Below, piece by piece: positions 1-64,000 of a DNA stretch of 64,000 nucleotides. The position numbers and the translations under genes were made by a program. The notes beneath the pieces were generated by a model. That model did no database searches. It had not been told where the DNA came from and saw only the letters and a list, made by a program, of their open reading frames with translations. The DNA comes from Oscillospiraceae bacterium (lineage in GTDB: Bacteria; Bacillota; Clostridia; Oscillospirales; Oscillospiraceae): positions 434,001 to 498,000 of the forward strand of contig AP025582.1 in assembly GCA_022846075.1 (NCBI GenBank). Direction: 5' to 3'. Position 1 is the stretch's first letter. Each line of letters opens with the position of its first letter.

Positions 1-3000
1 CGGCGTCGGTGTGGGCCTGGAGTCGCTCCGGGTCGGCCTGGGGGGCCAGCCCGGCCAGCTTGGCGTACTGGTACAGCATGACCGCCATCTGCTCCCGGGT
101 CACCAGGTTTTCCGGGGAGAAGCCGCTGTCCGTTCCCGTCACGATCTGAGAATCGGCGGCCCAGGCCACCGCCCCGGTGTACCATGTGTCCGCCGGGACG
201 TCGGCGAAGGCGGAGTCCGCCTTGGTTGCCGGCTGGCCCGCCAGCCGGTAAAGAACGGTGACCATCATGGAGCGGGTCATGCCCCCGTCGGGGGCGAAGG
301 TGTCCTCGCTGAGGCCGTTGAAGAGGCCCCGCTCCACCACGGCGCGAATGCTGTCGGCGGCCCAGTGGGAGGACACGTCGGTCAGCTTGGCGAAGATTTG
401 GGCGTTGGTGGATTCGGCGGTGGCCGTGTCGGGCGCCGGCTCCGGGGTCTGCGGGGCCGCGTCCGGCTTGGCTTCCGGCTTGGGGGAGGGGGAGCCGCCG
501 CCTCCGCCACCACCGCCGCCCCCGCCGATGCTGCCGGGGGCGTTGGCGGCCGGCAGTTTGGCGATGGTTTTGGAGATCGTGAGTTCGGCTGTCTCGCCGC
601 TGTCCCGGGCCAGGGCGGCGGGCGCGCCGTTCTGTGCCAGCAGGATCGTGCCGGAGATGCTGCCCAGGGCGGAGGCGGTGGCGGGCGTCTTGGTAAAGCC
701 GGCCCCCTCTTTCCAGGCTGCGGTCAGGCGGGGGTCGGTCAGACAGGCCTTGACTCCGTTCAAAATGTCATCGGCGGTGGTGTCGTTGGTAACGGTCAGC
801 CCGTCCAGCCAGGTCTGGGCGGCGGCCTTGGCCTGGGCGGGGCTCTGGATCTTGTTCAGCGTAATATCCACGTCGGTTCGGACGGGCGGGATGCGGATGA
901 CGTCCTTCCCCTCGGGGGAATCCAGAGGGGGAGCGGTGCCGTAGACCGCGTCCAGATAGCCCGGGGCCGTGGCCCGGACCTGATAGACCCCCGCGGGGAC
1001 CATCCAGCCGTAAGCCCCGTCCGCGCCTGTGGTCTGGGGGTTGACCTGCAAGTGGCTGTTGGCGTCCCAGGGGGTGTCAAACCATTTGCCGTTGGCCTCG
1101 TCCCACTGATAGAGGGTGACGGAAGCCCCTGCTATGGGCTGGCCGGACTGGTCATAGATGACGCCCGAGGGGTCGATGAGGACCGTGACCTGGGCGATGA
1201 CGAATTGGTAGACCTCCTCCTGCGCCGTCACCGTGGCGATGACCTGCTTGACGCCCGTGGTGGACCAGCCGGAGAGGGTGGCGGTGTAGTAGCCTTTTTC
1301 GTTCTTGACCGCCTGCACGACGATGCCGCCGAAGTGGAAGGCCACGCTGGGCGGGGGAGTGCCCTCCTCCGGGTCCGGGAGGCTCCCATCCTTGAATTTT
1401 ACAAAGAGGGTGAAGGGATTGCCGATCAGCCTCGCGTTGGTCCAGGCGGTGAAGGTGGGGACGCCCACCTCCGGGTTTTTCTCGATCAGATTGCTCCACC
1501 CGTTGTTGACGATGACATGGTCGATGACGGGATAGGCGTCCCGGCTGACGACGGTAGCGGGCTCGGAACAGTAGGTTTTTCCGGAGCGGGTGGCTTGGAG
1601 GCGGAAGTCGAAGGTGCCGGAAGTTTGGAGCTTAAGCATGGCGGTATACCAGGAGTCCGACTGCTTGATCGCGGTATAGAACATGCTGGCGCCGGCCGTC
1701 TGCCAGCCGGAGTCATCGGGTGTGCCCTCCTCCGGGTGGCTGCGGTACTGGATGTCCAGTTTCGCGTTGGGTACGGTCTCTCCGTAGACGCCGAAGGGCT
1801 CACCGGCCTTGATGGCGGTGGGGAGGTTGATGGTGGCCCGCAGGATGCGCACGGTGAAGACGTCGACCTGCGTGCGCTCGCCGCCCAGGGGGGTGAGGTA
1901 GGCCTTTGCCGTCACGCTGTCGGTGGCGTCGCTGGACAGGCGGAAGGAGACGGACAGCTCCAGCTGTTCGTCCCGGCCCAACGCCTGGTCCAGGGTGAGG
2001 CTGGTGTCACCGATGGGTTCGACGCCGGGAAGGTCCAGGGAGAGGACGGAGCCCGCCGGCAGGGGGGAGTCCATGTTTCGGAAGGTGAGCTTGAGATTGG
2101 TGACGCTGTCCGGCAGGGCGTAGGGGGGCGCCTGCAGGACGGCCATGACTTTGTAGCTTCCCACCGGGATAGAGGGGACCGCCAGGGAGTCCTCGCCGGG
2201 CTCCTGGCCCTGGAACCAGACGGTGGCCCCGCTCTCCCGCAGCAGGTCCAGCTCGGCCTGGACATAATCACCGGCAAGGAACCTGTTCTTGGACAGGTCG
2301 ATAAAGAGGAAGGGGGCCACATCTGTTTCCACAAGGGGGTCCTCGCTTACCGACTGCGCCTTGCTTACCAGAAGCCTCAAAAAGGACGGGTTGGACAGGC
2401 CCAGCCCCGACAGGTGCAGGGAGCGGACCTGTTTCAAGAGCTGGGTGGGTTGACCCTCTTTTCCTTCCTCATTCGTTTCCCATAGCAGGGCGAGGGCGGC
2501 CCCCATCCCGTCTCCGCCCCCTTCCGGATAGAGGTTATTTACGTTCAAGGCTTGTACCGGAAGGGAAGAAAGAGCGGCCAGGCTGCCGGCGCTGGGGCTG
2601 GTGCCGCTTAGGTCAAGCTGTTCCAGGCCGGTCAGGTTTTTCAAGGGGGAGACGTCGGTGATGCCAGGATTGCCGTTCAGCCAGAGGAGCTTGAGGTTGG
2701 ACAGATTTTTTAGGTCCTGCAGGCTGGTGACGGCGTTATCACTCAGCTCCAATACCTGGAGCGAAGCCTTGCCGCTCAGCGGCGACAGGTTGGAAATCTG
2801 GTTGCCGCTGAGACGGGCCGCCTCCAGATTCGGGATGGAGGAGATGCCGGTAATGTCGGTAAGCGCGTTGTTTTCCAGTTCCAGGGTATTGAAGTTCCTC
2901 TTTCCAAAATCGCTGAGATTGTCAAGGGGAGGAAAGACGGTAATATTCGTTCCCTTGATGGAGAGGCGCTCCAGATTCAAGTTGTGCACCTTTGTCAGCG

Positions 3001-4036
3001 GGGTCAGATCCGACAGCTCGCCGCCCTCGATCATCAGGCCGCGCAGACCGTCCGCGTACTCCAGCCCGGCCAGATTGGACACGTTCTCCAGCGTGACCAC
3101 GCCCAGACGGCGCATGTCGCCCTTGGTGACGACGTAGGGCGCATCCTCCCGGTCGGCCGCTCCGATCTGGTCCATCACGAACTTGCGCAGGGCCGGGTCC
3201 GTGACGCCGGCGCTCTCCAGTGTGTCAGGCTCGGGGGGCTCGCCCACGGTGAGGACTGCCTGGCTCACGCCCGCGTAATTGGTGTCGGTGACGCTGGCCT
3301 CCACGGTGTAGCGGCCCTCATCGACAGGCAGGGTTTCGGCGCCGTTATAGGTGATGGCGTAGGGCAGGCCCTCCGGCTCGGTCTGGGCGGTCAGGGGCTC
3401 CACCGCGCCGGGCTCCTGGGCCAGCTCGCCCTGGATGACGATGGTGCACGGGGCGGGGTCGATGGTGGAAGTGACCGGGTAGGCCTCAAAGTCGTAGTCG
3501 GGGTCCAGCTCGTAATTTTTATCCCATGGCTTGGTCAGGGTGAGATTGCTGACCAGAACCCGTTTGTCCTTCCCAGCATCGGGGGTTTCAAAGGCGAAGT
3601 CGGCGTCGGCCTGGGGGTATTCCCCGTTTACTCCCGGTGCCAGGATCACGATTCCGCCGACTTCGGTGGTCCCGTCGTAGCCCTTTTTGCTGACCATATA
3701 GCCAAATTCGGGGTCCAGGACCACCTTGGCCTTTTGAATGGTGAAGTCCACCGTCACAGACGCGGCGTCATACCGTTCCGGGTCCGCCGCGGCGATGGTG
3801 ACGGCGTAGGTATCCGCGTCCTTGGGCTGTAAGGAATAGCTCAGCTCCACGCCCTCCGGCTGTGTCACGGCGGTGGGATACTGGATCTCGCCGCTGTATA
3901 CCGCTTCCTGGGTGAGCTCGGCCACGATGGTCACGGGCGTTTTCCCCGGTGCGTCCCCATCCGCCGCCGACGCGCCTGCCGCGCAGAATTGAAGCGCCAT
4001 AGACAGGGCTGCCGCCAGTGCTAGGAATCGTTTCAT
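1..4036 (-). CDS. LRR/SLH surface protein, C-terminus beyond window
   Basis: Large secreted cell-wall protein, about 1345 residues visible, open at the left edge. It starts at the ATG at 4036 with a signal peptide (MKRFLALAAALSMAL, then an Ala-rich cleavage region). MBG-like and Ig-like modules follow (roughly residues 25-260). An internalin-like leucine-rich repeat block with repeated LxxLxLxxN units occupies about 300-510. Further beta-rich modules follow, with a carboxypeptidase-regulatory-like segment (GASVTLY...AYGWMVPAGVYQVRATAPGY). A Gly/Pro-rich linker then leads to at least two SLH domains near the visible end (SSHWAADSIRAVVERGLFNG; ENLVTREQMAVMLYQYAKL). SLH domains anchor proteins to pyruvylated wall polymers, so this is probably an adhesin or surface-layer-associated protein. 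The ligand is unknown. A good promoter lies just upstream. Confidence 0.85.
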   Translation of the reverse strand, partial: MKRFLALAAALSMALQFCAAGASAADGDAPGKTPVTIVAELTQEAVYSGEIQYPTAVTQPEGVELSYSLQPKDADTYAVTIAAADPERYDAASVTVDFTIQKAKVVLDPEFGYMVSKKGYDGTTEVGGIVILAPGVNGEYPQADADFAFETPDAGKDKRVLVSNLTLTKPWDKNYELDPDYDFEAYPVTSTIDPAPCTIVIQGELAQEPGAVEPLTAQTEPEGLPYAITYNGAETLPVDEGRYTVEASVTDTNYAGVSQAVLTVGEPPEPDTLESAGVTDPALRKFVMDQIGAADREDAPYVVTKGDMRRLGVVTLENVSNLAGLEYADGLRGLMIEGGELSDLTPLTKVHNLNLERLSIKGTNITVFPPLDNLSDFGKRNFNTLELENNALTDITGISSIPNLEAARLSGNQISNLSPLSGKASLQVLELSDNAVTSLQDLKNLSNLKLLWLNGNPGITDVSPLKNLTGLEQLDLSGTSPSAGSLAALSSLPVQALNVNNLYPEGGGDGMGAALALLWETNEEGKEGQPTQLLKQVRSLHLSGLGLSNPSFLRLLVSKAQSVSEDPLVETDVAPFLFIDLSKNRFLAGDYVQAELDLLRESGATVWFQGQEPGEDSLAVPSIPVGSYKVMAVLQAPPYALPDSVTNLKLTFRNMDSPLPAGSVLSLDLPGVEPIGDTSLTLDQALGRDEQLELSVSFRLSSDATDSVTAKAYLTPLGGERTQVDVFTVRILRATINLPTAIKAGEPFGVYGETVPNAKLDIQYRSHPEEGTPDDSGWQTAGASMFYTAIKQSDSWYTAMLKLQTSGTFDFRLQATRSGKTYCSEPATVVSRDAYPVIDHVIVNNGWSNLIEKNPEVGVPTFTAWTNARLIGNPFTLFVKFKDGSLPDPEEGTPPPSVAFHFGGIVVQAVKNEKGYYTATLSGWSTTGVKQVIATVTAQEEVYQFVIAQVTVLIDPSGVIYDQSGQPIAGASVTLYQWDEANGKWFDTPWDANSHLQVNPQTTGADGAYGWMVPAGVYQVRATAPGYLDAVYGTAPPLDSPEGKDVIRIPPVRTDVDITLNKIQSPAQAKAAAQTWLDGLTVTNDTTADDILNGVKACLTDPRLTAAWKEGAGFTKTPATASALGSISGTILLAQNGAPAALARDSGETAELTISKTIAKLPAANAPGSIGGGGGGGGGGGSPSPKPEAKPDAAPQTPEPAPDTATAESTNAQIFAKLTDVSSHWAADSIRAVVERGLFNGLSEDTFAPDGGMTRSMMVTVLYRLAGQPATKADSAFADVPADTWYTGAVAWAADSQIVTGTDSGFSPENLVTREQMAVMLYQYAKLAGLAPQADPERLQAHTDA

Positions 4037-4078
4037 ATCCTTCATCTCCAGCTGTTTGTTTTCAGTTTACATATTTTT

Positions 4079-4119
4079 CATAGTAATATTATCATATCAC
4101 TATGCGGGCAATAAAGCAA
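4079..4119 (-). promoter_or_regulatory. Promoter with overlapping palindrome for the LRR/SLH gene
   Basis: On the minus strand a -35 TTGCTT (4119-4114) and a -10 TATGAT (4096-4091) are separated by 17 bp, upstream of the ATG at 4036. A 26-bp imperfect palindrome (4079-4104, CATAGT...ACTATG arms) overlaps the -10 box and could be an operator. The promoter is read from sequence; the operator role is inference. Confidence 0.5.
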
Positions 4120-4244
4120 TGAATATTACCTGATTTTGAACAAAATTCAGCTAAAAATGCACATAATCGCTATAAATGGGGCGATGAAATGGGCCGTAAT
4201 ACCAGATGTGCCTGTCACCCCCGGCTGGCCGGGGGACGTTCGAT

Positions 4245-4283
4245 AAAAAAGCCCTTCACCGGTGGTTGGGCGAAGGGCTTTTT
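4245..4283 (-). terminator. Rho-independent terminator after MATE gene
   Basis: Perfect 12-bp inverted repeat (AAAAAGCCCTTC / GAAGGGCTTTTT) with a 14-nt loop, followed on the minus strand by a T run. It lies just beyond the MATE stop codon. Confidence 0.85.
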
Positions 4284-4289
4284 GACACG

Positions 4290-5642
4290 CTATTCTCCCC
4301 CTTTGCTCCTTGCCCGCCTTGTGGTGACCGCCAAATAGACCCGGCAGAGGCCCAGGGAGAGCAGGCTCGCCGCCGGGGCGGCGAAGCCGATATAGAAGAG
4401 GTCGGCGTGGGGCACACGGCTCAGATACCAGGAGAGTGGGACCCGTACCAGACAGGTGGAGGCCAGGGAGTGGACCAGCGGAAAGACGGGGTGGCCGCCG
4501 CCGCTGAAGTAGGCGTTGAGGCAGAAGACGAAGCAGACCACCACGCAGTCCAGGCTGTAAGAGCGCAGATACCGGGCCCCGGCGGCGATGACGCTGGGGT
4601 CTTTGGAGAAAAGGCCCACCAGGGCGGGCCCGGCAAATTGGGCGGCGAGGAAACAGGCCAGGCCGAACAGCAGGGAGAGGAGGATGCCCACCCCCAGGCA
4701 CCGCCGGGCCCGGTCCATGAGCCCGGCGCCCTTGTGCTGGGCGGTGACGGCGGCAATGGCGGAGGCGAAGGCGGTGGTGGGGAGCATGCTGAACACGATG
4801 AGCTTTTCCGCCACGCCCACGGAGGCGGAGGCCACCAGCCCCATGTGGTTGATGAGGGCCGTGATGACCAGGAAGGAGGCGTTGACCAGCCCCTCCTGGA
4901 CGGCGATGGGCAGTCCCGCCGACAGCATCTCCCGGGCCGCCACGGCCTGGAACCTGGGCCTGCCCCGGCGGTATTTGGCCAGGTGGCCCTTGGCCAGCAG
5001 GTAGCACCCCGCCAGGGCCAGACTGGCGATCTGGGCGATGACCGTGGACACCGCCGCGCCGGGGGCGCCCATGCGCAGCACGCCGACGAAGAGGAGGCCC
5101 GTGGAGACGTTGATGACGCAGGCCAGGGTGATGAAAAGAAGGGGGGTCCTGGAGTCCCCCAAGCCCCGCAGGATGCCGCTGACGGCGTTATAGCCCACGA
5201 TGAAGGGGATGCCGCAGGCGCAGATGCGCAGGTAGTCCCGGGTGAGGGAGAGGGCCTCCGGGGGGACCTGCATGAGGGCGCAGATGGGGTCCAAAAACCA
5301 CAGGGTCCCCGCCGCCATGGCGGCGGACAGCGCGCCGAAGAGCAGAAGGCAGGTTTTCACGGCGTCCACCGTGTCCCGGCCCCGCCGCGCGCCGTAATAC
5401 TGGCCGATGAGGACCGTGCCGCCGGTGGTGAGCCCCACCGACAGGCCGGTGATGGTCTGCATCACCTGTCCGCCGGTGGAGACCGCCGAAACGCCGGCGG
5501 AGTCCGCGAAGCGGCCCACCATGAAGAGGTCCGAGGCGCCGTAGAGGGCCTGGAGCAGGTTGGCCAGCAGAAAGGGGAGGGAAAAGCGCAGAATGGTCCC
5601 CCAGACGTTCCCCTCCGTCAAGCGCGCGCCTGTACGACTCAA
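4290..5642 (-). CDS. MATE family efflux transporter
   Basis: Polytopic membrane exporter of 450 aa, the usual MATE length. Members export cationic drugs or metabolites in exchange for Na+ or H+. The N-terminus has the family pattern LTEGNVWGTILRFSLPFLLANLLQALYG...MVGRF, and two six-helix halves are recognisable. The start is taken as TTG at 5642, six bases after a GGGGG ribosome site; no in-frame ATG precedes the conserved region. The gene stands downstream of the APC permease on the same strand, with its own terminator at 4245-4283. The substrate cannot be predicted. Confidence 0.9.
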   Translation of the reverse strand: MSRTGARLTEGNVWGTILRFSLPFLLANLLQALYGASDLFMVGRFADSAGVSAVSTGGQVMQTITGLSVGLTTGGTVLIGQYYGARRGRDTVDAVKTCLLLFGALSAAMAAGTLWFLDPICALMQVPPEALSLTRDYLRICACGIPFIVGYNAVSGILRGLGDSRTPLLFITLACVINVSTGLLFVGVLRMGAPGAAVSTVIAQIASLALAGCYLLAKGHLAKYRRGRPRFQAVAAREMLSAGLPIAVQEGLVNASFLVITALINHMGLVASASVGVAEKLIVFSMLPTTAFASAIAAVTAQHKGAGLMDRARRCLGVGILLSLLFGLACFLAAQFAGPALVGLFSKDPSVIAAGARYLRSYSLDCVVVCFVFCLNAYFSGGGHPVFPLVHSLASTCLVRVPLSWYLSRVPHADLFYIGFAAPAASLLSLGLCRVYLAVTTRRARSKGGE

Positions 5643-5703
5643 AGCAATGCCCCCTTGTCCGCCTCACCGTTGGTTGGAGTATATGCGGACAAGGAGGGCG
5701 GTA

Positions 5704-7179
5704 TCACCCCTTGGACAGGAGAAAGGCGACGGTGTAGAGGGCCAGGACCAGGGTCACGGCGATGCCCACCGCCCCCCGCCAGAAGCGGTACTCCCGGTCC
5801 ATGGCGTCTTTTTCATCCGGGGAGGGGGGCAGGGGCGGGGGCGGGAAGGAGCCGGCGGGTCCGGCGGAACGCCGCCCCAGACGGCAGACGGCTAGCCCCA
5901 GGACGCACCAGGCGGCCCCCGCCGCCGCGCCGGAGGGCTCCAGCTGGGTCATCATCAGGAGGTAGACGGCGATGCTCACCGGGGCGCCCAGCCGGATGAG
6001 GGGGGCCCGGTAGGGGCGGGGGAGGTCGGGACGCCGGCGCCGCAGGCCGAGGGCGGCGGCGATCCCGATGACGTAGTAGAGAAGGGTGGCAAAGAGGGAG
6101 AGAGAGGCGATGCGGTCGATGGAGCCGGTGCTCACCAGCAGGAGCATCAGAGCGCCCAGGGCCAGGATGGAGACATATGGGGTGTGGTATTTGGGGTGGA
6201 CTTTGGCGAACGCGGCGGGGAGGACGCCGTCCCGAGCCATGGTGAAGAGGTAGCGGGCGGGGGCGGATACGCTGGCGTTGAGGGTGGAGAAGTCCCCGCC
6301 GAAGGCGATGCCCAGGCACAGCAAAATCAGCGGAAAGCCCGCCACGCCCGCCAGCTCCATGCCCTTGGCGTAGGGGGCGGCGGCCCCGGCCAGGGCGGAC
6401 AGCCCCCCGGGCGGGACGATGCAGACCAGCACCCACTGAAAGAGACCGTTGACCGCGAAGACCAGGAAGGGGGCCAAAAAGAGAGCACGAGGCAGGTTGA
6501 CTTGGGGGTGTTTGATCTCCTCCCCCATGGCACAGCAGGTCTCGAAGCCGGCGAAGCACCACCACACCAGGGCCACGCAGGGGAGGAAGCCCTGCGGCGT
6601 CACCCCCGGCCCGGCGGCGAAATAGGAGAACTGGAGCCTGGGGGCCATGGAGCAGACCCACACCAGGGCCACGCCCCAGAAAAAGAACAGAAATCCGTTT
6701 TGGAGCCTGCCGCTCCACTCCACCCCCCGCAGGGCCAGGAGCAGGAACCCGGCCAGCGCCAGGCAGGCCACGGCCCTGTCTCCGATGGGGAGGGGGATGC
6801 CCAAGGCCTGAAAGAGGGTGCGCAGGTAAAAGGCGAAGGCCAGGGCCTCGCCGCTGGCCACCGAGACCATGGAGATGATGAAGTTCCAGCCCGCCAGCAC
6901 GCCGAAGGGCCGCCCCAGGCCCAGGGAGGCGTACTGGTAGGTGCCGCCCGCGTAGGGGAGCGCGCCGCCCATCTCTGCGTAGAGAAGGGAGGGGTAGATG
7001 CTGATGCCCAGGGCCAGCAGGGTGGCCAGGAACACCCAGGGGCCCAGCAGGCCGACCACGTTGGCCCCCAGGGTGAAAAGCCCCACGCCGATGACGGTGC
7101 CCACGTTGATGGTGATGGTCTCCCGGAGGCCGAAGCAGCGTTTGAGGGAGGGGGCGGAGGTTTCTCCGCTTTTTTTCAT
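5704..7179 (-). CDS. APC family amino acid permease
   Basis: Amino acid/polyamine/organocation transporter, 491 aa, about 12 membrane spans. TM1 carries the Gly-rich substrate-binding stretch (TITINVGTVIGVGLFTLGAN). The sequence MGGALPYAGGTYQYASLGLG is typical of TM2-TM3 in the family. The C-terminus has a Pro/Gly-rich cytosolic linker followed by a final hydrophobic helix, a small extension compared with typical members. The start has AAGGCGGG five bases upstream of ATG. Substrate unknown; exchange or H+ symport are both possible for this family. Confidence 0.88.
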   Translation of the reverse strand: MKKSGETSAPSLKRCFGLRETITINVGTVIGVGLFTLGANVVGLLGPWVFLATLLALGISIYPSLLYAEMGGALPYAGGTYQYASLGLGRPFGVLAGWNFIISMVSVASGEALAFAFYLRTLFQALGIPLPIGDRAVACLALAGFLLLALRGVEWSGRLQNGFLFFFWGVALVWVCSMAPRLQFSYFAAGPGVTPQGFLPCVALVWWCFAGFETCCAMGEEIKHPQVNLPRALFLAPFLVFAVNGLFQWVLVCIVPPGGLSALAGAAAPYAKGMELAGVAGFPLILLCLGIAFGGDFSTLNASVSAPARYLFTMARDGVLPAAFAKVHPKYHTPYVSILALGALMLLLVSTGSIDRIASLSLFATLLYYVIGIAAALGLRRRRPDLPRPYRAPLIRLGAPVSIAVYLLMMTQLEPSGAAAGAAWCVLGLAVCRLGRRSAGPAGSFPPPPLPPSPDEKDAMDREYRFWRGAVGIAVTLVLALYTVAFLLSKG

Positions 7180-7256
7180 ACAATCCCGCCTTTCTGTCCG
7201 TGACAGGGCAGTCTATGAAACGGATGGGCGGTGGGTGCGGGCTGGGGGCGGAAAAG

Positions 7257-7290
7257 ACACAGGGGCCCGCCCTGCGGCGGGCCCCTGTGT
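7257..7290 (-). terminator. Terminator after manganese catalase gene
   Basis: Perfect 15-bp stem (ACACAGGGGCCCGCC with its complement) and a 4-nt loop, followed on the minus strand by TCTTTTCC. It lies nine bases past the catalase stop codon. Confidence 0.85.
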
Positions 7291-7298
7291 CCGGGGGA

Positions 7299-7964
7299 TC
7301 AGATATTGAAGCTGGGGGGCTGTTTTTTGGCGGGGTCGAAGCTCTGGGTACCGGGGTGGGACAAATCGAAATAGATGCGGGAGTCCACTGTGGCGCCCCA
7401 GTCCTTTTGGGAGCCGGAGTCCTGAATTCTGTTGAAGGCCTCCCGGAACATGGTGTTGTGGGCCTCCTCCCGGTTGAGGAGGAAGTCGATGGTGTCCCGC
7501 ACACCCTTGTCGTCGATTTGGCGGTAGAGGTTTTGATAGACCACCTTGGCCCGCTGTTCGGCGGCGATGTCCGAGAGAATGTCGGCGGCGGCGTCGCCGG
7601 TCTCGTTGACGTAGGCCGCCGTCCACAGGTAGCCGCTGGCGTTGGCCAGCATGGGGGTGAGGCCGGTGAGGACGTGGGCCTCCACGTTGCCCACGGTGGC
7701 CTTCATGGCGTCCGGGTCGTGGCCGTTGAGCATATTCACCGCCGCGGCCACCATTTCCATGTGGCACAGCTCCTCGGCGGCCACGTCCAAAAAGAGGTCC
7801 TTGATTTCCGGGTCCTTGATGCGGAAGCTCTGGGCCAGGTATTGCATGGCGCTCTTCAGCTCGCCCTGGGGGCCGCCCAGCTGTTCCTGGAGCAGGGCGG
7901 CGTAGTTGGGGTTGGGCTTGTCCACCCGGACCGGGTGCAGGTAGGTTTTTTCGTGCTTGAACAA
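7299..7964 (-). CDS. Manganese catalase family protein (CotJC-like)
   Basis: Ferritin-like dimanganese catalase, 221 aa; the family converts H2O2 to water and oxygen. The four-helix metal site is visible: a Glu in the first helix (GGPQGELKSAMQYL), EELCHMEM, then AEQRAKVVYQ and REEAHNTMF. Start chosen as TTG at 7964, because AAAGGAGGG lies six bases upstream and the family begins FKHEKTYLHPV; the longer in-frame extension to 8066 lacks a ribosome site. The short length is closer to the CotJC/spore-coat subgroup than to long catalases. It is divergent from the oxygen-sensitive pyruvate-type oxidoreductase at 8089, so a protective role against peroxide is plausible. Confidence 0.88.
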   Translation of the reverse strand: MFKHEKTYLHPVRVDKPNPNYAALLQEQLGGPQGELKSAMQYLAQSFRIKDPEIKDLFLDVAAEELCHMEMVAAAVNMLNGHDPDAMKATVGNVEAHVLTGLTPMLANASGYLWTAAYVNETGDAAADILSDIAAEQRAKVVYQNLYRQIDDKGVRDTIDFLLNREEAHNTMFREAFNRIQDSGSQKDWGATVDSRIYFDLSHPGTQSFDPAKKQPPSFNI

Positions 7965-8088
7965 GTGGTATCCCTCCTTTAGTCTGATTCTCCGTTCATT
8001 GTTCCGCGAAGGGAGCAATTTATGCGGGCGAATAGCGAAGGCGGGGGATGGAAAACCTATCCCCAAATAAGCGCTGGGAGGCTATGCC

Positions 8089-9204
8089 ATGACGAAGGGA
8101 ACAGGCCGGGGGGCGGTCGGGGTCGAACTCCCCAAGGTGAACGGTAACGGGTACTATGAGATGCGCCTGGAGAGCATCGGCGGGCTGGGGGCCAACCTCT
8201 GCGGAAAGCTGTTGGGGGAGCTGGGAGCGGCCCGTCTTGGGCTGAACGCCGCCTCCTTTTCCAGCTACGGCTCGGAAAAGCGGGGCTCGCCGGTGAAGGC
8301 AAACGTGCGCTTCAGCGCGCCGGGCCGGGAGATCCTCCACAACAGCCCCGTGGAGCGGCCCCACCTACTGGCCCTTTTCTACGAGGCCCTGGCGGGAAAA
8401 CTGCCGGTGACGGCGGGGGTGGGGGAGGACTGCGCTGTCGTCATCAACACCCAGGCCTCCCCCGAAGCCGTCCGGGACAAGTTGGCCCTTTTCGCCGGAA
8501 GGGTCTGCTGCGTGGACGCGCTGGGCCTGGCCCTGGAGAGCAAGAGCCGGGTCAACATGGTCCTGCTGGGGGCCATCGCCAAGGCCTCCGGCTTCATTCC
8601 CCTGGAGGCGGTGAAGGCCATCGTGGCGGACACGCTGGGTAAAAAATATCCCGCCCTGCTGGAACAAAATCTGGCCGGGGTGGAGCAGGGGTACGTGGCC
8701 CTTCGGGAGAAGAACTTTCCCCCGGACGGGAAATACGCCCCCGTGCCCTACGAGGAGCCCCGGAGCCGGTGGGGCTACGCCAACGCTCCCTTGGGCGGGG
8801 CCAACCCCCATTTTGGGAACATGGTCTCCAACGACCTCTCCGCCTCCCGGGAGGGGTATATCCCCCTCTTTTTGCAGGAAAAGTGCATCCACTGCGGCCT
8901 GTGCGACACCACCTGCCCGGACATGGTGTTCCAATTTCTGCCCGGGGAGTACCGGGGGAAGCCCGCCATGGTCAACAGCGGGCTGGACTACCACCACTGC
9001 AAGGGCTGTCTGAGATGCGTGGACGTGTGCCCCACGGGGGCCCTGGTGGCGGGCCGGGAGCGGGAGCATCCGGAGAAGCGGTGGTTCCTGCGCAATCAGG
9101 ACCTCATCGTGGACCGGCTGGAATACGAGGACGCGGGGGCCAACTCCTGGGTGACCAGCGAGGCCTACCTGGACGAAAAACGTGTGGACGGAGGGCAGAT
9201 GTGA
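8089..9204 (+). CDS. 2-oxoacid:ferredoxin oxidoreductase, fused gamma-delta subunit
   Basis: Fusion of the gamma (catalytic accessory) domain and the delta ferredoxin domain of a pyruvate-type oxidoreductase, 371 aa. Residues about 25-200 form the gamma domain (MRLESIGGLGANLCGKLLGE, SSYGSEKRGSPVKANVRFS). Residues about 260-320 carry two [4Fe-4S] motifs, with Cys near 265, 268, 271, 275 and 304, 307, 310, 314. GGGAGG lies eight bases before the ATG. The stop overlaps the next start by one base (TGATG), so translation of the complex is probably coupled. Together with the next gene it would oxidise a 2-oxoacid, probably pyruvate, to acyl-CoA and CO2 with reduction of ferredoxin. Confidence 0.88.
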   Translation: MTKGTGRGAVGVELPKVNGNGYYEMRLESIGGLGANLCGKLLGELGAARLGLNAASFSSYGSEKRGSPVKANVRFSAPGREILHNSPVERPHLLALFYEALAGKLPVTAGVGEDCAVVINTQASPEAVRDKLALFAGRVCCVDALGLALESKSRVNMVLLGAIAKASGFIPLEAVKAIVADTLGKKYPALLEQNLAGVEQGYVALREKNFPPDGKYAPVPYEEPRSRWGYANAPLGGANPHFGNMVSNDLSASREGYIPLFLQEKCIHCGLCDTTCPDMVFQFLPGEYRGKPAMVNSGLDYHHCKGCLRCVDVCPTGALVAGREREHPEKRWFLRNQDLIVDRLEYEDAGANSWVTSEAYLDEKRVDGGQM

Positions 9205-11438
9205 TGGAGCCGAAGGGGCAGAAGCTGCTGTTTGAAAGCGGCAACGAACTGGCGGCCTATGCCGCCAAGCAGATCGACTACCACGTGATGGGCTATTACC
9301 CCATCACCCCCTCCACCCAGATCGCGGAATACCTGGACCAGATGGGGGCGGACGGGGAACACCATATCTCCCTCATGGCCGCCGAGGGGGAGCACAGCGC
9401 CGCGGGCATTTGCTACGGGGCCTCCGCCGGGGGTGGGCGGGTCTTCAACGCCACCTCGGCTAACGGCCTGCTCTACGCCCTGGAGCAGCTCCCCGTCCAG
9501 TCCGGGACCCGGATGCCCATGGTGCTCAACGTGGCCTGCCGCACCGTGTCCGGGCCGCTGTCCATCAAGGGGGACCACAGCGATCTGATGTACGCCCTCA
9601 ACGCCGGGTGGGTCATCCTCTTTGCCCCGTCGCCCCAGGCGGTGTACGACTTCAACCTCTGCGGCCTGAAGATTGCGGAGCGGCTGGACCTGCCCGTCAT
9701 CGTGGCCTTTGACGGCTTTTTCACCAGCCACCAAAAGCGCAACTGCTCGGTGTTCGAGCGGGACGAGGACGTGCGGGCCTTTCTGGGCCCCTGCCGCCGG
9801 GAGGTGACCGCTCTGGACACGGAGCGGCCCGTTACCATCGGCTCTTATATGAACGAGCCGGACACCCTCAACAACAAGTATCAGCTCCACCTGGCCATGG
9901 AGGAGGCCCGGCGGGTGATCCCCGAGGTCTTCGCGGAGTACGCGACCCTGTCCGGCCGGGCGTACGGCGTGGTTCCCAGCCACCGGGCCGGGGACGCCGA
10001 CGTCCTCCTCTTTGTGCTGGGTTCCAGCTATTTCACCGCCATGGCCGCCGTGGACCGGCTGCGGGAGGAGGGGAAGAAGGTTGGGGTGTTCACCCTCTCC
10101 GCCCTCCGCCCCTTCCCCGCTGACGAGGTGGCGGCGCTGTGCCGGAACGCCAAGACCGTTCTGATGGCGGACCGCCAGGACAGCTATGGGGCGGGGGGCG
10201 GCAACATGACCCTGGAGCTGCGGGCGGCCCTCCAGAAGGGGGGCCTGACCTGCCGGACCCTGAGCCGGGTCTACGGCCTGGGGGGCCGGGACTTCTACGA
10301 GGCCGACGCCCGGGCGCTGCTGGAGACCTGCTTTGACGAAAGCGCCCCGGAGTTTGACTACCTGGGCGTCTATCCGGGGGAGGAGGGCTTCACACCGGCC
10401 CCTTATTTCAAGCCCGTGGCGGGGGAGGCGGCGGCCCCCGGCCTGACCCGGTGCGTGGCGGACGGGGACACGGGAAAGCTCACGGTCCAGGGGGGGCGGG
10501 TCAACGAGACCACCGCCATGCCCAAGCGCCTGGCGCCCGGCCACGGGGCCTGTCCTGGCTGCGGCATCCCCGTCAACGTGAACCTGCTGCTGCGGGGCAT
10601 CGAGGGCAACGTGGTGCTCCTTTTCCAGACCGGCTGCGGCATGGTGGTCACCACCCCCTACCCCAAGACCGCCTTCAAGGTCCCCTACGTCCACAACCTG
10701 TTCCAAAACGGCGCCGCCACGCTGGCGGGTCTGGCGGAGATGTACCACCAGCGGCAGAAGCGGGGGGAGCTGCCCGAGGGGGACATCACCTTTATCATGG
10801 TCAGCGGCGATGGGGGGCTGGACATCGGCATGGGCTCCGCCCTGGGCACCGCCCTGCGGGGGGACCACGTGATTCTCTTCGAGTACGACAACGGCGGCTA
10901 TATGAACACCGGCTACCAGCTCTCCTACTCCACCCCCAAGGGGGCCAGGAGCGCCACCTCCCACCTGGGGCCGGAGCAGTACGGCAAGCGGTTTTTCCAC
11001 AAGGATATGCCCCAGATCATGGCGGCCACGGGCCTGCCCTACGTGGCCACCTGCGCGGAGTCCAACCCCGCCGACTTCATCCGCAAGGCGGCCAAGGCCC
11101 AGTATTACGCCGCCCGGAGGGGCACCGCCTACGTCAAGTGCCTCTCCGCCTGCCCCCTCAACTGGGGGGACAAGCCCAGCACCGAGCGGAAGGTCATCGG
11201 CGCGGCGGTGGACTGCTGTTATTTTCCCCTTTACGAGATCGAGGAGGGCAGGACGGCCCTCTCCTACGACCCGGAGAAGGCGGGGAAGAAGGTCCCCGTT
11301 GTGGACTGGCTGGCCATGATGGGCCGCACCCGGCATTTGAAGGAGGAGGCCTACCGGGACGTGGAGGCAGACATCCAGGCCGAGGTGGACCGCCGCTGGG
11401 CCCGGCTAAAGGCCCGGGCGGAGAACCCCATCCTGTGA
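9204..11438 (+). CDS. 2-oxoacid:ferredoxin oxidoreductase, fused alpha-beta subunit
   Basis: Fusion of PorA-like alpha and PorB-like beta chains, 744 aa. The alpha part (about 1-400) has YYPITPSTQIAEYLDQ, the ATSANGLLYALEQ loop, LPVIVAFDGFF, and a transketolase C-terminal-like domain. The beta part (about 440-744) has the cluster motif CPGCG, the thiamine diphosphate motif starting GDGG (near 535) with YDNGGYMNTG, and a late cluster Cys in SACPLNWG. The start is the ATG overlapping the previous stop; a longer open frame upstream is only a frame overlap inside the gamma-delta gene. PorA similarity (the Asn-rich NEPDTLNNKYQLH stretch) favours pyruvate, but another 2-oxoacid is possible. Confidence 0.88.
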   Translation: MEPKGQKLLFESGNELAAYAAKQIDYHVMGYYPITPSTQIAEYLDQMGADGEHHISLMAAEGEHSAAGICYGASAGGGRVFNATSANGLLYALEQLPVQSGTRMPMVLNVACRTVSGPLSIKGDHSDLMYALNAGWVILFAPSPQAVYDFNLCGLKIAERLDLPVIVAFDGFFTSHQKRNCSVFERDEDVRAFLGPCRREVTALDTERPVTIGSYMNEPDTLNNKYQLHLAMEEARRVIPEVFAEYATLSGRAYGVVPSHRAGDADVLLFVLGSSYFTAMAAVDRLREEGKKVGVFTLSALRPFPADEVAALCRNAKTVLMADRQDSYGAGGGNMTLELRAALQKGGLTCRTLSRVYGLGGRDFYEADARALLETCFDESAPEFDYLGVYPGEEGFTPAPYFKPVAGEAAAPGLTRCVADGDTGKLTVQGGRVNETTAMPKRLAPGHGACPGCGIPVNVNLLLRGIEGNVVLLFQTGCGMVVTTPYPKTAFKVPYVHNLFQNGAATLAGLAEMYHQRQKRGELPEGDITFIMVSGDGGLDIGMGSALGTALRGDHVILFEYDNGGYMNTGYQLSYSTPKGARSATSHLGPEQYGKRFFHKDMPQIMAATGLPYVATCAESNPADFIRKAAKAQYYAARRGTAYVKCLSACPLNWGDKPSTERKVIGAAVDCCYFPLYEIEEGRTALSYDPEKAGKKVPVVDWLAMMGRTRHLKEEAYRDVEADIQAEVDRRWARLKARAENPIL

Positions 11439-11445
11439 AAAGAAA

Positions 11446-11483
11446 GGCGGGCCGTTTCCAGAGGGAAACGGCCCGCCCTTTTT
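11446..11483. terminator. Convergent terminator between oxidoreductase and LysR gene
   Basis: Perfect 14-bp stem (GGCGGGCCGTTTCC with its complement), 4-nt loop, then CTTTTTCTG on the plus strand; the minus strand has CTTTCTTTT. It probably serves both converging genes. Confidence 0.85.
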
Positions 11484-11536
11484 CTGTTGTGTGGGACAGC
11501 CGAGGGAGCGGAGTGACCCGGCCAAGGAAAGCGGCT

Positions 11537-12460
11537 TTAAAAACCGGGGGAAACAGGCCCCCGGGACTCGTTGGCGTTTTTGGCCCACCGCTCCACGACC
11601 TCCACCAGAAAGGGGAGGGAGGGGTTGAGGTCGTCCTTCTTCCAGATGAAGGAGTGCTTGGAAAAGGGCACCCCCACCAGGGGGACGAAGGCGGCCTGCC
11701 CCTTGGCCAGATAGGCCAGGTCGTCGGTCAGGGTGGTCACCCCCAGGCCGCAGGCCACCAGGGTCAGCAGGCTGGGGATGTGCCGGGCCTCGGCCACCAC
11801 GTTGGGCACAAAGCCGGCGTCGGCGGCCATGTGCCACAAAAAGTCGTGGCCGGGCTGGGAGGCGGTGCGGGACATGACCACGAAGGGCTCGTCCCGCAGC
11901 TCCTCCATCCGCAGCAGGGGCTTTTTGGACAGGGGGGAGGACAGGGGCAGCACCGCGCACTGCTGGTTGTGGCACAGGGTGATGGAGCGGGCCTGTTCTT
12001 CGGGAAAGGCGTCCATGCCGAAGTTGACGATGGCGTCCAGGGCCCCGGCCTCAAAGTAGCGGACCAGCTCCGAGTGGCTGTACTCCTGCAGGGTGAGGCG
12101 GATCTTGGGGTAGGCGGCCTTCATCTCATGGAAGATGCCCACCACGGCGGGGTCGAAGGCGTCCTGGAGAACGCCCAGGGTGACCTGGCCCTGGTAGCCC
12201 TGCTGGGCCAGGCGGGCGGCTTCCAGGCTGTGGCGGTAGCTCTCGAAGATGTGGGGACACTCCCTGAGGAAGGCCGTCCCCGCCGGGGTCAGGGAGACGC
12301 TGCGGGAGTTGCGGTAGAACAGCTGGACCTCCAGCTCCTGCTCCAGGGCCGAGATGGTGCGGCTCAGGGCCGGCTGGGCCATGAACAGGGCCTCCGCCGC
12401 CTGGGTGAAATTGAGCCGCTGGGCCAGCACCACAAAGCACTCCAACTGGTTGAGGGTCAT
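11537..12460 (-). CDS. LysR family transcriptional regulator
   Basis: LysR-type regulator, 307 aa. The N-terminal winged helix-turn-helix is clear (MTLNQLECFVVLAQRLNFTQ, ALSRTISALEQELEVQLFYR), followed by the effector-binding domain of two periplasmic-binding-protein-like lobes. Start set at ATG 12460 because AGGAG lies nine bases upstream and the protein then begins at the conserved position; an upstream in-frame ATG at 12505 is unlikely. It is divergent from the flavoprotein operon starting at 12809 and has a T-N11-A type palindrome and a promoter between them, so it probably controls that operon and itself. The effector is unknown. Confidence 0.88.
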   Translation of the reverse strand: MTLNQLECFVVLAQRLNFTQAAEALFMAQPALSRTISALEQELEVQLFYRNSRSVSLTPAGTAFLRECPHIFESYRHSLEAARLAQQGYQGQVTLGVLQDAFDPAVVGIFHEMKAAYPKIRLTLQEYSHSELVRYFEAGALDAIVNFGMDAFPEEQARSITLCHNQQCAVLPLSSPLSKKPLLRMEELRDEPFVVMSRTASQPGHDFLWHMAADAGFVPNVVAEARHIPSLLTLVACGLGVTTLTDDLAYLAKGQAAFVPLVGVPFSKHSFIWKKDDLNPSLPFLVEVVERWAKNANESRGPVSPGF

Positions 12461-12808
12461 CGGCTTCCACTCCTCTGCCGTCTGATTTTCTTCAGTATAA
12501 CACAAAACAGCCGCCCTGTCCGAATTATGGATGCGAAATTCGCATAGCAGCGATGCGGAAAGGCGGAAATATTCGTGATTTTGACCACATCGGGCCAGGG
12601 TGTTGCAGGTTTTTGCACAAAAAGGAGAGCTTCCCTTTGCGGTTAGGAAAAGCTAACGATGGCCTTTTGAAAAAACAAGTCAAAAAACGTATCGCTGGCA
12701 TCGGTTTTCCGCATTTCCCAAATGGGCCGAAACCTTCTATTCTGTACAAGGAAAGAACGCCCGCTCACGAAGGCGGGGTCAAGCTGAAATGAGAAAGGGA
12801 AATGCGAC
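12461..12808. promoter_or_regulatory. Divergent regulatory region, LysR gene / flavoprotein operon
   Basis: Gene-free 348 bp. A minus-strand promoter is visible: -35 CGGACA (12522-12517), 17-bp spacer, -10 TATACT (12499-12494). A 15-bp palindrome ATGCGAAATTCGCAT (12531-12545) fits the LysR T-N11-A rule and abuts that promoter. No confident promoter is seen for the plus-strand operon; a TATTCT near 12737 could be its -10. Confidence 0.5.
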
Positions 12809-13741
12809 ATGAAAATTCTCGGGATTTCCGGCGGCATGAGAAACGGCAGCAACGACGGGCTGTGCAAGGAGGCCCTGATGGGCGCCAGGGAGCAGGGGGC
12901 CGAGGTGGAGTTCATCCAGCTCCAGGACCTGCACATCGAGCACTGCACCGGCTGCACCGCCTGCGTCCAGAGCGTGCTGGGCGGCAAGGGTGGCGGCTGC
13001 GTACTGAAGGACGACTTCGACTGGCTGCTGGACAAGATGCTGGACGCGGACGGCATCATTTTTGCCACCCCCATCTTTGAAAAGGGGGCCACCGGCCTGT
13101 TCCACACCATCACCGACCGCTTCGGCCCCCGGATGGACCGGGGCAACAACATCATCGGCACCAAGATCGCCCAGGAGACCGGCGGCAAGGCCCCCGATCC
13201 CCGCATCTTGAAGGATAAGGTCATCTCCTTTATGTGCATCGGCGGCTCCGACTGGACCACCCGGGTGCAGTGCGACGCCGGGATGCTGGCGCTGACCCCC
13301 ATGTGGAAGGTCATCGACAACAAGCTCTTCCCCTGGGCCCTGTCCATCCTGGTGGACGACGAGCGGGTAGCCCAGGCCCATCAGGTGGGCGTGAACATCG
13401 CCCAGGCCGCCCAGGACTTCGACAAGGCCGCGTATCAGGGCGAGGCGGGGGTCTGCCCCCACTGCCACAGCCGCAATTTCTATCTGGCCGACGGCGAGGC
13501 CATCTGCTGCCTGTGCGGGGCCCACGGCGAGGTGAAGAACGTGGACGGCAGCTACACCTTCACCTTCCCAGAGAGCCAGATGGAGCACCTCCACGACACC
13601 CTGCCCGGCAAGTTCCACCACGGCAGCGACATCAAGGAGAACACCGGCAAGAAGTTCGAGAGCATGAAGACCGAGAAGTATCAGGCCCGCCAGGCGGCCT
13701 ATAAGGCGTTCATTCAGCCCATGAAGCCCGAGGGCAAATAA
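12809..13741 (+). CDS. Iron-sulfur flavoprotein / NAD(P)H-dependent FMN reductase family
   Basis: Flavodoxin-fold protein, 310 aa. The N-terminus (MKILGISGGMRNGSNDGL) is the FMN phosphate-binding pattern of the NADPH-dependent FMN reductase family. A Cys cluster follows (CTGCTACVQ and a further Cys before LKDDF), as in archaeal/clostridial iron-sulfur flavoproteins. The C-terminal third, absent from simple family members, holds a CxxC...CxxC zinc-ribbon-like element (CPHCHSRNFY, CCLCGAHGEV). It is the first gene of a four-gene set behind a divergent LysR regulator. It probably transfers electrons to a substrate or partner within this unknown pathway; the reaction cannot be named. Confidence 0.75.
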   Translation: MKILGISGGMRNGSNDGLCKEALMGAREQGAEVEFIQLQDLHIEHCTGCTACVQSVLGGKGGGCVLKDDFDWLLDKMLDADGIIFATPIFEKGATGLFHTITDRFGPRMDRGNNIIGTKIAQETGGKAPDPRILKDKVISFMCIGGSDWTTRVQCDAGMLALTPMWKVIDNKLFPWALSILVDDERVAQAHQVGVNIAQAAQDFDKAAYQGEAGVCPHCHSRNFYLADGEAICCLCGAHGEVKNVDGSYTFTFPESQMEHLHDTLPGKFHHGSDIKENTGKKFESMKTEKYQARQAAYKAFIQPMKPEGK

Positions 13742-13753
13742 GGAGGAAGCGGC

Positions 13754-14593
13754 ATGTCAGTGGAATTTCGCCCCATGCGCAGCGTCATCTACGTGGACGT
13801 GTGCCGGGAGGAGTACCGCCACCGGCTCCAGCACTGGCTGTACGGCCACCACATCCAGGACAGCATCTCCAACTTCGGCCCCTACGTCACCAAGTACGCC
13901 TTCTACAACGCCCTGCCCGTCCCCCCGGAGGGGGAGCGCTTCGGCACCCGGCGGATGCAGATGACCGAGCACTATTGGCTGGTGAACGAGATGGTGCCGG
14001 AGATGCGCAACAAGGCCATCGCCGAGTATATGCCCCTGGACGTGCTGCGGTGGCAGGGCTGCGTCCCCGACACCGACGAGACCCCCAGCGAGAACATCGA
14101 CGGCGACGCGGGCCGGGCCGTGGGCGGCGACAACGGCTGTCCCCCCTTCGTTTTTGCCCACGTGCCCATCAACTGGGAGGAGGACTTCAAGGGCAAGGGC
14201 CGCATGGTCTGCGACGGGCCCAACTACCGCTGGCAGTTCGTGCTCCAGTACCCCAAAGAGGCCAGCGAGGCCGAGGGCGAGCGCTGGTTCCACGACGAGG
14301 TGGTGCCCTACTTCCAGGGCCGGCCGGAGGTCAACCGCTTCCTGTCCAGCAAAATCTACCACGACGTGGTGGGCTGCGCCTTCCACCGGCTGGTGGAGCT
14401 GTGGTTCGACGGCCCGGAGGAGTGGTTCGCCGCCGCGGTGGAGGGGGCCAAGGCCCTGAAAAAGCCCGCCTGGGCCCAGCAGGAGGCCTTCCCCTTCCTG
14501 AAGCCTCAGTTCAACATCGTAGGCATGTTCCTCACGGACATCCCCGCCTGTGACAACCTTACCCAGTTCCGGGGCTACATTACCATGCGGTAA
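13754..14593 (+). CDS. Unknown protein, possibly EthD-like dimeric alpha/beta barrel
   Basis: Soluble 279-aa protein with no signal peptide and no membrane segment; I do not recognise it with certainty. It is rich in aromatic residues and His (HRLQHWLYGHHIQDSISNFG, TEHYWLVNEM, FHRLVELWFDGPEEWFAAA). The two halves each contain an HxxxD/E-like start and a late aromatic strand, which suggests a duplicated EthD-type alpha/beta barrel; this is a weak structural guess. AAGGAGG precedes the ATG, 12 bp after the flavoprotein stop, so the two are surely co-transcribed. Confidence 0.6.
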   Translation: MSVEFRPMRSVIYVDVCREEYRHRLQHWLYGHHIQDSISNFGPYVTKYAFYNALPVPPEGERFGTRRMQMTEHYWLVNEMVPEMRNKAIAEYMPLDVLRWQGCVPDTDETPSENIDGDAGRAVGGDNGCPPFVFAHVPINWEEDFKGKGRMVCDGPNYRWQFVLQYPKEASEAEGERWFHDEVVPYFQGRPEVNRFLSSKIYHDVVGCAFHRLVELWFDGPEEWFAAAVEGAKALKKPAWAQQEAFPFLKPQFNIVGMFLTDIPACDNLTQFRGYITMR

Positions 14594-14651
14594 AAAAGGG
14601 TTGCGGAACCCGCCGCGAACAGCACTTCAACTATTTTTGGAGGTATGTTTT

Positions 14652-15128
14652 ATGTTTCGCAAGGATCAATTCGGCCTGGTGTTCAACACGATCTTCAGCC
14701 TGATGTTCGCCATCGTCCTGCCCATCTTCATGGAGCTGCGCAACGGGAACTTCGGCCTGGAGCAGTTTTTGATGGACTTCATCCCCGGCTTTACCGTCCC
14801 CTTCGCCATCGGCACCTTCATCGACCTCAAGGGCATGGGCGACGGCTTCGCCCGGTTCTGCCGGGTGAAGAATGAGAACGGCCTGCTGTTCCACGTCCTG
14901 CGGGTGGCGTCCATCACCTTCGTGCTCACCTTCGTCATGAGCTTCCTGATGATGTTCCTGGGCGTGGGCTTCTCCCTGGGCCCCGTGTTCTTCATCGCCT
15001 TCGCCGCCAGCTTCCCGCTGACCTATCTGGTGGCCCTCATCACCGCCTTCATCACCTTCGCCGCGGGGATGCCCATCTGCGGGGCCCTGTGCACCAAGGC
15101 CCCCCGGATGCCCCAGATGGCCCATTGA
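14652..15128 (+). CDS. Small four-helix membrane protein (DUF2798-like repeat)
   Basis: Integral membrane protein of 158 aa with about four hydrophobic segments in two similar halves (FNTIFSLMFAIVLPIFMEL... and VLTFVMSFLMMFLGVGF...). Each half resembles the small DUF2798 two-helix unit, but this is by eye only. Start chosen at ATG 14652, eight bases after GGAGG (14639-14643); the longer in-frame extension reads back into the preceding gene. It sits between two genes of the LysR-linked set and may be a carrier or a membrane anchor for the pathway. Confidence 0.65.
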   Translation: MFRKDQFGLVFNTIFSLMFAIVLPIFMELRNGNFGLEQFLMDFIPGFTVPFAIGTFIDLKGMGDGFARFCRVKNENGLLFHVLRVASITFVLTFVMSFLMMFLGVGFSLGPVFFIAFAASFPLTYLVALITAFITFAAGMPICGALCTKAPRMPQMAH

Positions 15129-15142
15129 CAACTGCACTCTGC

Positions 15143-15183
15143 CTTTGGACGTGATCGCACGATCACGTCCAAAGCCCGTTTTT
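15143..15183 (+). terminator. Intergenic perfect hairpin, possible attenuator/terminator
   Basis: A 15-bp perfect inverted repeat (CTTTGGACGTGATCG, 15143-15157, with its complement at 15160-15174) and a 2-nt spacer is followed by CCCGTTTTTC. It lies between the small membrane protein and the LVIVD gene. It could be an internal terminator that lowers expression of the last gene, an mRNA-stabilising hairpin, or a dyad operator. Confidence 0.5.
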
Positions 15184-15200
15184 CAAAGGAGGAAATTTTT

Positions 15201-16583
15201 ATGGCAGCACCCTTTTATGCGAAAAGCCCCACCAACCAGGGCTACATCAAAAATATGGACGTGGTGGGCTTTTGCGACCTCAACGGCGTCAACGCCTTCC
15301 AGATGGCCCTCAACAAGACCGAGGACGGCAGATATTATATGTACTGCGGCTCCTTCCGGGGCCCCGGCTGGAACATCGTGGACGTGACCGACCCCGCTAA
15401 GCCTACGGTGGTCAACTGGCTGGAGGCCTGTGACCCCAAGGAGTACCCCGCCACCAACACCCCCAAGATCCAAGTGGCCGACGGGCTGATGATCGGCGCC
15501 ACCGGCGGCGGGGTCAGCTTTCTCCACGGCTGTAAGCCCGGGGATAAAAGCCTGGGCAGCCTCCAAATCTTCGACATCAAGACAGACCCCGTCCACCCCA
15601 AATTTCTGGGCAAATGGGAGACCGGCGTGGAAAACGGCATGGGGGTCCACCGCTTCATGTACAACGGCGGCCGGTACGTCCACCTGTCCGCCGACTGTCC
15701 GGGCTTCACCGGCAACATCTACCGCATCCTGGACATCATTGACCCCACCCACCCGGTGGAGGTGGGCCGCTGGTGGGACCCCAAGCAGTTCACCGACGGC
15801 ATGAAGGAGGGGGAGTACCCCGTGGACGGCCCCGAGGGCCACTGGCAGTTCATGGACTGGCCCCAGCTCCACGGCCCTCCCTTCGTGGTGGGAAATTTGG
15901 CCTATCTGTCCTACTACTCCGACGGCCTCATCGTGCTGGACATCTCCGACATCACCCGGCCCAGGAAGATCGGCCAGCTCCAGCTTAAGGGGCCCTTCTC
16001 CGGCAAATACGCCGGAGCCCGCACCCACACCTGCCTGCCCCTGCCCGGCCGCAATTTCCTGGTGGCCACCAACGAGGGGGAGCGGTTCCCCTTCTACAAT
16101 AAGGAAATTCTCTCCCAGGGCCCCGGCAAGGGCGCCCAGCCCATGAATAACCTGCACATGGTGGACATCTCCGACCCCACCGACCCCCAGCTGGTGGCGG
16201 AGTTCCCCTACCCCGAGGTCCCGGCGGACTTCCCCTGGCCCAACTTTAACACCGCCGGCCTGGACGGGGCCCAAGGCCCCTTCGGCCCCCACAACATCCA
16301 CGAGCCCATGTCCGGCAAGCCCTGGCTGGATCAGGACCCCAACCGGGTCTACTGCTGTTATTTCCACGCGGGGATGCGGGTCTACGACGTGTCCGACCCC
16401 TATTACATCAAGGAGCTGGCCTATTTCATCCCCCCCAACCCGGAAAAGCTGCTCTTCGACATCCCCGTCCCCGGCCCCATGCTGGCCACCACCGAGGACT
16501 GTGTGGTGGACGACCGGGGCTATATCTACCTGGACACCTGGCACGACGGCATGTATATCGTCAAGCTGAAAGACGGCATCTGA
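15201..16583 (+). CDS. LVIVD-repeat beta-propeller protein
   Basis: 460-aa soluble protein made of LVIVD-type propeller blades; repeated units of the form xxxIxDITDPxxPxxVGxW are seen (IVDVTDPAKPTVV, ILDIIDPTHPVEVG, VLDISDITRPRKIG, MVDISDPTDPQLVAEF, VYDVSDPYYIKEL). No signal peptide, so it is probably cytoplasmic, unusual for a family often found outside the cell. His-rich loops (GARTHTCLPL, GPHNIHEP, CYFHAGMRV) recall metal-binding propellers such as selenium-binding protein/methanethiol oxidase, but the similarity is only of kind. AAAGGAGG precedes the ATG by eight bases. It closes the LysR-linked set and ends in a strong terminator. Function unknown; an enzyme is more likely than a scaffold. 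Confidence 0.78.
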   Translation: MAAPFYAKSPTNQGYIKNMDVVGFCDLNGVNAFQMALNKTEDGRYYMYCGSFRGPGWNIVDVTDPAKPTVVNWLEACDPKEYPATNTPKIQVADGLMIGATGGGVSFLHGCKPGDKSLGSLQIFDIKTDPVHPKFLGKWETGVENGMGVHRFMYNGGRYVHLSADCPGFTGNIYRILDIIDPTHPVEVGRWWDPKQFTDGMKEGEYPVDGPEGHWQFMDWPQLHGPPFVVGNLAYLSYYSDGLIVLDISDITRPRKIGQLQLKGPFSGKYAGARTHTCLPLPGRNFLVATNEGERFPFYNKEILSQGPGKGAQPMNNLHMVDISDPTDPQLVAEFPYPEVPADFPWPNFNTAGLDGAQGPFGPHNIHEPMSGKPWLDQDPNRVYCCYFHAGMRVYDVSDPYYIKELAYFIPPNPEKLLFDIPVPGPMLATTEDCVVDDRGYIYLDTWHDGMYIVKLKDGI

Positions 16584-16586
16584 ATT

Positions 16587-16622
16587 AAAACCCCCTCCGG
16601 CGCATGCGCCGGAGGGGGTTTT
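16587..16622. terminator. Convergent terminator after LVIVD gene
   Basis: Perfect 36-bp palindrome beginning AAAACCCCCTCCGGCG and ending in GGAGGGGGTTTT. It has A and T tracts on both sides, so it works in both directions for the LVIVD gene and the converging LysR gene, whose stop is at 16626. Confidence 0.85.
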
Positions 16623-16625
16623 CAG

Positions 16626-17492
16626 TTAAAGGGAAGAGAGGAAAAGCGGCACCGCCGGGTTGCGGCTTCCGTCCTGCCAGCAGGCCATACGTATTACAGA
16701 TAGGTCCTCGGGCAGGGGGAAAAACAGCAGATCCCTGTCGGAGTACCAGATGTTTTGATTCATCAGAGAAAAACCGTCCCCCATGGCCAGGCGAAGGTAC
16801 ATGGTGGAGTAGGAAGGAACCATCTGTGTCCGGGCGGGATGGATGCCGCACTTCTCGCATTGGCCCAGCACGAACCGGGCCCCCTCCGGGACCAGTTCGT
16901 CTCCCACAACGATCAGTGGGAGGTCGTTGAGGACGGTCAAATCATCAAGGCATTGGGCCAGTGGGTGCTGCTGAGCCAAAATGATATAGCTGGGCATCTT
17001 CCGCACCGTCCGCACCCGCAGTCCGGCCAAGTCCGTCTCATTGAAGCACAGGAGGAGGGCCAGGTCCATCCGGTCCTGGCGCACCTCATTGAGCAGCTCA
17101 CGGTAGGGCAGGCACTCCACATCCAGCGCCACCTGTGGGTAGCGCAGACGAAAGCCCCGGATCTGCTCCAGCACGTGCGAATCCATGCTCTGCCCTTCCT
17201 GGATGCCGATGCGCAGCGCCCCGGTCTTTCCCTCGTTGGCCAGCTTGGCCCGGTTTAAGAGTTCCTGGTAGCCTTCAGAGAGCTGGCCCAGCCCCTTAAG
17301 GATCACCACCCCGCCGGGAGCCAGAGTCACCTCGTGCTTGCTGCGCAGAAAAAGCGGAAACCCCAGTTCCTCCTCCAGCCGGGCGATTTGCTTGCTGAGC
17401 GCAGGCTGAGAGATATACAGCTTTCGGGCCGCCTCAGTAAAATTGAGGCAGTTTGCCACCTCGCAAAAATAGCGATAGTCCCGTTCTGTCAT
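16626..17492 (-). CDS. LysR family transcriptional regulator
   Basis: LysR-type regulator, 288 aa. The HTH is clear (RYFCEVANCLNFTEAARKLY, QPALSKQIARLEEELGFPLF), then a two-lobed effector domain (GALRIGIQEGQ..., LPLIVVGDE). It is divergent from the FAD oxidoreductase at 17660, with dyad ATAAC/GTTAT elements in between, so it most likely controls the FAD oxidoreductase-carrier pair. Effector unknown; a carboxylate is suggested by the neighbouring SLC13-type carrier. Confidence 0.88.
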   Translation of the reverse strand: MTERDYRYFCEVANCLNFTEAARKLYISQPALSKQIARLEEELGFPLFLRSKHEVTLAPGGVVILKGLGQLSEGYQELLNRAKLANEGKTGALRIGIQEGQSMDSHVLEQIRGFRLRYPQVALDVECLPYRELLNEVRQDRMDLALLLCFNETDLAGLRVRTVRKMPSYIILAQQHPLAQCLDDLTVLNDLPLIVVGDELVPEGARFVLGQCEKCGIHPARTQMVPSYSTMYLRLAMGDGFSLMNQNIWYSDRDLLFFPLPEDLSVIRMACWQDGSRNPAVPLFLSSL

Positions 17493-17521
17493 TGTATCCC
17501 GCCCCCTTTTGATTTTTTATT

Positions 17522-17577
17522 ATAACTCGTATTTTTTATTTTGTAAAATATTATAACCCTTAAGTTATGACGTTATA
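17522..17577. promoter_or_regulatory. Candidate LysR operator region
   Basis: AT-rich stretch in the divergent intergenic region. ATAAC (17553-17557) and GTTAT (17564-17568) form an inverted repeat with a 6-bp spacer, flanked by further copies ATAAC (17522-17526) and GTTAT (17572-17576). Such clustered half-sites are typical of LysR recognition and activation sites. Binding is inferred. Confidence 0.4.
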
Positions 17578-17659
17578 GATTAAAAAGTATTTCCGTTATT
17601 GCCTTTTATAGGTTATATTGCACAGTAGAAGGCCAAACAGTGAGAAGGAGGCAGATCAT

Positions 17660-19033
17660 ATGCAGCGGACTTATTTGGAACAGCAGGCTCAAATCCCCGT
17701 TTTGGCGGAGGCCGACGTGGTGGTGGTGGGCGGCGGCTCGGCGGGAGCGGCGGCCGCCATCGCGTCGGCGCGGGCGGGGGCGAAAACCATTTTGCTGGAG
17801 CGTTATGGCCAGCTGGGCGGCATGCCCACCGGCGGCGAGGTCATCCTCATCCCGTCCCTCAGCAGCGGTGACACGGTGATGATCCGCGGCGTGATGCTGG
17901 AGATCATGGAGCGGCTCACCCAGCTGGGCGGCGTATGCGGTCCCGACGCCGCCGACGCTGGACGGACGGACCCGGAACTTTTGGCCCATTGGGGCAAATA
18001 CTTCAATATGACCTGGGACAACAAGGTCTGCTACGGCGGCTACGTGGACCCGGACCTGATGAAGATCGTCCTCTCTCAGATGGTCGAGCAGGCGGGGGTG
18101 GACCTCTACCTCCACAGTTGGGGGTGCAAGGCCATCTGCAAGGACGGAACAGTGAAGGGCGTGTGTTTTGAAAGCAAGCAGGGGCGCGCCGCCGTTCTGG
18201 GCAAGGTAGTGGTGGACTGCACCGGCGACGGCGACATTTTTGCCTCCGCCGGCGCGGAGTTCGAGGTGGATAAATCCAGCATGGAGTCCGCCGTGGGAGA
18301 TGCGGACATCGTCCACGACGTGAGCCGCACCGCCTCCATGGCGGTGGTGTACCGGCTGGGCGGTGCCGACTTTGAGAAGCTGGCGGCCTATGCCCAGGCG
18401 GACCCCGCCGGCCTGAAGGCCCACGAGGCCGAAATGGCCCGCATCGCAGGTTATTCCCTCAAGGTGTTCCCCACCTCCCGCAACGACGTGGTGTGGGTGG
18501 ACAACTGGGTGCTGGGGTACAGCAGCATCGAGGTCAAGGGCCTCACCGCCGTGGAGACCATCGTGCGCCGGACGCTGTTGGATGTGATGGACTATATGCG
18601 CAGGGAGAAGATCCCCGGCCTGGAAAATGTCTGGCTCTACGACACCGCGCCCCAGCTGGGCACCCGGGGCAGCCGCCGGGTGCTGGGGGTCCACCACCTC
18701 ACCGAGGAAGACCTTTTTGGCCGCAGGCAGTTTGACGATGTGATTGCCGTCATCCCCTCCACGGTGAATCCCGCGATGCCCCAGGTGCCGTCCCAGATCC
18801 CCCTGGGGACCCTGATCCCCAGGACGGTGGACGGCCTTTTGGTGGCGGGGCGGTGCTTCTCCTCCGAGCTGACGGCCAACAGCCTGACCAACTTGGTGCC
18901 CCACTGTTTTGCGTACGGCCAGGCCGCCGGCGTGGCCGCGGCGGTGGCCGCCAAGGAGGGTGTGCAGCCCCGGCGGGTGAACGTGAAGGAGGTACAGCGT
19001 ATCCTGCGGGAGCAGGACGTGTATTTGGGATAA
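17660..19033 (+). CDS. FAD-dependent oxidoreductase
   Basis: 457-aa flavoprotein of the FAD-dependent oxidoreductase class (PF12831-like). The dinucleotide motif is at residues about 18-45 (ADVVVVGGGSAGAAAAIASA, then Glu-Arg), with the GGMPTGGEV segment after it. A second FAD contact is near the C-terminus (DGLLVAGRCFSSELTANSL). Start set at ATG 17660 because AAGGAGG lies eight bases upstream. No signal peptide and no Fe-S motif. The adjacent SLC13-type carrier suggests it acts on an imported carboxylate, for example an enoate/fumarate-type reduction or an oxidation. The exact reaction is unknown. Confidence 0.8.
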   Translation: MQRTYLEQQAQIPVLAEADVVVVGGGSAGAAAAIASARAGAKTILLERYGQLGGMPTGGEVILIPSLSSGDTVMIRGVMLEIMERLTQLGGVCGPDAADAGRTDPELLAHWGKYFNMTWDNKVCYGGYVDPDLMKIVLSQMVEQAGVDLYLHSWGCKAICKDGTVKGVCFESKQGRAAVLGKVVVDCTGDGDIFASAGAEFEVDKSSMESAVGDADIVHDVSRTASMAVVYRLGGADFEKLAAYAQADPAGLKAHEAEMARIAGYSLKVFPTSRNDVVWVDNWVLGYSSIEVKGLTAVETIVRRTLLDVMDYMRREKIPGLENVWLYDTAPQLGTRGSRRVLGVHHLTEEDLFGRRQFDDVIAVIPSTVNPAMPQVPSQIPLGTLIPRTVDGLLVAGRCFSSELTANSLTNLVPHCFAYGQAAGVAAAVAAKEGVQPRRVNVKEVQRILREQDVYLG

Positions 19034-19070
19034 GAGAAAAATAGGAAGTTTTGAGAGGGGAGAACAAGAC

Positions 19071-20516
19071 ATGAAGAACAAAAAGACGATACACTTTTTG
19101 ATCGCGATTCTTCTGGATGTACTCATTTCCCTGCTGGTCCCCGCCACCAACGGTCTGACGGACATCGGCGTGCGGGCCATCGGCGCCGCCGTGGCCACCG
19201 TCTATCTTTGGACCTTTGTGGCCACGGACTGGACCAGCATCTTTGCCGCGCTCCTGTTCGCCATCGCGGGGGTGATGCCCTTCGCCACGCTGCTTACCAC
19301 CGGCGCGGTGCCCGTCCTGCTCATCATCACCATGAGCGCCATCACCATTCCCCTGAGCCGCACCGGCTTCATCGCCCGGGTCATCAACTGGTTCGTCACC
19401 CGCAAAATCCTGCGGGGCAGGCCGTGGCTGTTCTTTGCCTTCTATTTCGCGGCGATCTACATCATCGGCTGTTTCCTGGACGTGGCCGCCTGCGCGCTGA
19501 TCGCCCTGCCCGTGGCCAGAGAGCTGTGCCGGGAGATCGGCTACGAGGACGACTCCAAGTTTGCCTCAACCATGTACCTGGGCATCATTTGGTACAGCAT
19601 GTGGGGCTATGCGGCCACCCCCATCGCTCACACGGTGTCCATTATCATCATGGGCCTTGTGGAGTCCGCCACCGGCATGACCATCTCCATGATGGACTAC
19701 ATGGCTGTGGGCGTTCCCTGTACCATTATTCTGGGCATACTCAGCTTCCTGGTGTTCCGCTTCATTGTCCGCCCCGACGTGAGCAAGTTCATCAACTACG
19801 ACCCTGAAAGCCGCGCCCAAAAGGTCAGCGCCAAGATGGGCAAAGGGGAGCGCAACGCCGTTATCATCTTCGCCCTGGTCATTGCCGCCATTTTGTTCCC
19901 CGACCTGTGCAGGGGCTTCCTCCCCGAGGCCGCGGCCTTTGTGTCCGCGCTCACCATCAACGGCCCCGCCGTGGCTGGCATCGCGCTGATGTTCGTTGTT
20001 ACGGACGAGCACGGCGACCGTCTGCTGGACTTCAGCAAATCCATCAACGACATCCCCTGGGGGGCGGCTCTGCTGGTATTCGGTATGTTCGTGGTGGCCC
20101 CCTGCCTCACGGCGGAGAACACCGGTATTCCCGTGTGGATCGCAAACCTTTTGAATCCCATGACCTCCACGATGACGAGCTGGGTGCCGCTGGTCCTGGT
20201 GGTGGCCGCCTTCTGCGCCATCTTTACAAACTTCATGTCCTGCAACGCCATCGCCAACATCGCTTTTTCCCTGATGGCCCCCATCGCCCTGGGGCTTTCC
20301 CCCATGGTCAACGTGGCCGCCCTGGCCATCGTGGTGGCCATCGCCGCCAACATCGGCATCATGACCCCCGCCGCCTCGGCCGCCTCGGCGGTGGTGCTGG
20401 GCAGCGGAGCCTCCACCGGTCATGCCATGAAATATGGCGCGGTAATGATCCCCATCTCGGTAGTGGTCTGTTTGACCGCGGTCTATCCCCTGGCCAGTCT
20501 TGTGTTCCCGATCTAA
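19071..20516 (+). CDS. SLC13/DASS-type anion transporter
   Basis: Polytopic carrier, 481 aa, of the ion-transporter superfamily that includes divalent anion:Na+ symporters. It shows two inverted halves with hairpin-type segments (TTGAVPVLLIITMSAITIPLSRTG and TNFMSCNAIANIAFSLMAPIALG), resembling the SNT-type substrate loops. Likely substrates are di- or tricarboxylates. It lies 37 bp after the FAD oxidoreductase in the same orientation, consistent with uptake of that enzyme's substrate. AGAGGGGAG precedes the ATG. Confidence 0.78.
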   Translation: MKNKKTIHFLIAILLDVLISLLVPATNGLTDIGVRAIGAAVATVYLWTFVATDWTSIFAALLFAIAGVMPFATLLTTGAVPVLLIITMSAITIPLSRTGFIARVINWFVTRKILRGRPWLFFAFYFAAIYIIGCFLDVAACALIALPVARELCREIGYEDDSKFASTMYLGIIWYSMWGYAATPIAHTVSIIIMGLVESATGMTISMMDYMAVGVPCTIILGILSFLVFRFIVRPDVSKFINYDPESRAQKVSAKMGKGERNAVIIFALVIAAILFPDLCRGFLPEAAAFVSALTINGPAVAGIALMFVVTDEHGDRLLDFSKSINDIPWGAALLVFGMFVVAPCLTAENTGIPVWIANLLNPMTSTMTSWVPLVLVVAAFCAIFTNFMSCNAIANIAFSLMAPIALGLSPMVNVAALAIVVAIAANIGIMTPAASAASAVVLGSGASTGHAMKYGAVMIPISVVVCLTAVYPLASLVFPI

Positions 20517-20524
20517 GGCGCAAA

Positions 20525-20556
20525 AAAACTGCCGGAACTTCTGTTCCGGCAGTTTT
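20525..20556. terminator. Convergent terminator
   Basis: 14-bp perfect stem (AAAACTGCCGGAAC with its complement) and 4-nt loop, with A/T tracts on both sides. It separates the carrier gene from the converging GntR gene. Confidence 0.85.
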
Positions 20557-20561
20557 GCATA

Positions 20562-21206
20562 TCAGGCGTCCAGATGGGAGAGGATGGCCGCGCTGGACCT
20601 GGCGGCGTTTTCCGTGAGGATGCGGCACACGCTGTCGGCGTCGCCCTGGCGGACGGCGGCCAGAATGGCGGCGTAGTCCGCCTCGTCCCTGTCCCGGTCT
20701 GCACCCTGGGTGGCGTAGAGATAGCGCAGCAGCAGTTGTTGTCCCTGGATGGAGATCATGCTGTCGTCCAGCCGCCGGTTGCCACAGTTGTGGTAAAAGA
20801 CCCCGATGAAGTGGTTCACCGCCATCACCTGGGCGTTGACGCTCTTGGCCTTGCGGTAGTCCTCCAGATGCTTTTCCAGCTGTCCGGCCAGAAAATCGGT
20901 GTCACAGCGGGTCAGCGCCAGCCGGGCGGCGGCGCAGTGGAGGGTGACGGCCAGATACTCGATCTCCTCCACGTCGTGGGCGTCCAGGGACAGGACACTG
21001 GCCCCCACGTTGGCCTGATAGCGCACCAGGCCCTCCTGCTGGAGCCGGTTCACCGCCTCCCGGATGGGGGTGCAGCTCACCTGCAGCTCCCCCTGGAGCT
21101 CGTTGACGTTCAGCCGGCTGCCCAGGGGCCGCTGAAGGGTGATGATCTCCCCCCGCAGGGTCTCATACACCTGGTCCACCAGAGAGCTTTTCTTGATCGC
21201 CGCCAT
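20562..21206 (-). CDS. GntR/FadR-type transcriptional regulator
   Basis: 214-aa GntR regulator of the FCD (FadR C-terminal) subgroup. The winged helix occupies about residues 5-72 (SSLVDQVYETLRGEIITLQR, CTPIREAVNRLQQEGLVRYQ), and the all-helical ligand domain follows, with a metal/acid-binding His pattern (VNHFIGVFYHNCGN). Start is ATG 21206, seven bases after GAGGT; an in-frame GTG at 21215 is the alternative. It is divergent from ptb and a 36-bp dyad sits between them, so it probably regulates the ptb-buk-oxidoreductase operon in response to an organic acid or acyl compound. Confidence 0.88.
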   Translation of the reverse strand: MAAIKKSSLVDQVYETLRGEIITLQRPLGSRLNVNELQGELQVSCTPIREAVNRLQQEGLVRYQANVGASVLSLDAHDVEEIEYLAVTLHCAAARLALTRCDTDFLAGQLEKHLEDYRKAKSVNAQVMAVNHFIGVFYHNCGNRRLDDSMISIQGQQLLLRYLYATQGADRDRDEADYAAILAAVRQGDADSVCRILTENAARSSAAILSHLDA

Positions 21207-21391
21207 ATGCCGCACCTCAAAATCTTATTTCTTGCTAAATATAAACCCATCATAACAGCCTTTCCGGGAAAAGGCAAGGGGCGGCAAATAACAAAATAGC
21301 CAAACCGTTCCCGCATTTTTTGGAGAATCCTCCGAAAGTGGAACGGGGGTCTTGCAATCCTGATACAACGTGGTAAACTAGGCTTACAAAT

Positions 21392-21427
21392 CTTGCAAGA
21401 TATATAATGCAAAATATATATTGCAAG
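21392..21427. promoter_or_regulatory. Candidate GntR operator and ptb promoter -10
   Basis: 36-bp inverted repeat: 14-bp arms at 21392-21405 and 21414-21427 with 13 of 14 positions matching, outer halves CTTGCAA/TTGCAAG. A TATAAT hexamer (21403-21408) lies inside it, so a bound repressor would cover the ptb promoter. No good -35 is seen at the right distance. Confidence 0.5.
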
Positions 21428-21457
21428 TGCTGAACGCTTGAAAAACGGGAGGAGCGG

Positions 21458-22387
21458 ATGGAATTTATGATATACAAAACGTTTGAGGAAGTGGTGGGCA
21501 AGGTCAAGGACCTGGACGGCCGCACCCGTATGGCGGTGGCCGCCGCCGGAGACGAGCACACCCTGGAAGCGGCCCTCCACGCCCGCGGGGAGGGCATCGT
21601 GGAGCCGGTGCTGGTGGGGGATAAGGCCGTTATCCTGGACATTCTCTCCAAGCTGGGGGAGACGGTGCCCGAGGCGGACATCTACGACGAGCCGGACCTG
21701 GCCAAGGCCGCGGAAAAGGCCGTGGCCCTGGTTCGGGAGGGCAAGGCCCAATTCCTCCTAAAGGGCCGGCTGGACACCGGCGTGCTGCTCAAGGCGGTGG
21801 TCAACAAGGACCACGGCCTTGGCAAGGGGGGCGTGATGAGCCATTTCACCGTGTTTGAGGTACCTTCCTACCACAAGCTCCTGGCCCCCGTGGACGGCGG
21901 CATGGTGACCTACCCCACCCTGGAGCAGAAGAAGGCCATCATCGAAAACAGCGTGGAGGCCCTGCGGGCCATCGGCTACGACTGCCCCAAGGTGGGGGTG
22001 CTGGCCTGTGTGGAAAAGCTTAACTCCAAAATGCCGGAGACGGTGGAGGGGGACGCCCTCAAGCAGATGAATCAGCGGGGCGAGCTGGCCCACTGCGTGG
22101 TGGAGGGCCCCATCTCCTACGACTGCGCGGTGTCCAGGGAAATCGCGGACTTCAAGGGCTTTGAGAGCCCCTGCGCCGGGGACTGCGACATCCTGGTGGC
22201 CCCCAACATCCACGCCGGCAACGTCATGGGCAAGATGCTGGCGGTGACCTGCGGGGCCAAGATGGCCGGCTTCATCGTGGGGGCCAAGTGCCCCATCGCC
22301 ATGACCAGCCGGGGCTCCACCGCCGAGGAGAAGTACAACTCCATCGCCCTGGCCGCTCTGGCCGCCCGTGGAATGGAGGGACTTTGA
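21458..22387 (+). CDS. ptb: Phosphate butyryltransferase
   Basis: Converts butyryl-CoA (or a branched acyl-CoA) and phosphate to acyl phosphate and CoA. 309 aa, the normal length of Ptb. Family features include VVNKDHGLGKGGVMSHF, the VDGGMVTYPT segment and the C-terminal NIHAGNVMGKMLAVTCGAKM...GAKCPIAMTSRG. GGGAGG precedes the ATG. It overlaps the next gene, buk, by one base (TGATG), so the two enzymes are translationally coupled. Given the oxidoreductase downstream, isobutyryl- or isovaleryl-CoA may be the real substrate. Confidence 0.92.
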   Translation: MEFMIYKTFEEVVGKVKDLDGRTRMAVAAAGDEHTLEAALHARGEGIVEPVLVGDKAVILDILSKLGETVPEADIYDEPDLAKAAEKAVALVREGKAQFLLKGRLDTGVLLKAVVNKDHGLGKGGVMSHFTVFEVPSYHKLLAPVDGGMVTYPTLEQKKAIIENSVEALRAIGYDCPKVGVLACVEKLNSKMPETVEGDALKQMNQRGELAHCVVEGPISYDCAVSREIADFKGFESPCAGDCDILVAPNIHAGNVMGKMLAVTCGAKMAGFIVGAKCPIAMTSRGSTAEEKYNSIALAALAARGMEGL

Positions 22388-23469
22388 TGGAACGCCTGCT
22401 GATTTTGAACCCCGGCTCCACCTCCACGAAAATCGCCGTCTACGACGGCGAGAAGCCTCTGTTCACCGAGTCCATTGTCCACACCCCCGATGAGCTGGCC
22501 CCCTTCGACCGGGTGGCCGACCAGTACGAGTTCCGCAAGGAGCTGGTGCTGAAGTGCCTGGGGGAGCACGGCGTGGCCCTGGACAGCCTCAGCGCCGTCG
22601 TCTCCCGGGGCGGGCTGCTGACCCCCATCGAGGCCGGCGCCTACGAGGTGAACGACGACATGGTGTGGCAGCTGAAAAACAAGCCCCAAAACGAGCATGC
22701 CTCCAACGTGGGGGCCATGATCGCCCGCTCCATCAGCCTGGAGCTGAACATCCCCGCCTACATCTACGACGGCGTCACCGTGGACGAGCTGACGCCCATC
22801 AATAAGATTACCGGCCTGCCCGCCCTGCGGCGCAAGGGCATGGGCCACAACCTGAACACCCGTGCCGCCGCCTTGCGCTACGCCAGGGAGCAGGGCAGGG
22901 ACTACAAGGAGGTCACCGTTATCGTGGCCCACCTGGGGGGCGGCATCTCGGTGAACCTGCACCACAACGGGAAGGTGGAGGACTTCATCAATGACGAGGA
23001 GGGCCCCTTCTCCCCCGAGCGGGCGGGCGGCCTGCCCATGTTCGACGTCATCAAGATGTGCTTCTCCGGGGAGTACACATACCAGTCCATGATGAAGCTG
23101 GTGAAGAACCAGGGGGGGCTGATGGCCCACCTGGGCACCACCGACAGCCGGGACGTGGAGAAAAAGATTGCCGCCGGGGACGACCACGCCAAGCTGATTT
23201 ACGACGCCATGGCCCTCAACGTGGCCAAGAACATCGGCAAGCTGGCCCCCGGCGTCTACGGCAAACTGGACGCCATCCTCCTCACCGGCGGCATCGCCTA
23301 CTCGGAGTACTTCACCAAGGCGGTCACGGAGTACGTCTCCTTCCTGGCCCCCGTGGTGGTCTATGGGGGAGAAAACGAGATGGAATCCCTGGCCCTGGGC
23401 GGCCTGCGGGTCCTGCGGGGCCAGGAGAAGGCCAAGACCTTTGTCAAAACAGAGGAGCCGGGATTCTGA
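22387..23469 (+). CDS. buk: Butyrate kinase
   Basis: Converts acyl phosphate and ADP to free acid and ATP; 360 aa, normal length. ASKHA-fold kinase with the N-terminal phosphate loop LLILNPGSTSTKIAVYDGE, the central VAHLGGGISVNLHHNGKVED and the adenosine motif LTGGIAYSEYF. The start overlaps the ptb stop, and the stop overlaps the MFS start, again as TGATG. It provides substrate-level ATP at the end of the acyl-CoA route. Confidence 0.93.
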   Translation: MERLLILNPGSTSTKIAVYDGEKPLFTESIVHTPDELAPFDRVADQYEFRKELVLKCLGEHGVALDSLSAVVSRGGLLTPIEAGAYEVNDDMVWQLKNKPQNEHASNVGAMIARSISLELNIPAYIYDGVTVDELTPINKITGLPALRRKGMGHNLNTRAAALRYAREQGRDYKEVTVIVAHLGGGISVNLHHNGKVEDFINDEEGPFSPERAGGLPMFDVIKMCFSGEYTYQSMMKLVKNQGGLMAHLGTTDSRDVEKKIAAGDDHAKLIYDAMALNVAKNIGKLAPGVYGKLDAILLTGGIAYSEYFTKAVTEYVSFLAPVVVYGGENEMESLALGGLRVLRGQEKAKTFVKTEEPGF

Positions 23470-24659
23470 TGAAAAAGCGGTTTTGTTACGCCCTGGTGGG
23501 CGTGGTGCTGATGCTCTTCGCCGGATTCGTCTACGCCTGGAGCATCCTCTCCGCCCCCATCGCGGCGGAGTTTCCCCAGTGGAGCAACGCCCAACTCTCC
23601 CTCACCTTCACCCTGTGCATGGCCTTCTTCTGCCTGGGGGGCATGGCGGCGGGGTTATTGTCCAAAAAAATTCAGGTGCGGATGAACGTGCGGATCTCCG
23701 CCGTGCTGTTTCTGATCGGCTTTTTCCTCACCTCCAGGGCCCAAAGCCTGCCCATGCTCTACGTCAGCTACGGCGTGCTGTGCGGCACGGCTTCCGGCTT
23801 TGCCTATAACTCCATCATGAACGTGATGCCCCAGTGGTTTCCCGACCGGCAGGGGCTCATCTCCGGGGTGCTGCTCATGGGCTTCGGGGCTAGCAGCATG
23901 GTGATCGGGGCGGTGTTCACCGCCGTCACGCCGGACACTGTGGGCGCTTGGCGGACCACCCTACTGGTGCTGGGCATTCTTATGGCGGCGCTGCTCTTTG
24001 CCGGCTCCTTCGCCTTCCACACCCCCAAGCCCGGCGAGCTGCCGGCGGCCGGGCCCCAGGCGGGGGCGGAGGCGGGGGAGGAGTTTACCCCCGGCCGGAT
24101 GCTCCGCCGGAGCAGCTTCTGGTGTTTCTTCCTCTGGGCGGTCACTCTGTCCGCCGTGGGGCTGGTCATCATCGCCCAGGCCCGGGGCATCGCCCTCACC
24201 GCCTCGCCCGCCATGGACGCCGGGACCCTCTCCCTGGCCGTGGGCCTCATCTCCGTGTGCAATGGCCTGGGCCGGGTGCTCTTCGGGGCCCTCTTCGACA
24301 AGGTGGGGCGGGGGGTCACCATGGCCCTGGTAGTGGTGAGCTTTGCCCTGGGCACGGGGCTGCTGCTCCTCTCCCTGAACGGGCAGCCCGCCCTGCTGAT
24401 CCCCGGCTTCCTCTTCATCGGCCTGGGCTACGGCGGGGGCCCCACCATGGGCGCCGCGGTGACGAAGCGGTTCTACGGCAAGGAGAACTACCCGGTGAAC
24501 TTTTCCATCATGAACCTCAACCTGCTGGTGGCCTCCTTCGCATCCACCGCCGCTGGGGGCATCTTCGACGCCACCGGCAGCTACACCACCATTTTCGCCC
24601 TGCTGTTCGGCCTCATCGCGGTGGCCCTGGTGGGGATGCTGGCCATCCGCAGGCCGTAA
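23469..24659 (+). CDS. MFS transporter, oxalate/formate antiporter-like
   Basis: 396-aa major facilitator, 12 helices. Conserved features include AGFVYAWSILSAPIAAEF, the loop DRQGLISGVLLMGFGASSM and the second-half loop FDKVGRGVT. The sequence resembles the OFA (oxalate:formate antiporter-like) subgroup, which moves monocarboxylates. Start is the ATG overlapping the buk stop. In an operon producing short-chain or branched acids, import of the precursor or export of the acid product is the likely role. Confidence 0.82.
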   Translation: MKKRFCYALVGVVLMLFAGFVYAWSILSAPIAAEFPQWSNAQLSLTFTLCMAFFCLGGMAAGLLSKKIQVRMNVRISAVLFLIGFFLTSRAQSLPMLYVSYGVLCGTASGFAYNSIMNVMPQWFPDRQGLISGVLLMGFGASSMVIGAVFTAVTPDTVGAWRTTLLVLGILMAALLFAGSFAFHTPKPGELPAAGPQAGAEAGEEFTPGRMLRRSSFWCFFLWAVTLSAVGLVIIAQARGIALTASPAMDAGTLSLAVGLISVCNGLGRVLFGALFDKVGRGVTMALVVVSFALGTGLLLLSLNGQPALLIPGFLFIGLGYGGGPTMGAAVTKRFYGKENYPVNFSIMNLNLLVASFASTAAGGIFDATGSYTTIFALLFGLIAVALVGMLAIRRP

Positions 24660-24675
24660 GAGAGGAGGCGCGGAC

Positions 24676-25356
24676 ATGAAAGAGACCAACTTTGTCTTTC
24701 TGGGCGAGGCGGGGAGCGGCAAGAGCGAGATCGCCCTCAATCTGGCCATCACCCTGGCCCGCCGGGGGGAGAAGCCGGTGCATTTCTTCGACTTGGACAT
24801 GACCAAGCCCCTGTTCCGCTCCCGGGACGCGGCGGAGCCCCTCACCCGAGCGGGGGTCACCGTCCACTTCGAGGAGCAGTTCATGGACGCGCCCACCACC
24901 GCCGGGGGCGTGAGCCGCCTGCTGCGGGACCAGGGGAGCTTCGTGGTCATGGACGTGGGGGGCGACCACATCGGCGCCCGGTCCGTGGGGGGCTACGCGC
25001 CCCTGCTGAACCGGCCGGAGACGGCGGTGTGCTACGTGGTGAACCCCTTCCGGCCCTGGTCCATGGACCTGGAGCATATCGACAAGGTGCTGGGCGAGGT
25101 GCTGGGGGTCTCCCACGTACAGCTGGAGACCCTGCACATGATTGGAAACCCCAACCTGGGCGCGGAGACCACCGCCGGGGACGTGCTGGAGGGCGCCCGG
25201 CGGCTGGAGGCACTAATCGGGCCCTACAAAAGCATTGAGCGGGTCTGCGTCCCGGCGGAGCTGGCGGAGGCGGTAAAACCCAAGCTGGCCCTGCCTGTCT
25301 GGCCCATTCACTTGTATCTCACCTACCCCTGGCAGGACGGCCAGGGGATGGGATAA
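24676..25356 (+). CDS. P-loop ATPase, MinD/CobB-like, of unknown role
   Basis: 226-aa soluble NTPase. Walker A is GEAGSGKSE (residues about 10-18), a switch-like DLDMTKP follows near 40, and VVMDVGGDHIG near 95 is the Walker B-like region. No membrane segment or Fe-S motif. GAGGAGG lies upstream and the gene sits 16 bp after the MFS gene and 28 bp before the ferredoxin subunit. It could assist maturation or cofactor loading of the oxidoreductase, or regulate it; there is no direct sequence evidence for either. Confidence 0.72.
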   Translation: MKETNFVFLGEAGSGKSEIALNLAITLARRGEKPVHFFDLDMTKPLFRSRDAAEPLTRAGVTVHFEEQFMDAPTTAGGVSRLLRDQGSFVVMDVGGDHIGARSVGGYAPLLNRPETAVCYVVNPFRPWSMDLEHIDKVLGEVLGVSHVQLETLHMIGNPNLGAETTAGDVLEGARRLEALIGPYKSIERVCVPAELAEAVKPKLALPVWPIHLYLTYPWQDGQGMG

Positions 25357-25384
25357 TCATTCGGAGTAAGGAGTGTTGCGAAAC

Positions 25385-25588
25385 ATGGCAAAAGTAGAGA
25401 TCGTAGCGGAGCGGTGCAAGAGCTGCGGGTACTGCATCAAGTTCTGCCCCAAGGGGGTTTTGGCCATCGGGACGAAGGTGAACTCGAAGGGGTATGAGTA
25501 CGTGGAGCCGGTGAAGCCGGAGGCGTGCATCGGGTGCGCCATCTGCGCCCGGATGTGCCCCGACGGGGCCATCGACGTGTACAAATAA
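25385..25588 (+). CDS. 2-oxoacid:ferredoxin oxidoreductase delta subunit
   Basis: 67-aa ferredoxin with two CxxCxxCxxxCP motifs (CKSCGYCIKFCP and CIGCAICARMCP), so two [4Fe-4S] clusters. Start is ATG 25385; an in-frame TTG at 25373 lies too close to the AAGGAG site. As first of the four subunit genes it passes electrons from the catalytic chains to free ferredoxin. Confidence 0.9.
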   Translation: MAKVEIVAERCKSCGYCIKFCPKGVLAIGTKVNSKGYEYVEPVKPEACIGCAICARMCPDGAIDVYK

Positions 25589-25601
25589 GGAGGGAAAGAA
25601 C

Positions 25602-26681
25602 ATGGCGAGAGTATTTATGAAGGGCACGGAGGCGGTAGCCGAGGCCGCCGTCCGGGCCGGGTGCCGGTTCTTTGCCGGCTATCCCATCACCCCCCAGAAC
25701 GAGGTGCCGGAGTACTTCTCCCGGCGGCTGCCGGAGGTGAACGGGGTGTTCGTCCAGGGGGAGAGCGAGGTGGCGTCCATCAACATGGTCTATGGCGCGG
25801 CCTCCATGGGGGTGCGGTCCATGACCTCCTCCTCCAGCCCCGGGATTTCCCTGAAGAGCGAGGGCATCAGCTATTGCGCCGCCGCCCGGGTGCCCATGGT
25901 GTACGCCAACTTCGCCCGGGGCGGCCCGGGGGTGGGCTCCATCCAGCCCGCCCAGCAGGACTACCTCCAGGCCACCAAGGCCAGCGGCAACGGCGGCTTC
26001 CAGATGATGGTCTTTGCCCCCTCCACCGTCCAGGAGGCGGTGGACATGACCTATCAGGCCTTCGACTACGCCGACCGGAACCGCAACCCCGTCCTCATCC
26101 TGGCCGACGGCGTCATCGCCACCATGATGGAGCCGGTGGTGCTGCCGGAGATGAAGTCGGACGCCGAGATCGCCGCCATCAAGGAGGGCAAGAAGAGCTG
26201 GGCCTGCGTGGGCCACCCGCTGGACTACGCCCACCGGGCCTGGATCCAGCCGGGCCAGTGGTCCACGGCGCGGATGCAGGAGGAGAACGAGGCCGCGGAG
26301 GCCCTGTACCGCTCCTGGGAGAAGGACGCCCAGGCGGAGGAGTACCTGGTGGAGGACGCCGAGCTGGTCCTCACCGCCTACGGCATCTCCGCCCGCATCG
26401 CCAAATCCGCCGTGAACCTGCTGCGCCAGCAGGGGGTCAAGGCCGGCCTCATCCGGCCCATCACCGTCCATCCCTTCCCCTACGCCGCCTACGACCACAT
26501 CGATTATAAGAAGGTGAAGGCGGTGCTGGACGTGGAGATGTCCATCCCCGCCCAGTTCGTCAATGACGTGCTGGTGGGCGTGAAGGACCGCTGCAGGGTG
26601 GAGAAGTGCCTTTGCTCCGGCGGCAACATCATGAGCCGTGAGGCCATTCTCGCCGCGGCCAAGACCATCATGGAGGGCTGA
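25602..26681 (+). CDS. vorB: 2-oxoacid:ferredoxin oxidoreductase alpha subunit (VorB type)
   Basis: 359 aa. Contains the pyrimidine-binding domain of the thiamine diphosphate enzyme (FMKGTEAVAEAAVRAGCRFF, AGYPITPQNEVPEYF), the GESEVASINMVYGAASMG segment and the SSSSPGISLKSEG loop. Domain II follows (residues about 250-359). This compact four-subunit type acts on branched or aryl 2-oxoacids or on 2-oxoglutarate. Annotators commonly call this pattern 3-methyl-2-oxobutanoate dehydrogenase VorB. The ptb and buk genes in the same operon fit a branched-chain acyl-CoA product. Confidence 0.87.
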   Translation: MARVFMKGTEAVAEAAVRAGCRFFAGYPITPQNEVPEYFSRRLPEVNGVFVQGESEVASINMVYGAASMGVRSMTSSSSPGISLKSEGISYCAAARVPMVYANFARGGPGVGSIQPAQQDYLQATKASGNGGFQMMVFAPSTVQEAVDMTYQAFDYADRNRNPVLILADGVIATMMEPVVLPEMKSDAEIAAIKEGKKSWACVGHPLDYAHRAWIQPGQWSTARMQEENEAAEALYRSWEKDAQAEEYLVEDAELVLTAYGISARIAKSAVNLLRQQGVKAGLIRPITVHPFPYAAYDHIDYKKVKAVLDVEMSIPAQFVNDVLVGVKDRCRVEKCLCSGGNIMSREAILAAAKTIMEG

Positions 26682-26684
26682 GCA

Positions 26685-27422
26685 ATGGAAAAGATCTATA
26701 CGAGGACCAAGACCATCCAGGAGGACAAAGTCTCCGGCTTCTGCCCCGGGTGTATGCACTCCACCGTCATCAAGCTCATCGGCGAGGTGCTGGAGGAGAT
26801 GAACTGTGTGGACAGGGCCGCCGCCGTGCTGGGCATCGGCTGCTGCGGGCTGCACATGGACTACATGGCCTACGACAACACCACCGCCCCCCACGGCCGG
26901 GCCTGTGCGGTGGCCACGGGGATGAAGCGGGCCAACCCGGACACTTTGGTGTATACTTACCAGGGGGACGGCGACCTGGCCTCCATCGGCCTGGCCGAGA
27001 CCATGTCCGCCGCCAACCGGGGGGACAACATCACCGTCATCTTCATCAACAACGGCATCTACGGCATGACCGGCGGCCAGATGGCCCCCACCACCCTGGT
27101 GGGAATGAAGGCCTCCACCGCCCCCAAGGGCCGGGACCCCAAGGAGCACGGCTACCCCATGCACATGTGCGAGATTTTGAACCAGCTCACCGCCCCGGCC
27201 TACCTGGAGCGCACCAGCTGCAACACCCCCCAGAACGTGATGAAGACCAAGAACGCCATCAGGAAGGCGTTCCAGAACCAGCTGGACGGCAAGGGCTTCT
27301 CCATGGTGGAGATCGTCACCGGCTGCCCCACCAACTGGGGCATGGACGCCCTGCAAAGCCTGGACTTCATCGAGGAAAAGATGCTGCCCGAGTTCCCGCT
27401 GGGCGTCGTGCGGGACCGCTGA
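26685..27422 (+). CDS. 2-oxoacid:ferredoxin oxidoreductase beta subunit
   Basis: 245-aa thiamine diphosphate-binding subunit. The motif GDGDLASIGLAETMSAANRG with FINNGIYGMTGGQMAPTT is the cofactor and Mg2+ site, and CPGCMH near residue 20 is the family cluster or structural motif. It starts three bases after the alpha stop, using GGAGGG inside the alpha gene as ribosome site. Confidence 0.9.
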   Translation: MEKIYTRTKTIQEDKVSGFCPGCMHSTVIKLIGEVLEEMNCVDRAAAVLGIGCCGLHMDYMAYDNTTAPHGRACAVATGMKRANPDTLVYTYQGDGDLASIGLAETMSAANRGDNITVIFINNGIYGMTGGQMAPTTLVGMKASTAPKGRDPKEHGYPMHMCEILNQLTAPAYLERTSCNTPQNVMKTKNAIRKAFQNQLDGKGFSMVEIVTGCPTNWGMDALQSLDFIEEKMLPEFPLGVVRDR

Positions 27423-27435
27423 AGGAGGAGAGAAC

Positions 27436-27981
27436 ATGGAAACCAATCTTTGTGTGGCCGGCTTCGGCGGCCAGGGGGTCATGACCCTGGGGAAGTTCCT
27501 GGCCGACGCCACCTGCAATTCCACCGATAAGAAAGTGACCTTTTTCCCCTCCTACGGCGCCGAGCAGCGGGGCGGCACCGCCAACTGCTACGTGGTCATC
27601 TCCGACGAGGAGGTGGGGGCGCCCCTGGGGGACGTGATGGACGACCTCATTGTGATGAACGGCCCGTCCCTCAATAAATTCCTGCCCAAGCTGAAGAAAA
27701 ACGGCACCCTGTTCATCAACAGCTCCATCGTCTCCGACCAGATCGACCGCGCCGACGTGAAGCTGGTGAAGGCCCCGGTGACCGAGCTGGCCCTGGAGAT
27801 GGGCAGCGCCAAGGTGCTCAACGTCATTATGCTGGGGGTGTACGTGGGCTACACCGAGGTCATCGCCCCGGAGATCGTCTGGCAGACCATCGAGCACAAG
27901 CTCTCCAGCAAGCCCAAGCTCCTGCCCCTCAACAAGCAGGCATTTGACAAGGGCCTGGAGCTGGGAAGAGCGCAGAAGTAA
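27436..27981 (+). CDS. 2-oxoacid:ferredoxin oxidoreductase gamma subunit
   Basis: 181-aa gamma chain. Starts with the family signature VAGFGGQGVMTLGKFLADA and continues with PSYGAEQRGGTANCYVVISDEEVG. It completes the delta-alpha-beta-gamma set. The complex converts a 2-oxoacid and CoA to acyl-CoA and CO2 with reduction of ferredoxin; Ptb and Buk could then make ATP. AAGGAGG precedes the ATG. Confidence 0.9.
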   Translation: METNLCVAGFGGQGVMTLGKFLADATCNSTDKKVTFFPSYGAEQRGGTANCYVVISDEEVGAPLGDVMDDLIVMNGPSLNKFLPKLKKNGTLFINSSIVSDQIDRADVKLVKAPVTELALEMGSAKVLNVIMLGVYVGYTEVIAPEIVWQTIEHKLSSKPKLLPLNKQAFDKGLELGRAQK

Positions 27982-28023
27982 ATCTAGTGATTCCTCCACG
28001 CTTTTGTGGATCGGTTTCAGCAG

Positions 28024-28070
28024 CAAAAGGGACCGGACCCGCCGTACAACGGCAGGTCCGGTCCCTTTTA
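28024..28070. terminator. Terminator after the oxidoreductase operon
   Basis: Long stem of AAAGGGACCGGACC plus GCCGT pairs around a short loop (one internal mismatch), with AAAA on the left and TTTTATT on the right. It lies between converging genes and probably acts on both strands. Confidence 0.85.
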
Positions 28071-28090
28071 TTGGAATACCGCGGGATGAA

Positions 28091-29695
28091 TTATTTTGCC
28101 AGCTGGTAGAGCCGTAGCATGGTCAGGATGCTCTGCTCCCGGGTGTACTCGCCCTGGGGGTCAAAGCGGTTGTCCCCCACGCCGCCCATGATGCCGCTGC
28201 CCTGGACCAGGCCCACCGCCTCGAAGGCCCAGGAGGAGATGTCGCCGTTATCGGCAAAGGTGGGGCTGGCGGCGGCGGGGCGTGACCCTACCGTCTCCGA
28301 GGCAGACACCTCGGTCTGGGCCACCTGGACGGTCACGGTTACGGACTCGTTCTCGGTGGCGGAGGTGTCCTGGACGGCCAGGCGGATACCCGCGGCGGAG
28401 GCCAGCCGGGAGAGCATGGTGGCCGCCTGCTCCCGGGTCAGTTTGCCGTCGGGGTCGAAGCGGTCGTCGCCCACGCCGGTGACCACGCCGATGTAGACCA
28501 TTTTCAGCACGTCGGGGTCGGTGGTATCGCTGAAGATGGGCCGCCCCTGGAACAGCTCCAGCCCGGTGGCCTTCTCATAGAGGGCCACCGCCAGGGCGCA
28601 GAACTCGGCCCGGGTGGCCGTCTGGGTGTACCCCTCCCGCAGCCCCTCGGGGATCAGCCCGGCGTTGTAGGCGGTGGTGAGCCCCTCCTGGGCCCAACTG
28701 CTGGCGGCGGTCAGATTGGGGGCGTCCTCCACGGGTTTGGGGGGATTGCGCTTGGAGATTCCGGTGGAGACAAAGGCGAAGCCCTGCTCCATGGCGAAGG
28801 TCTCCGCCGCCGAGTCGGTGTCCCCGTAAATGGTGAGGGTGTCCTCCAGCCCGCTGAAGGCGAATTCACCGATGGAGGAAACATTGTCGGGGATGGTAAC
28901 TTTGGTGAGGTTGTCGCAGTCAGTGAAGGCCAGGTCGCCGATGGTCTCCACCTTGTCGGGGATGGTGACCTCCGTCAGGCCCTCGCAGTAGCGGAAGGCC
29001 CCCTCTCCAATCTCTCTCAGCTCCCTGGGCAGGGTGAGGGAGGTCAGGCCGGAGCAGCTGGAGAAGGCGTCCGCGCCGATGCTGGTCACCCCATCGGGGA
29101 TCCTCAGCTCCGTCATGCTGTAACAGCCGGCAAAGGTGCCGCGCTCGATCCGGGTGACCCCCTCCGGGATGGTCACGCCGGTCAGGAGGTCGCACTTATA
29201 GAAGGCCTCCTCCCCAATTTCGGTCACCCCGGCGGGGATCACCACGCCGGTCATGCGCTGCTGCCAGGACAGGGCGCCCCTGCGGATGCGGGTCACGCTG
29301 TCCGGGATCACCAGGGTGTCCCGAAAACCGTAGCCGGGCACATCGACGCCCAGCAGCTCGCCGTTTTCGATGCGGAGCATACTCTCCTGGGGCGGATGGG
29401 CAGAACTGCCGGAGGAGGGGTCCTTCGCCGGGGGCGTGTCCGTCGGAGGGGTATCGGCGGGGGGCGTGTCGGTCTCCGTCGGGGTGGTGTCGCCGGAATT
29501 CAGATCCCAGTGGATATTGCCGTAGCCGTCCACATAAAAGCGGTATCCGTCCTCGTCGGTGTGCCAGCCCTCGCCATACTCCATCCACCAGCCCCAAGGC
29601 TTGTCCTCCGCATGGACAGCCGTGGGCAGCAGTGTCAGGCCCAGGGCCGCGGACAGCGTCAGGGCGAACAGGGGTCTTGCAAATCTTCTCTTCAT
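28091..29695 (-). CDS. BspA-type leucine-rich repeat protein with SLH domains
   Basis: Secreted surface protein, 534 aa. Signal peptide MKRRFARPLFALTLSAALG ending at AHA; a short Trp/Gly/Tyr-rich segment; a Thr/Pro linker (TPTETDTPPADTPPTDTPP). Then LRR_5 (BspA-type) repeats of the form LTEVTIPDKVETIGDLAFTD from about residue 110 to 300. The C-terminus has degenerate SLH domains (ARAEF-like TRAEFCALAVALYEKATG, LTREQAATMLSRLASAAG, YTREQSILTMLRLYQLAK). Start is ATG 29695, five bases after AAGGAGAGG; the extension to 29713 is unlikely. BspA repeats often mediate binding to host proteins, but the ligand here is unknown. Confidence 0.85.
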   Translation of the reverse strand: MKRRFARPLFALTLSAALGLTLLPTAVHAEDKPWGWWMEYGEGWHTDEDGYRFYVDGYGNIHWDLNSGDTTPTETDTPPADTPPTDTPPAKDPSSGSSAHPPQESMLRIENGELLGVDVPGYGFRDTLVIPDSVTRIRRGALSWQQRMTGVVIPAGVTEIGEEAFYKCDLLTGVTIPEGVTRIERGTFAGCYSMTELRIPDGVTSIGADAFSSCSGLTSLTLPRELREIGEGAFRYCEGLTEVTIPDKVETIGDLAFTDCDNLTKVTIPDNVSSIGEFAFSGLEDTLTIYGDTDSAAETFAMEQGFAFVSTGISKRNPPKPVEDAPNLTAASSWAQEGLTTAYNAGLIPEGLREGYTQTATRAEFCALAVALYEKATGLELFQGRPIFSDTTDPDVLKMVYIGVVTGVGDDRFDPDGKLTREQAATMLSRLASAAGIRLAVQDTSATENESVTVTVQVAQTEVSASETVGSRPAAASPTFADNGDISSWAFEAVGLVQGSGIMGGVGDNRFDPQGEYTREQSILTMLRLYQLAK

Positions 29696-30222
29696 GGTGT
29701 CCTCTCCTTCCATCAGGTTTATCCCGCCGCTGTATCAGCGGCTTTATCATGACCTGTTCTTCCGTTTCCCGGAGTGTTTAAAGAGTGTGTTTCATGGGCC
29801 CGCCGCTTTGCGTCTTGCCCCTTGCCCCTGGCGGCTCGGCATGGTCACGGTATTCTCCAGGCGCCGGAAGGGGGGGCGCAGGGCCGCGCGGGGATGATGG
29901 ATCCTGCTTTGGTTACTTCTTATTATAGCAAGGGCAAGGATTGCTGGCAAATATTTTTATGCCGAAGTTTTTTAGAAGGCCGAAGGGGCTTTTCAACGCC
30001 CGGCCCGCTCCTCCAAAAATACCAACTGGCAAAGGAATCTGCGGAAATCCTGCAAAGTTTCCCCCTTTGTAAACGTTTTCACAATTAGAAATGCAGGATT
30101 TTGCCCACAGGCAAAATCCTGCTTGTGAAGTTGCCAAAAATGCCCCGGGCCCATTGACTATCTTTTGTTGAAATGGTATAGTGCGCTTACCGGATGTAAT
30201 CGTTTACAGAAGGAGGATGACC
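29696..30222. promoter_or_regulatory. Divergent intergenic region, SLH gene / LacI gene
   Basis: Gene-free 527 bp. A short hairpin (GCCGCTG / CAGCGGC, 29726-29742) lies in the SLH gene leader. A cre/LacI-like site TGTAAACGTTTTCA is at 30068-30081, and a 13-bp perfect hairpin (30093-30105 with 30110-30122) follows it. The LacI gene promoter and its operator lie at 30154-30208 (separate entry). The stretch 29760-30060 shows nothing I can identify. Confidence 0.5.
30154..30208 (+). promoter_or_regulatory. LacI-family gene promoter and operator
   Basis: -35 TTGACT (30154-30159), 17-bp spacer, -10 TATAGT (30177-30182). About 13 bp downstream lies the 14-bp dyad TGTAATCGTTTACA (30195-30208), with the central CG and TGTAA/TTACA arms typical of LacI/GalR-family operators. 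Its place just after the start point suggests repression, probably by the LacI protein it precedes. Confidence 0.7.
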
Positions 30223-31224
30223 GTGAGCACCATATCGGACGTGGCCAGAGAGGCCGGGGTTTCGGTGGCGACGGTGTCCCGGGTCATCAACCGGAACGGC
30301 GCGGTCTCCCGGGCGACGGAGGAGAAGGTCCGCTCGGCCATCGACAAGCTGGACTACCAGCCCAACGTATGGGGGCGCAGCCTCCGCCGGGGGGAGAGCC
30401 GGATGCTCCTGGTATTCGTCCCCAACGTCACCAACCCCTATTACGCCAACATCATCGCCGGCATCGAGGACACCGCCCGGGCCGGCTTCTACAACACCAT
30501 GCTGTGCATCGGCGGCGGCGTTCAGGTCCGCCGGGCGGAATACCTGGAGCTGTTACATAACGGCCGGGCCGACGGGGCCGTCTTTCTGGACGCCGCACTG
30601 GACTCCAAGGTGGTTCCGGCGGCGGCGGCGGAGTTCCCTGTGGTGCAGGGCAGCGAATACTGCGCCGACGAGTCCATCAGCCACGTGTCCATCGACAACC
30701 GCTCCGCGGCGGAGGAGGTGGCGGAATACCTCCTCTCCCTGGGCCACCGTCAGATCGGCTTTGTGGGCTCCACCAACCATTTCATTTCCACCCGCCAGCG
30801 GCGGGAGGGCTGCGAGGCCGTCCTCCGACGGGCGGACATCAAGCCCCTGGAGGCTTTCGCCGATAAGGACTACTCCTTCCTCTCGGGCGTCCGGGCGGCG
30901 GGGGAGCTTCTGGACAGGAAGGACCGGCCCACGGCCCTCTTCTGCATCTCCGACGTGCTGGCCCTGGGGGCCATCCGGGCGGCGGAGGAGCGGGGCCTGC
31001 GGGTCCCCGAGGACCTGACGGTGGTGGGCTTTGACGACGTGGAGTACGCCACCATGTTCCGGCCCATGCTCACCACGGTGAGCCAGCCCTGCTACGAGCT
31101 GGGCCAGGCCGCCTGCGAACTGCTGCTGCGGCAGATCCGGGGCGAGGGGGCGGGCACGGCCCGTTTCCTGCCCCACAAAATGATCCTGCGGGATTCCTCG
31201 GCGCGCCGCGCCGTTGAGTCATAA
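30223..31224 (+). CDS. LacI family transcriptional regulator
   Basis: 333-aa repressor. HTH at the N-terminus (STISDVAREAGVSVATVSRV, with hinge helix YQPNVWGRSLRRGES), then a type 1 periplasmic-binding-protein fold for sugar sensing (VPNVTNPYYANIIAGIEDTA, IDNRSAAEEVAEYLLSLGHR, VVGFDDVEYATMFRPMLTTV). Start is GTG 30223, six bases after AGGAGG; the ATG at 30217 abuts the ribosome site and is less likely. It is followed directly by the ABC importer and sugar-modifying genes, and probably senses the imported sugar or an early intermediate. Confidence 0.9.
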   Translation: MSTISDVAREAGVSVATVSRVINRNGAVSRATEEKVRSAIDKLDYQPNVWGRSLRRGESRMLLVFVPNVTNPYYANIIAGIEDTARAGFYNTMLCIGGGVQVRRAEYLELLHNGRADGAVFLDAALDSKVVPAAAAEFPVVQGSEYCADESISHVSIDNRSAAEEVAEYLLSLGHRQIGFVGSTNHFISTRQRREGCEAVLRRADIKPLEAFADKDYSFLSGVRAAGELLDRKDRPTALFCISDVLALGAIRAAEERGLRVPEDLTVVGFDDVEYATMFRPMLTTVSQPCYELGQAACELLLRQIRGEGAGTARFLPHKMILRDSSARRAVES

Positions 31225-31261
31225 ACACCTGCTCACAAAATTAAAGGAGGAATCAATCGCA

Positions 31262-32275
31262 ATGAAACTGAAGAAACTTGCCGCCCTTGCTCTGGCCGGC
31301 ACCCTGTCTCTCTCCCTGGCCGCCTGCGGCGGCGGCGCCAAGGAGACCCCCGCCCCCGAGGACAGCACTCCCCCCGCCTCCGCCGCCGTGGAGACCCCCG
31401 CCCCCGAGACCAAGGTCCACAAGATCGGCATTCTGGCTCCCGCCGTCACCCACGGCTGGTCCGCCGCCGTGGCCTACAACGCCGAGCTGCGCTGCAAGGA
31501 GCTGGGCCTGGAGTACAAGGTCAACGTCAGCAACAACGCCGACGAGATGACCACCGGCCTGGACGAGCTGAAGTCCTGGGGCGCCGAGGCCATCGTGGCC
31601 TTCCCCCAGTGGGAGGGCATGGAAGTGCCCATCCAGCAGACCATTGACGAGGGCATCCCCGTGGTGAACTTCGACATCGCCATCGACGCTACGGGCGTGT
31701 ACCGCGTCTCCGGCGACAACAAGGACATGGGCGTCCAAGGCGCCAAGTACGTCGTGGACAAGATCGGCACCACCGGCACCGTGGTCATTCTGGACGTGCC
31801 CACCTCCGGTTCCGTGGCCCAGCTGCGCAAGGAGGGCTTCCTGGAGACCCTGGCTGAGATCGCCCCCGACATGAAGACCATCGAGTACGCCACCCAGTTC
31901 ACCCGCGAGGCCGGCCTGACCGACATGGCCGACATCCTCACCGCCAACAGCCAGATCGACGCCGTCTACTCCATGGACGACGAGACCTCCATCGGCGCCA
32001 TCCAGGCCATCATGGACGCCGGCCGCACCGACATCAAGGTCATCACCGGCGGCGGCGGCGCCCAGGAGTACTTCAACATGATGAAGGATGAGCAGTACGG
32101 CGATCTGTGGATCGAGTCCGCCCTGTACTCCCCCGCCATGGTGAAGGACGCCGTGGACATGGCCGTCGCCATCCTGGACGGCAACCCGCCCGCCGAGGAC
32201 GTGAAGATCATCCCCACCACCATCGTGGACAAGGACAACGTGGACCAGTTCCTCGACGCCAACAGCCCGTACTAA
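31262..32275 (+). CDS. Sugar ABC transporter substrate-binding lipoprotein
   Basis: 337-aa lipoprotein. The signal MKLKKLAALALAGTLSLSLA ends in the lipobox LAAC, followed by a Pro/Glu-rich linker (about residues 25-50). The mature domain is a ribose/galactose-type (Peripla_BP_4) binding fold (VHKIGILAPAVTHGWSAAVA, GIPVVNFDIAIDATG, DAVYSMDDETSIGAIQAI). It delivers a sugar or cyclitol to the ATPase and permease encoded downstream. AAAGGAGG precedes the ATG. The hairpin after the gene may hold its mRNA level above that of the membrane subunits. Confidence 0.9.
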   Translation: MKLKKLAALALAGTLSLSLAACGGGAKETPAPEDSTPPASAAVETPAPETKVHKIGILAPAVTHGWSAAVAYNAELRCKELGLEYKVNVSNNADEMTTGLDELKSWGAEAIVAFPQWEGMEVPIQQTIDEGIPVVNFDIAIDATGVYRVSGDNKDMGVQGAKYVVDKIGTTGTVVILDVPTSGSVAQLRKEGFLETLAEIAPDMKTIEYATQFTREAGLTDMADILTANSQIDAVYSMDDETSIGAIQAIMDAGRTDIKVITGGGGAQEYFNMMKDEQYGDLWIESALYSPAMVKDAVDMAVAILDGNPPAEDVKIIPTTIVDKDNVDQFLDANSPY

Positions 32276-32292
32276 TCACATACCGAACGCTC

Positions 32293-32330
32293 GAAGGGGG
32301 CTATGGCCGGATAGCCATAGCCCCCCTTCT
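32293..32330 (+). terminator. Partial terminator / stabilising hairpin after binding-protein gene
   Basis: Near-perfect stem (GAAGGGGGCTATGGC pairing with GCCATAGCCCCCCTTC), 6-nt loop, then TTAT only. The weak T tract suggests partial read-through into the ABC genes. Confidence 0.6.
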
Positions 32331-32434
32331 TATCAAGGGAGGACCGCTGAGAGCGGCGGTCACGCAACCTCGTTGACCGCCGGCCTCGGCGGCCCTGCCG
32401 TCCTCCCCACCTTGTAAGAAAGGGACGTGAGAGC

Positions 32435-33943
32435 ATGAATCTGGAAATGCGCGGCATTTACAAATCCTTCGGCGCCAACGACGTGCTGAAAAACGTGGAC
32501 TTCACCCTGGGCCAGGGGGAGATCTGCGCCCTGCTGGGGGAAAACGGGGCGGGAAAATCCACCCTCATGAACATTCTGGGCGGGGTGCTCCCCGCCGACC
32601 GGGGGACCATCTCCCTGGACGGGAAGGAGGTCCAGTTCCACTCCCCGGCGGAGTCCCTCCACGCCGGCGTGGCCTTCATCCATCAGGAGCTCTCCCTCAT
32701 CAACGACCTGGCCATCTACGAGAATATGTTCATCGGCCGGGAGCTCAAGCAGAAAAACGGCCTGCTGGACGCGAAAAAGATGATTTCCCTCACTCAGGAG
32801 GTCTTTGACCGGCTGGACCTCAAGCTGGACCCCAAGACCATGGTCCGGGACCTGGACGCCTCCTACAAGCAGATCGTGGAGATCTCCCGTGCCATGATGA
32901 TGGAGGCCTCCATCATCATCATGGACGAGCCCACCACCTCCCTCACCGACCCGGAGATCGAGCGGGTCTTCGAGATGATGCGGATGCTCAAGACCCACGG
33001 GGTGGGCATCATCTTCATCTCCCACAAGCTCAAGGAGGTCATGGAGATCTGCGACCGCTTCACCGTCCTGCGGGACGGCAACATGGTCCAGTCCGGCCCT
33101 GTGTCTGAGGTCACCACCGACGACCTGGCCCGGTTCATGGTGGGCCACGACGTGCGTACCGAGGCCCTCCAGCGGGACAAGACTACCGCCCACGAGGTGC
33201 TCCGGGGGGAACACCTCTCTGACGGTCACGCCTTCAGGGACGTGTCCTTCTCGGTGCGGTCAGGCGAGGTGCTGGGGATCACGGGCCTGCTGGGGGACGG
33301 CCGCAGCGAGCTGTTCCAGGCCGTCTTTGGTGCCGGACCCTATGAGGGGGAGGTCTTTTTGGAGGGGAAGCCCGTCAAGGTGACCTCTACCCCCCAGGCC
33401 ATCTCCCTGGGCATCGGCTACGTGCCCCGGAACCGGAAGGAAAACGGCATTATCAAGGACATGGACATCGTGGAGAACGGCTCCATGGTCACCCTACCCC
33501 GCCTCTCCCGCCGGGGCGTCATCGACCGGGCCAGGCGGGACCAGGAGTTCGACGCCCAGGCCGAGGACCTGCACATTAAAATGGGGGCGAAAACCGACCT
33601 CATCACCAGCCTCTCCGGCGGCAACCAGCAGAAGGTGGTGCTGGCCAAGTGGCTCTCCGCGGGGCCCAAGGTCCTCATCATGGACAATCCCACCCAGGGC
33701 GTGGATGTGGGCGCCAAGGAGGAGATTTACGACATCATCCTCCGCCTCGCCAAGGAGGGGGTGGCCGTGGTGGTCCTCTCCAGCGAGGCGCAGGAGATCA
33801 TCCGGGTCTGTGACCGGGCCCTCGTGATGTACCACGGGGAAATCCAGGGCGAGGTCTCCGGCGCGGAGATGAACGAACAAAAAATCATGCATCTGGCCAC
33901 CGGCGGGGCCCTTGCCGACCGCCCGGCCGACGCGGCAAATTGA
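32435..33943 (+). CDS. Sugar ABC transporter ATPase (RbsA/MglA type)
   Basis: 502-aa protein with two tandem nucleotide-binding domains, as in ribose and galactose importers. First domain: Walker A GENGAGKST near residue 38, Walker B IIIMDEPT near 163. Second domain (about 260-502) has the usual altered P-loop (GLLGDGRSE), the signature LSGGNQQKV and VLIMDNPTQGVDVGAK. It powers uptake with the adjacent binding protein and permease. Confidence 0.92.
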   Translation: MNLEMRGIYKSFGANDVLKNVDFTLGQGEICALLGENGAGKSTLMNILGGVLPADRGTISLDGKEVQFHSPAESLHAGVAFIHQELSLINDLAIYENMFIGRELKQKNGLLDAKKMISLTQEVFDRLDLKLDPKTMVRDLDASYKQIVEISRAMMMEASIIIMDEPTTSLTDPEIERVFEMMRMLKTHGVGIIFISHKLKEVMEICDRFTVLRDGNMVQSGPVSEVTTDDLARFMVGHDVRTEALQRDKTTAHEVLRGEHLSDGHAFRDVSFSVRSGEVLGITGLLGDGRSELFQAVFGAGPYEGEVFLEGKPVKVTSTPQAISLGIGYVPRNRKENGIIKDMDIVENGSMVTLPRLSRRGVIDRARRDQEFDAQAEDLHIKMGAKTDLITSLSGGNQQKVVLAKWLSAGPKVLIMDNPTQGVDVGAKEEIYDIILRLAKEGVAVVVLSSEAQEIIRVCDRALVMYHGEIQGEVSGAEMNEQKIMHLATGGALADRPADAAN

Positions 33944-33957
33944 TGGGGGAGACGATT

Positions 33958-35016
33958 ATGGGACAGAAATTGGAAAACAAAGCGGAAAAGCAAAGCCCGC
34001 TGGCCTGGTTCCAGAGCAACTGGAAGCAGCACCCGCTCTTCAGCACCGGCGTGGTCCTCATTCTGATGATTATCATCCAGACCGGGGTCATGATTGCCAA
34101 CTCCAGCGGCGGCACCTTCGGGGAGCTGTGCCTCTCCCTGCTCACCAACTGGATCAACATCCTGAAAAATAACGCCAGCGTGGGCATCATCGCCCTGGGC
34201 ATGACCTTCGTCATCATCTCCGGGGGCATCGACCTGTCCGTGGGCTCCACCCTGGTGGCCATCGGTGCGGTGGTCATGCTGTTCATCGACGGCAGCGCCA
34301 CCGGATTGCTGTCCGGCCTGGGCATCACCGGCGTGCCCGCCTATCTCGTGGGCATCCTGGCGGGCCTTCTCTTCGGCGCGGTGCTGGGGGAGGTCAACGG
34401 CGCGCTCATCGCCTACGGCAAGCTGCCCCCCTTCATCGCCACCCTGGGCATGATGAAGATCTGCCGCAGCGTCACCCAGCACTTCACCCAGCACGCCAAC
34501 CCCGCCGTGCCCAAGGGCTTTCTGAACATCGCCAACCTGAAGATCGGCGGCTTCGCCATCATGCCCATCCTCTACTGGGCGGCCCTGGCGGCCCTGCTGT
34601 ACCTGGTGTCCCGCCGGACCACCTTCGGCCGCCACGTCTACGCCATCGGCTCCAACGCCCGCACGGCCAAGCTCTCGGGCATCGACGTGAACAAGGTCAA
34701 GCGCCGGGTCTACGTCCTCACCGGGGCCCTGGTGGCCGTGGCCGCCGTCATCCAGGTCTCCCGCATCGGCTCCATGGACTACGCCAGCGCCGGCAGCGGC
34801 TATGAGATGGACGCCATCGCCGCCGTCATCGTGGGCGGCACCAGCATGTCCGGCGGTCGGGGCTCCATCATCGGCACCGTCTTCGGCATGCTCATCATCG
34901 GCGTGATGAACAACCTCCTGACCCTGATGGGGGTGCCCCCCTTCCTGCGGGAGGCCTGCAAGGGCGTCATCGTCATCGCGGCAGTGCTGCTCCAGAAGAA
35001 GGAAGCCGACTCCTAA
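33958..35016 (+). CDS. Sugar ABC transporter permease (RbsC type)
   Basis: 352-aa membrane permease of the branched-chain/ribose class. Hallmarks are ASVGIIALGMTFVIISGGIDLSVG with GEVNGALIAYGKLPPFIATLG, and the late SGSGYEMDAIAAVIVGGTSMSGGRG. About 8-10 helices. Start is ATG 33958, six bases after GGGGGAG; in-frame upstream codons overlap the ATPase stop. It forms the channel of the importer. Confidence 0.92.
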   Translation: MGQKLENKAEKQSPLAWFQSNWKQHPLFSTGVVLILMIIIQTGVMIANSSGGTFGELCLSLLTNWINILKNNASVGIIALGMTFVIISGGIDLSVGSTLVAIGAVVMLFIDGSATGLLSGLGITGVPAYLVGILAGLLFGAVLGEVNGALIAYGKLPPFIATLGMMKICRSVTQHFTQHANPAVPKGFLNIANLKIGGFAIMPILYWAALAALLYLVSRRTTFGRHVYAIGSNARTAKLSGIDVNKVKRRVYVLTGALVAVAAVIQVSRIGSMDYASAGSGYEMDAIAAVIVGGTSMSGGRGSIIGTVFGMLIIGVMNNLLTLMGVPPFLREACKGVIVIAAVLLQKKEADS

Positions 35017-35054
35017 CCACATCCCACCACAGACCAAAAAGCGAGGTGTAAGTC

Positions 35055-36095
35055 ATGTTCAACATCGGAATCATCGGCTGCGGGAAAATCGCCCAGGTGC
35101 GCCACATCCCGGAGTACGCCGCCCACCCCCAGGCGAAGCTCTGGGGCTATTACGACCTGAACCAGGAGCGGGCCAAGGACCTGGCCGAGCAGTACGGCGG
35201 CAAGGTCTACCCCTCCTGGCGGGACCTGCTGGCCGACCCTGACATCCACGCGGTGAGCGTCTGCGCCGCCAACAACGCCCACGCCGAGATCACCATCGCC
35301 GCCCTGGAAGCGGGCAAGCACGTCCTGTGCGAAAAGCCCATGGCCACCACCCTGGCCGAGTGCGAGGCCATGGCGGCGGCGGCGAAAAAGAGCGGCAAAT
35401 ACCTGATGATCGGCCACAACCAGCGCCTTGCCAAGGCCCACGCCCGGGCCCGGAAGCTGGTGGAGGAGGGGGCCATCGGGAACATCGTCACCTTCCGCAC
35501 CACCTTCGGCCACGGCGGGCCGGAGACCTGGAGCGTGGACCCGGGCAAGGCCACCTGGTTCTTCGACAAGAAGAAGGCCGCCATGGGCGCCATGGCGGAC
35601 CTGGGCATCCACAAAACAGACCTCATCCAGTTCCTCACCGGCCAGAAGGTGGTGGAGACCACCGCCGTGGTGACCACCCTGGACAAAAAGGGCCCCGACG
35701 GCCAGCTCATCGGCGTGGACGACAACGCCGTGTGCGTCTACCGCATGAGCGGCGGGGCCGTGGGCACCATGACAGCCTCCTGGACCTACTACGGCGCGGA
35801 GGACAACTCCACCATCCTCTACGGCACCAAAGGCATCATGCGCATCTACGACGACCCGGCCTACTCCATCAAAATCACCACCGCCGACGGGGAGAACATC
35901 CTCTACGACATCGACCAGATACAGACCAACGACAACCAGACCAAGTCCGGGGTCATCGACCTCTTCATGGACAGCCTGGTGAACGGCACCCCCCCGGAGA
36001 TTTCCGGGGAGGAGGCCCTCTCCGCCATGCGGGCGGTCTTCGCCAGCATCCGCTCCGCCGAGACGGGGGAGCGGGTCACGGTCAAGCAGGATTGA
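35055..36095 (+). CDS. Gfo/Idh/MocA family oxidoreductase (first)
   Basis: 346-aa NAD(P)-dependent dehydrogenase. Rossmann motif GIIGCGKIAQVRHIPEYA at the N-terminus, the EKPMATTLAECEAM motif near residue 95 (catalytic Lys), and a C-terminal alpha/beta substrate domain with the catalytic-His region MADLGIHKTDLIQF. Family members oxidise sugar or inositol hydroxyls or reduce ketoses. It lies directly after the importer, followed by two TIM-barrel isomerases and a second dehydrogenase. Confidence 0.9.
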   Translation: MFNIGIIGCGKIAQVRHIPEYAAHPQAKLWGYYDLNQERAKDLAEQYGGKVYPSWRDLLADPDIHAVSVCAANNAHAEITIAALEAGKHVLCEKPMATTLAECEAMAAAAKKSGKYLMIGHNQRLAKAHARARKLVEEGAIGNIVTFRTTFGHGGPETWSVDPGKATWFFDKKKAAMGAMADLGIHKTDLIQFLTGQKVVETTAVVTTLDKKGPDGQLIGVDDNAVCVYRMSGGAVGTMTASWTYYGAEDNSTILYGTKGIMRIYDDPAYSIKITTADGENILYDIDQIQTNDNQTKSGVIDLFMDSLVNGTPPEISGEEALSAMRAVFASIRSAETGERVTVKQD

Positions 36096-36112
36096 AGGGA
36101 GGAGCGAGCGAG

Positions 36113-37027
36113 ATGAAATTGGGATTTGTCAGCGCCATCCTGGACGGGTGGAGCTTTGAAGAGATGATCGACGCGGCCCACGACATGGGCTACCAGTGCG
36201 TGGAGGTGGCCTGCTGGCCCCAGGGGAAGGCGGAGCGCCGCTACGCCGGGGTGAGCCACATCGACGTGGACGCCCTTACCGACGAGAAGGCCGCCCACAT
36301 CCTGAGCTACTGCCGGGAGAAGGGGGTGGAGATCTCCTCCCTGGCCTTCTACCCCAACACCATGGACGAGGATTTGGAGAAGCGCGCCGCCGCCATCGAG
36401 CACCTCAAAAAGGTCATCCTGGCCAGCGAAAAGCTGGGGGTGGGCATGGTCACCACCTTCGTGGGTCGGGAACAGCACAAGACGGTGGAGGAAAACCTGG
36501 AGACCTTCGCCCAAGTCTGGCCCCCCATCATCCGCTTCGCCGAGGAGCACAAGGTCAAAATCGCCATCGAGAACTGCCCCATGCTCTTTGACCGGACCAA
36601 CTGGCCCGGCGGGCAGAACCTCTTCACCCGCCCCGACATCTGGCGCAAGTGCTTCGAGCTCATCCCCAGCCCCAGCTTCGGCATCAACTACGACCCCAGC
36701 CACTTCGTCTGGCAGATGATGGACTACATCGCCCCCCTCTACGAGTTCAGGGACCGCATCTTCCACGTCCACTACAAGGACATCAAGCTCTTCCCGGAAA
36801 AGCTGGCCCAGTGCGGCACCATGGCCTACCCCCTGGACTATATGGCCCCCAAGCTCCCGGGCCTGGGCGACGTGCGGTGGGACAAATACGTCTCCGCCCT
36901 CACCGACATCGGCTACGACGGCTATACCTGCGTGGAGGTGGAGGACCGGGCCTTTGAGAGCAGCAAAGAGCGCATCCTGGACTCCCTGCGCATCTCCAAG
37001 CGGTATCTGGACCAGTTCGTCATTTGA
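36113..37027 (+). CDS. Sugar phosphate isomerase/epimerase family protein (first)
   Basis: 304-aa TIM-barrel of the AP-endonuclease-2/xylose-isomerase-like group. Metal-ligand motifs are visible: KIAIENCPML (Glu), NYDPSHFVWQMMD (Asp/His), HVHYKDIK (His) and CVEVED (Glu). Start is ATG 36113, eight bases after AAGGGAGGAG. Members act as isomerases, epimerases or dehydratases on keto-sugars and keto-inositols. With the neighbouring dehydrogenases it probably acts on an oxidised, non-phosphorylated sugar. Confidence 0.87.
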   Translation: MKLGFVSAILDGWSFEEMIDAAHDMGYQCVEVACWPQGKAERRYAGVSHIDVDALTDEKAAHILSYCREKGVEISSLAFYPNTMDEDLEKRAAAIEHLKKVILASEKLGVGMVTTFVGREQHKTVEENLETFAQVWPPIIRFAEEHKVKIAIENCPMLFDRTNWPGGQNLFTRPDIWRKCFELIPSPSFGINYDPSHFVWQMMDYIAPLYEFRDRIFHVHYKDIKLFPEKLAQCGTMAYPLDYMAPKLPGLGDVRWDKYVSALTDIGYDGYTCVEVEDRAFESSKERILDSLRISKRYLDQFVI

Positions 37028-37042
37028 GAAAGGGATGGTATC

Positions 37043-37858
37043 GTGTTAAAGCGCGTCATCGCGGTCAACTCCAACTGCTACCACGGCTATTCCATCGAGG
37101 AGGCCATCGACTCCATCGCCGCCGCCGGCTTCCACTACATCGAGCTCACCGCCACCAAGGGCTGGACGGAGCACGTCTTCCCCGACCAGAGCTTTGAAAA
37201 ACTTTGGAGCGTGAAGGACCGCCTGTCCCAAAAGGGCCTCATCCCCTTCGCCATGAGCGGCCACTGCAACCTGATGGACCCCGCCCGCATCCCGGATTTC
37301 GTCTCCAACATCCGCCTCGCCGCCTTCTTCGGCTGCGACTACATCGTCTCCTCCATTGAGGAGGCCCACCTGGCCGACCATGTGGTGGCCTCCAACGCCG
37401 AGGTGGCCCAGCACGTCAAGGCCCTGGTGCCGGAACTTGAAAAATACGGCCTCACCCTGGTGCTGGAGGTCCACGGCGACCACGGCAGCGGGAAGATTTT
37501 GAAGGAGATCGTGGACCTCATCGGCTCGGAGCGGGTCAAGGTCAACTACGACACCGCCAACGCCATTTTCTACGGGGACGTGGACCTGTCCGCCGACCTG
37601 GACGAGACCATGGACCAGCTTGGCTACGTCCACCTGAAGGACAAGGGCGGGGCGAAAAACGTCTGGGACTTCCCGGCTCTGGGCAAGGGCTGGATCGACT
37701 TCCCCATGATTTTCGACAAGCTGGAGCGGGCGGGCAACGCCTGCCCCTTCAGCATCGAGATCGAGTTCACCCAGGCCGGGGCCAAGGACCTGGCCGAAAT
37801 CGACCAGGCGGTGCGGGACAGCGCCGCCTATCTCAAGAGCAAGGGGTTTGAGCTGTGA
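37043..37858 (+). CDS. Sugar phosphate isomerase/epimerase family protein (second)
   Basis: 271-aa TIM-barrel related to but clearly different from the preceding gene. Motifs VLEVHGDHGSGK, NYDTANAIFYGDVD, GYVHLKDKGG and CPFSIEIEF supply the expected metal site. GTG start at 37043 after GAAAGGGATG. The stop overlaps the following dehydrogenase start (TGATG). Two such barrels in one operon imply two steps, or a hetero-oligomer. Confidence 0.86.
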   Translation: MLKRVIAVNSNCYHGYSIEEAIDSIAAAGFHYIELTATKGWTEHVFPDQSFEKLWSVKDRLSQKGLIPFAMSGHCNLMDPARIPDFVSNIRLAAFFGCDYIVSSIEEAHLADHVVASNAEVAQHVKALVPELEKYGLTLVLEVHGDHGSGKILKEIVDLIGSERVKVNYDTANAIFYGDVDLSADLDETMDQLGYVHLKDKGGAKNVWDFPALGKGWIDFPMIFDKLERAGNACPFSIEIEFTQAGAKDLAEIDQAVRDSAAYLKSKGFEL

Positions 37859-38826
37859 TGACACGCATCGGCATCGTGGGGGCCGGGGGCATGGGCACCG
37901 TCCACCACAGTAATTACGCCCATATCCCGGACTGCGAGGTGGTGGCCGTGGTGGGGGCCTCCGACAAGGACCGGGAGAACGCCGCCGCCTGGGGCCTGCC
38001 CCTCTACGCCACCATCGCGGAGATGGCGGCGGCGGAAGACCCCGACGTGGTGGACGTCTGCACCCCCACCTTCCTCCACAAGGCCCACGCCTCCGAGGCG
38101 CTGAACCTGGGAAAAAACGTCATCCTGGAGAAGCCCTGCGCCCTGACCAAGGCCGACGCCGCGGCCCTCTTCGACCTGGCCGAGGCCAAGGGGGTCCACC
38201 TCTACGTGGCCCAGGTGGTCCAGTTCACCCCCGAGATCACCGTCCTGCGGCAGGTCCTGGACAGCGGGGTCTACGGCAAGCCCCTGGACGCCGTGTTCGA
38301 GCGGCTCTCCGCCTGCCCCAGGTGGGCCCAGGGGGGCTGGCTCTTCGACAAGACTAAGAGCGGCCTGGTGCCCTTCGACCTCCACATCCACGACCTGGAC
38401 GTCATCGTCAGCCTCTTCGGCAAGCCCAAAACCGTCTCCTACACCACCTGCGGCGGGGCGGACAAGGGCTACGCCGAGCAGTACCGCTTCACCTACGGCT
38501 ACGACGGCATGAACGTGGTGGGGGAGGCGGCCTGGTTCAACGCCGACATCCCCTTCACCGCCCGCTGGCGGGTCTACTTCGAGGACGGGATGCTTATCAA
38601 CGACGGCCAGGCCGTCACCGGCTACCGCTTCGGGGAGGAACCCAAGGTCTTCGACACCGAGGAGAAGGTGAAGATCCCCACCGGCATCAACGTGCCCCCC
38701 ACCGGCTGGTACCTCACCGAGCTGACCCACTTCCTGGACTGTATCCGGGCGGGGGTCCCCACTCCGAGAGTCACCCGGGAGCAGGTCTTGAACGTCCTGG
38801 AGATTTTGGAGGCGGCTATTCAGTAA
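37858..38826 (+). CDS. Gfo/Idh/MocA family oxidoreductase (second)
   Basis: 322-aa NAD(P)-dependent dehydrogenase. Rossmann GIVGAGGMGTVHHSNYAHIP, catalytic EKPCALTKADAAALF, and VPFDLHIHDLDVIVSLFG with the active-site His. Start ATG 37858 overlaps the previous stop; an in-frame GTG three bases upstream is the alternative. A second dehydrogenase in the same operon would allow oxidation at one position and re-reduction after isomerisation. Confidence 0.88.
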   Translation: MTRIGIVGAGGMGTVHHSNYAHIPDCEVVAVVGASDKDRENAAAWGLPLYATIAEMAAAEDPDVVDVCTPTFLHKAHASEALNLGKNVILEKPCALTKADAAALFDLAEAKGVHLYVAQVVQFTPEITVLRQVLDSGVYGKPLDAVFERLSACPRWAQGGWLFDKTKSGLVPFDLHIHDLDVIVSLFGKPKTVSYTTCGGADKGYAEQYRFTYGYDGMNVVGEAAWFNADIPFTARWRVYFEDGMLINDGQAVTGYRFGEEPKVFDTEEKVKIPTGINVPPTGWYLTELTHFLDCIRAGVPTPRVTREQVLNVLEILEAAIQ

Positions 38827-38831
38827 AAGCA

Positions 38832-38865
38832 AAGGCCCGGCGCCGTACAAACGGCGCCGGGCCTT
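38832..38865 (+). terminator. Terminator of the LacI-controlled sugar operon
   Basis: 15-bp perfect stem (AAGGCCCGGCGCCGT with its complement), 4-nt loop, followed by CCTGC. The T tract is weak, but the stem is very GC-rich and lies six bases past the last stop. Confidence 0.65.
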
Positions 38866-38903
38866 CCTGCGCTTGGCCGCCCTCCCAAGGTGCGGGCAGT
38901 AGT

Positions 38904-38942
38904 TGGATTCGCGGGGGTGTCCCTGCCAACCCCGCGAATCCA
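38904..38942. repeat. Perfect 13-bp hairpin between sugar operon and tRNA fragment
   Basis: Arms TGGATTCGCGGGG (38904-38916) and the exact complement (38930-38942), 13-nt loop. It is not followed by a T tract on either strand. Possibly a remnant at the junction of the tRNA-bounded segment; role unknown. Confidence 0.5.
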
Positions 38943-38957
38943 GCTTAAAAAAGAACG

Positions 38958-38996
38958 TAAAAAGCATCTGATTTCCGAAAAAATCAGATGCTTTTT
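38958..38996 (-). terminator. Terminator hairpin copy next to the tRNA fragment
   Basis: Stem AAAAAGCATCTGATTT with its complement, almost identical to the terminator at 63904-63941 next to the tRNA-fMet gene. Together with the tRNA fragment it forms one arm of a direct repeat of about 92 bp. Confidence 0.65.
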
Positions 38997-39050
38997 TGGT
39001 TGCGGGGACAGGATTCGAGCCTTCGGCCTCCGGGTTATGAGGCCGAAGAG
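38997..39050 (-). pseudogene. tRNA-fMet 3' fragment (degenerate)
   Basis: 54 bases match the 3' part of the initiator tRNA at the right window edge with about six differences, including the CATAA anticodon loop and the CCCCGCAACCA end. The upstream half is not recognisable: no 5' acceptor strand can pair. Changes break the anticodon stem (C:C opposite) and the T loop (TTC to CTC). It therefore cannot be a functional tRNA. The altered bases create a 10-bp perfect hairpin (CTTCGGCCTC / GAGGCCGAAG). Likely a displaced tRNA 3' end or decayed duplicate. Confidence 0.7.
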
Positions 39051-39112
39051 AATGGCCTCATCCATTATTGCGGGTCTTATTGTTTTCAAGAAGTTTTCTG
39101 AAAGGGACAGCT

Positions 39113-39622
39113 TCACCGCTCAGTCAGTGACCTGCATATTGTTTGAAGGGAGTGTTTGCGTTTGGCGGATAGGTATTCCTCCTGCGTGGCGTAAACCGAC
39201 AGGGCGCCGAAGGGGCAGATCCGAACGCAGGCGGGAGTGAGTCCGGCTCGGACACGCTGGATGCAGCCGTCGCATTTGGTGAGCTTGTCTCGAGCGTTAA
39301 AAGACGGGATGCCGAAGGGGCAGGCCATGGCACAGGAGTGGCAGCCGATGCAGTTGATCGGATCATAAAGGATAAGACCGCTGTCCGGGTCCTTCCGAAG
39401 AGAGGCGGTAGGGCAGCCGGCGACACAGGGGGCGTCGGCACAGTGCATGCAGGCCATGGAGAGATTTGTGTATCGTATCCGCTCCCCCACCTGCTCCTCC
39501 AGGGTATACACTGAGCGGAAGGGAACGTCTCCATTCAGGGGATCGGTGTCGTTCTGATCCATACAGGCCACGGCACAGGCCCCGCAGGAGACGCATTTTT
39601 CCATATCCAGGTCGATAATCAT
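39113..39622 (-). CDS. 4Fe-4S electron-transfer subunit of molybdopterin oxidoreductase
   Basis: 169-aa DmsB/HycB-type iron-sulfur protein. Four cluster motifs: CVSCGACAVACMD, CMHCADAPCVAGCP, CIGCHSCAMACP, and CDGC...CVRICP, so up to four [4Fe-4S] clusters. Start ATG 39622 has GAGAGGAG just upstream and overlaps the stop of the catalytic subunit (ATGA). It would carry electrons away from the molybdenum centre, perhaps to the FAD/NAD oxidoreductase encoded upstream. No twin-arginine signal or membrane anchor is encoded, so the complex is probably cytoplasmic. Confidence 0.88.
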   Translation of the reverse strand: MIIDLDMEKCVSCGACAVACMDQNDTDPLNGDVPFRSVYTLEEQVGERIRYTNLSMACMHCADAPCVAGCPTASLRKDPDSGLILYDPINCIGCHSCAMACPFGIPSFNARDKLTKCDGCIQRVRAGLTPACVRICPFGALSVYATQEEYLSAKRKHSLQTICRSLTER

Positions 39623-41766
39623 TGTCTCCTCTCCGTCCTTTCCTCTTTGGTCACGGCGCACCGTGTCTGCCGGAATCCGGGGAACCCGGAATAGGGGTCC
39701 AGGTGATCCGCTGGGATGAGCTCATTGGCGTCCGCCTCCCGGTAGCCGTGGTAGAGGTAGACTTCCCCGGGGGACACCGCCTCGGTAAGATGGGCCTTGA
39801 CGTGGACCGAACCCGCGGAGGTGGACAGGCAGATTCCATCCCCCTCCTGGAGACCCAGTCCGGCGGCGTCGCCGGGATTCAGGTCGGCGGCGGGCTCCGG
39901 CCGGAGGGAACGGACCCAGGGCACGTCATGGAGGCGGGAATGAATGGCGTTGGGAAGCCGGGCGCCGGTGACCAGGGTGAGGGGAAAGCGGGCCGGGTCG
40001 GAGCTGTCGAAGCTGTCGGTGTAGGTGGGCAGGGGATCTAAGCCGGGGCGATGGAGCGCGTCGATAAGCAGCGAGAAAAGCTCCAGCTTGCCCGAGCGGG
40101 TCTCGAAGCCCCGCGCCAGATAGGTTCCGGGCCGGTACGGTTTGAACTCTTTTACCCGAATGGGCAGGGGCGCGGCCTTCAGCTCCTCCAGGGTGACCGA
40201 GAGGTCAGAGATGAGGTAGCGCATGGTGTTTTCGTATCCGCTTTTTAAAAGAGAATCGTTCAGATCCAGGTACGAGGCCAGCTCACAGATAATCTGAGGA
40301 TCGGGTTTGGAACTGTACAGGGGGGAGATCGCCGGCTCGGTGCAGGTGAGGAGACCTCCGGGATAGCCCTTGAGCTCACTGCGCTCCAAGGAGGAGCAGG
40401 CGGGCAGAAGGATATCGGCATAGGCGCTCATGTCCGTCATCACCAGATCCACACAGACCACCAGCTCCAGCTTTTCCAGAGCCGAAAGCAGCCGCTTGGG
40501 CTGTGGGAACATCCGGTGGTTCATGCCGAAGCCTACCAGGGCTTTGATGGGGTAGGGGGTTCCCTCTTCAATCTGGCGGGTCAGGTCCATGGCCTGAAAC
40601 TCGTCGGAGAGGGCGGCCCAGACGGGGAAGCGGGCGTCTCCGATCCGCTCTTTGCAGTGCTGGGGCGCGGTGTCGGTGACGAAGCTGTGTTCCTTGGTGT
40701 CAAAACCGCAGTCGGTGTAGACAAGGCTGGTGTGGATGGGGAGCATCCCGCCTTTGCGGTCAATGTTTCCGCATAGGGCCTGAAGGGCGATGACGGCCCG
40801 GAAGTTGTTGTAGCCGTTTATGTGGTGCGTGAGAGTGGCGGAGGGGGAGTAGGCGGCTGCGGGGCCGTTGGTGGCATAGAGCTTTGCGGCGGCGTACAGC
40901 AGTTCCTTGGGCACTCCGGTGACCTCCTGGGTGTATTCCGGAGTGAAGCGGGCGGCATAGGCCCGGAATTCCTCAAAGCCATAGACATATCGATCCACAT
41001 AGTCCCGGTCCAGCCACTCGTTTTCGATTACCAGATGGCAGAGTCCCAAGGCCAGGGCCCCGTCTGTGCCGGGGCGGAGGCGGAGATGGATGTCCGCCAG
41101 CTTGGTGGAGGTGGGGGTCTCGCGGGGGTCGATGATGATGACCTTGCCGCCCCTGGCCTTGAAGGCGTTCAACTCCTTGCCCATGATGTGCCAGTTGATA
41201 AGCACGTTGCTCCCCCAGCCCAGATAGGTGTTGGCATTTCTCAGATCAGGCCGGTAGTTGCGCCCGGTCACCGTGGTCCAGGCCATCTGGGTGGCCTTGA
41301 AACAGCTGGAGCTCTCGGTGCCGTAGTTCTCGCTGCCAAAGGAGTGGACAAGACGGTGGAGCCAGGGCCGGTACCATTTGGAGTAGCCGGTGTACCAGGC
41401 TACGGCCTCCGGTCCGTCCTCCTTCTTGATGCGGTTCAGAGTCCCGGCGATTTCCCGGTATGCCTCCTCCCAGCTGATGGGCTCGAAGGAACCGCTCCCT
41501 CGCGGCCCCACCCGGCGCAGAGGGGTCTTGATCCGGCCCTCCCGGTAGACATATTGACGGCTGCAGGCTCCCTTGGTACACAATTTGCCGTCGCTGCCGG
41601 GGAAGCCCTCGGTGCCCTCCACCTTGAGGATGGCGCCGTCCTTTACATACACATCCAGACCGCAGTGGGCGCCTGGGGTACAGATGTCACAGATGCTATG
41701 CTTGATCTCAATGCCCGTATCGGGCCCCGGAATTTTGGATTTTTGGCGCTGGTCCGTTTCACACAT
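39619..41766 (-). CDS. Molybdopterin-dependent oxidoreductase, catalytic subunit
   Basis: 715-aa member of the DMSO reductase/formate dehydrogenase superfamily. The N-terminal [4Fe-4S] site uses Cys 26, 29, 35 and 63 (HSICDICTPGAHCG ... GKLCTKG). GTESSSCFKA near 155 may provide the Cys ligand to Mo/W. The molybdopterin-guanine-dinucleotide domains (WGSNVLINWH, VIIIDPRETPT) and the C-terminal beta-barrel (LPNAIHSRLHDVPWVRSL, LNPGDAAGLGLQEGDG) are complete. No TAT signal. Start ATG 41766 follows GGAGG; it overlaps the previous stop by eight bases. Substrate unknown; its place in a catabolic operon suggests oxidation or hydroxylation of an intermediate. Confidence 0.87.
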   Translation of the reverse strand: MCETDQRQKSKIPGPDTGIEIKHSICDICTPGAHCGLDVYVKDGAILKVEGTEGFPGSDGKLCTKGACSRQYVYREGRIKTPLRRVGPRGSGSFEPISWEEAYREIAGTLNRIKKEDGPEAVAWYTGYSKWYRPWLHRLVHSFGSENYGTESSSCFKATQMAWTTVTGRNYRPDLRNANTYLGWGSNVLINWHIMGKELNAFKARGGKVIIIDPRETPTSTKLADIHLRLRPGTDGALALGLCHLVIENEWLDRDYVDRYVYGFEEFRAYAARFTPEYTQEVTGVPKELLYAAAKLYATNGPAAAYSPSATLTHHINGYNNFRAVIALQALCGNIDRKGGMLPIHTSLVYTDCGFDTKEHSFVTDTAPQHCKERIGDARFPVWAALSDEFQAMDLTRQIEEGTPYPIKALVGFGMNHRMFPQPKRLLSALEKLELVVCVDLVMTDMSAYADILLPACSSLERSELKGYPGGLLTCTEPAISPLYSSKPDPQIICELASYLDLNDSLLKSGYENTMRYLISDLSVTLEELKAAPLPIRVKEFKPYRPGTYLARGFETRSGKLELFSLLIDALHRPGLDPLPTYTDSFDSSDPARFPLTLVTGARLPNAIHSRLHDVPWVRSLRPEPAADLNPGDAAGLGLQEGDGICLSTSAGSVHVKAHLTEAVSPGEVYLYHGYREADANELIPADHLDPYSGFPGFRQTRCAVTKEERTERRQ

Positions 41767-43018
41767 GGCGGTTTCCTCCGATCTTTCGGATAAATTCCCT
41801 GCTGATCCCACACCCCAGCAGAGCAGCGGTCTGGACCGGGGTAAGGCCGCATCCGGGCCGGTCCAGCTGGGCCAAGAGCAGGCTCTTGAGGATCCCGGCG
41901 GCCCGGCGGCAGTCCAGGAGATTGACGCATTGCAGCGATCCGTCCCGGACCCGGGCCTCGATGTAGGGCCCCGCGGATAACTCGCCCCAGACCACCGGTT
42001 CCCCCTCCCGCCGGCTGTCTCCTAAACCGACGAAGTCCAGGCCCATAAAATGGGTGATGTTGTGTATGATGTTCCCGGCATAGGGTTCGGGGTGTCCCGC
42101 CATGGCCCGGCCGGCGGCCTCGCCCTGGCGGGCGGCGTTAGCCCACAGGCCGATGGGCATGGTTTGGCCGGACTGGAGCTCGGTGCCTTCACAGCAGTCT
42201 CCGGCGGCGTAGATGCCGGGGCAGGAGGTCGACATATTGCCGTCAACTACGATACCCCGGCCCACTTGGACGCCGCAGCCGGGGCCGGACACCGTGTCTG
42301 CTTCGGCGCGGGTGCCGATGCACAGACAGATGAGATCGGCGGGGAGCAGTGCGCCGGAGGTTAAAACCACGCCCTCGGGGGAGATCTCCCGCACCATGGC
42401 GCCCCAGGTGAAGCGGAGACCCCGCAGGGTGAGACGCCGTTCCAACTCCCGGCCCACGTGGGGGAAGGCGGCCAGGGGGAAGAGCCAATCGGCCCCGTCG
42501 GCGATGGTTACCTCTACTCCGCGGGCAGCAAGAAGCTCGGCCACTTTGATGCCAACCATGGACCCTCCCACTACCACGGCCCGGCGGGGAGGGGCGGACG
42601 CAAGACGGGCCCGGAGCCGCTCGGCGTCCTCGAGGGTGCGCATCACAAGGACCCTGGAATCGGGGAGGCCTTTGAGCGGGGGCAGGAGGGCCCGGGCACC
42701 GGTGGAGACCAAGATGGCGTCGAAGAAATAGGAGCTGCCGTCCTCCAGGGTCAGGGTATTTTGGGAGATGGAGCTGACAGTCTGGCCCCCGTGGAACTGG
42801 AGGTCCAGTTGGGAACAGAGGGAATCGAGATTTCCGAAAGGAAAGACCCCGTCCAGGGAGATGCGGTCGGAGGCATAATAGGTGGAGAGCATGGGGTTGA
42901 AGGGGGGCATATTCAGCCGGTCGAAGACGTGGAGTTCTCCGGTCCTGTCCAGGGACCGGATGGCCTTGGCGGCGTGGTAACCCGCGCAGCCAAAGCCCAC
43001 TATGGCGTATCGTTTCAT
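41759..43018 (-). CDS. NAD(P)/FAD-dependent oxidoreductase
   Basis: 419-aa pyridine nucleotide-disulfide-type flavoprotein without redox-active disulfide, similar in build to NirB/rubredoxin reductase N-terminal domains. FAD motif AIVGFGCAGYHAAKAI, NAD motif AVVVGGSMVGIKVAELLAAR (about 145), and the second FAD motif CPGIYAAGDCCEG (about 260). The C-terminal part (about 320-419) is a NirB-like extension. It overlaps the molybdopterin subunit gene by eight bases and could move electrons between NAD(P)H and the Mo-FeS enzyme. Confidence 0.87.
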   Translation of the reverse strand: MKRYAIVGFGCAGYHAAKAIRSLDRTGELHVFDRLNMPPFNPMLSTYYASDRISLDGVFPFGNLDSLCSQLDLQFHGGQTVSSISQNTLTLEDGSSYFFDAILVSTGARALLPPLKGLPDSRVLVMRTLEDAERLRARLASAPPRRAVVVGGSMVGIKVAELLAARGVEVTIADGADWLFPLAAFPHVGRELERRLTLRGLRFTWGAMVREISPEGVVLTSGALLPADLICLCIGTRAEADTVSGPGCGVQVGRGIVVDGNMSTSCPGIYAAGDCCEGTELQSGQTMPIGLWANAARQGEAAGRAMAGHPEPYAGNIIHNITHFMGLDFVGLGDSRREGEPVVWGELSAGPYIEARVRDGSLQCVNLLDCRRAAGILKSLLLAQLDRPGCGLTPVQTAALLGCGISREFIRKIGGNRHV

Positions 43019-43045
43019 TCTATCACCCGCTTGCCAACGGCCCGG

Positions 43046-44035
43046 TCAAAGGAGCCGCAGGGTATGGCCGATCCCCGCGTCCCGGGCCTTGCGGTAGGCC
43101 AGATCCCCCACCGCCACGTCCAGGGCCCCCATGCCGAAGTGGGTGTATACAATGATTTCCCGCTCGGATTCCCGCCCAGGTTTTTTCCCCAGGATAACTT
43201 CTCCCAGGTCGGCGGCCACATCCTCTTTTCGGAGGCCATAGTGCTTCAGACCAGGATTTTCAAGGATCTGGAGGGTGTCCTGGCTCCAGGAGCCCAAGAT
43301 CCATTTATCGGCCTGGGCGGCGCAGGCGCCGTCCAGGTCAAAAAAGGTGTAGAGGCCTACGACCAAACAGCCCGGGGATAAGTCTTCGTAGTGAATGAGC
43401 GGGGTGCGGGATGTGGTGGCCATCACCAGAATGTCGGCTCCCTGAGCGGCCTGGGCAGGCGTGGCACAGCACACCACATCAGCCCGGTCTGCGTGAAGCC
43501 GGGCCAACTGCGTCATGGCCTGTGGGTCACGGTCACACAGCCGCAGGGCGGTCAGCTGGGGGAACTGCTCCAGGAAGCTCTGGGCCGCAGCGCGGCCCTC
43601 CTCCCCGCAGCCCACGATGGCCAGGGTTGCGGCGCCGGATTTGGCCAGGTATTTGGCGGCCACCACGCCGTGGCCGCCGCCGGTGCGCATGGCGGTGATG
43701 GCGGAGGCCTCCATGAGGGCGTAAGGCTGGCCGGTGGAGCCGTCGGTGAGGATGAGCAGATTCCCGCCGCAGGTGGGCAGGCCCGGCTTTTGGTGGGTCA
43801 TCATACTGACCCACTTGATCCCGGCGACGCCCGTGTCCTTGAGATAGGCGGACATGGCTTTGATCATATTGGTGTGGGCATCGTCAAGCCAGATGGGCTC
43901 TTTGACCGGGTGAAAGAGAAGTCCTTTTCCGGAGCGGCGGAAGGTCTCCTCCACTGTGTCCACCACCTCGGGGTAGGTGAGCAGGCCTGCTACGTCCCCG
44001 GCGGTCAATACGGTCAGATCTAGATGGTATTCCAT
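43046..44035 (-). CDS. Ornithine cyclodeaminase/mu-crystallin family protein
   Basis: 329-aa NAD(P)-binding enzyme. TMIKAMSAYL and GVAGIKWVSM are the substrate-lysine region; ATLAIVGCGEEGRAAAQSFL is the Rossmann motif. The family includes ornithine cyclodeaminases, ketimine reductases, alanine dehydrogenases and the opine-type enzyme SbnB, so true ornithine cyclodeaminase activity cannot be assumed. Start ATG 44035 has AGGAGG five bases upstream. In this operon it may cleave or form an imine-linked amino acid. Confidence 0.85.
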   Translation of the reverse strand: MEYHLDLTVLTAGDVAGLLTYPEVVDTVEETFRRSGKGLLFHPVKEPIWLDDAHTNMIKAMSAYLKDTGVAGIKWVSMMTHQKPGLPTCGGNLLILTDGSTGQPYALMEASAITAMRTGGGHGVVAAKYLAKSGAATLAIVGCGEEGRAAAQSFLEQFPQLTALRLCDRDPQAMTQLARLHADRADVVCCATPAQAAQGADILVMATTSRTPLIHYEDLSPGCLVVGLYTFFDLDGACAAQADKWILGSWSQDTLQILENPGLKHYGLRKEDVAADLGEVILGKKPGRESEREIIVYTHFGMGALDVAVGDLAYRKARDAGIGHTLRLL

Positions 44036-44103
44036 ATGTACCTCCTGTGCTGCTTTGCTTTTCGGGAAATTCCCCGCGCCGCGCTCCACTGTGGAAAGAC
44101 GGC

Positions 44104-44139
44104 GCGGCCACGGCTTTTCAAAAAGCCGCGGCCGCTTTT
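44104..44139. repeat. Intergenic inverted repeat inside the sigma-54 operon
   Basis: 15-bp arms (GCGGCCACGGCTTTT and AAAAGCCGCGGCCGC) with one mismatch and a 2-nt spacer, between the racemase-like and cyclodeaminase-like genes. No T tract follows the stem on the minus strand. Possibly an mRNA processing or stabilising hairpin. Confidence 0.5.
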
Positions 44140-44157
44140 GGAAAGCCAGGGGAGTGA

Positions 44158-44865
44158 TCAGTGGTCGAAGAGGGAGCCCGGTATCAGCCGGTCGCTCCGG
44201 CCCAGGGTGCGCAGGGCCATCCAGAGAGTGGCCTGGTTGCTGGTGATAACGCTCTTTTGAAAGTCGCTCTCCAGTCCCCGGATGTAGTCCAGGACCCGCA
44301 GGCCCGCGCAGCTGATAAAGATGCAGTTGGACTGGGGGCGGTCGGTGTCCCGAACGAGGGCGTAGAGCTGATCGAAAGGGACCTTGGCTACCAAGTTCAT
44401 CTGGACGATGCCCAGCCCTTTGGAAGACACCAGATGAAAACCGCTTTCCTCCAAGAAACGGATCTCCACCTCGTTGACTGAATCGGGGTAGGGGGTGACC
44501 ATGGTCAGATGGGTCCCCCCGACGGATTTGAGGGCGGCCACCACCGCGGTGGTGGTAGTGATGGCGGGCAGGCCCGTGGCCTTTTCCAGCCGCCGGATGA
44601 TTTCCAAGTCGTAGCCCAGGCCCCTGATAAAACTGCCCGAGGTGCAGTTAAAGACCACCAGATCCGCCCCCTGGGCGGCCAAATCCTTCGCGGCGTCGTC
44701 CGCCATGTCTCCAAAGTCGCTGAGGACCTGGGGGTCGATCTTGGCCAGGGGGATCTGCCGGGTGAGCAGCTTGATGTCCGCCGGGGCGTATTTGGCCATC
44801 TCGATCTCCGGGTTCTTGATGCCCCCGCCGGGGCAGATGAGGCCGATGGTCAAGTCCTGCTTCAT
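44158..44865 (-). CDS. Asp/Glu racemase superfamily protein (maleate isomerase/arylmalonate decarboxylase-like)
   Basis: 235-aa enzyme of the aspartate/glutamate racemase superfamily. Two candidate catalytic Cys are present: VVFNCTSGSFIRGLG near residue 75 and NCIFISCAGLRVLD near 188, the placing expected of racemases and maleate isomerases. ITTTTAVVAALKSVG and VTPYPDSVNEVE are typical of the maleate isomerase/arylmalonate decarboxylase branch. Start ATG 44865 with GAGGAGGA six bases upstream. It may racemise or isomerise an acidic intermediate. Confidence 0.82.
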   Translation of the reverse strand: MKQDLTIGLICPGGGIKNPEIEMAKYAPADIKLLTRQIPLAKIDPQVLSDFGDMADDAAKDLAAQGADLVVFNCTSGSFIRGLGYDLEIIRRLEKATGLPAITTTTAVVAALKSVGGTHLTMVTPYPDSVNEVEIRFLEESGFHLVSSKGLGIVQMNLVAKVPFDQLYALVRDTDRPQSNCIFISCAGLRVLDYIRGLESDFQKSVITSNQATLWMALRTLGRSDRLIPGSLFDH

Positions 44866-44877
44866 GGCCACTCCTCC

Positions 44878-46290
44878 TCAGCGGTGGAACAGATGGCTGA
44901 GGGAGGCCACGTCCTTGCAGCTCTCCAGCCCCATGATGGCCCGGATCGCCTCTTCGCACTGCTCGGGGGAGAGCACCCCGGCGGTCTGCATCCGGAAGCG
45001 CTGGGCCATCTCCTCCCAGGTGAACATGGCCTTGGGGTGGCCGGGGTGTACGTCCATGGAGGCCTCATAGACCTTCCCGTCCTTGGTGGTGATGGTCATG
45101 TGCTTCATGGGGTAGGTGCCCTCCTGCATGAGCTTGAAGCCGCCGCCCAGAGTGTGCTGGGGGCTGGGGCCGCTCTTGACCTTCTGGGCCAGGGCCAACA
45201 CCTTGGGATTCTTCATGTTCTCCAGAGAGTACCACTGGGCCCCCGGCGTGCGGTCATAGAGCATGGCGGCGATGCAGAAGGGGATGCTGAACTGGGCCTG
45301 GGTCAGGGAGGTGTACCCCTCGGGGCGGATGCCCATGCGCAGCTGGGTGGGGGGGTCCAGGACGATCTCCTGGATCTCCTCGGGAGCGATGTGGTGTTTA
45401 CCTGTAATGTCGTAGGCCAGTTCCATGGCGGTCTGGTTCCACATGTTGGCCGGCCAGTGCTTGAGCAGGGTCTCCATGGTCAGGTACCAGCTGCCCAGGT
45501 CCTTGGTGTACCACTCGGGCCGGGGGTCGGGGGTCATGTGGATGGCGTAGACCTTGGGGTCGTCGAAGCAGTCCTGATAGTTTTCTACGCCGCTCTGGGC
45601 GGTCTGGCAGAGCTGGACGCCGTCCCTGGCCCGGAAGCCGTGGAGGTAATGGTAGGCGTCCGACATGGTGGTGTGGTGAAGGCTCCCGTTCGTGGTGCTG
45701 CAAGCGGTGCCGAAGCCCAGGGCCTGGTTGACCTGCTCCTCGGTCAGCCCCATCAGCTTGGCGGCGGGGACAATGGCGGCAAAGATCTGCCAGCTGGTCA
45801 GGCCCCAGCCGTTGCCCTTCTCCTGGCCGGCAAGATCCTGGATAGCCATGGCGACTCTCTGGTAGACCTCATAGCCCGCCACCACGGCGGTGAGGAAATC
45901 CCTGCCGGATTTATGGAGCCCCTCGCTGACGGCCCAGGCCGTGGGGATCACGCCAGCCGAGGGATGGCCGGTCCAGGAGCAGTCCTCCCAATCCAGCATG
46001 TCGGACAAGGCGCCGTTGACAAAGGCGGCGTTGGACATGCTCAGCTTGCTGCCGTCGATCCAGCAGGTGGCCTCACCCCCGGAGCCGCCGTTAAAGCGCT
46101 TGCCCAATTCGATGGCCCGTCCGGACATGGGCACACCGTTGGCGGCAATGGCCACGCCGATGGTCTGCATGGCGATCATTTTGGCCCGGTCAATGACCTC
46201 GGGGGGAATATCTTCGTAGTTGAGTCCTTTGATGTATGCGGAAAGGGTGTCGGTATAGTGTGTAGTCAGCTCGTGGATGCTGAATTTCAT
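44878..46290 (-). CDS. MmgE/PrpD family protein
   Basis: 470-aa enzyme of the MmgE/PrpD fold, which includes 2-methylcitrate dehydratase, cis-aconitate decarboxylase and iminodisuccinate epimerase. Features: LNYEDIPPEVIDRAKMIAMQTIGVA, AFVNGALSDMLDWEDCSWTGHPSAGVIPTA-type active-site segment (residues about 90-117), and the C-terminal domain with KHMTITTKDGKVYEASMDVHPGHP. No citrate-cycle or methylcitrate partner is near. The iminodisuccinate epimerase precedent makes an imino- or amino-diacid substrate attractive, though unproven. AGGAGG precedes the ATG. Confidence 0.87.
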   Translation of the reverse strand: MKFSIHELTTHYTDTLSAYIKGLNYEDIPPEVIDRAKMIAMQTIGVAIAANGVPMSGRAIELGKRFNGGSGGEATCWIDGSKLSMSNAAFVNGALSDMLDWEDCSWTGHPSAGVIPTAWAVSEGLHKSGRDFLTAVVAGYEVYQRVAMAIQDLAGQEKGNGWGLTSWQIFAAIVPAAKLMGLTEEQVNQALGFGTACSTTNGSLHHTTMSDAYHYLHGFRARDGVQLCQTAQSGVENYQDCFDDPKVYAIHMTPDPRPEWYTKDLGSWYLTMETLLKHWPANMWNQTAMELAYDITGKHHIAPEEIQEIVLDPPTQLRMGIRPEGYTSLTQAQFSIPFCIAAMLYDRTPGAQWYSLENMKNPKVLALAQKVKSGPSPQHTLGGGFKLMQEGTYPMKHMTITTKDGKVYEASMDVHPGHPKAMFTWEEMAQRFRMQTAGVLSPEQCEEAIRAIMGLESCKDVASLSHLFHR

Positions 46291-46311
46291 ATTGGTTCCT
46301 CCTATGTCGTG

Positions 46312-47364
46312 TCAGCCGTTTTGCAGCCGTTCGTTGAGGGCCTTCGGATCCAATCCGCCCAGCCCCAGGGCTTCCAGCGTGCGGCCGGAGGTGTAGTCCC
46401 GGCCGTTGAGGACCGAGACAAGGGTGAGCAGAGCGTCCAGGATCGGAGTTGACAGCTCCAGCAGCCGGGCCAGGGACCACAGCAGGCACAGGCCGGTGGA
46501 GGCGTCCTCGGAGATATAGCGGTGGGTGAGGCTGTCCGGGCCTGAGACGTCCCGGAAGGGATCCATCTCAGGAAATTGGTCAAAGGCCAGGATGCGCCGC
46601 CGGGACTCGGCGAAAGAGACGAACTGGTAGCCCAGGGCCTCCATCACCGCCTTCTTCTCCAGCTCCAAAGCGTCGATGAGCGCCACCACGTGGGGGGAGA
46701 AGCCGTCCCGGTAGAGGCGAAAGGAAGGGTTCCGGTCGATATTGGCCGCGTTGAGCAGGGAGGCGGCTACATGGTTGTTGAGATTGGGGGAGTTGAGCGT
46801 GGTCTGGATGGGGTTGGGGGCGGGCAGACACTCATAGATCCCCTCCAGAGCTTCCAGCAGCCGGGGTGTGTCCCGTCCCGGGGAGGCGGCCACCCGTTTG
46901 GGCTTGTAGCCCATGACACAGGTGACTGTGGCGGGGGCGGTCATGCGGCAGGGGTAGACGTTGCCCCCCATCTCCCCCACCACGGCCGGGTGGTCCGGCC
47001 CCAGGGTATTGCGCAGGAGGATGGAGCCGCAGTTGCCGGCGGAAAAGCAGACGCACTGGCCGGGCTGGAGCAGGGGGGCCAGGGCCCGGGAGATCCGTTC
47101 ATGGCGGCTGGCAAGCATGGCGATGAAGATGACGTCGGCGCCCTCCACCGCGTCCTCCAAACGGTCGGTGATCAGGTGGGGGGAGGCGAAGCCCTCTCCC
47201 GCCAGGCCCCGCATGGTGATACCGCCCAGGCGGATCACGTCGGTCAGATTTTCGTGGAAATACTCGGGAAAGTCAAAAAGAGATACCGAAAAACCTCTCC
47301 GGCCCAGATCCGCGGCGATGGTACATCCGGTACCTCCGCCGCCCAATACGGCAATTTTTTTCAT
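46312..47364 (-). CDS. NAD/NADP octopine/nopaline dehydrogenase family protein
   Basis: 350-aa dehydrogenase. N-terminal Rossmann domain KIAVLGGGGTGCTIAADLGR and C-terminal helical octopine-dehydrogenase domain (residues about 185-340, including NLNNHVAASLLNAANIDRN with the conserved His). The family oxidises or forms opines, that is N-(carboxyalkyl) amino acids, or reduces related 2-keto acids. The start is the ATG at 47364, since the upstream open frame is a continuation inside the permease gene. The ribosome site is weak, so translation may be coupled to the permease gene 23 bp upstream. Confidence 0.83.
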   Translation of the reverse strand: MKKIAVLGGGGTGCTIAADLGRRGFSVSLFDFPEYFHENLTDVIRLGGITMRGLAGEGFASPHLITDRLEDAVEGADVIFIAMLASRHERISRALAPLLQPGQCVCFSAGNCGSILLRNTLGPDHPAVVGEMGGNVYPCRMTAPATVTCVMGYKPKRVAASPGRDTPRLLEALEGIYECLPAPNPIQTTLNSPNLNNHVAASLLNAANIDRNPSFRLYRDGFSPHVVALIDALELEKKAVMEALGYQFVSFAESRRRILAFDQFPEMDPFRDVSGPDSLTHRYISEDASTGLCLLWSLARLLELSTPILDALLTLVSVLNGRDYTSGRTLEALGLGGLDPKALNERLQNG

Positions 47365-47387
47365 AGCGTATTCTGACGGAACTGCCG

Positions 47388-48764
47388 TCAGCCCTCCAGG
47401 TTGGCGCGGGTCTCCTCGTCGGCCTTGCGGAGGAACTCCGCCGTTTTTTCCCGCAGATTGTTTTTCTCGATGATCTTGTTTCCGAAAATCAGGATATAGA
47501 GCAGTACAACGGCCAGACAGATGAGGATGATGATGAGCACGTTTTTGGGCAGACCCAGGGCGTTTTTCACAATGAAAAAGAGCATCAGGGCGTTGGAGAC
47601 GATCGTCAGGGCCATCAGTTTGGGTGTGGACATGTAGAAGCGGGAGGCCTTCCACTGGTCGGGAAAGAGCTTGGGGAGCAGGATGGGGGTCAGGTTGGGG
47701 ATCATCATGGTAAAGAGGACCAGACCGGAGGAGAGCCGGGAGAGGGTCTGACCGTCCACGTTGAGCAGGATGGGGATGATGCCCATGAGCCAGAACAGGA
47801 TGCAAAGGCGGTGGGGCACGCCGTATTTGTTTTTCTTGGCCAGGCCGTGGGGGAGCCAGCCGTCCACACAGGCCTGGATGGCGGCGCTGTAATAGAGGAC
47901 AAAGCAGGAGTTCATGGTGGTCATGATGGCCAGGAGGGCACCGCCGATGATGAAGAAATTATAGAAAAGAGGATTTCCGTCGTAGACCGTGTGGGCGGCG
48001 ACGGTCAGGGGCTTGCCCGCCACCTCGGAAATGGGCAGGACGCCGGAGCCCACCAGGCCCACCACGGCAAAAAAGAAGGCGGCCACCAGGGTGGACCAGA
48101 AAATGGCCTTGGGCAGGATGCGCTGGGGCTTATCCATGCTGCCGGCGTATTCCAGCAGGGTGAAGCCGCCGCTGATGGCGAAGATGACCAGGCTCATGGC
48201 GTCCACGATGCCGTTGGCGCCGTGGGGGAACATGACCTCCGGGCGGGTGATGGAGGCGAAGTCTACCTTGGGCAGGCCGAAGATGACAAAGGTGGAGAGC
48301 GCGACCAGCAGAATGGTGGTCATGATGTTCTGCATCTTGGCGGCGTTTTTGATGCCGAACAGGTTCATGACAAAGACAATGGTGATGATGGTAACGCCCA
48401 CTACGGTGGGGTTTACGTTGATGAGGGAACAGAAGTAGGTGGCAAAGGAAAAACCGAAGAAGGCCATTGTTACCCGGGCGATGGTGGACACGCCGATATA
48501 GAAGGCCCCGAACTTGGGGGAAAACAGGTTGGAGTAAGCGTAGGAGGCACTGGTACGGGGGATAGTGGTGCCCATGATGAGGGAGGGGAACTTACAGATA
48601 AAAATGCAAACGGCGGCCAGGATGTAGGCCCAGAAGACGCCGCTGCCGGTTTTGGCAATGGCGATACCGGTCATGGTGATAACACCCGCGCCGATGGTCT
48701 GACCCACGCCCATAAAGAAGCAGTCGCCAAACCGTAGGTTCTTCTTGCTGGGATTCGATGCCAT
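47388..48764 (-). CDS. APC family amino acid permease
   Basis: 458-aa amino acid permease, about 12 helices. TM1 is FGDCFFMGVGQTIGAGVITM (the Gly-rich loop of the substrate site), TM3-5 are clear, and the C-terminal tail is charged. Start ATG 48764, seven bases after GAGGAGG; the extension to 48824 would include the leader. It is the first gene after the sigma-54 promoter and so probably imports the substrate of the operon, most likely an amino acid or amino acid derivative. Confidence 0.87.
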   Translation of the reverse strand: MASNPSKKNLRFGDCFFMGVGQTIGAGVITMTGIAIAKTGSGVFWAYILAAVCIFICKFPSLIMGTTIPRTSASYAYSNLFSPKFGAFYIGVSTIARVTMAFFGFSFATYFCSLINVNPTVVGVTIITIVFVMNLFGIKNAAKMQNIMTTILLVALSTFVIFGLPKVDFASITRPEVMFPHGANGIVDAMSLVIFAISGGFTLLEYAGSMDKPQRILPKAIFWSTLVAAFFFAVVGLVGSGVLPISEVAGKPLTVAAHTVYDGNPLFYNFFIIGGALLAIMTTMNSCFVLYYSAAIQACVDGWLPHGLAKKNKYGVPHRLCILFWLMGIIPILLNVDGQTLSRLSSGLVLFTMMIPNLTPILLPKLFPDQWKASRFYMSTPKLMALTIVSNALMLFFIVKNALGLPKNVLIIILICLAVVLLYILIFGNKIIEKNNLREKTAEFLRKADEETRANLEG

Positions 48765-48863
48765 AATGATTCCTCCTCTAGTTCTCGTATGTGGGAGCAG
48801 GGGTTCCAACTGTCCGCGCAACATATCTTCAGGCCTGAAGTGTTATGTTTCACTTATTTGTAA

Positions 48864-48879
48864 TGCAAATTCGGTGCCA
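48864..48879 (-). promoter_or_regulatory. Sigma-54 (-24/-12) promoter
   Basis: On the minus strand TGGCAC (48879-48874), five bases, TTGCA (48868-48864): a full match to the sigma-54 consensus, including the GG and GC doublets at exact spacing. Transcription would begin near 48852 and read through the operon down to 39113. Confidence 0.9.
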
Positions 48880-48965
48880 AGTCAAAAAACAAAGAAATGG
48901 CGGTGCTTTTTTGTGGAGAACATCAAAAAAGGATTGACTTTGTTTGGCAGGATGACGAAAAGCGA

Positions 48966-49010
48966 GCCCCATTTACCCCGTTTATTGCAATAATGGGGGA
49001 TAAATGGGAC
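48966..49010. promoter_or_regulatory. Candidate enhancer (UAS) for the sigma-54 activator
   Basis: Near-perfect palindrome of about 45 bp, with arms of the form GyCCCATTTA(T)CCCC..TTATTG and a perfect 12-bp core TTATTGCAATAA (48982-48993). It lies 87-131 bp upstream of the -24 element, the usual enhancer distance. The activator gene begins its minus-strand coding just beyond (stop at 49101), so the site belongs to the operon promoter. Confidence 0.75.
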
Positions 49011-49100
49011 CCGCTTTTTGAAGGGATGTCCGTTGTGCAAAAGGAGCGCAATGGGTGTTTCCTTGAGTTGTGGTCTAGTGGAGATGTCTTCATACCCCGG

Positions 49101-51104
49101 CTATCCCAGGTATGCCCTGCCGGAAGGAGTCAGTTCAATGCCCCGGCGGCCCCTGAATACGGTGATAAGTCCCCGGTCCGCCAGATCCTCTAATATCTCT
49201 CGGACCGCCGACTCTGTGAGGGGGCGGCCCTGCTGCTGCAGCTGGGTTCGGATGCTGCGCCGCCCCGCCCCCAGGCCCAACGTGTTATAGTGCCAGATGA
49301 TGCCGAGCACCCGGACGGCCACATCCCCCTCCGCCGAAAGGGGAGAAGCTGTTCCCGCAGCAGTTCCCGCCGGGGGGAGGCGGCGCTGAATGTAAACGGG
49401 CAGGGAGCTGGGGGTAATTTCCTCCAGACCCAGATTTGCCAGGTATTCCACACAGTTGGCCAGCTCCCGCACATTTCCCTCGAAGGGATAGGAGATGATG
49501 GCCTCCACTGCCTGGGGAGAAGGGGTAAAGTGATAGCTGTTTTCATCCTTTAGATATTGGATGAGGTAGATGATATCCTCCTTCCGCTCCCGCAGAGGGG
49601 GGATAGAGAGGGGCAAGACGTTCAGACGGTAATAGAGGTCGCTTCGGAAGGCACCCTCCTGGATCATGCGGCCCAGATCTTTGTTGGTGGCGGCAATGAC
49701 GCGTACGTCTACCGGGATGACGCTGTCCCCGCCCACCCGGGTGATTTCCTTTTCCTGAAGAGCCCGCAGCAGGCGGACCTGAAGATGGAGAGGCATATCC
49801 CCAATTTCGTCCAAAAAGAGGGTGCCGGTGTGGGCCAGCTCAAAAAGGCCCAATTTCCCCTCTTTTCGGGCACCTGTAAAAGCACCGCCCTCGTAGCCGA
49901 AGAGCTCGCTCTCCAGCAGGGATTCGGCGATGGCGCCGCAGTTTACCGCCACGAAAGGCCGCTGTTTGCGCCCCGAGAGATTGTGGATGGCCTGGGCGAA
50001 AAGCTCCTTGCCCACGCCGGTCTCCCCCGTGATGAGCACATTGGCCTCGGACAGGGCGATGCGGCGCGCGATATTTTTGGTGGACTGAATGGCCTCGCTG
50101 ATACCGGCGATGTCGTCGATGGTATACTTGGCGGTGTGCTTTTTATGAATAAGCTGGCGGCGCAGATCGTTCTGCCGCTTTTCCTGCTCCCAGTAGTTGG
50201 AGATGCGCAGGTAAGCCACCTGGTCCTGGTGGTGGGAGATGACGTTGATGCTGACGATATACTGCCGCCCCCGGTAGGTGATGACCCGTTCCTGAAAGCC
50301 CTTAAAGCCGTTGGCGGAAAATGCGTCCATGGAGGGGAAGATGTCCAGCAGGTTCTTGCCGATCAGATTTTCCTGTGGGATACCCACCACCTTTTCCGCA
50401 TAGCGGTCACAATATTCGATGATATTTCCGCTGGAGAGAAGCATCAGCCCCTCCTGGGCCAGCTCGTCCAGCACGTCCTCGTGGTAGCTGGCTACGGTGA
50501 TGCTTGGATTGAAGAAAAGCTCGGTTCGCATGCGCCGGTAGTAATCCTGAAAGGCCGGCCGGGTCAGCAGTTCCGGCATGCTCAGGGCGCAAAAGATCTC
50601 CAGAATGGTGGAGACACTGAAATAACTATGGGGAATCAAAAGAACCTTATGCTCTTCGGGGACCTGAAGGGAAGCCCGGCCAAACAGAAGCACGTTTTGG
50701 GCCAGTTTTCGCTTTTCGATGCCGGGATGCCAGACCGTCATGCTGCTGCGCCGGATGCCCAGCTTTTCCAAAAGCATCATCTTCCGGTTGGAGTCCACCA
50801 GTGTTCCGTCGCCCACAATGGAGAGAGGGCCGGTCCGCTCCATGGACCGGATCTGTTGGAAGGTCTCCTCTTCCAGGGTGTAGTAGGCCAGGACCACGGA
50901 GGTGACATGGGGAAGGTGCTGCTTGGTATAGGCAATAAAAAAAGGGCTGGTCAGGACGGCTACATCGGCCTCCAGGTCATCGGAGCCCAAGGCCGAGAAG
51001 AGCCTGGTCTCGATGCTTACCGCCCCCGGCAGAAGTTCCGCTAGAGACTGCCGGTAAAAGTCCAGCCTTTGGGCCGTGTGCCCCAGAATCACAATCTTTT
51101 TCAA
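49101..51104 (-). CDS. Sigma-54-dependent transcriptional activator
   Basis: 667-aa enhancer-binding protein. Residues 1-220 are an unrecognised sensing domain with an alpha/beta pattern reminiscent of PrpR N-terminal domains. A PAS domain follows (about 225-310, LLSSGNIIEYCDRYAEKVVG). The AAA+ domain (about 335-570) is complete: Walker A GETGVGKE, loop 1 GAFTGA, Walker B LFLDEIGD, arginine fingers in the RSDLYYRLNVLPL region. The C-terminus (about 590-667) lacks the usual Fis-type HTH and instead looks like a winged helix (SAVREILEDLADRGLITVFR). TTG start at 51104, seven bases after AAGGGGG. It probably switches on the adjacent sigma-54 operon. Confidence 0.88.
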   Translation of the reverse strand: MKKIVILGHTAQRLDFYRQSLAELLPGAVSIETRLFSALGSDDLEADVAVLTSPFFIAYTKQHLPHVTSVVLAYYTLEEETFQQIRSMERTGPLSIVGDGTLVDSNRKMMLLEKLGIRRSSMTVWHPGIEKRKLAQNVLLFGRASLQVPEEHKVLLIPHSYFSVSTILEIFCALSMPELLTRPAFQDYYRRMRTELFFNPSITVASYHEDVLDELAQEGLMLLSSGNIIEYCDRYAEKVVGIPQENLIGKNLLDIFPSMDAFSANGFKGFQERVITYRGRQYIVSINVISHHQDQVAYLRISNYWEQEKRQNDLRRQLIHKKHTAKYTIDDIAGISEAIQSTKNIARRIALSEANVLITGETGVGKELFAQAIHNLSGRKQRPFVAVNCGAIAESLLESELFGYEGGAFTGARKEGKLGLFELAHTGTLFLDEIGDMPLHLQVRLLRALQEKEITRVGGDSVIPVDVRVIAATNKDLGRMIQEGAFRSDLYYRLNVLPLSIPPLRERKEDIIYLIQYLKDENSYHFTPSPQAVEAIISYPFEGNVRELANCVEYLANLGLEEITPSSLPVYIQRRLPPAGTAAGTASPLSAEGDVAVRVLGIIWHYNTLGLGAGRRSIRTQLQQQGRPLTESAVREILEDLADRGLITVFRGRRGIELTPSGRAYLG

Positions 51105-51404
51105 AGCCCTGCCCCCTTGTCCTGCGTCGATTTTTGTCTAGTATAGCATGTGCCTGGGACGATTGCAAAGTCTGGGGCTTATTTACCAATTTAGAGACTA
51201 AACGGTTCCAAGCTTGGTATCGGTAACAATTAAGAAAGGAAATGAATATGTGAGCCTAATTGATTAAAAAAACAGATTAGCCATGGATGAAACCGTGGAT
51301 AGCGTTGCCGCAACAAGAAGACGGCTTTGTACAGCTGATGAAAAAGTTGTGCAGGGCTTTTTTAGAAGATGACGTTTGGCCATGAAAGTTCGAGGTGCTG
51401 ATTT
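51105..51404 (-). promoter_or_regulatory. Upstream region of the activator gene
   Basis: Gene-free 300 bp. A minus-strand promoter is seen: -35 TTGCAA (51168-51163), 17-bp spacer, -10 TATACT (51145-51140), about 40 bp before the activator start, suggesting sigma-70 control of the activator. The rest (51190-51404) shows only short open frames and is probably remnant sequence of the truncated EAL gene that follows. Confidence 0.55.
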
Positions 51405-51827
51405 GTGCCGCAAATTATTGTTTGCAGTCCCTATATCAGGAGCGGCACGAGGAAGCTGCGCCCCCCTGGAGAACTACACCGCCGGGGGTTTCTGCTGGCC
51501 ATCGACGACTTCGGCACAGGCTATGCCTCATTGAACCTGCTGGGCCAGCTTGCCGCCGACATTTTAAAAATCGACCGCAGCCTCCTGGCTGGTTTTGAGT
51601 ACAGCCCCAGGAGCAAGACGATTCTCCGCAAGGTCGTTGAAATGGCGCAGGACACGGAAATGGTCAGCATTTGCGAGGGCGTCGAGACAAGGGAACAGGC
51701 TGATTATCTGCTGGAACTGGGGTGTGACGAGGCTCAGGGATATTTCTACTACCGTCCCATGCCGGCAGAGCAGTTTGAGACAACCATCCTTCGGCGCCGG
51801 CAGGCCGGTGAGCTGCTGAAAAATTGA
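51405..51827 (+). pseudogene. Truncated EAL-domain (c-di-GMP phosphodiesterase) remnant
   Basis: About 110 codons of an EAL domain C-terminal half remain: LLAIDDFGTGYASLNLLGQL (metal-binding DD), ADILKIDRSLL, and VSICEGVETREQADYLLELG with GCDEAQGYFYYRPMP. The first half, including the EAL signature itself, is missing, and the frame before residue about 22 does not look like the family. It cannot be an active phosphodiesterase. No complete EAL gene remains in the window. Confidence 0.78.
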
Positions 51828-52098
51828 GGTAATCCTGCAACCCGGGAATTGAATAAATGTTCTTATGCCTTTTGGCTTTGGTATAGACGACTCTGAAAGT
51901 GGAAAACAGATGCTTGCCTCTAGGTATGATGGCGGGTGCAAGGCTTACCATCCTCCAGGGTAAGAATCCGTGTAGCCAGGCTCGAAAGGCGGACATAAAA
52001 TGAGGGCGGCCGACAGGCCGCCCTCTAAGTTGAAAGGTTTACACTGAGATGTCCAGCACTTTTATTCCTGGACAGTGGGAGACCTACTTGCTTTCGAT
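51828..52098. other. Gene-free stretch with terminator
   Basis: Contains the terminator hairpin of the downstream SLH gene at 52002-52025. I find no convincing gene or known structured RNA in the remainder. Confidence 0.4.
52002..52025 (-). terminator. Terminator after SLH protein gene
   Basis: Perfect 10-bp stem (GAGGGCGGCC with its complement) and 4-nt loop, followed on the minus strand by ATTTTATG, about 75 bp past the stop at 52099. Confidence 0.7.
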
Positions 52099-55000
52099 TC
52101 AGCTGGCGTCACGGCTGATGATGTTCTCTACGAACCGGTGCAGAACGGCGGAAACCTCTGCGCGGGTGGCGGTGTCCAGAGGAGCGAGCCGGCCGCCGTC
52201 CTTGCCGTCTATGACGCCCGCACCGCAGGCCCACTGGAGGGTGGGGATGGCCCACTCGGACACGTCAAAGGCGTCCGTGTAGCTTAGAATGTTGGTGTCC
52301 TCCCCGACACTCACGTCCAGCCTCTTGAACTGTGTATAACGGTAGAGCAGGGCCGCGAGCTGTTCCCGTGTGATGGGGTCCTCCGGGCCGAACAGGCCGC
52401 TTCCATAGCCGCCCATCAGGCCATGTTCCGCACACCAGGCCACGGCGTCGGCGTACCATCCGCCGGGGACCGTGTCGGTAAAGGCGCTGTCTGCCCCGGG
52501 GGCGGGACTGCCCTCCATCCGCCAGAGGATGGCCGCGAGCTGGGCGCGGGTGGCGGTGCCGTCGGGGCTGAATTGCTTGTCGCCGGTGCCCTCCAGGAGG
52601 CCGCGTCCGGCGGCGAAGAGGATGTCGTCCTCCGCCCAGTGCCCGCCGATGTCGGTAAACTCCGGGGCGGGCTTCTCGGCGACGCCGAAGACGGTGAAGT
52701 GTCCGGTCCGGCCGGTCACAGCTTTGGCGTTCCCGTCGTAGCCGGAATCCACCACGTATTGGACCGCCTCCGCGCCGTCCACCCAGGCCATTTGGAGCGC
52801 GGCGCCCTGCTCGCCCTCCCGGAGCGCATAGGGCAGAGTGACTGTCACCAGCCCCCCGCCGAAGGCGGAGACCGTCTCTTTGCCGCTTGTGATGGTCAGG
52901 CCGTAGGCCGGACGGCCTTGCAGTCCACCGGGCAATGTCTCCTGGTCCGCCAGCTCCGCGCGGATAGTCATGTCGCCGCCGGCAGCGGCATGGATGGCTT
53001 TCAGCGTCTCCAGATCCAACGAGAGGGAGAGCTGCGGGGTCTGGATGCTTAGATACTGGACCCCCGCGTCCAACAGCTTTGCATAGGCGCTTTTGGAGAG
53101 GGTCAGGGGCAGGGTGTGGAAGGAAGTTTTGAGGCCGGTGAGGTCGATGGCGACGGCGACGCCGTTCTCGGCCTTGCCGTCCTTTTTCGCCTGTGCCGCG
53201 GCCTTGTCGAGGGCGCTCTGGATGTCCTTGTCGGACACCGTGACCTTGACCTCGCCGTCCTTGTTGACGGAGGCGATCGGTTTGACAACGCCCTCGGTGG
53301 GCGGGGTGGGGTTGTCCGGCGTGGGCGCGGCGGGTACGGCGGTGACCGCCGCCTCCGTGCCTCCGCCGGAGCCGCTTCCGCCTCCGCCAGAGCCGCTGTT
53401 GTCGGACAGGGTATAGGAAAAGGTGTAAATTGTGCTGTTACCCAGGGTAGGGGACGCCAGGTATGCCTTGATGGTAAGCGCTGTGTTTACCAGGAGCGGA
53501 TCGGCGTACTGGGCGCTTTGCGTGGTTGGTTCATTACCGTTTGTGGTGTAGTAGATAACCGCGTCGTCAATGCTGGTGGAGAGCTTGATCTCCGTGCCCG
53601 CGGCGACGGCGCCGGGGGCGGGGATGGCCCTGATGGAGAGGGGGGACCGGCCCAGATAGTCCAGATCGGCGACGGCCTTTTTATAGTCGGCGCTGTTGTC
53701 CGGCTCGTATTCCCCGCCAAAGCCGGTGGTGGCGCGGCGGGCGGAATGGGCGGCGTCCAGGGCGGCCGCTCCGGCTGCCCCGAGATACCAGCCTGATGCG
53801 CCGTAGCCCACAAAGTCGGCCAGGTTCGGGTCGTCCAGACCGGTGATCCCGGCCGACGAATAGGCCGCCAGGGCAATCTGCCCGGAGGTCACGTCAAGGG
53901 CCAGGCTGGAGACGGCGTCCGGCGTAGGCAGCTCCAGCGTGCCGCCGCTGCCTCCCGCGGCCTGGATCAGATAGTATTTGCCGGCTTCCACGACTGCGCC
54001 TTGGGGCAGGGTAAAAATGTCCCGGAAGGCGGCGGAGTTGGCGGCAGAGGCGGATTGCAGGGACCAGCCGCTGATATCCACATCCGCGTCAGAGATGTTT
54101 TTCAGCACGATATAGCCGTTTTTATACGCGGCATCACTGCCGCCGCCCCCGCCGTAGACCTCCCAGATGACAACGGGACCCTTGGCGAGGGTAAAGGGCC
54201 ACTTGACCGAATAGGTATAGGTCCTTTGGGCGCTGTCCACCCCGGAAACGCTGGCCCAGGTCTCTACGATACTGTTCTTCGTAATGGTCAAGGTGGAGGG
54301 GTTGCCGCTCGTTATCGCGGGGCCATTGTTTATCTTGTAGTAGATGCGTGAGCCCGGCGTCTTGCTGCTGAGTGTTACCGCCTCCCCAGCGGAAATAGTG
54401 CCGGAGCCCGGAGTTGCGGTGACTGGCTCTACGGCGGGCGCCACGCGCTCGTAACAGCCGTCGGGGACGATCAGCGCATAGGCGCCCTGGTCGCTGATCA
54501 GGACGGCGCTTGTGATGTTCAGCTCATCGTCCGGCTCCAGGGTGTCCTTGGCGGGTCCCTGAAGCTTTGCCGGCAGGGTTTCGCCGTTTTGCGTGATGTT
54601 GGTAAAGCCGTCATTGCCCTCTTCGCCCATGGTAAACAGGGAGGCGGTGGGCGCCACCAGCCGGTTCAGCGAGGCGTCCGTAAGGGCGGTAAAATCGACC
54701 GTCTCGGGGCTGGGAAGGGCGCCTGCAGAGGGTTTGTACATCAATGCCGCGCCGGAAATCGATGGCAGGCTCTCCCGGTAGGTGGCGCGTTGACCGAAAA
54801 CCGTGATCTCCTGCCCCCGTGTCACGCCGGGCGCGGTGGAGAAGATCAGGTAAATGCCCCCCGTACTGTCCTGGAGGGTCAGGTCGGTACCATCCACGGA
54901 GGTCACAATGCCGGTCGTTGTGACGGTTTCCCCGTCCGCGGCCTTCAGCGCGTCCTGAATCGCAGCAGAAGCGGGCACAAAGGTGTAGGTAAAGGTGGAC

Positions 55001-55359
55001 ACGAGGCTGGCCTCCGTCCCCTTGATCGCGACAGCCTTTAGCAACGTATTACCTACATTTAAGCTGCTTATCCTAATCTGACCGGTGTATTTTTGACTGC
55101 CGCTGTCCGGCTCTTTGCCGTCCAGTGTATAGTAGATCTCCGCGCCGGAGGTCGTGGTCTCCAGGCTGACGGAAAGAATTGTGCCGAGGGTATTTATGCC
55201 GTCAGGGGGATCGGCTGTGGGCGCGGCCACCTGCTCCACGGGCGGCTGGTCCCCAATGACAGGATCCGCGGGGAGAGCCGCCGCCCAAACAGCGGATGGT
55301 AATAGGGATAAAAGCATTGCGAAGCTCAGGAGAATTGCTGGCGTTTTTTTGCATTTCAT
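52099..55359 (-). CDS. Large SLH surface protein with lamin-tail and chitobiase-like domains
   Basis: 1086-aa secreted protein. Signal peptide KKTPAILLSFAMLLSLLPSA ending at VWA. Domains in order: chitobiase/FN3-like Ig module (SGAEIYYTLDGKEPDSGSQK), OB-fold-like module (GIVTSVDGTDLTLQDSTGGI), a second chitobiase-like module (GSRIYYKINNGP), a lamin-tail domain (GYIVLKNISDADVDISGWSL), another chitobiase-like module (DDAVIYYTTNGNEPTTQSAQ), a Gly/Ser linker, then about 200 residues of unassigned beta structure. It ends in three SLH domains (FTDIGGHWAEDDILFAAGRG; ITREQLAALLYRYTQ; ATRAEVSAVLHRFVENI). Start ATG 55359. Role probably surface binding; no catalytic domain is evident. Confidence 0.86.
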   Translation of the reverse strand: MKCKKTPAILLSFAMLLSLLPSAVWAAALPADPVIGDQPPVEQVAAPTADPPDGINTLGTILSVSLETTTSGAEIYYTLDGKEPDSGSQKYTGQIRISSLNVGNTLLKAVAIKGTEASLVSTFTYTFVPASAAIQDALKAADGETVTTTGIVTSVDGTDLTLQDSTGGIYLIFSTAPGVTRGQEITVFGQRATYRESLPSISGAALMYKPSAGALPSPETVDFTALTDASLNRLVAPTASLFTMGEEGNDGFTNITQNGETLPAKLQGPAKDTLEPDDELNITSAVLISDQGAYALIVPDGCYERVAPAVEPVTATPGSGTISAGEAVTLSSKTPGSRIYYKINNGPAITSGNPSTLTITKNSIVETWASVSGVDSAQRTYTYSVKWPFTLAKGPVVIWEVYGGGGGSDAAYKNGYIVLKNISDADVDISGWSLQSASAANSAAFRDIFTLPQGAVVEAGKYYLIQAAGGSGGTLELPTPDAVSSLALDVTSGQIALAAYSSAGITGLDDPNLADFVGYGASGWYLGAAGAAALDAAHSARRATTGFGGEYEPDNSADYKKAVADLDYLGRSPLSIRAIPAPGAVAAGTEIKLSTSIDDAVIYYTTNGNEPTTQSAQYADPLLVNTALTIKAYLASPTLGNSTIYTFSYTLSDNSGSGGGGSGSGGGTEAAVTAVPAAPTPDNPTPPTEGVVKPIASVNKDGEVKVTVSDKDIQSALDKAAAQAKKDGKAENGVAVAIDLTGLKTSFHTLPLTLSKSAYAKLLDAGVQYLSIQTPQLSLSLDLETLKAIHAAAGGDMTIRAELADQETLPGGLQGRPAYGLTITSGKETVSAFGGGLVTVTLPYALREGEQGAALQMAWVDGAEAVQYVVDSGYDGNAKAVTGRTGHFTVFGVAEKPAPEFTDIGGHWAEDDILFAAGRGLLEGTGDKQFSPDGTATRAQLAAILWRMEGSPAPGADSAFTDTVPGGWYADAVAWCAEHGLMGGYGSGLFGPEDPITREQLAALLYRYTQFKRLDVSVGEDTNILSYTDAFDVSEWAIPTLQWACGAGVIDGKDGGRLAPLDTATRAEVSAVLHRFVENIISRDAS

Positions 55360-55377
55360 CTTCAACGTCCCCTTTCT

Positions 55378-55419
55378 CCCGTTGGGGATCCCCAACGGGA
55401 CCGGAGGCGCGCCTCCGGT
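55378..55419. repeat. Two adjacent perfect palindromes in SLH gene leader
   Basis: A 22-bp perfect palindrome (55378-55399, arms CCCGTTGGGGA) and a 20-bp perfect palindrome (55400-55419, arms ACCGGAGGCG) directly abut, 19 bp upstream of the SLH gene ATG. As RNA they would form two stacked hairpins next to the ribosome site. Confidence 0.7.
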
Positions 55420-55492
55420 CTGAAGATTCCTATGATACCACGGCAAAAGCACTCGCTCTGTTCACGTCCCCCTGTTCCGTGTGTTCTTCACG

Positions 55493-55600
55493 CCGCGATT
55501 CCTCCTTTTTTGTCCGGCCACAGCGGTCAGAGGTCTCACGCGCCTGCTGTGCAGGCGCGTGGAAGGGGGGTACCCCCCTTCCAATGGGTCTTATTCCCTT
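55493..55600 (-). repeat. Hairpin-rich leader element, copy A
   Basis: Related over about 95 bp to the element at 59233-59330. Read on the minus strand it has a hairpin with GGAAGGGGGG arms (55561-55582), a second hairpin with CACGCGCCTGC arms (about 55537-55561), a conserved GACCTCTGACC segment, then AAAGGAGGAATCG. Here the ribosome site is followed only by a nine-codon open frame from a GTG, not by the SLH gene, which starts about 140 bp further on. Confidence 0.65.
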
Positions 55601-55631
55601 TTTTGAAGAGCGGCTTCCGCCGCCCGCGCAC

Positions 55632-56696
55632 TTACAGCGCGGCGGATCTCCTGTCCCGGCTTTCGTCGTCCTCGGGCGCGCCGCTCTTTTGCAGGGCGGG
55701 CTGCAGGGGATAGAAGCAGAAGGAGAGCCGGATGTCCGTCCTGTCCGGGGTGCGCGTGTGGAAGGCGTTTTGGATCCGGGCGGTGATCCGGTCCGTGTGC
55801 TCCTGGGGCGCGCCCTGGGCCATGACGAGGAATTGACACGCGCTGTACTGGGTGTAGATGTCGCTGGTGCGCAGGGTGGTGCAGATGCTCTCCCGCAGCT
55901 GTTCCACCAGTTGGTCCCGCTCCTCCAGGGTGATAAATTCGCCGTACTGGTTCATCAGGGAGACGAGGATGAGCTGGACGCTCTGCCCGGTCCGCTTGAG
56001 GCCCCGCTCCAGGAAGCGGTATACGGACAGGAAGGTGTTGAAGTCGTAAAAGCAGGCACCGGCGGCGGGAGTTTTCTCCCGGAGCTGGCGGCTGATGTAT
56101 TTGATGTCGATGGAGGGGGGCTGTATCGGCCGCGGCGCCGCCGGATCGGGGGCCTGCCGCCTGAGGGAGGCGTCGTAGAACCGGACGGTCATCGTCCGGG
56201 CCTGCTTTTCTGCCCGCATGGCGCTGTCCGCCCGCTCATACAGGCGCGGAAAGCTGTCGTTGTTCTGAGCAAACTCCGCGCCCGCGGTGACGTGGAACCC
56301 GTCCCCGATGCCGAGCGCCGCCCCGGCCTGGGCGATCCTGGCGTTAAGCCGCTCCATTTGCTCCCGCACCAGCCGGCGCGTATGGCGGCCCGCCAGGAAG
56401 ACGGCGAACTCGTCCCCGCCCATGCGGCCGATGACGTTCTCCTTGCCGAAATAGTAGCCCAGCAGGCGGCCCAGCTCCCGGAGGGCCTTGTCCCCCATCA
56501 GATGGCCGCATTGGTCGTTGATGCTCTTAAAATGGTCCACGTCGATCATCAGCAGGACACCAGGGGTATGTTCCCGCAGCAGCGCGGCGACGCGCGTCTC
56601 CACGGCGCCGCGGTTGAGCAGACCCGTCAGGGAGTCCTGCTGTGCCAGAAGGCGGAGGTGGTCGTTTTCCACTCTCAGCACATCAAGTTCTTCCAT
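55632..56696 (-). CDS. GGDEF-domain protein with second degenerate domain
   Basis: 354-aa cytoplasmic protein. Residues about 1-20 are a short coiled stretch, about 20-170 a diguanylate cyclase domain with intact RMGGDEFAVF and substrate residues (MIDVDHFKSINDQCGH). No RxxD inhibitory site is seen before GGDEF. Residues about 190-330 look like a second GGDEF fold whose signature is lost (SACQFLVMA). It likely makes cyclic di-GMP. Start taken as ATG 56696; ATG 56708 abuts the AAAGGG site. It lies 44 bp after an SLH gene stop, probably in one transcript. Confidence 0.82.
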   Translation of the reverse strand: MEELDVLRVENDHLRLLAQQDSLTGLLNRGAVETRVAALLREHTPGVLLMIDVDHFKSINDQCGHLMGDKALRELGRLLGYYFGKENVIGRMGGDEFAVFLAGRHTRRLVREQMERLNARIAQAGAALGIGDGFHVTAGAEFAQNNDSFPRLYERADSAMRAEKQARTMTVRFYDASLRRQAPDPAAPRPIQPPSIDIKYISRQLREKTPAAGACFYDFNTFLSVYRFLERGLKRTGQSVQLILVSLMNQYGEFITLEERDQLVEQLRESICTTLRTSDIYTQYSACQFLVMAQGAPQEHTDRITARIQNAFHTRTPDRTDIRLSFCFYPLQPALQKSGAPEDDESRDRRSAAL

Positions 56697-56740
56697 ATCC
56701 GTGACCATCCCTTTCCGCTTCGGCGTAAATGTTCCGTATG

Positions 56741-59233
56741 TCAGTCTCCCAACGCCTGGCCTAGGCGCTGGAACAGGGCGGCGGCCTCCGCCCGGGTGGC
56801 CGTGCCGGCGGGGTCAAAGCGCCCGCCGTCCTTTCCCTGGAAAACGCCCGTGGTCCGCATGGCCTCCACGGCGTCCACGGCCCAGCCCGCGACGGCGTCT
56901 CGGTCGGTGAAGGCCGCGGGGGCGGAGACCTGGGGCAGGGTCCGGCCCCAGATTTGGAGATAATTTGCCAGGATGACCGCCATCTCCTGCCGGGTGACGG
57001 CCCGGTCGGGCTCGAAGGTATCATCCGAGGTGCCCCTCACGATGCCGTGGGCAACGGCCCAGTCCACCGCGGCGGCGCAGTAGGCGCCGGCGGGGATATC
57101 GGTGAAGGCGGAGCCTTCACCGTCGTCTCGCGGGGAACCCGCGAGACGATAAAGAACCGTGACGAACATGCCTCTGGTCATGCTGACGCCGGGACTGAAG
57201 GTGATCTCCGTGGTGCCGGTCATCAGGCCGCTGGTATAAACGTAGAGCGCCGCGTCGTAGAACCAGTCGCCCTCCGCCACGTCCGTGAAGGGGTTTTCCA
57301 CCGGGGGCGCGGCCAGCGCCTCCAAGTCCGCCAGGGTGTAGGCCCCGTCCAGCACGGCGAAGGGGGAGAGGCTGTCCGCCGCCACCGCCGCGAAGCCGTC
57401 CGCTACCTCCACGTCGGTGAGGACCAGCGCCCCGTCCCCGCAGTGGGCCACGGTGAGGGTTTTCCCGTCCACGCCCTCCACGGGGAGGGAGACGGTGACG
57501 CCGCCCTTGGGGGCTTTGGACAGGGTCAGGTCCCAGGCACCCAGCACGTGTCCCGCGTCCCGGGCCGCCCGGAGGAGGTCACAGCCCGGGTCCCCGGCGG
57601 CGTGGAGCTTCCCCGCCTCCACCGTCAGCTTGGCGGCGGAGTAGACCTGTTTGCCCGCCACCTTCACGCCGGTGGCCTTGTCGGTGAGGGTGCGGCGCTC
57701 GTAGCTGGGGCCGGAATCGTCGGAAGAGCCGCCCGTGCTGGGGATGGGCGAACAGTGCGCCGTTACCGTCACGTTTTCCGGGGGCATGGTAAAGGCGTTG
57801 TTTTCCACCGTCACGGTCCCCGGGTCGGCCTGCCAGCCGTCGAGCTGATAGCCGTCTATGGGCACGGCGGAGAGGGTCACGGTATCTCCCGCCTGATAGT
57901 TCCCGCCCCCAGTGGCGGCGGCCTGCCCGTTTGTCTCCACCGTCACGGTATAGAAGGGGGAGTTGCCGTCCACTGTCCCTTCGATCGTGCCGCCGGGCAG
58001 ATTGTTGACGGTGCCGCCGTTCGTAAAGGAGCCGCTGTTGCTGATGGTCCCGCCGTTGTTGATGATCCCGCCGCTCTCCACGGTCAGGGCCGCGCCGTCG
58101 GGGATCGTCAGGGCCGCGCCGTCGGGGATCGTCAGCGCCGCGCCGTCCGGCACCGTAAGGGTCACGCCGTCCGGGATGGTCAGGCCGCCGGACAGGGTCA
58201 CGCCGCCGTACACCGCGCCCTGATCCCCCTCGAAGACGACGCCGCCGTTCCTGGAGACGCCTTCGTGGGAGCCCACGCCGCCTACTTTGTCGCTGCTGCC
58301 CCCGGCTCCGATGTGGTCGCAGCTCCCCCCGCCATAGGCGAACACCACGGCGTTTTCCCCGATTTGGATGGTCCCGCTGTCGCCGCCGGGTGCGTAAGAT
58401 TTAAATACGCCCCCTCCTCCGATGCCCGCGCCGTAGCCGGAAACACTGCCGCCATGGGCCTCCACCCAGGCGGAGCCCCCTATGGTGATGGTCCCGCCGG
58501 GAGCTCCTGTAACAAACCCACCGCCGCCGCTGGAGCCTCCTCCGATGCCCGCGCCGCTGCCGCGGCCGCCGCCGTAGGCCGTCACCCGGGCGGTGCCGCC
58601 GATGGTGATGGTCCCGCCGGCGCCGCCCGTATCGCTTTGATTGCCGCCCCCTCCGATGCCCGCGGCAAAATCGCCGGCAGCCGTGACTGTTCCGCCGCTG
58701 ATGGAGATGGCGCCGCCGTCGGTTTCGTTCCCACCGCCGATGCCCGCGCCATATCCACCGCCGGTGGCGGACAGGCTGTCTGTTTCGCCGCCGGTGAGGA
58801 AGAGCGCCGCGCCCTCCGGCACGGACAGGCCGGGGTAAAAGTAGCCGCTTTTCAGGACGCTGGCGCCGGAGAGGTTCACGCGGGCCGTTCCGCCCGGCGC
58901 CACCGAAAAGGCGCACAGGTAATCCCCAGTGGCCTCGATGGTCACGCCGTCCAGCGAGATCTCGGCCTCCACGCCGTCCGGCACCGTGATCACGGCCTTC
59001 GGATCACTCTGGGTGGCGCTCATGCTTCCCGTCCACTCGCCTGAGATGGTATAGGGCCCGCCGCCGCCCAGCGTGATCTGGCCGTCGACCGCCTGGGTGA
59101 CGGCATCGCCGGTGATGGTCAGGCCGTCATAGAGTACCACGTCCACCGCCAGCGCCGCCGTGGGCAGCAGTGCCAGCAGCAGGCAGGCGGCGGCCAGCAG
59201 GGAGAGCAGTTTGTGGGTGATGGGATGTTTCAT
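56741..59233 (-). CDS. Gly-rich SLH surface protein
   Basis: 830-aa secreted protein. Signal peptide MKHPITHKLLSLLAAACLLL ending at ALA. Residues about 40-330 contain repeated Gly-rich beta-solenoid-like units with GAGIGGG motifs (GGAISISGGTVTAAGDFAAG, GGTITIGGTARVTAYGGG). Then tandem IPDGAALT repeats (about 360-395), an InlB B-repeat-like module (YTVTVETNGQAAATGGGNYQ), a beta domain, and three SLH domains at the C-terminus (FTDVAEGDWFYDAALYVYTS; VTRQEMAVILANYLQIWG; ATRAEAAALFQRLGQAL). Start ATG 59233, after AAAGGAGGAATCGACC. The GGDEF gene follows it closely. Confidence 0.86.
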   Translation of the reverse strand: MKHPITHKLLSLLAAACLLLALLPTAALAVDVVLYDGLTITGDAVTQAVDGQITLGGGGPYTISGEWTGSMSATQSDPKAVITVPDGVEAEISLDGVTIEATGDYLCAFSVAPGGTARVNLSGASVLKSGYFYPGLSVPEGAALFLTGGETDSLSATGGGYGAGIGGGNETDGGAISISGGTVTAAGDFAAGIGGGGNQSDTGGAGGTITIGGTARVTAYGGGRGSGAGIGGGSSGGGGFVTGAPGGTITIGGSAWVEAHGGSVSGYGAGIGGGGVFKSYAPGGDSGTIQIGENAVVFAYGGGSCDHIGAGGSSDKVGGVGSHEGVSRNGGVVFEGDQGAVYGGVTLSGGLTIPDGVTLTVPDGAALTIPDGAALTIPDGAALTVESGGIINNGGTISNSGSFTNGGTVNNLPGGTIEGTVDGNSPFYTVTVETNGQAAATGGGNYQAGDTVTLSAVPIDGYQLDGWQADPGTVTVENNAFTMPPENVTVTAHCSPIPSTGGSSDDSGPSYERRTLTDKATGVKVAGKQVYSAAKLTVEAGKLHAAGDPGCDLLRAARDAGHVLGAWDLTLSKAPKGGVTVSLPVEGVDGKTLTVAHCGDGALVLTDVEVADGFAAVAADSLSPFAVLDGAYTLADLEALAAPPVENPFTDVAEGDWFYDAALYVYTSGLMTGTTEITFSPGVSMTRGMFVTVLYRLAGSPRDDGEGSAFTDIPAGAYCAAAVDWAVAHGIVRGTSDDTFEPDRAVTRQEMAVILANYLQIWGRTLPQVSAPAAFTDRDAVAGWAVDAVEAMRTTGVFQGKDGGRFDPAGTATRAEAAALFQRLGQALGD
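58088..58148. repeat. Tandem 24-bp repeats inside SLH protein gene
   Basis: About two and a half copies of a 24-bp unit (core GCCGCGCCGTCGGGGATCGT), encoding IPDGAALT repeats on the minus strand; a diverged related unit flanks each side. Such arrays can change in copy number by slippage. Confidence 0.75.
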
Positions 59234-59329
59234 GGTCGATTCCTCCTTTGAATCCGGGCCATTGTGGCCAGAGGTTTCACGCGCCTGCTCCGTAGGCGCG
59301 TGAAGAGAGGTGCCCCTCTCCATATCTTC
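59234..59329 (-). repeat. Hairpin-rich leader element, copy B
   Basis: Related to the element at 55493-55600: hairpin with GGAGAGGGG/CCTCTC arms (about 59304-59321), second hairpin with TTCACGCGCCTAC-type arms (59278-59303), conserved RACCTCTGGCC segment, then AAAGGAGGAATCG directly before the ATG of the Gly-rich SLH gene. It forms the 5' leader of that gene or lies at the end of the receiver-like gene transcript. Confidence 0.65.
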
Positions 59330-59707
59330 TTATCTCTCCCCGGCCTCCGGGCCGCCCTCCATGAGCCGGGAGAGGGCCTGTTCCATCTTCCGCCGGGACA
59401 CCGGCTTTTGGCAGAAAAACGGGACGCACAGCCGGTAGGCCTGGACGCCGAAGTCCAGGTCGGAGAACCAGATGAGTTTTCGGGACAGGAGCTTTGCGCT
59501 GGTGATGGTGTTGAGGCCCTCCACGCCGTTCTGGGCCACGAGCACACCGTCCGGCAGCGCCCGCTTCACCGCCGCGTCCAGCTCCGGCCAGTCCGCACAG
59601 CCGGTGACCTTTGCCTCCGCCCCCCGCTCCGCCAGACACCGCCGGGCCAGGTCCATCAGCCGCTCCCGCTCCGCCGCGTCATCGTCGCAGACGATCATGC
59701 TCCACAT
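59330..59707 (-). CDS. Degenerate response-regulator receiver protein
   Basis: 125-aa single-domain protein with a CheY-like pattern. The acidic pair is present (MIVCDDDAAERERLMDLARR), and the Lys near the end (FCQKPVSRRKM) matches the conserved receiver Lys. The phosphoacceptor Asp position (PDGVLVAQNG) has no clear Asp, so phosphorylation is doubtful. Start ATG 59707, eight bases after AAGGGGG. No output domain is present. It is divergent from the LytTR regulator and upstream of the SLH gene, and may act by protein contact in the same circuit. Confidence 0.7.
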   Translation of the reverse strand: MWSMIVCDDDAAERERLMDLARRCLAERGAEAKVTGCADWPELDAAVKRALPDGVLVAQNGVEGLNTITSAKLLSRKLIWFSDLDFGVQAYRLCVPFFCQKPVSRRKMEQALSRLMEGGPEAGER

Positions 59708-59812
59708 AGGCGCACCCCCTTTTTTAGGCCTTTTCATGATTTCACAATAGGGGGATCAAGGCGGAGTTTCAAGGGGGTGGCCGCAATTTGCGGTTTTTGG
59801 CCTCAAATTGCA

Positions 59813-59841
59813 TTGTCCAAACCGTATTTTTGCGGTAAACT
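59813..59841 (+). promoter_or_regulatory. Candidate promoter of the two-component system
   Basis: -35 TTGTCC (59813-59818), 17-bp spacer, -10 TAAACT (59836-59841), about 38 bp before the GTG start. A short dyad CCGCAATTTGCGG (59781-59793) lies just upstream and could be a regulator site. Confidence 0.45.
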
Positions 59842-59879
59842 GGTTTTGGAAAAGGTTTTACGGAAGGAGGGCTTCTGGG

Positions 59880-60605
59880 GTGAGAGCCGCCATCATAGAC
59901 GACATGGACCTGTGCCGGGAGGACCTGCGGAACTGCCTGGACCGGTACTGGAACGAGCATTACGCCGGAGAGACGCCCGACGCCGCGGAGTTTTCCAGCG
60001 GGGAGGAGTTCCTCTCCCATTTCACGCCACAGGCGTGGGACATCATTTTTATCGACCAGTACATGCCCGGGCTCTCCGGGATCGAGACGGCCCGGGCCAT
60101 CCGGGAGCGGGACGCTCTGGCGGCGCTGGTGTTCGTCACCACCAGCGCGAGCCACGCCGTGGAGAGTTACGGGGTGCGGGCCTGCGGCTATCTGGTGAAG
60201 CCCTACGGGTACGAGGACTTTGCAAGGACCATGGACCTGGCCGGGGTGGAGAAGATACGCGGCGCCCGGGCCATCCGCGTGGAGCGGGAGAAGGTCCTGC
60301 TCCGGGAGATCCTCTGGTGCGACCGGGACGCGCATTACAGCCAGGTCCACACAGACGGTCGCGGCGTCCTCCGGTTCCGCCTCCCCTTTGGGGAGCTGGC
60401 CGGACTGCTGGCCCCCTACCCCCAGTTTCTGCCCTGCTACAAGGGGTGCGTCGTCAACGCGGATCGGGCGGTAACCATTAACGGGCTGGATTTCGTGATG
60501 GACACCGGGGAGAAGGTCCCCTTCGCGCGGCGGGAGAAAAAACGGCTGGAGGAGCTGTACAGCTCCTATCTGTTCCAGCGGGAAAGAGAGGAGGCGCTGC
60601 TATGA
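59880..60605 (+). CDS. LytTR family response regulator
   Basis: 241-aa response regulator. The receiver (about 1-125) has AAIIDDMDLCREDLRN, the phosphoacceptor region IIFIDQYMPGLSG near residue 59, and LVKPYGYEDF with the conserved Lys. The LytTR DNA-binding domain (about 135-235) has REILWCDRDAHYSQVHTDGR and FLPCYKGCVVNADRAVTING. GTG start at 59880, nine bases after AAGGAGG. It overlaps the kinase gene by four bases. Such AgrA/LytR-like regulators often control surface or signalling functions; the adjacent SLH genes are plausible targets. Confidence 0.88.
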   Translation: MRAAIIDDMDLCREDLRNCLDRYWNEHYAGETPDAAEFSSGEEFLSHFTPQAWDIIFIDQYMPGLSGIETARAIRERDALAALVFVTTSASHAVESYGVRACGYLVKPYGYEDFARTMDLAGVEKIRGARAIRVEREKVLLREILWCDRDAHYSQVHTDGRGVLRFRLPFGELAGLLAPYPQFLPCYKGCVVNADRAVTINGLDFVMDTGEKVPFARREKKRLEELYSSYLFQREREEALL

Positions 60606-61969
60606 TGGGTGCCGTGGACACGCTGATGGTGCTGCTGTTCCCGTTTCTCGATTCCCTGCCCTTCACCCTGCCACGGTACTGGCTGTTCCGGGACAAGCTC
60701 CGCGTCCCCTTCCGGTACGTGGTGGCGCTGCAACTCGCCCTGTCGGCGGTGTACAGCGCGGTCTTTTACTACATCAATCTGGGGGGCTACGAGGCGGCGG
60801 CCCGGTGGACGACGATCACGCGCTACTTCTTTCTGCTGGTTTTCCTCGCCCTCGCGTTCCTGCTGATCAAGGACAGCTTTCCAAAGCTGATGTTCACCTA
60901 TCTGCTGCTGCTGGCGTGGTCGTTTTTCGTCATGGGGAACGCAAACTACATCGAGAGCCGGTTCTTCTGGGACTTCTCCGACCTGCACCCGTACCTGGTC
61001 TACAACCTCGCCCGGGTGGCGGTCTACCTGATCACCTGTCCGTTTTTGCTGCGGTTTTTCAGCCGCACGGTGGCGGACGCGCTGAAGATCGATGACAAGG
61101 CCATGTGGCGGCACCTGTGGATCATTCCGCTGTTTTCCACGCTGTTCGGGATGCTCTACTGCACCGTGACGGACGTTTACGCCTACGCCTCGTGGCAGTT
61201 CCTTGTATCCCGCTACCTCATGCTGTTCGGCGCCTGCTACGTGTCTTACGTGGCCTTGAAGGTGCTGGAGAGCTCCCGCGCCCGGACGCGGCTGGAGGCC
61301 GCCCTCATCTACGCCGACCGGAGCCTCCTGGCGCAGAAAAAGCAGTTCGACGCGCTGGCCGCCAACATGGAGGAGACGCGGAGGGCCCGCCACGACCTGC
61401 GGCAGCATTTGGCCGTGGTGCAATCCTACATAGAGCGGGACGACAAGGCGGGCCTTTCGGATTACATCGACCTCTACCGCGGCAGGCTGCCCCCGGACAT
61501 GCGGGAGCGGTATTGCCAAAATGACATGGTGAACGCCATCGTCTGCTACTACGCGGCCCTGGCCCGGGACAGCGGCATCGAGTTTGAAGCCGGGGTGGAC
61601 TACCCGGAGGACTGCCCGGTGTCCGGGACGGACATCACGGTGCTGCTGGGGAATCTGCTGGAAAACGCCGTGGAGGCATGCAAGCGGGAGCCGGGGGAGC
61701 TGAAAACCATACAGCTTCGGATGAAGCGGCGGGGCTCGTCGCTTTTGATCCTGGTAGACAATCCATGTACGGCGCCCATCGTGTTCGACGGGGACACGCC
61801 CCTCTCCTCTAAGCGGGAGGGGGCCGGGATCGGGGTCGTCTCCGTGCGGGAGATTGCGGCCCGGTACGGCGGCACGGCGCAGTTTGAGCAGAAGAACGGC
61901 ATGTTCTATGCCTCCGTCCTGCTGAAAACCGCCCCGGACAGGGTTCCGGCAGGGACGTCCAGGGGTTAG
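60602..61969 (+). CDS. GHKL sensor histidine kinase (AgrC/NatK-like)
   Basis: 455-aa membrane kinase. About six hydrophobic segments fill residues 1-220. A coiled linker follows, with the phosphoacceptor RRARHDLRQHLAVVQSYIE near 265, and a GHKL ATPase domain from about 340 (LLGNLLENAVEACKREPGE as N box; REGAGIGVVSVREIAARYGG as G box). Together with the LytTR regulator it forms an Agr-like two-component pair. No peptide-precursor gene was found nearby, so the signal is unknown. ATG at 60602 overlaps the regulator stop; ATG 60605 is the alternative. Confidence 0.88.
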   Translation: MMGAVDTLMVLLFPFLDSLPFTLPRYWLFRDKLRVPFRYVVALQLALSAVYSAVFYYINLGGYEAAARWTTITRYFFLLVFLALAFLLIKDSFPKLMFTYLLLLAWSFFVMGNANYIESRFFWDFSDLHPYLVYNLARVAVYLITCPFLLRFFSRTVADALKIDDKAMWRHLWIIPLFSTLFGMLYCTVTDVYAYASWQFLVSRYLMLFGACYVSYVALKVLESSRARTRLEAALIYADRSLLAQKKQFDALAANMEETRRARHDLRQHLAVVQSYIERDDKAGLSDYIDLYRGRLPPDMRERYCQNDMVNAIVCYYAALARDSGIEFEAGVDYPEDCPVSGTDITVLLGNLLENAVEACKREPGELKTIQLRMKRRGSSLLILVDNPCTAPIVFDGDTPLSSKREGAGIGVVSVREIAARYGGTAQFEQKNGMFYASVLLKTAPDRVPAGTSRG

Positions 61970-62055
61970 AGGCACAGGATACAGGAGAGAATATCCACAT
62001 AGGTTCTTACCTGCGATGCCCCCATAAGGGGGATTTTGCCACGACGGAGGAAATA

Positions 62056-62604
62056 ATGAGAAAAGTTGTACTTTTTATAGCCATGAGCCTGGACGGTCGT
62101 GTCGCCGACGCCGACGGCAAGGTGGACTGGTTGCAAGGTGAGACGCCGGGCGAAAATGATATGGTGAGCTACCAGGCGTTCATCAAAGACGTGGACACGG
62201 TCCTGATGGGCTGGAACACCTACCACCAGGTCGCTACGGACCTGTCCCCGGGCGCATGGCCCTACGCGGAGCTTACCAGCTACGTCCTCACCCACAGGTC
62301 CCTGCCCCCGGCAGACGGGATCAGGTTCGTCAGCGAGGACGCCTGCGCTCTGGTCCGTCGGCTGAAGCAGGAGCCGGGGAAGGACATCTGGGTCTGCGGC
62401 GGGCCGAATATCATCCAGCCCCTTCTGCGGGAGAACCTCATTGACGCTTTCCACATCTCCGTCATCCCCACCATCCTGGGCGGCGGCGCCCGCCTTTTCG
62501 GGGAGCTGGAACGAGCACGTCCGCTAAGACTGATGAAGACGGAGCACTACAATGGGATCGTGGACTTGGTCTATGAACGGAGGGAGGGCCGGCATGGAGC
62601 CTGA
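62056..62604 (+). CDS. Dihydrofolate reductase family protein (RibD C-terminal-like)
   Basis: 182-aa reductase of the RibD C-terminal/DHFR-like fold. Opens KVVLFIAMSLDGRVADADGK, with the NADPH-binding stretch IWVCGGPNIIQPLLRENLID and IPTILGGGARLFGEL, the typical pattern of YyaP/YwjB-type proteins. It is too divergent from real DHFR for a role in folate synthesis to be assumed. GGAGG precedes the ATG. The stop overlaps the next gene. Confidence 0.85.
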   Translation: MRKVVLFIAMSLDGRVADADGKVDWLQGETPGENDMVSYQAFIKDVDTVLMGWNTYHQVATDLSPGAWPYAELTSYVLTHRSLPPADGIRFVSEDACALVRRLKQEPGKDIWVCGGPNIIQPLLRENLIDAFHISVIPTILGGGARLFGELERARPLRLMKTEHYNGIVDLVYERREGRHGA

Positions 62605-62944
62605 CAAGGTATATCAAATGGACGTCTCCAAGGTCTACCCGCTGCTGGTCAGCAAGGCCGAGAAAAAGGGCCGGACCAGGGCTGAGGTGGATGAAATCAC
62701 CCGCTGGCTCACAGGGTACAGGCAGGAGGAGCTGGACAAGATTTTGGCACAGCCCATCAGCTACGCAGCCTTCTTCCAGGGTGCCCCGGCCTTGAATGAA
62801 AACAGAAAGTTGATCGAGGGATCGGTCTGCGGGATCAAAGTGCAGGACATCGAGGCCCCCCTGATGCAGAATATCCGCTATTTGGATAAGCTCGTGGATG
62901 AGCTTGCGAAAGGGAGACCTATGGAGAAAATCCTGCGCAAGTAG
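62594..62944 (+). CDS. DUF2200 family protein
   Basis: 116-aa small protein. The sequence YQMDVSKVYPLLVSKAEKKG followed by TRAEVDEITRWLTGYRQEEL is typical of the DUF2200 family of unknown function. Start ATG 62594, eight bases after GGAGGG. It overlaps the reductase gene by 11 bases and ends in its own terminator. Confidence 0.8.
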   Translation: MEPDKVYQMDVSKVYPLLVSKAEKKGRTRAEVDEITRWLTGYRQEELDKILAQPISYAAFFQGAPALNENRKLIEGSVCGIKVQDIEAPLMQNIRYLDKLVDELAKGRPMEKILRK

Positions 62945-62956
62945 CTGCCGGCAGAG

Positions 62957-62995
62957 AAAAAGACCTCCATCCTTGGCGGGATGGAGGTCCTTTTT
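62957..62995. terminator. Bidirectional terminator
   Basis: 11-bp perfect stem (GACCTCCATCC with its complement), 6-nt loop, with AAAAA on the left and CTTTTTAAA on the right. It lies between the DUF2200-type gene and a converging small gene. Confidence 0.85.
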
Positions 62996-63002
62996 AAACT
63001 GT

Positions 63003-63404
63003 TTAGGAGAGGGATGGCAGGAATTTTAAATAATTTGGTGATGCCCCGTCCTTCCTCGTGATTTTCTTTGCTTCCAACGCTTGAGTATCGAAATTCGGGT
63101 CCTCCGCAAAATAATGACGAATTAGTTGGTAGAATTTCTTATCCATAAGGGCTGGCCTATCGTCATCCTCATCAAAAAGGATCGTAAAAATCACAGAAGC
63201 GCAATCCTCTATCGCCCAGTATATATCCTGGAATGTAAAGTCGGGATAAGCCCCTTTGTCCCCTATGGCCGTATCAGCAATCCATACGTACACGTTACGG
63301 AATTCAACGCACACTGGCTGCGGGATTGGAAAAACCAGATTTCCCTTGCGGTAGCAATATATCGGGCCGATCAGCCCCAGAGGGTTGTGTGCTGAGGAGT
63401 CCAA
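63003..63404 (-). CDS. Hypothetical protein
   Basis: 133-aa soluble protein, not recognised. It is rich in aromatics and acidic residues (FQDIYWAIEDCASVIFTILF, DEDDDRPALMDKKFYQLIRH). The start is uncertain: TTG 63404 abuts the AGGAG of the preceding stop region (TAGGAGATTGG). The gene follows 63409-63807 at a 4-bp gap, so re-initiation is likely. The pair resembles small immunity-like or orphan genes, but no toxin is visible. Confidence 0.55.
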   Translation of the reverse strand: MDSSAHNPLGLIGPIYCYRKGNLVFPIPQPVCVEFRNVYVWIADTAIGDKGAYPDFTFQDIYWAIEDCASVIFTILFDEDDDRPALMDKKFYQLIRHYFAEDPNFDTQALEAKKITRKDGASPNYLKFLPSLS

Positions 63405-63408
63405 TCTC

Positions 63409-63807
63409 CTAAATAGTCACTGTAATATCCTCGGCGCCGAATGTTGACGCTTCCACAAGGTCAGTCCACATCCGTTCCCGATGTTCCGGGGGGCAGGTTT
63501 TGAGACGGCAGGCCAGTACCTCATAATCCACAATAAGCCGCCCGTGCTCAGAATCAAAATAGACCAGATTACCGTCGTAGCCCCGTTCCCCGTACTGGTC
63601 TGCCTGCATGGGGATCTCGGTATTGACGTTGCGGTCGATTACCCATCCCTCAAAATCTGTGCTGGACACATAGTAGACACCAGGCGGGCCGTACTCCCAG
63701 GTTAAAACCTTGCCATAAGCCTTGACGTCAAAAGGAATCGGCAGCCGCATGGCCATGGGGGGCCGCTCCTCGGGGTTTAGGCAAACGCTGTCTTCATGCA
63801 GTTTCAT
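63409..63807 (-). CDS. Hypothetical protein
   Basis: 132-aa soluble protein, not recognised. Contains MRLPIPFDVKAYGKVLTWEY, GNLVYFDSEHGRLIVDYEVL and a C-terminal acidic end, a beta-rich pattern. Start ATG 63807, seven bases after GGAGGAG. It is co-transcribed with the following small gene. Confidence 0.65.
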   Translation of the reverse strand: MKLHEDSVCLNPEERPPMAMRLPIPFDVKAYGKVLTWEYGPPGVYYVSSTDFEGWVIDRNVNTEIPMQADQYGERGYDGNLVYFDSEHGRLIVDYEVLACRLKTCPPEHRERMWTDLVEASTFGAEDITVTI

Positions 63808-63903
63808 CTTCTTTACTCCTCCGGCTGTTTCTTATCGGTGTGGCTCGGTTCTTTGGATTGTCGAATAATTTCCGTTAAATTCAGGCTGATTCTTTTTAAA
63901 AAG

Positions 63904-63941
63904 AAAAAAGCATCTGATTTCCAAAGAAATCAGATGCTTTT
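63904..63941 (-). terminator. Terminator of tRNA-fMet
   Basis: 15-bp perfect stem (AAAAGCATCTGATTT with its complement), 6-nt loop, and a T-rich tail on the minus strand. It begins one base past the CCA end of the tRNA. A near copy is at 38958-38996. Confidence 0.85.
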
Positions 63942-63942
63942 C

Positions 63943-64000
63943 TGGTTGCGGGGACAGGATTTGAACCTGCGACCTCCGGGTTATGAGCCCGACGAGCTAC
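63943..64000 (-). tRNA. tRNA-fMet (CAT), 5' part beyond window
   Basis: The visible 58 bases (minus strand) match the 3' part of an initiator tRNA: D-stem 3' strand GTAGCTC, anticodon stem TCGGG/CCCGG with the three G:C pairs typical of initiator tRNA, loop CTCATAA, T arm with TTCAAAT and CCCCGCAACCA at the 3' end. CCA is encoded. Confidence 0.9.

Follow-up and report, generated by a model that had tools for sequence, protein, structure and literature searches.

The minus strand of the 64-kb window (the whole stretch of DNA analysed, 64,000 nucleotides) carries a run of genes from enzyme families that raises two questions: whether these genes constitute one catabolic pathway, and what that pathway would consume. 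The initial annotation proposed a sigma-54-controlled eight-gene operon for breakdown of an opine-like or N-substituted amino acid. The enzyme set of this gut-type bacterium recurs in related bacteria, and the operon therefore very probably encodes a real catabolic pathway, one that consumes a chiral acid or an amino acid. Our main reading, to which we assign a probability of roughly 0.55, is that the operon encodes proteins that import and anaerobically degrade a chiral carboxylate bearing an alpha-N (or alpha-O) substituent, probably a compound with more than one carboxylate group.

Operon structure and predicted sigma-54 control

Eight intact minus-strand genes, g1–g8, occupy positions 39113–48764 and are closely spaced, with intergenic gaps of −4, −8, 27, 122, 12, 21, and 23 bp. 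Upstream of g1 lies an exact match to the −24/−12 (sigma-54-type) promoter, TGGCACCGAATTTGCA (48864–48879, minus strand). This is the sole exact match within the window, where 0.14 are expected by chance and where 14 of 100 shuffled windows contain one; matches with one mismatch occur at chance level (2 found vs 2.1 expected). The interval first annotated as the operon, 39113–51104, contains the operon genes and also takes in a separate minus-strand gene, R (49101–51104), 336 bp upstream of g1. R encodes a sigma-54-dependent activator (Sigma54_activat, 2e-71) with a PrdR-like AAA+ part (2e-104 to the PrdR model, under its cut-off) and with no Pfam match in its first ~330 residues. The same genome has rpoN (627833–629155, genome coordinates), and the combination of −24/−12 site, activator gene, and rpoN is that expected of a sigma-54 regulon, consistent with the control initially proposed.

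A candidate activator-binding inverted repeat is located ~100 bp upstream of the promoter (48969–49007), with half-sites CCATTTATCCCC (48996–49007, minus strand) and CCATTTACCCCG (48969–48980, plus strand). The two half-sites are the top two matches to the half-site motif, which is not enriched at up to two mismatches (11 found vs 13.5 expected). Downstream of the operon is a terminator-like hairpin (38996–38959, minus strand) with a 17-pair stem and a T tail. In the 51–64 kb region, none of the nine proteins scanned, a set without the small ORF at 59330–59698, is an integrase.

Encoded enzymes

The gene families are those of the initial annotation, with refinements for g4 and g5. g1 (47388–48764) encodes an APC-superfamily amino acid permease (PF13520, 8e-32). 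g2 (46312–47364) encodes an octopine/CENDH-type NAD-dependent dehydrogenase (hereafter ODH; PF02317, 9e-26) that passes the gathering score of the helical-domain model (91.2 bits vs 30), and the ODH profile matches CENDH (PDB 1bg6) at 6e-59. Specifically, residues H199, R283, and D288 are invariant (10/10) and align with those of CENDH, matching the catalytic His and Arg/Asp residues that have recognized roles in opine dehydrogenases.

g3 (44878–46290) encodes a protein with the two-domain MmgE/PrpD architecture (PF03972 and PF19305) that belongs to a distinct clade. Its closest solved structure is iminodisuccinate (IDS) epimerase (2hp3, 1.5e-23). The catalytic bases given in PMC7347537 are H99 and Y145 for IDS epimerase and H103 and H159 for IRG1. 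In two alignments, g3 keeps the first IDS epimerase base and lacks the second. Among 32 aligned MmgEs of the g3 clade, 31 have the first base; at the aligned column none carries the second base (or the second conserved His). The register there is uncertain, a Tyr or His being one column off in 9/32; g3 itself has no such Tyr or His in either alignment. As aligned, g3 appears not to have the two-base arrangement of IDS epimerase or cis-aconitate decarboxylase. We also rejected 2-methylcitrate dehydratase for g3, the NCBIfam models matching only at 1e-8 to 4e-6, far under cut-off.

The racemase-like gene, g4 (44158–44865), belongs to the Amdase/Asp-Glu racemase family (PF17645, 4e-43). C74 and C186 form a pair at the catalytic positions, and both positions are occupied by Cys in 22/23 aligned module copies, pointing to an enzyme of the racemase/maleate-isomerase type. 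Arylmalonate decarboxylase has a single catalytic Cys, and this assignment was rejected for g4 because g4 has two. g5 (43046–44035) encodes a predicted imine or amino acid oxidoreductase of the ornithine-cyclodeaminase/mu-crystallin (OCD) family (PF02423, 169 bits vs a gathering score of 24), with K75, R118, and D234 kept in 4/4 aligned module copies. Its nearest solved structures are alanine dehydrogenase 1vll, SbnB-type 4m54, P2C reductase 6t3e, and iminosuccinate reductase 6rqa, and its top NCBIfam models (SbnB, alanine dehydrogenase, and ornithine-cyclodeaminase-family) all score under cut-off.

The last three genes form a molybdenum trio. g6 (41759–43018) encodes an FAD/NAD(P) oxidoreductase (FADox; Pyr_redox_2) whose nearest solved structure is the FAD subunit of an AOR complex (8c0z_E, 1.1e-35). 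g7 (39619–41766) encodes a molybdopterin oxidoreductase of the PsrA/FdhF/acetylene-hydratase branch (Pfam Molybdopterin, Molydop_binding, Fe4S4; nearest solved structures 2vpw, 9vap, 7qv7, and 2e7z). NAD-linked formate dehydrogenases have a His after the Mo-site Sec/Cys, as seen in alignments to FdhF and FdhA; in g7 the Cys aligned to the Mo ligand is followed by Phe, and formate dehydrogenase was accordingly rejected. g8 (39113–39622) encodes a DmsB/HybA-like electron-transfer subunit (Pfam Fer4_11, Fer4_7) with 16 Cys in four motifs that, read from sequence, fit 4x[4Fe-4S]; a g8-type gene adjoins the Mo-enzyme gene in trio loci where both were called.

Conservation of the module

The gene set recurs across genera, both in a 250-genome family sample and in a genome-contig scan. 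In the family sample, a close ODH (37–46% identity, plus the window itself) occurs at 10 places in 9/250 genomes; MmgE/PrpD and FADox genes lie within 20 kb of it at 10/10 places (the window and L016–L024), and OCD is present at 7/10. All nine genomes also carry a close MmgE, the racemase, and FADox, found in 10/250 (at ≥37% identity, a cut chosen after viewing the list; 18/250 at E≤1e-30), 11/250, and 24/250 genomes, respectively. The corresponding hypergeometric p-values for co-occurrence with the ODH, which ignore relatedness, are 1e-15, 6e-15, and 1e-10. Around distant ODHs, 11 stretches covering 12 of the 57 remaining ODH places contain no other module gene. Close MmgEs are inside the module at 19/23 places; the other four lack ODH and include a second locus in the window's own genome, which has the trio. 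At G094 and G211:C119, a close MmgE has neither ODH nor trio in 16–20 kb. The racemase is inside the module at only 14/21 places. A class-wide MmgE search returned 1/391 genomes, the window's own, and an order-wide ODH search returned 2/295, both in the family, neither search giving a locus outside it.

The module is also present in a congener, Oscillibacter, Flavonifractor, Pseudoflavonifractor, and Lachnospiraceae, several of them from animal guts; the Lachnospiraceae loci come from the genome-contig scan, among the matches listed. Carriers listed as isolates are Oscillibacter sp. PC13, Flavonifractor sp. An306, and Pseudoflavonifractor sp. 524-17. FADox is present at 7/7 module loci among the matches listed in the scan, and in congener G900, which has core and trio. 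At the congener locus G901, an ODH (40%) is accompanied by an MmgE pair, and the 12 kb contig contains no trio. The 16 module ODHs form one clade (support 100/98) against 14 other ODHs in the tree. Each family is common by itself, and a chance assembly of unrelated genes, with homologues scattered independently across relatives, would have undercut the initial proposal; the cross-genus conservation and module ODH monophyly contradict it for the ODH and MmgE core and leave it highly improbable overall. On this comparative evidence, ODH and MmgE/PrpD are the core of the module, usually joined by a racemase-type enzyme.

Around the core, gene content varies. The window has a single MmgE and a single racemase, and most relatives have two of each; according to the tree, each MmgE pair goes back to its own tandem duplication, with good support in four cases. 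No OCD gene was detected at L016, L017, L018, L036, L041, L044, or G900, and at some of these loci the sequence stops shortly past the module. No racemase gene was detected at L036 or at L017, which lies at a contig edge. L018 has an aspartate-dehydrogenase-like (AspDH) homologue in place of OCD. Carriers are APC, TRAP, SSS, or a membrane protein without a Pfam or NCBIfam match, depending on lineage, and substrates may therefore differ too. A DASS-like label for the module's commonest carrier was dropped, the scanned member having no match in either database and thus being unclassified.

The trio has a wider distribution. The genome has six trio loci (Mo enzyme, 4x[4Fe-4S], and FADox), five besides the operon and mostly in other contexts; contexts include PatB lyase, DASS, NhaC-like, ABC, and TRAP genes. 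With G900 included, one clade for core-linked trios gave p-AU 0.011 (Mo enzyme, in a tree whose G900 and L063 branches are long) and 1e-5 (FADox); with G900 removed, one clade was not rejected for the Mo enzyme (p-AU 0.11; 0.088 with L063 added). Because the latter tree did not reject one clade, the case for two Mo-enzyme lineages comes from the G900-containing tree together with FADox. These trees indicate that at least two trio lineages are joined to the core. The window's trio had seemed an isolated recruitment, an idea dropped once G900 was added, which revealed a lineage common to the window, G900, and L073. Judged from its phylogeny and contexts, the trio is a reusable redox unit. Because it falls into several lineages and occurs in many other settings, its tie to the core is a statistical one. 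Alternatively, the trio could be an enzyme of the formate type or one for general NAD-linked electron transfer, co-transcribed by happenstance and outside the pathway, as the varied contexts and G901 would allow. We consider this improbable, in view of FADox at every close-ODH place in the family sample, every module locus among the matches listed in the scan, and G900, the joining of at least two lineages to the core, and the non-formate-dehydrogenase residue after the Mo-ligand Cys.

Proposed pathway, candidate substrates, and known systems

Building on what the sequences establish (gene set, promoter, activator, and conservation), we envisage the following route for a chiral, alpha-substituted carboxylate. 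The APC permease (in relatives a TRAP, SSS, or other carrier) would import the substrate. MmgE/PrpD and the two-cysteine racemase, from cofactor-free acid-base families and often in two copies each, would interconvert stereo- or positional isomers, funnelling mixed isomers to one form. Using NAD+, ODH would then oxidise the alpha carbon of this form; the conserved Arg of ODH would bind the alpha-carboxylate, and its His/Asp pair would transfer the proton. The OCD-family enzyme (the AspDH-like protein in one relative) may handle the released imine or amino acid, a step that is not universal because OCD was not found at several module loci. An additional redox step linked to NAD(H), acting on the substrate or a product, would fall to the Mo enzyme working via its 4x[4Fe-4S] subunit and the FAD protein; it could run in either direction, as electron sink or source. 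The upstream activator and sigma-54 would switch on expression, presumably when the substrate is sensed.

The opine-like substrate first proposed is possible, though at fairly low probability. An N-(carboxyalkyl) or N-(dicarboxyalkyl) amino acid of the succinamopine, iminodisuccinate, or carboxymethyl-lysine type could be epimerised by MmgE and racemase and split oxidatively by ODH to amino and keto acid, with OCD or AspDH acting on the imine or amino acid. The CENDH match and catalytic residues of the ODH, IDS epimerase as nearest solved MmgE relative, SbnB as best NCBIfam model for OCD (under cut-off), the AspDH homologue of L018, the window's APC permease, and the presence of both odh and mmgE among the opine catabolic genes of pTiEU6, a succinamopine Ti plasmid (PMC6733357), are consistent with such a substrate. 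Against it are the second IDS epimerase base, missing from g3 by alignment, the hydroxy-acid-type genes next to several distant ODH relatives, the sugar-diacid-type regulator of one related module, the many contexts of the trio, and the arrangement on pTiEU6, where odh and mmgE are ~19 genes apart, flavin enzymes serve as the catabolic oxidases, and mmgE is assigned another role by the authors (PMC6733357). In addition, MmgE is unannotated near ODH in 8/8 plasmid regions viewed (of 75 records; 10 kb for three and 8 kb for five), in a PLSDB gene table that is incomplete. A chiral hydroxy-polycarboxylate, with MmgE as dehydratase or isomerase, ODH as 2-hydroxyacid dehydrogenase, and the racemase as keto- or ene-acid isomerase, fits about as well. 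The relatives have TRAP and SSS carriers, and L018 has a sugar-diacid-recognition (CdaR-type) regulator that clusters with a protein of L044; distant ODHs adjoin hydroxyacyl-CoA dehydrogenase genes, mostly with TRAP genes (one without), and one is flanked by genes for a sodium:solute symporter and a regulator of the sugar-diacid type; and L073, whose trio is nearest the window's, adjoins a galactonate-dehydratase-like gene (match under cut-off). The window's APC permease and OCD, the absence from MmgE of residues common to IRG1 and IDS epimerase, and the poor 2-methylcitrate dehydratase matches of g3 argue against a hydroxy acid. We give each of these two specific substrate classes a fairly low probability, below that of the general chiral-carboxylate reading. 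A more elaborate version, which we regard as speculative, is an undescribed anaerobic gut-Clostridia pathway for N-(dicarboxyalkyl) amino acids or similar chiral conjugates, in which epimerases direct every isomer to an opine dehydrogenase, and which would be one of several modules around radiating NAD(H)-coupled Mo enzymes, the six loci here each having its own substrate.

If the chiral-carboxylate reading is right, gut and rumen Clostridia have a pathway devoted to one class of chiral carboxylates, unassigned in the literature searched, and substrates are still to be matched to a family of NAD-linked Mo enzymes that has several members in each genome. Both ideas are testable because named relatives listed as isolates carry the module.

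In line with the initial annotation, no described pathway with the whole set was found in open-licence literature searched for combinations of the operon's families, and among the matches listed only PMC6733357 has MmgE together with an opine dehydrogenase. In the main text of that paper, the opine region of pTiEU6 has odh and mmgE in one segment and LysR-type regulators, flavin oxidases encoded by sac genes carry out the oxidation, and neither racemase nor ornithine cyclodeaminase is mentioned by name. IDS epimerase (2hp0/2hp3) has the GHP histidine in common with g3; the similarity is distant, and the second-base Tyr and conserved His and Lys positions appear to differ. CENDH, N-(1-D-carboxylethyl)-L-norvaline dehydrogenase, has the fold family and catalytic His/Arg/Asp of g2 and is, to our knowledge, a single enzyme with no MmgE, racemase, or Mo partner. 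Ectoine utilisation (EutA/EutC; TIGR02990, TIGR02992) also pairs an Amdase-family with an OCD-family enzyme, and these models match g4 and g5 under cut-off; we know of no ODH, MmgE, or Mo trio in that pathway. Finally, the tungsten aldehyde oxidoreductase AorABC (8c0z) has an FAD subunit homologous to g6, a polyferredoxin link, and NAD coupling; its catalytic subunit is an AOR, whereas g7 belongs to the DMSO reductase superfamily.

Operon layout and promoter

The window (G000:C1:434001-498000) lies in a host genome consisting of a single 3.23-Mb contig, and nine genes, all on the minus strand, occupy 39113-51104. The gene families assigned in the initial annotation are confirmed with Pfam and NCBIfam: an APC permease (g1), an octopine-dehydrogenase-like enzyme (ODH, g2), an MmgE/PrpD protein (MmgE, g3), an Amdase/Asp-Glu-family racemase (g4), an ornithine-cyclodeaminase/mu-crystallin-family enzyme (OCD, g5), an FAD oxidoreductase (FADox, g6), a Mo enzyme (g7), and a 4x[4Fe-4S] protein (Fer4, g8). 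Neighbouring operon genes are spaced by -8 to 27 bp, apart from a gap of 122 bp between g5 and g4, and a gene for a sigma-54-dependent activator is located 336 bp upstream. The −24/−12 site to which transcription had been attributed is an exact match, unique in the window (0.14 expected); sites with one mismatch occur there at chance level. The genome contains rpoN, and 3′ of g8 lies a terminator-like hairpin whose stem has 17 pairs.

A diverged repeat of ~106 bp (38945-39050 and 63943-64000, both minus strand) is present at the operon end. It comprises the 3′ half of a tRNA-Met(CAT), of initiator type by sequence reading, together with the terminator of that tRNA; an intact tRNA-Met(CAT) copy is located 25 kb upstream of the operon-end repeat, on the same strand. 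The repeat could be an old, att-like integration duplication around 39-64 kb; no integrase was found among nine proteins scanned in this region.

Conservation of the gene set

Searching ODH against 250 genomes of the family gave matches at 67 places in 41 genomes, including close ODHs at 10 places in nine genomes (the window's own plus nine with 37-46% identity). Gene content was compared at the nine close places (L016-L024) and in 11 stretches (L025-L035) containing 12 of the 57 more distant ODH places. The co-occurrence sought by the initial annotation is borne out by tblastn with all window proteins: FADox and one or two MmgE copies accompany ODH in all nine close-ODH stretches, racemase does so in eight (the exception, L017, starts at a contig edge), and Mo enzyme in eight (the ninth stops short of that position), and the set also occurs in other genera. 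None of the 11 distant-ODH stretches contains another module gene at E ≤ 1e-8. OCD is present near Fer4 in L094, L095, and L096 (extensions of three incomplete stretches), for a total of 7/10 close-ODH places; the three places where no OCD was found are L016, L017, and L018, the last of which has in its place an aspartate-dehydrogenase homologue (7e-31, below cut-off).

All nine ODH genomes also contain close MmgE, racemase, and FADox, with overlap p values, relatedness ignored, of ~1e-15, ~6e-15, and ~1e-10, respectively. Here close MmgE denotes 10/250 genomes at ≥37% identity, a cut set after the list was seen (18/250 at E ≤ 1e-30), racemase 11/250 at E ≤ 1e-15, and FADox 24/250 at E ≤ 1e-60. 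A profile search of genome contigs with the ODH alignment yielded at least 27 loci, at least seven with the module, one of which (L037) is the same locus as L020; genomes with the module among the matches listed are Oscillibacter sp. PC13, Flavonifractor sp. An306, Pseudoflavonifractor sp. 524-17, two Lachnospiraceae MAGs, one Oscillospiraceae MAG, and one Clostridia MAG. Within the genus, MmgE at E ≤ 1e-30 is present in 3 of 16 genomes, the window's included. The gene row of congener G900 reads LysR (by reading), racemase, ODH, MmgE, FADox, Mo enzyme, Fer4, TRAP, MmgE, racemase, and lacks OCD; in congener G901, whose 12-kb contig contains no trio (FADox, Mo enzyme, and Fer4), TRAP is accompanied by a pair of MmgE genes and an ODH (40%).

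Histories of the core and the trio

The trio is a unit separate from the core (ODH and MmgE, usually with racemase), and the two parts have different histories. In an ODH tree that left out G900 and G901, the 16 module ODHs form one clade (100/98), separate from 14 others, with the window's ODH grouped with those of L036, L016, and L017 (99/97). In trees including G900, the trios of the window, G900, and L073 are grouped for Mo enzyme (99/98) and FADox (96/93), apart from the trios of other modules. Constraining all module copies to one clade is rejected with G900 included (p-AU 0.011 for Mo enzyme and 1e-5 for FADox); without G900, the Mo-enzyme test is not significant (p-AU 0.11) and the FADox test is. 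Two or more lineages of the trio have thus joined the same core, in favour of a functional link between the two parts.

The MmgE tree indicates separate origins of tandem pairs at L063 (100/99), L044 (100/100), L036 (98/89), and L023 (96/92), and weakly at L018; these duplications suggest a repeated demand for two copies, of which the window has one only. Of the close MmgE places, 19 of 23 fall inside the module, as do 14 of 21 for racemase. The four MmgE places outside it are the host genome's second locus (L063/L064: an MmgE pair, TRAP, and trio) and, with one gene each, L088 in G094 (TRAP beside it) and L089 in G211; neither ODH nor trio is present at L088 or L089 within 16-20 kb.

Racemases of the g4 family also lie beside dihydroorotase/allantoinase-like and adenylosuccinate-lyase-like genes at L090 (L091 is similar in appearance), and beside aspartate carbamoyltransferase, allantoinase-type, and OCD-like genes at L093; these are other pathways using the family. 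At L042 (Synergistaceae MAG, 8085-11083), ~1 kb separates a distant ODH (30%) from an OCD-family gene that is likewise distant (27%), with neither MmgE nor trio in 21 kb.

Six places in the host genome carry Mo enzyme: the window, L063/L064, L065, L066, L067, and L068. At L068 (genome 2335981-2338039), the match is split between two adjoining places and the trio is accompanied by TRAP. At L065-L067, the trio is accompanied by a PatB-type C-S lyase, over cut-off in a scan of L065 and assigned by cluster at L066 and L067, and by carriers of APC or NhaC-like type. The lyase also lies beside the trio at L071, L072, L078, and L082 (by cluster), and carriers across all these lyase loci are amino acid, NhaC-like, or ABC; trio-PatB loci are a second trio-linked catabolic type. 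Further FADox contexts are a CoA-transferase homologue (L083) and a DASS carrier alone (L085 scanned; L086 and L087 by cluster). At L085-L087, no evident catabolic gene besides the DASS anion symporter is present at the trio, and a carboxylate is possibly reduced or oxidised directly by Mo enzyme. MobA-, MobB-, or MoeA-like genes (by reading) adjoin the module at L016, L018, L021, and L095, fitting a molybdopterin-dinucleotide cofactor for Mo enzyme.

Proposed mechanism and candidate substrates

The gene set, its conservation, and its catalytic residues are established from sequence. We read the operon as an anaerobic catabolic module, to which we give a probability of roughly 0.55, each reaction being predicted. 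The substrate would first be taken up; its isomers would be funnelled by MmgE and racemase; ODH would carry out an NAD-dependent oxidation at the alpha carbon; the resulting imine or amino acid would be handled by OCD; and Mo enzyme would provide an NAD(H)-linked redox step.

An ODH profile matches N-(1-D-carboxylethyl)-L-norvaline dehydrogenase (CENDH, 1bg6) at 6e-59, and the catalytic His, Arg, and Asp do not vary across 10 aligned ODHs. The closest solved structures to MmgE are iminodisuccinate (IDS) epimerase and, next, cis-aconitate decarboxylase; reported catalytic bases are H99 and Y145 in IDS epimerase and H103 and H159 in IRG1 (PMC7347537). The first His is retained in 31 of 32 aligned MmgEs of the g3 clade, and the second base, second His, and Lys are present in none of the 32 at the aligned columns. 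A Tyr or His lies one column off the second base in 9/32, one copy each of nine pairs, in a register that is uncertain, as MAFFT and HMMER disagree there; the window's g3 has no Tyr or His at or near this position in either alignment. Racemase has two Cys in 22/23 module copies. In OCD, Lys, Arg, and Asp are conserved in the four copies aligned. The nearest solved chain to FADox is the FAD subunit of an AOR complex, and in Mo enzyme the Cys at the Mo-ligand position precedes a Phe rather than a His.

The opine-like substrate proposed in the initial annotation agrees with the CENDH-type residues of ODH, with IDS epimerase as nearest MmgE relative, with SbnB as best OCD model, and with the aspartate-dehydrogenase homologue in L018, but the MmgE site is altered relative to IDS epimerase and L018 contains a CdaR-type regulator; we consider an opine possible but unlikely. 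Also in favour of an opine, the pTiEU6 report (PMC6733357) places both odh and mmgE in the opine segment of that plasmid, ~19 genes apart, with mmgE assigned a propionate role. None of the eight plasmid regions viewed around ODHs (from 75 records, with an incomplete gene table) has MmgE annotated within 8-10 kb. The altered site and the CdaR-type regulator would instead favour a hydroxy acid, as would four distant ODHs on plasmids that neighbour hydroxyacyl-CoA dehydrogenase genes (TRAP genes accompany three of the four), another next to a symporter and a sugar-diacid regulator, and the galactonate-dehydratase-like gene beside the trio closest to the window's (L073); the CENDH-type residues and IDS-epimerase relationship favour an opine, and a hydroxy acid is similarly doubtful. 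The remaining plasmid ODHs viewed have amidohydrolase, AbgT, and TRAP neighbours (one each).

For the catabolic module, substrates may vary within a class, since carriers differ between loci: APC in the window; TRAP at L016 (scanned) and at L017, L023, G900, and G901 (by similarity); SSS at L036; and an unclassified membrane protein at nine loci (L019-L022, L024, L038-L040, and L044; L019 scanned). The conserved gene combination was not found described in the open-licence papers searched. All of its families are already known; together they make up a probable operon for anaerobic catabolism that includes a redox unit linked to Mo.
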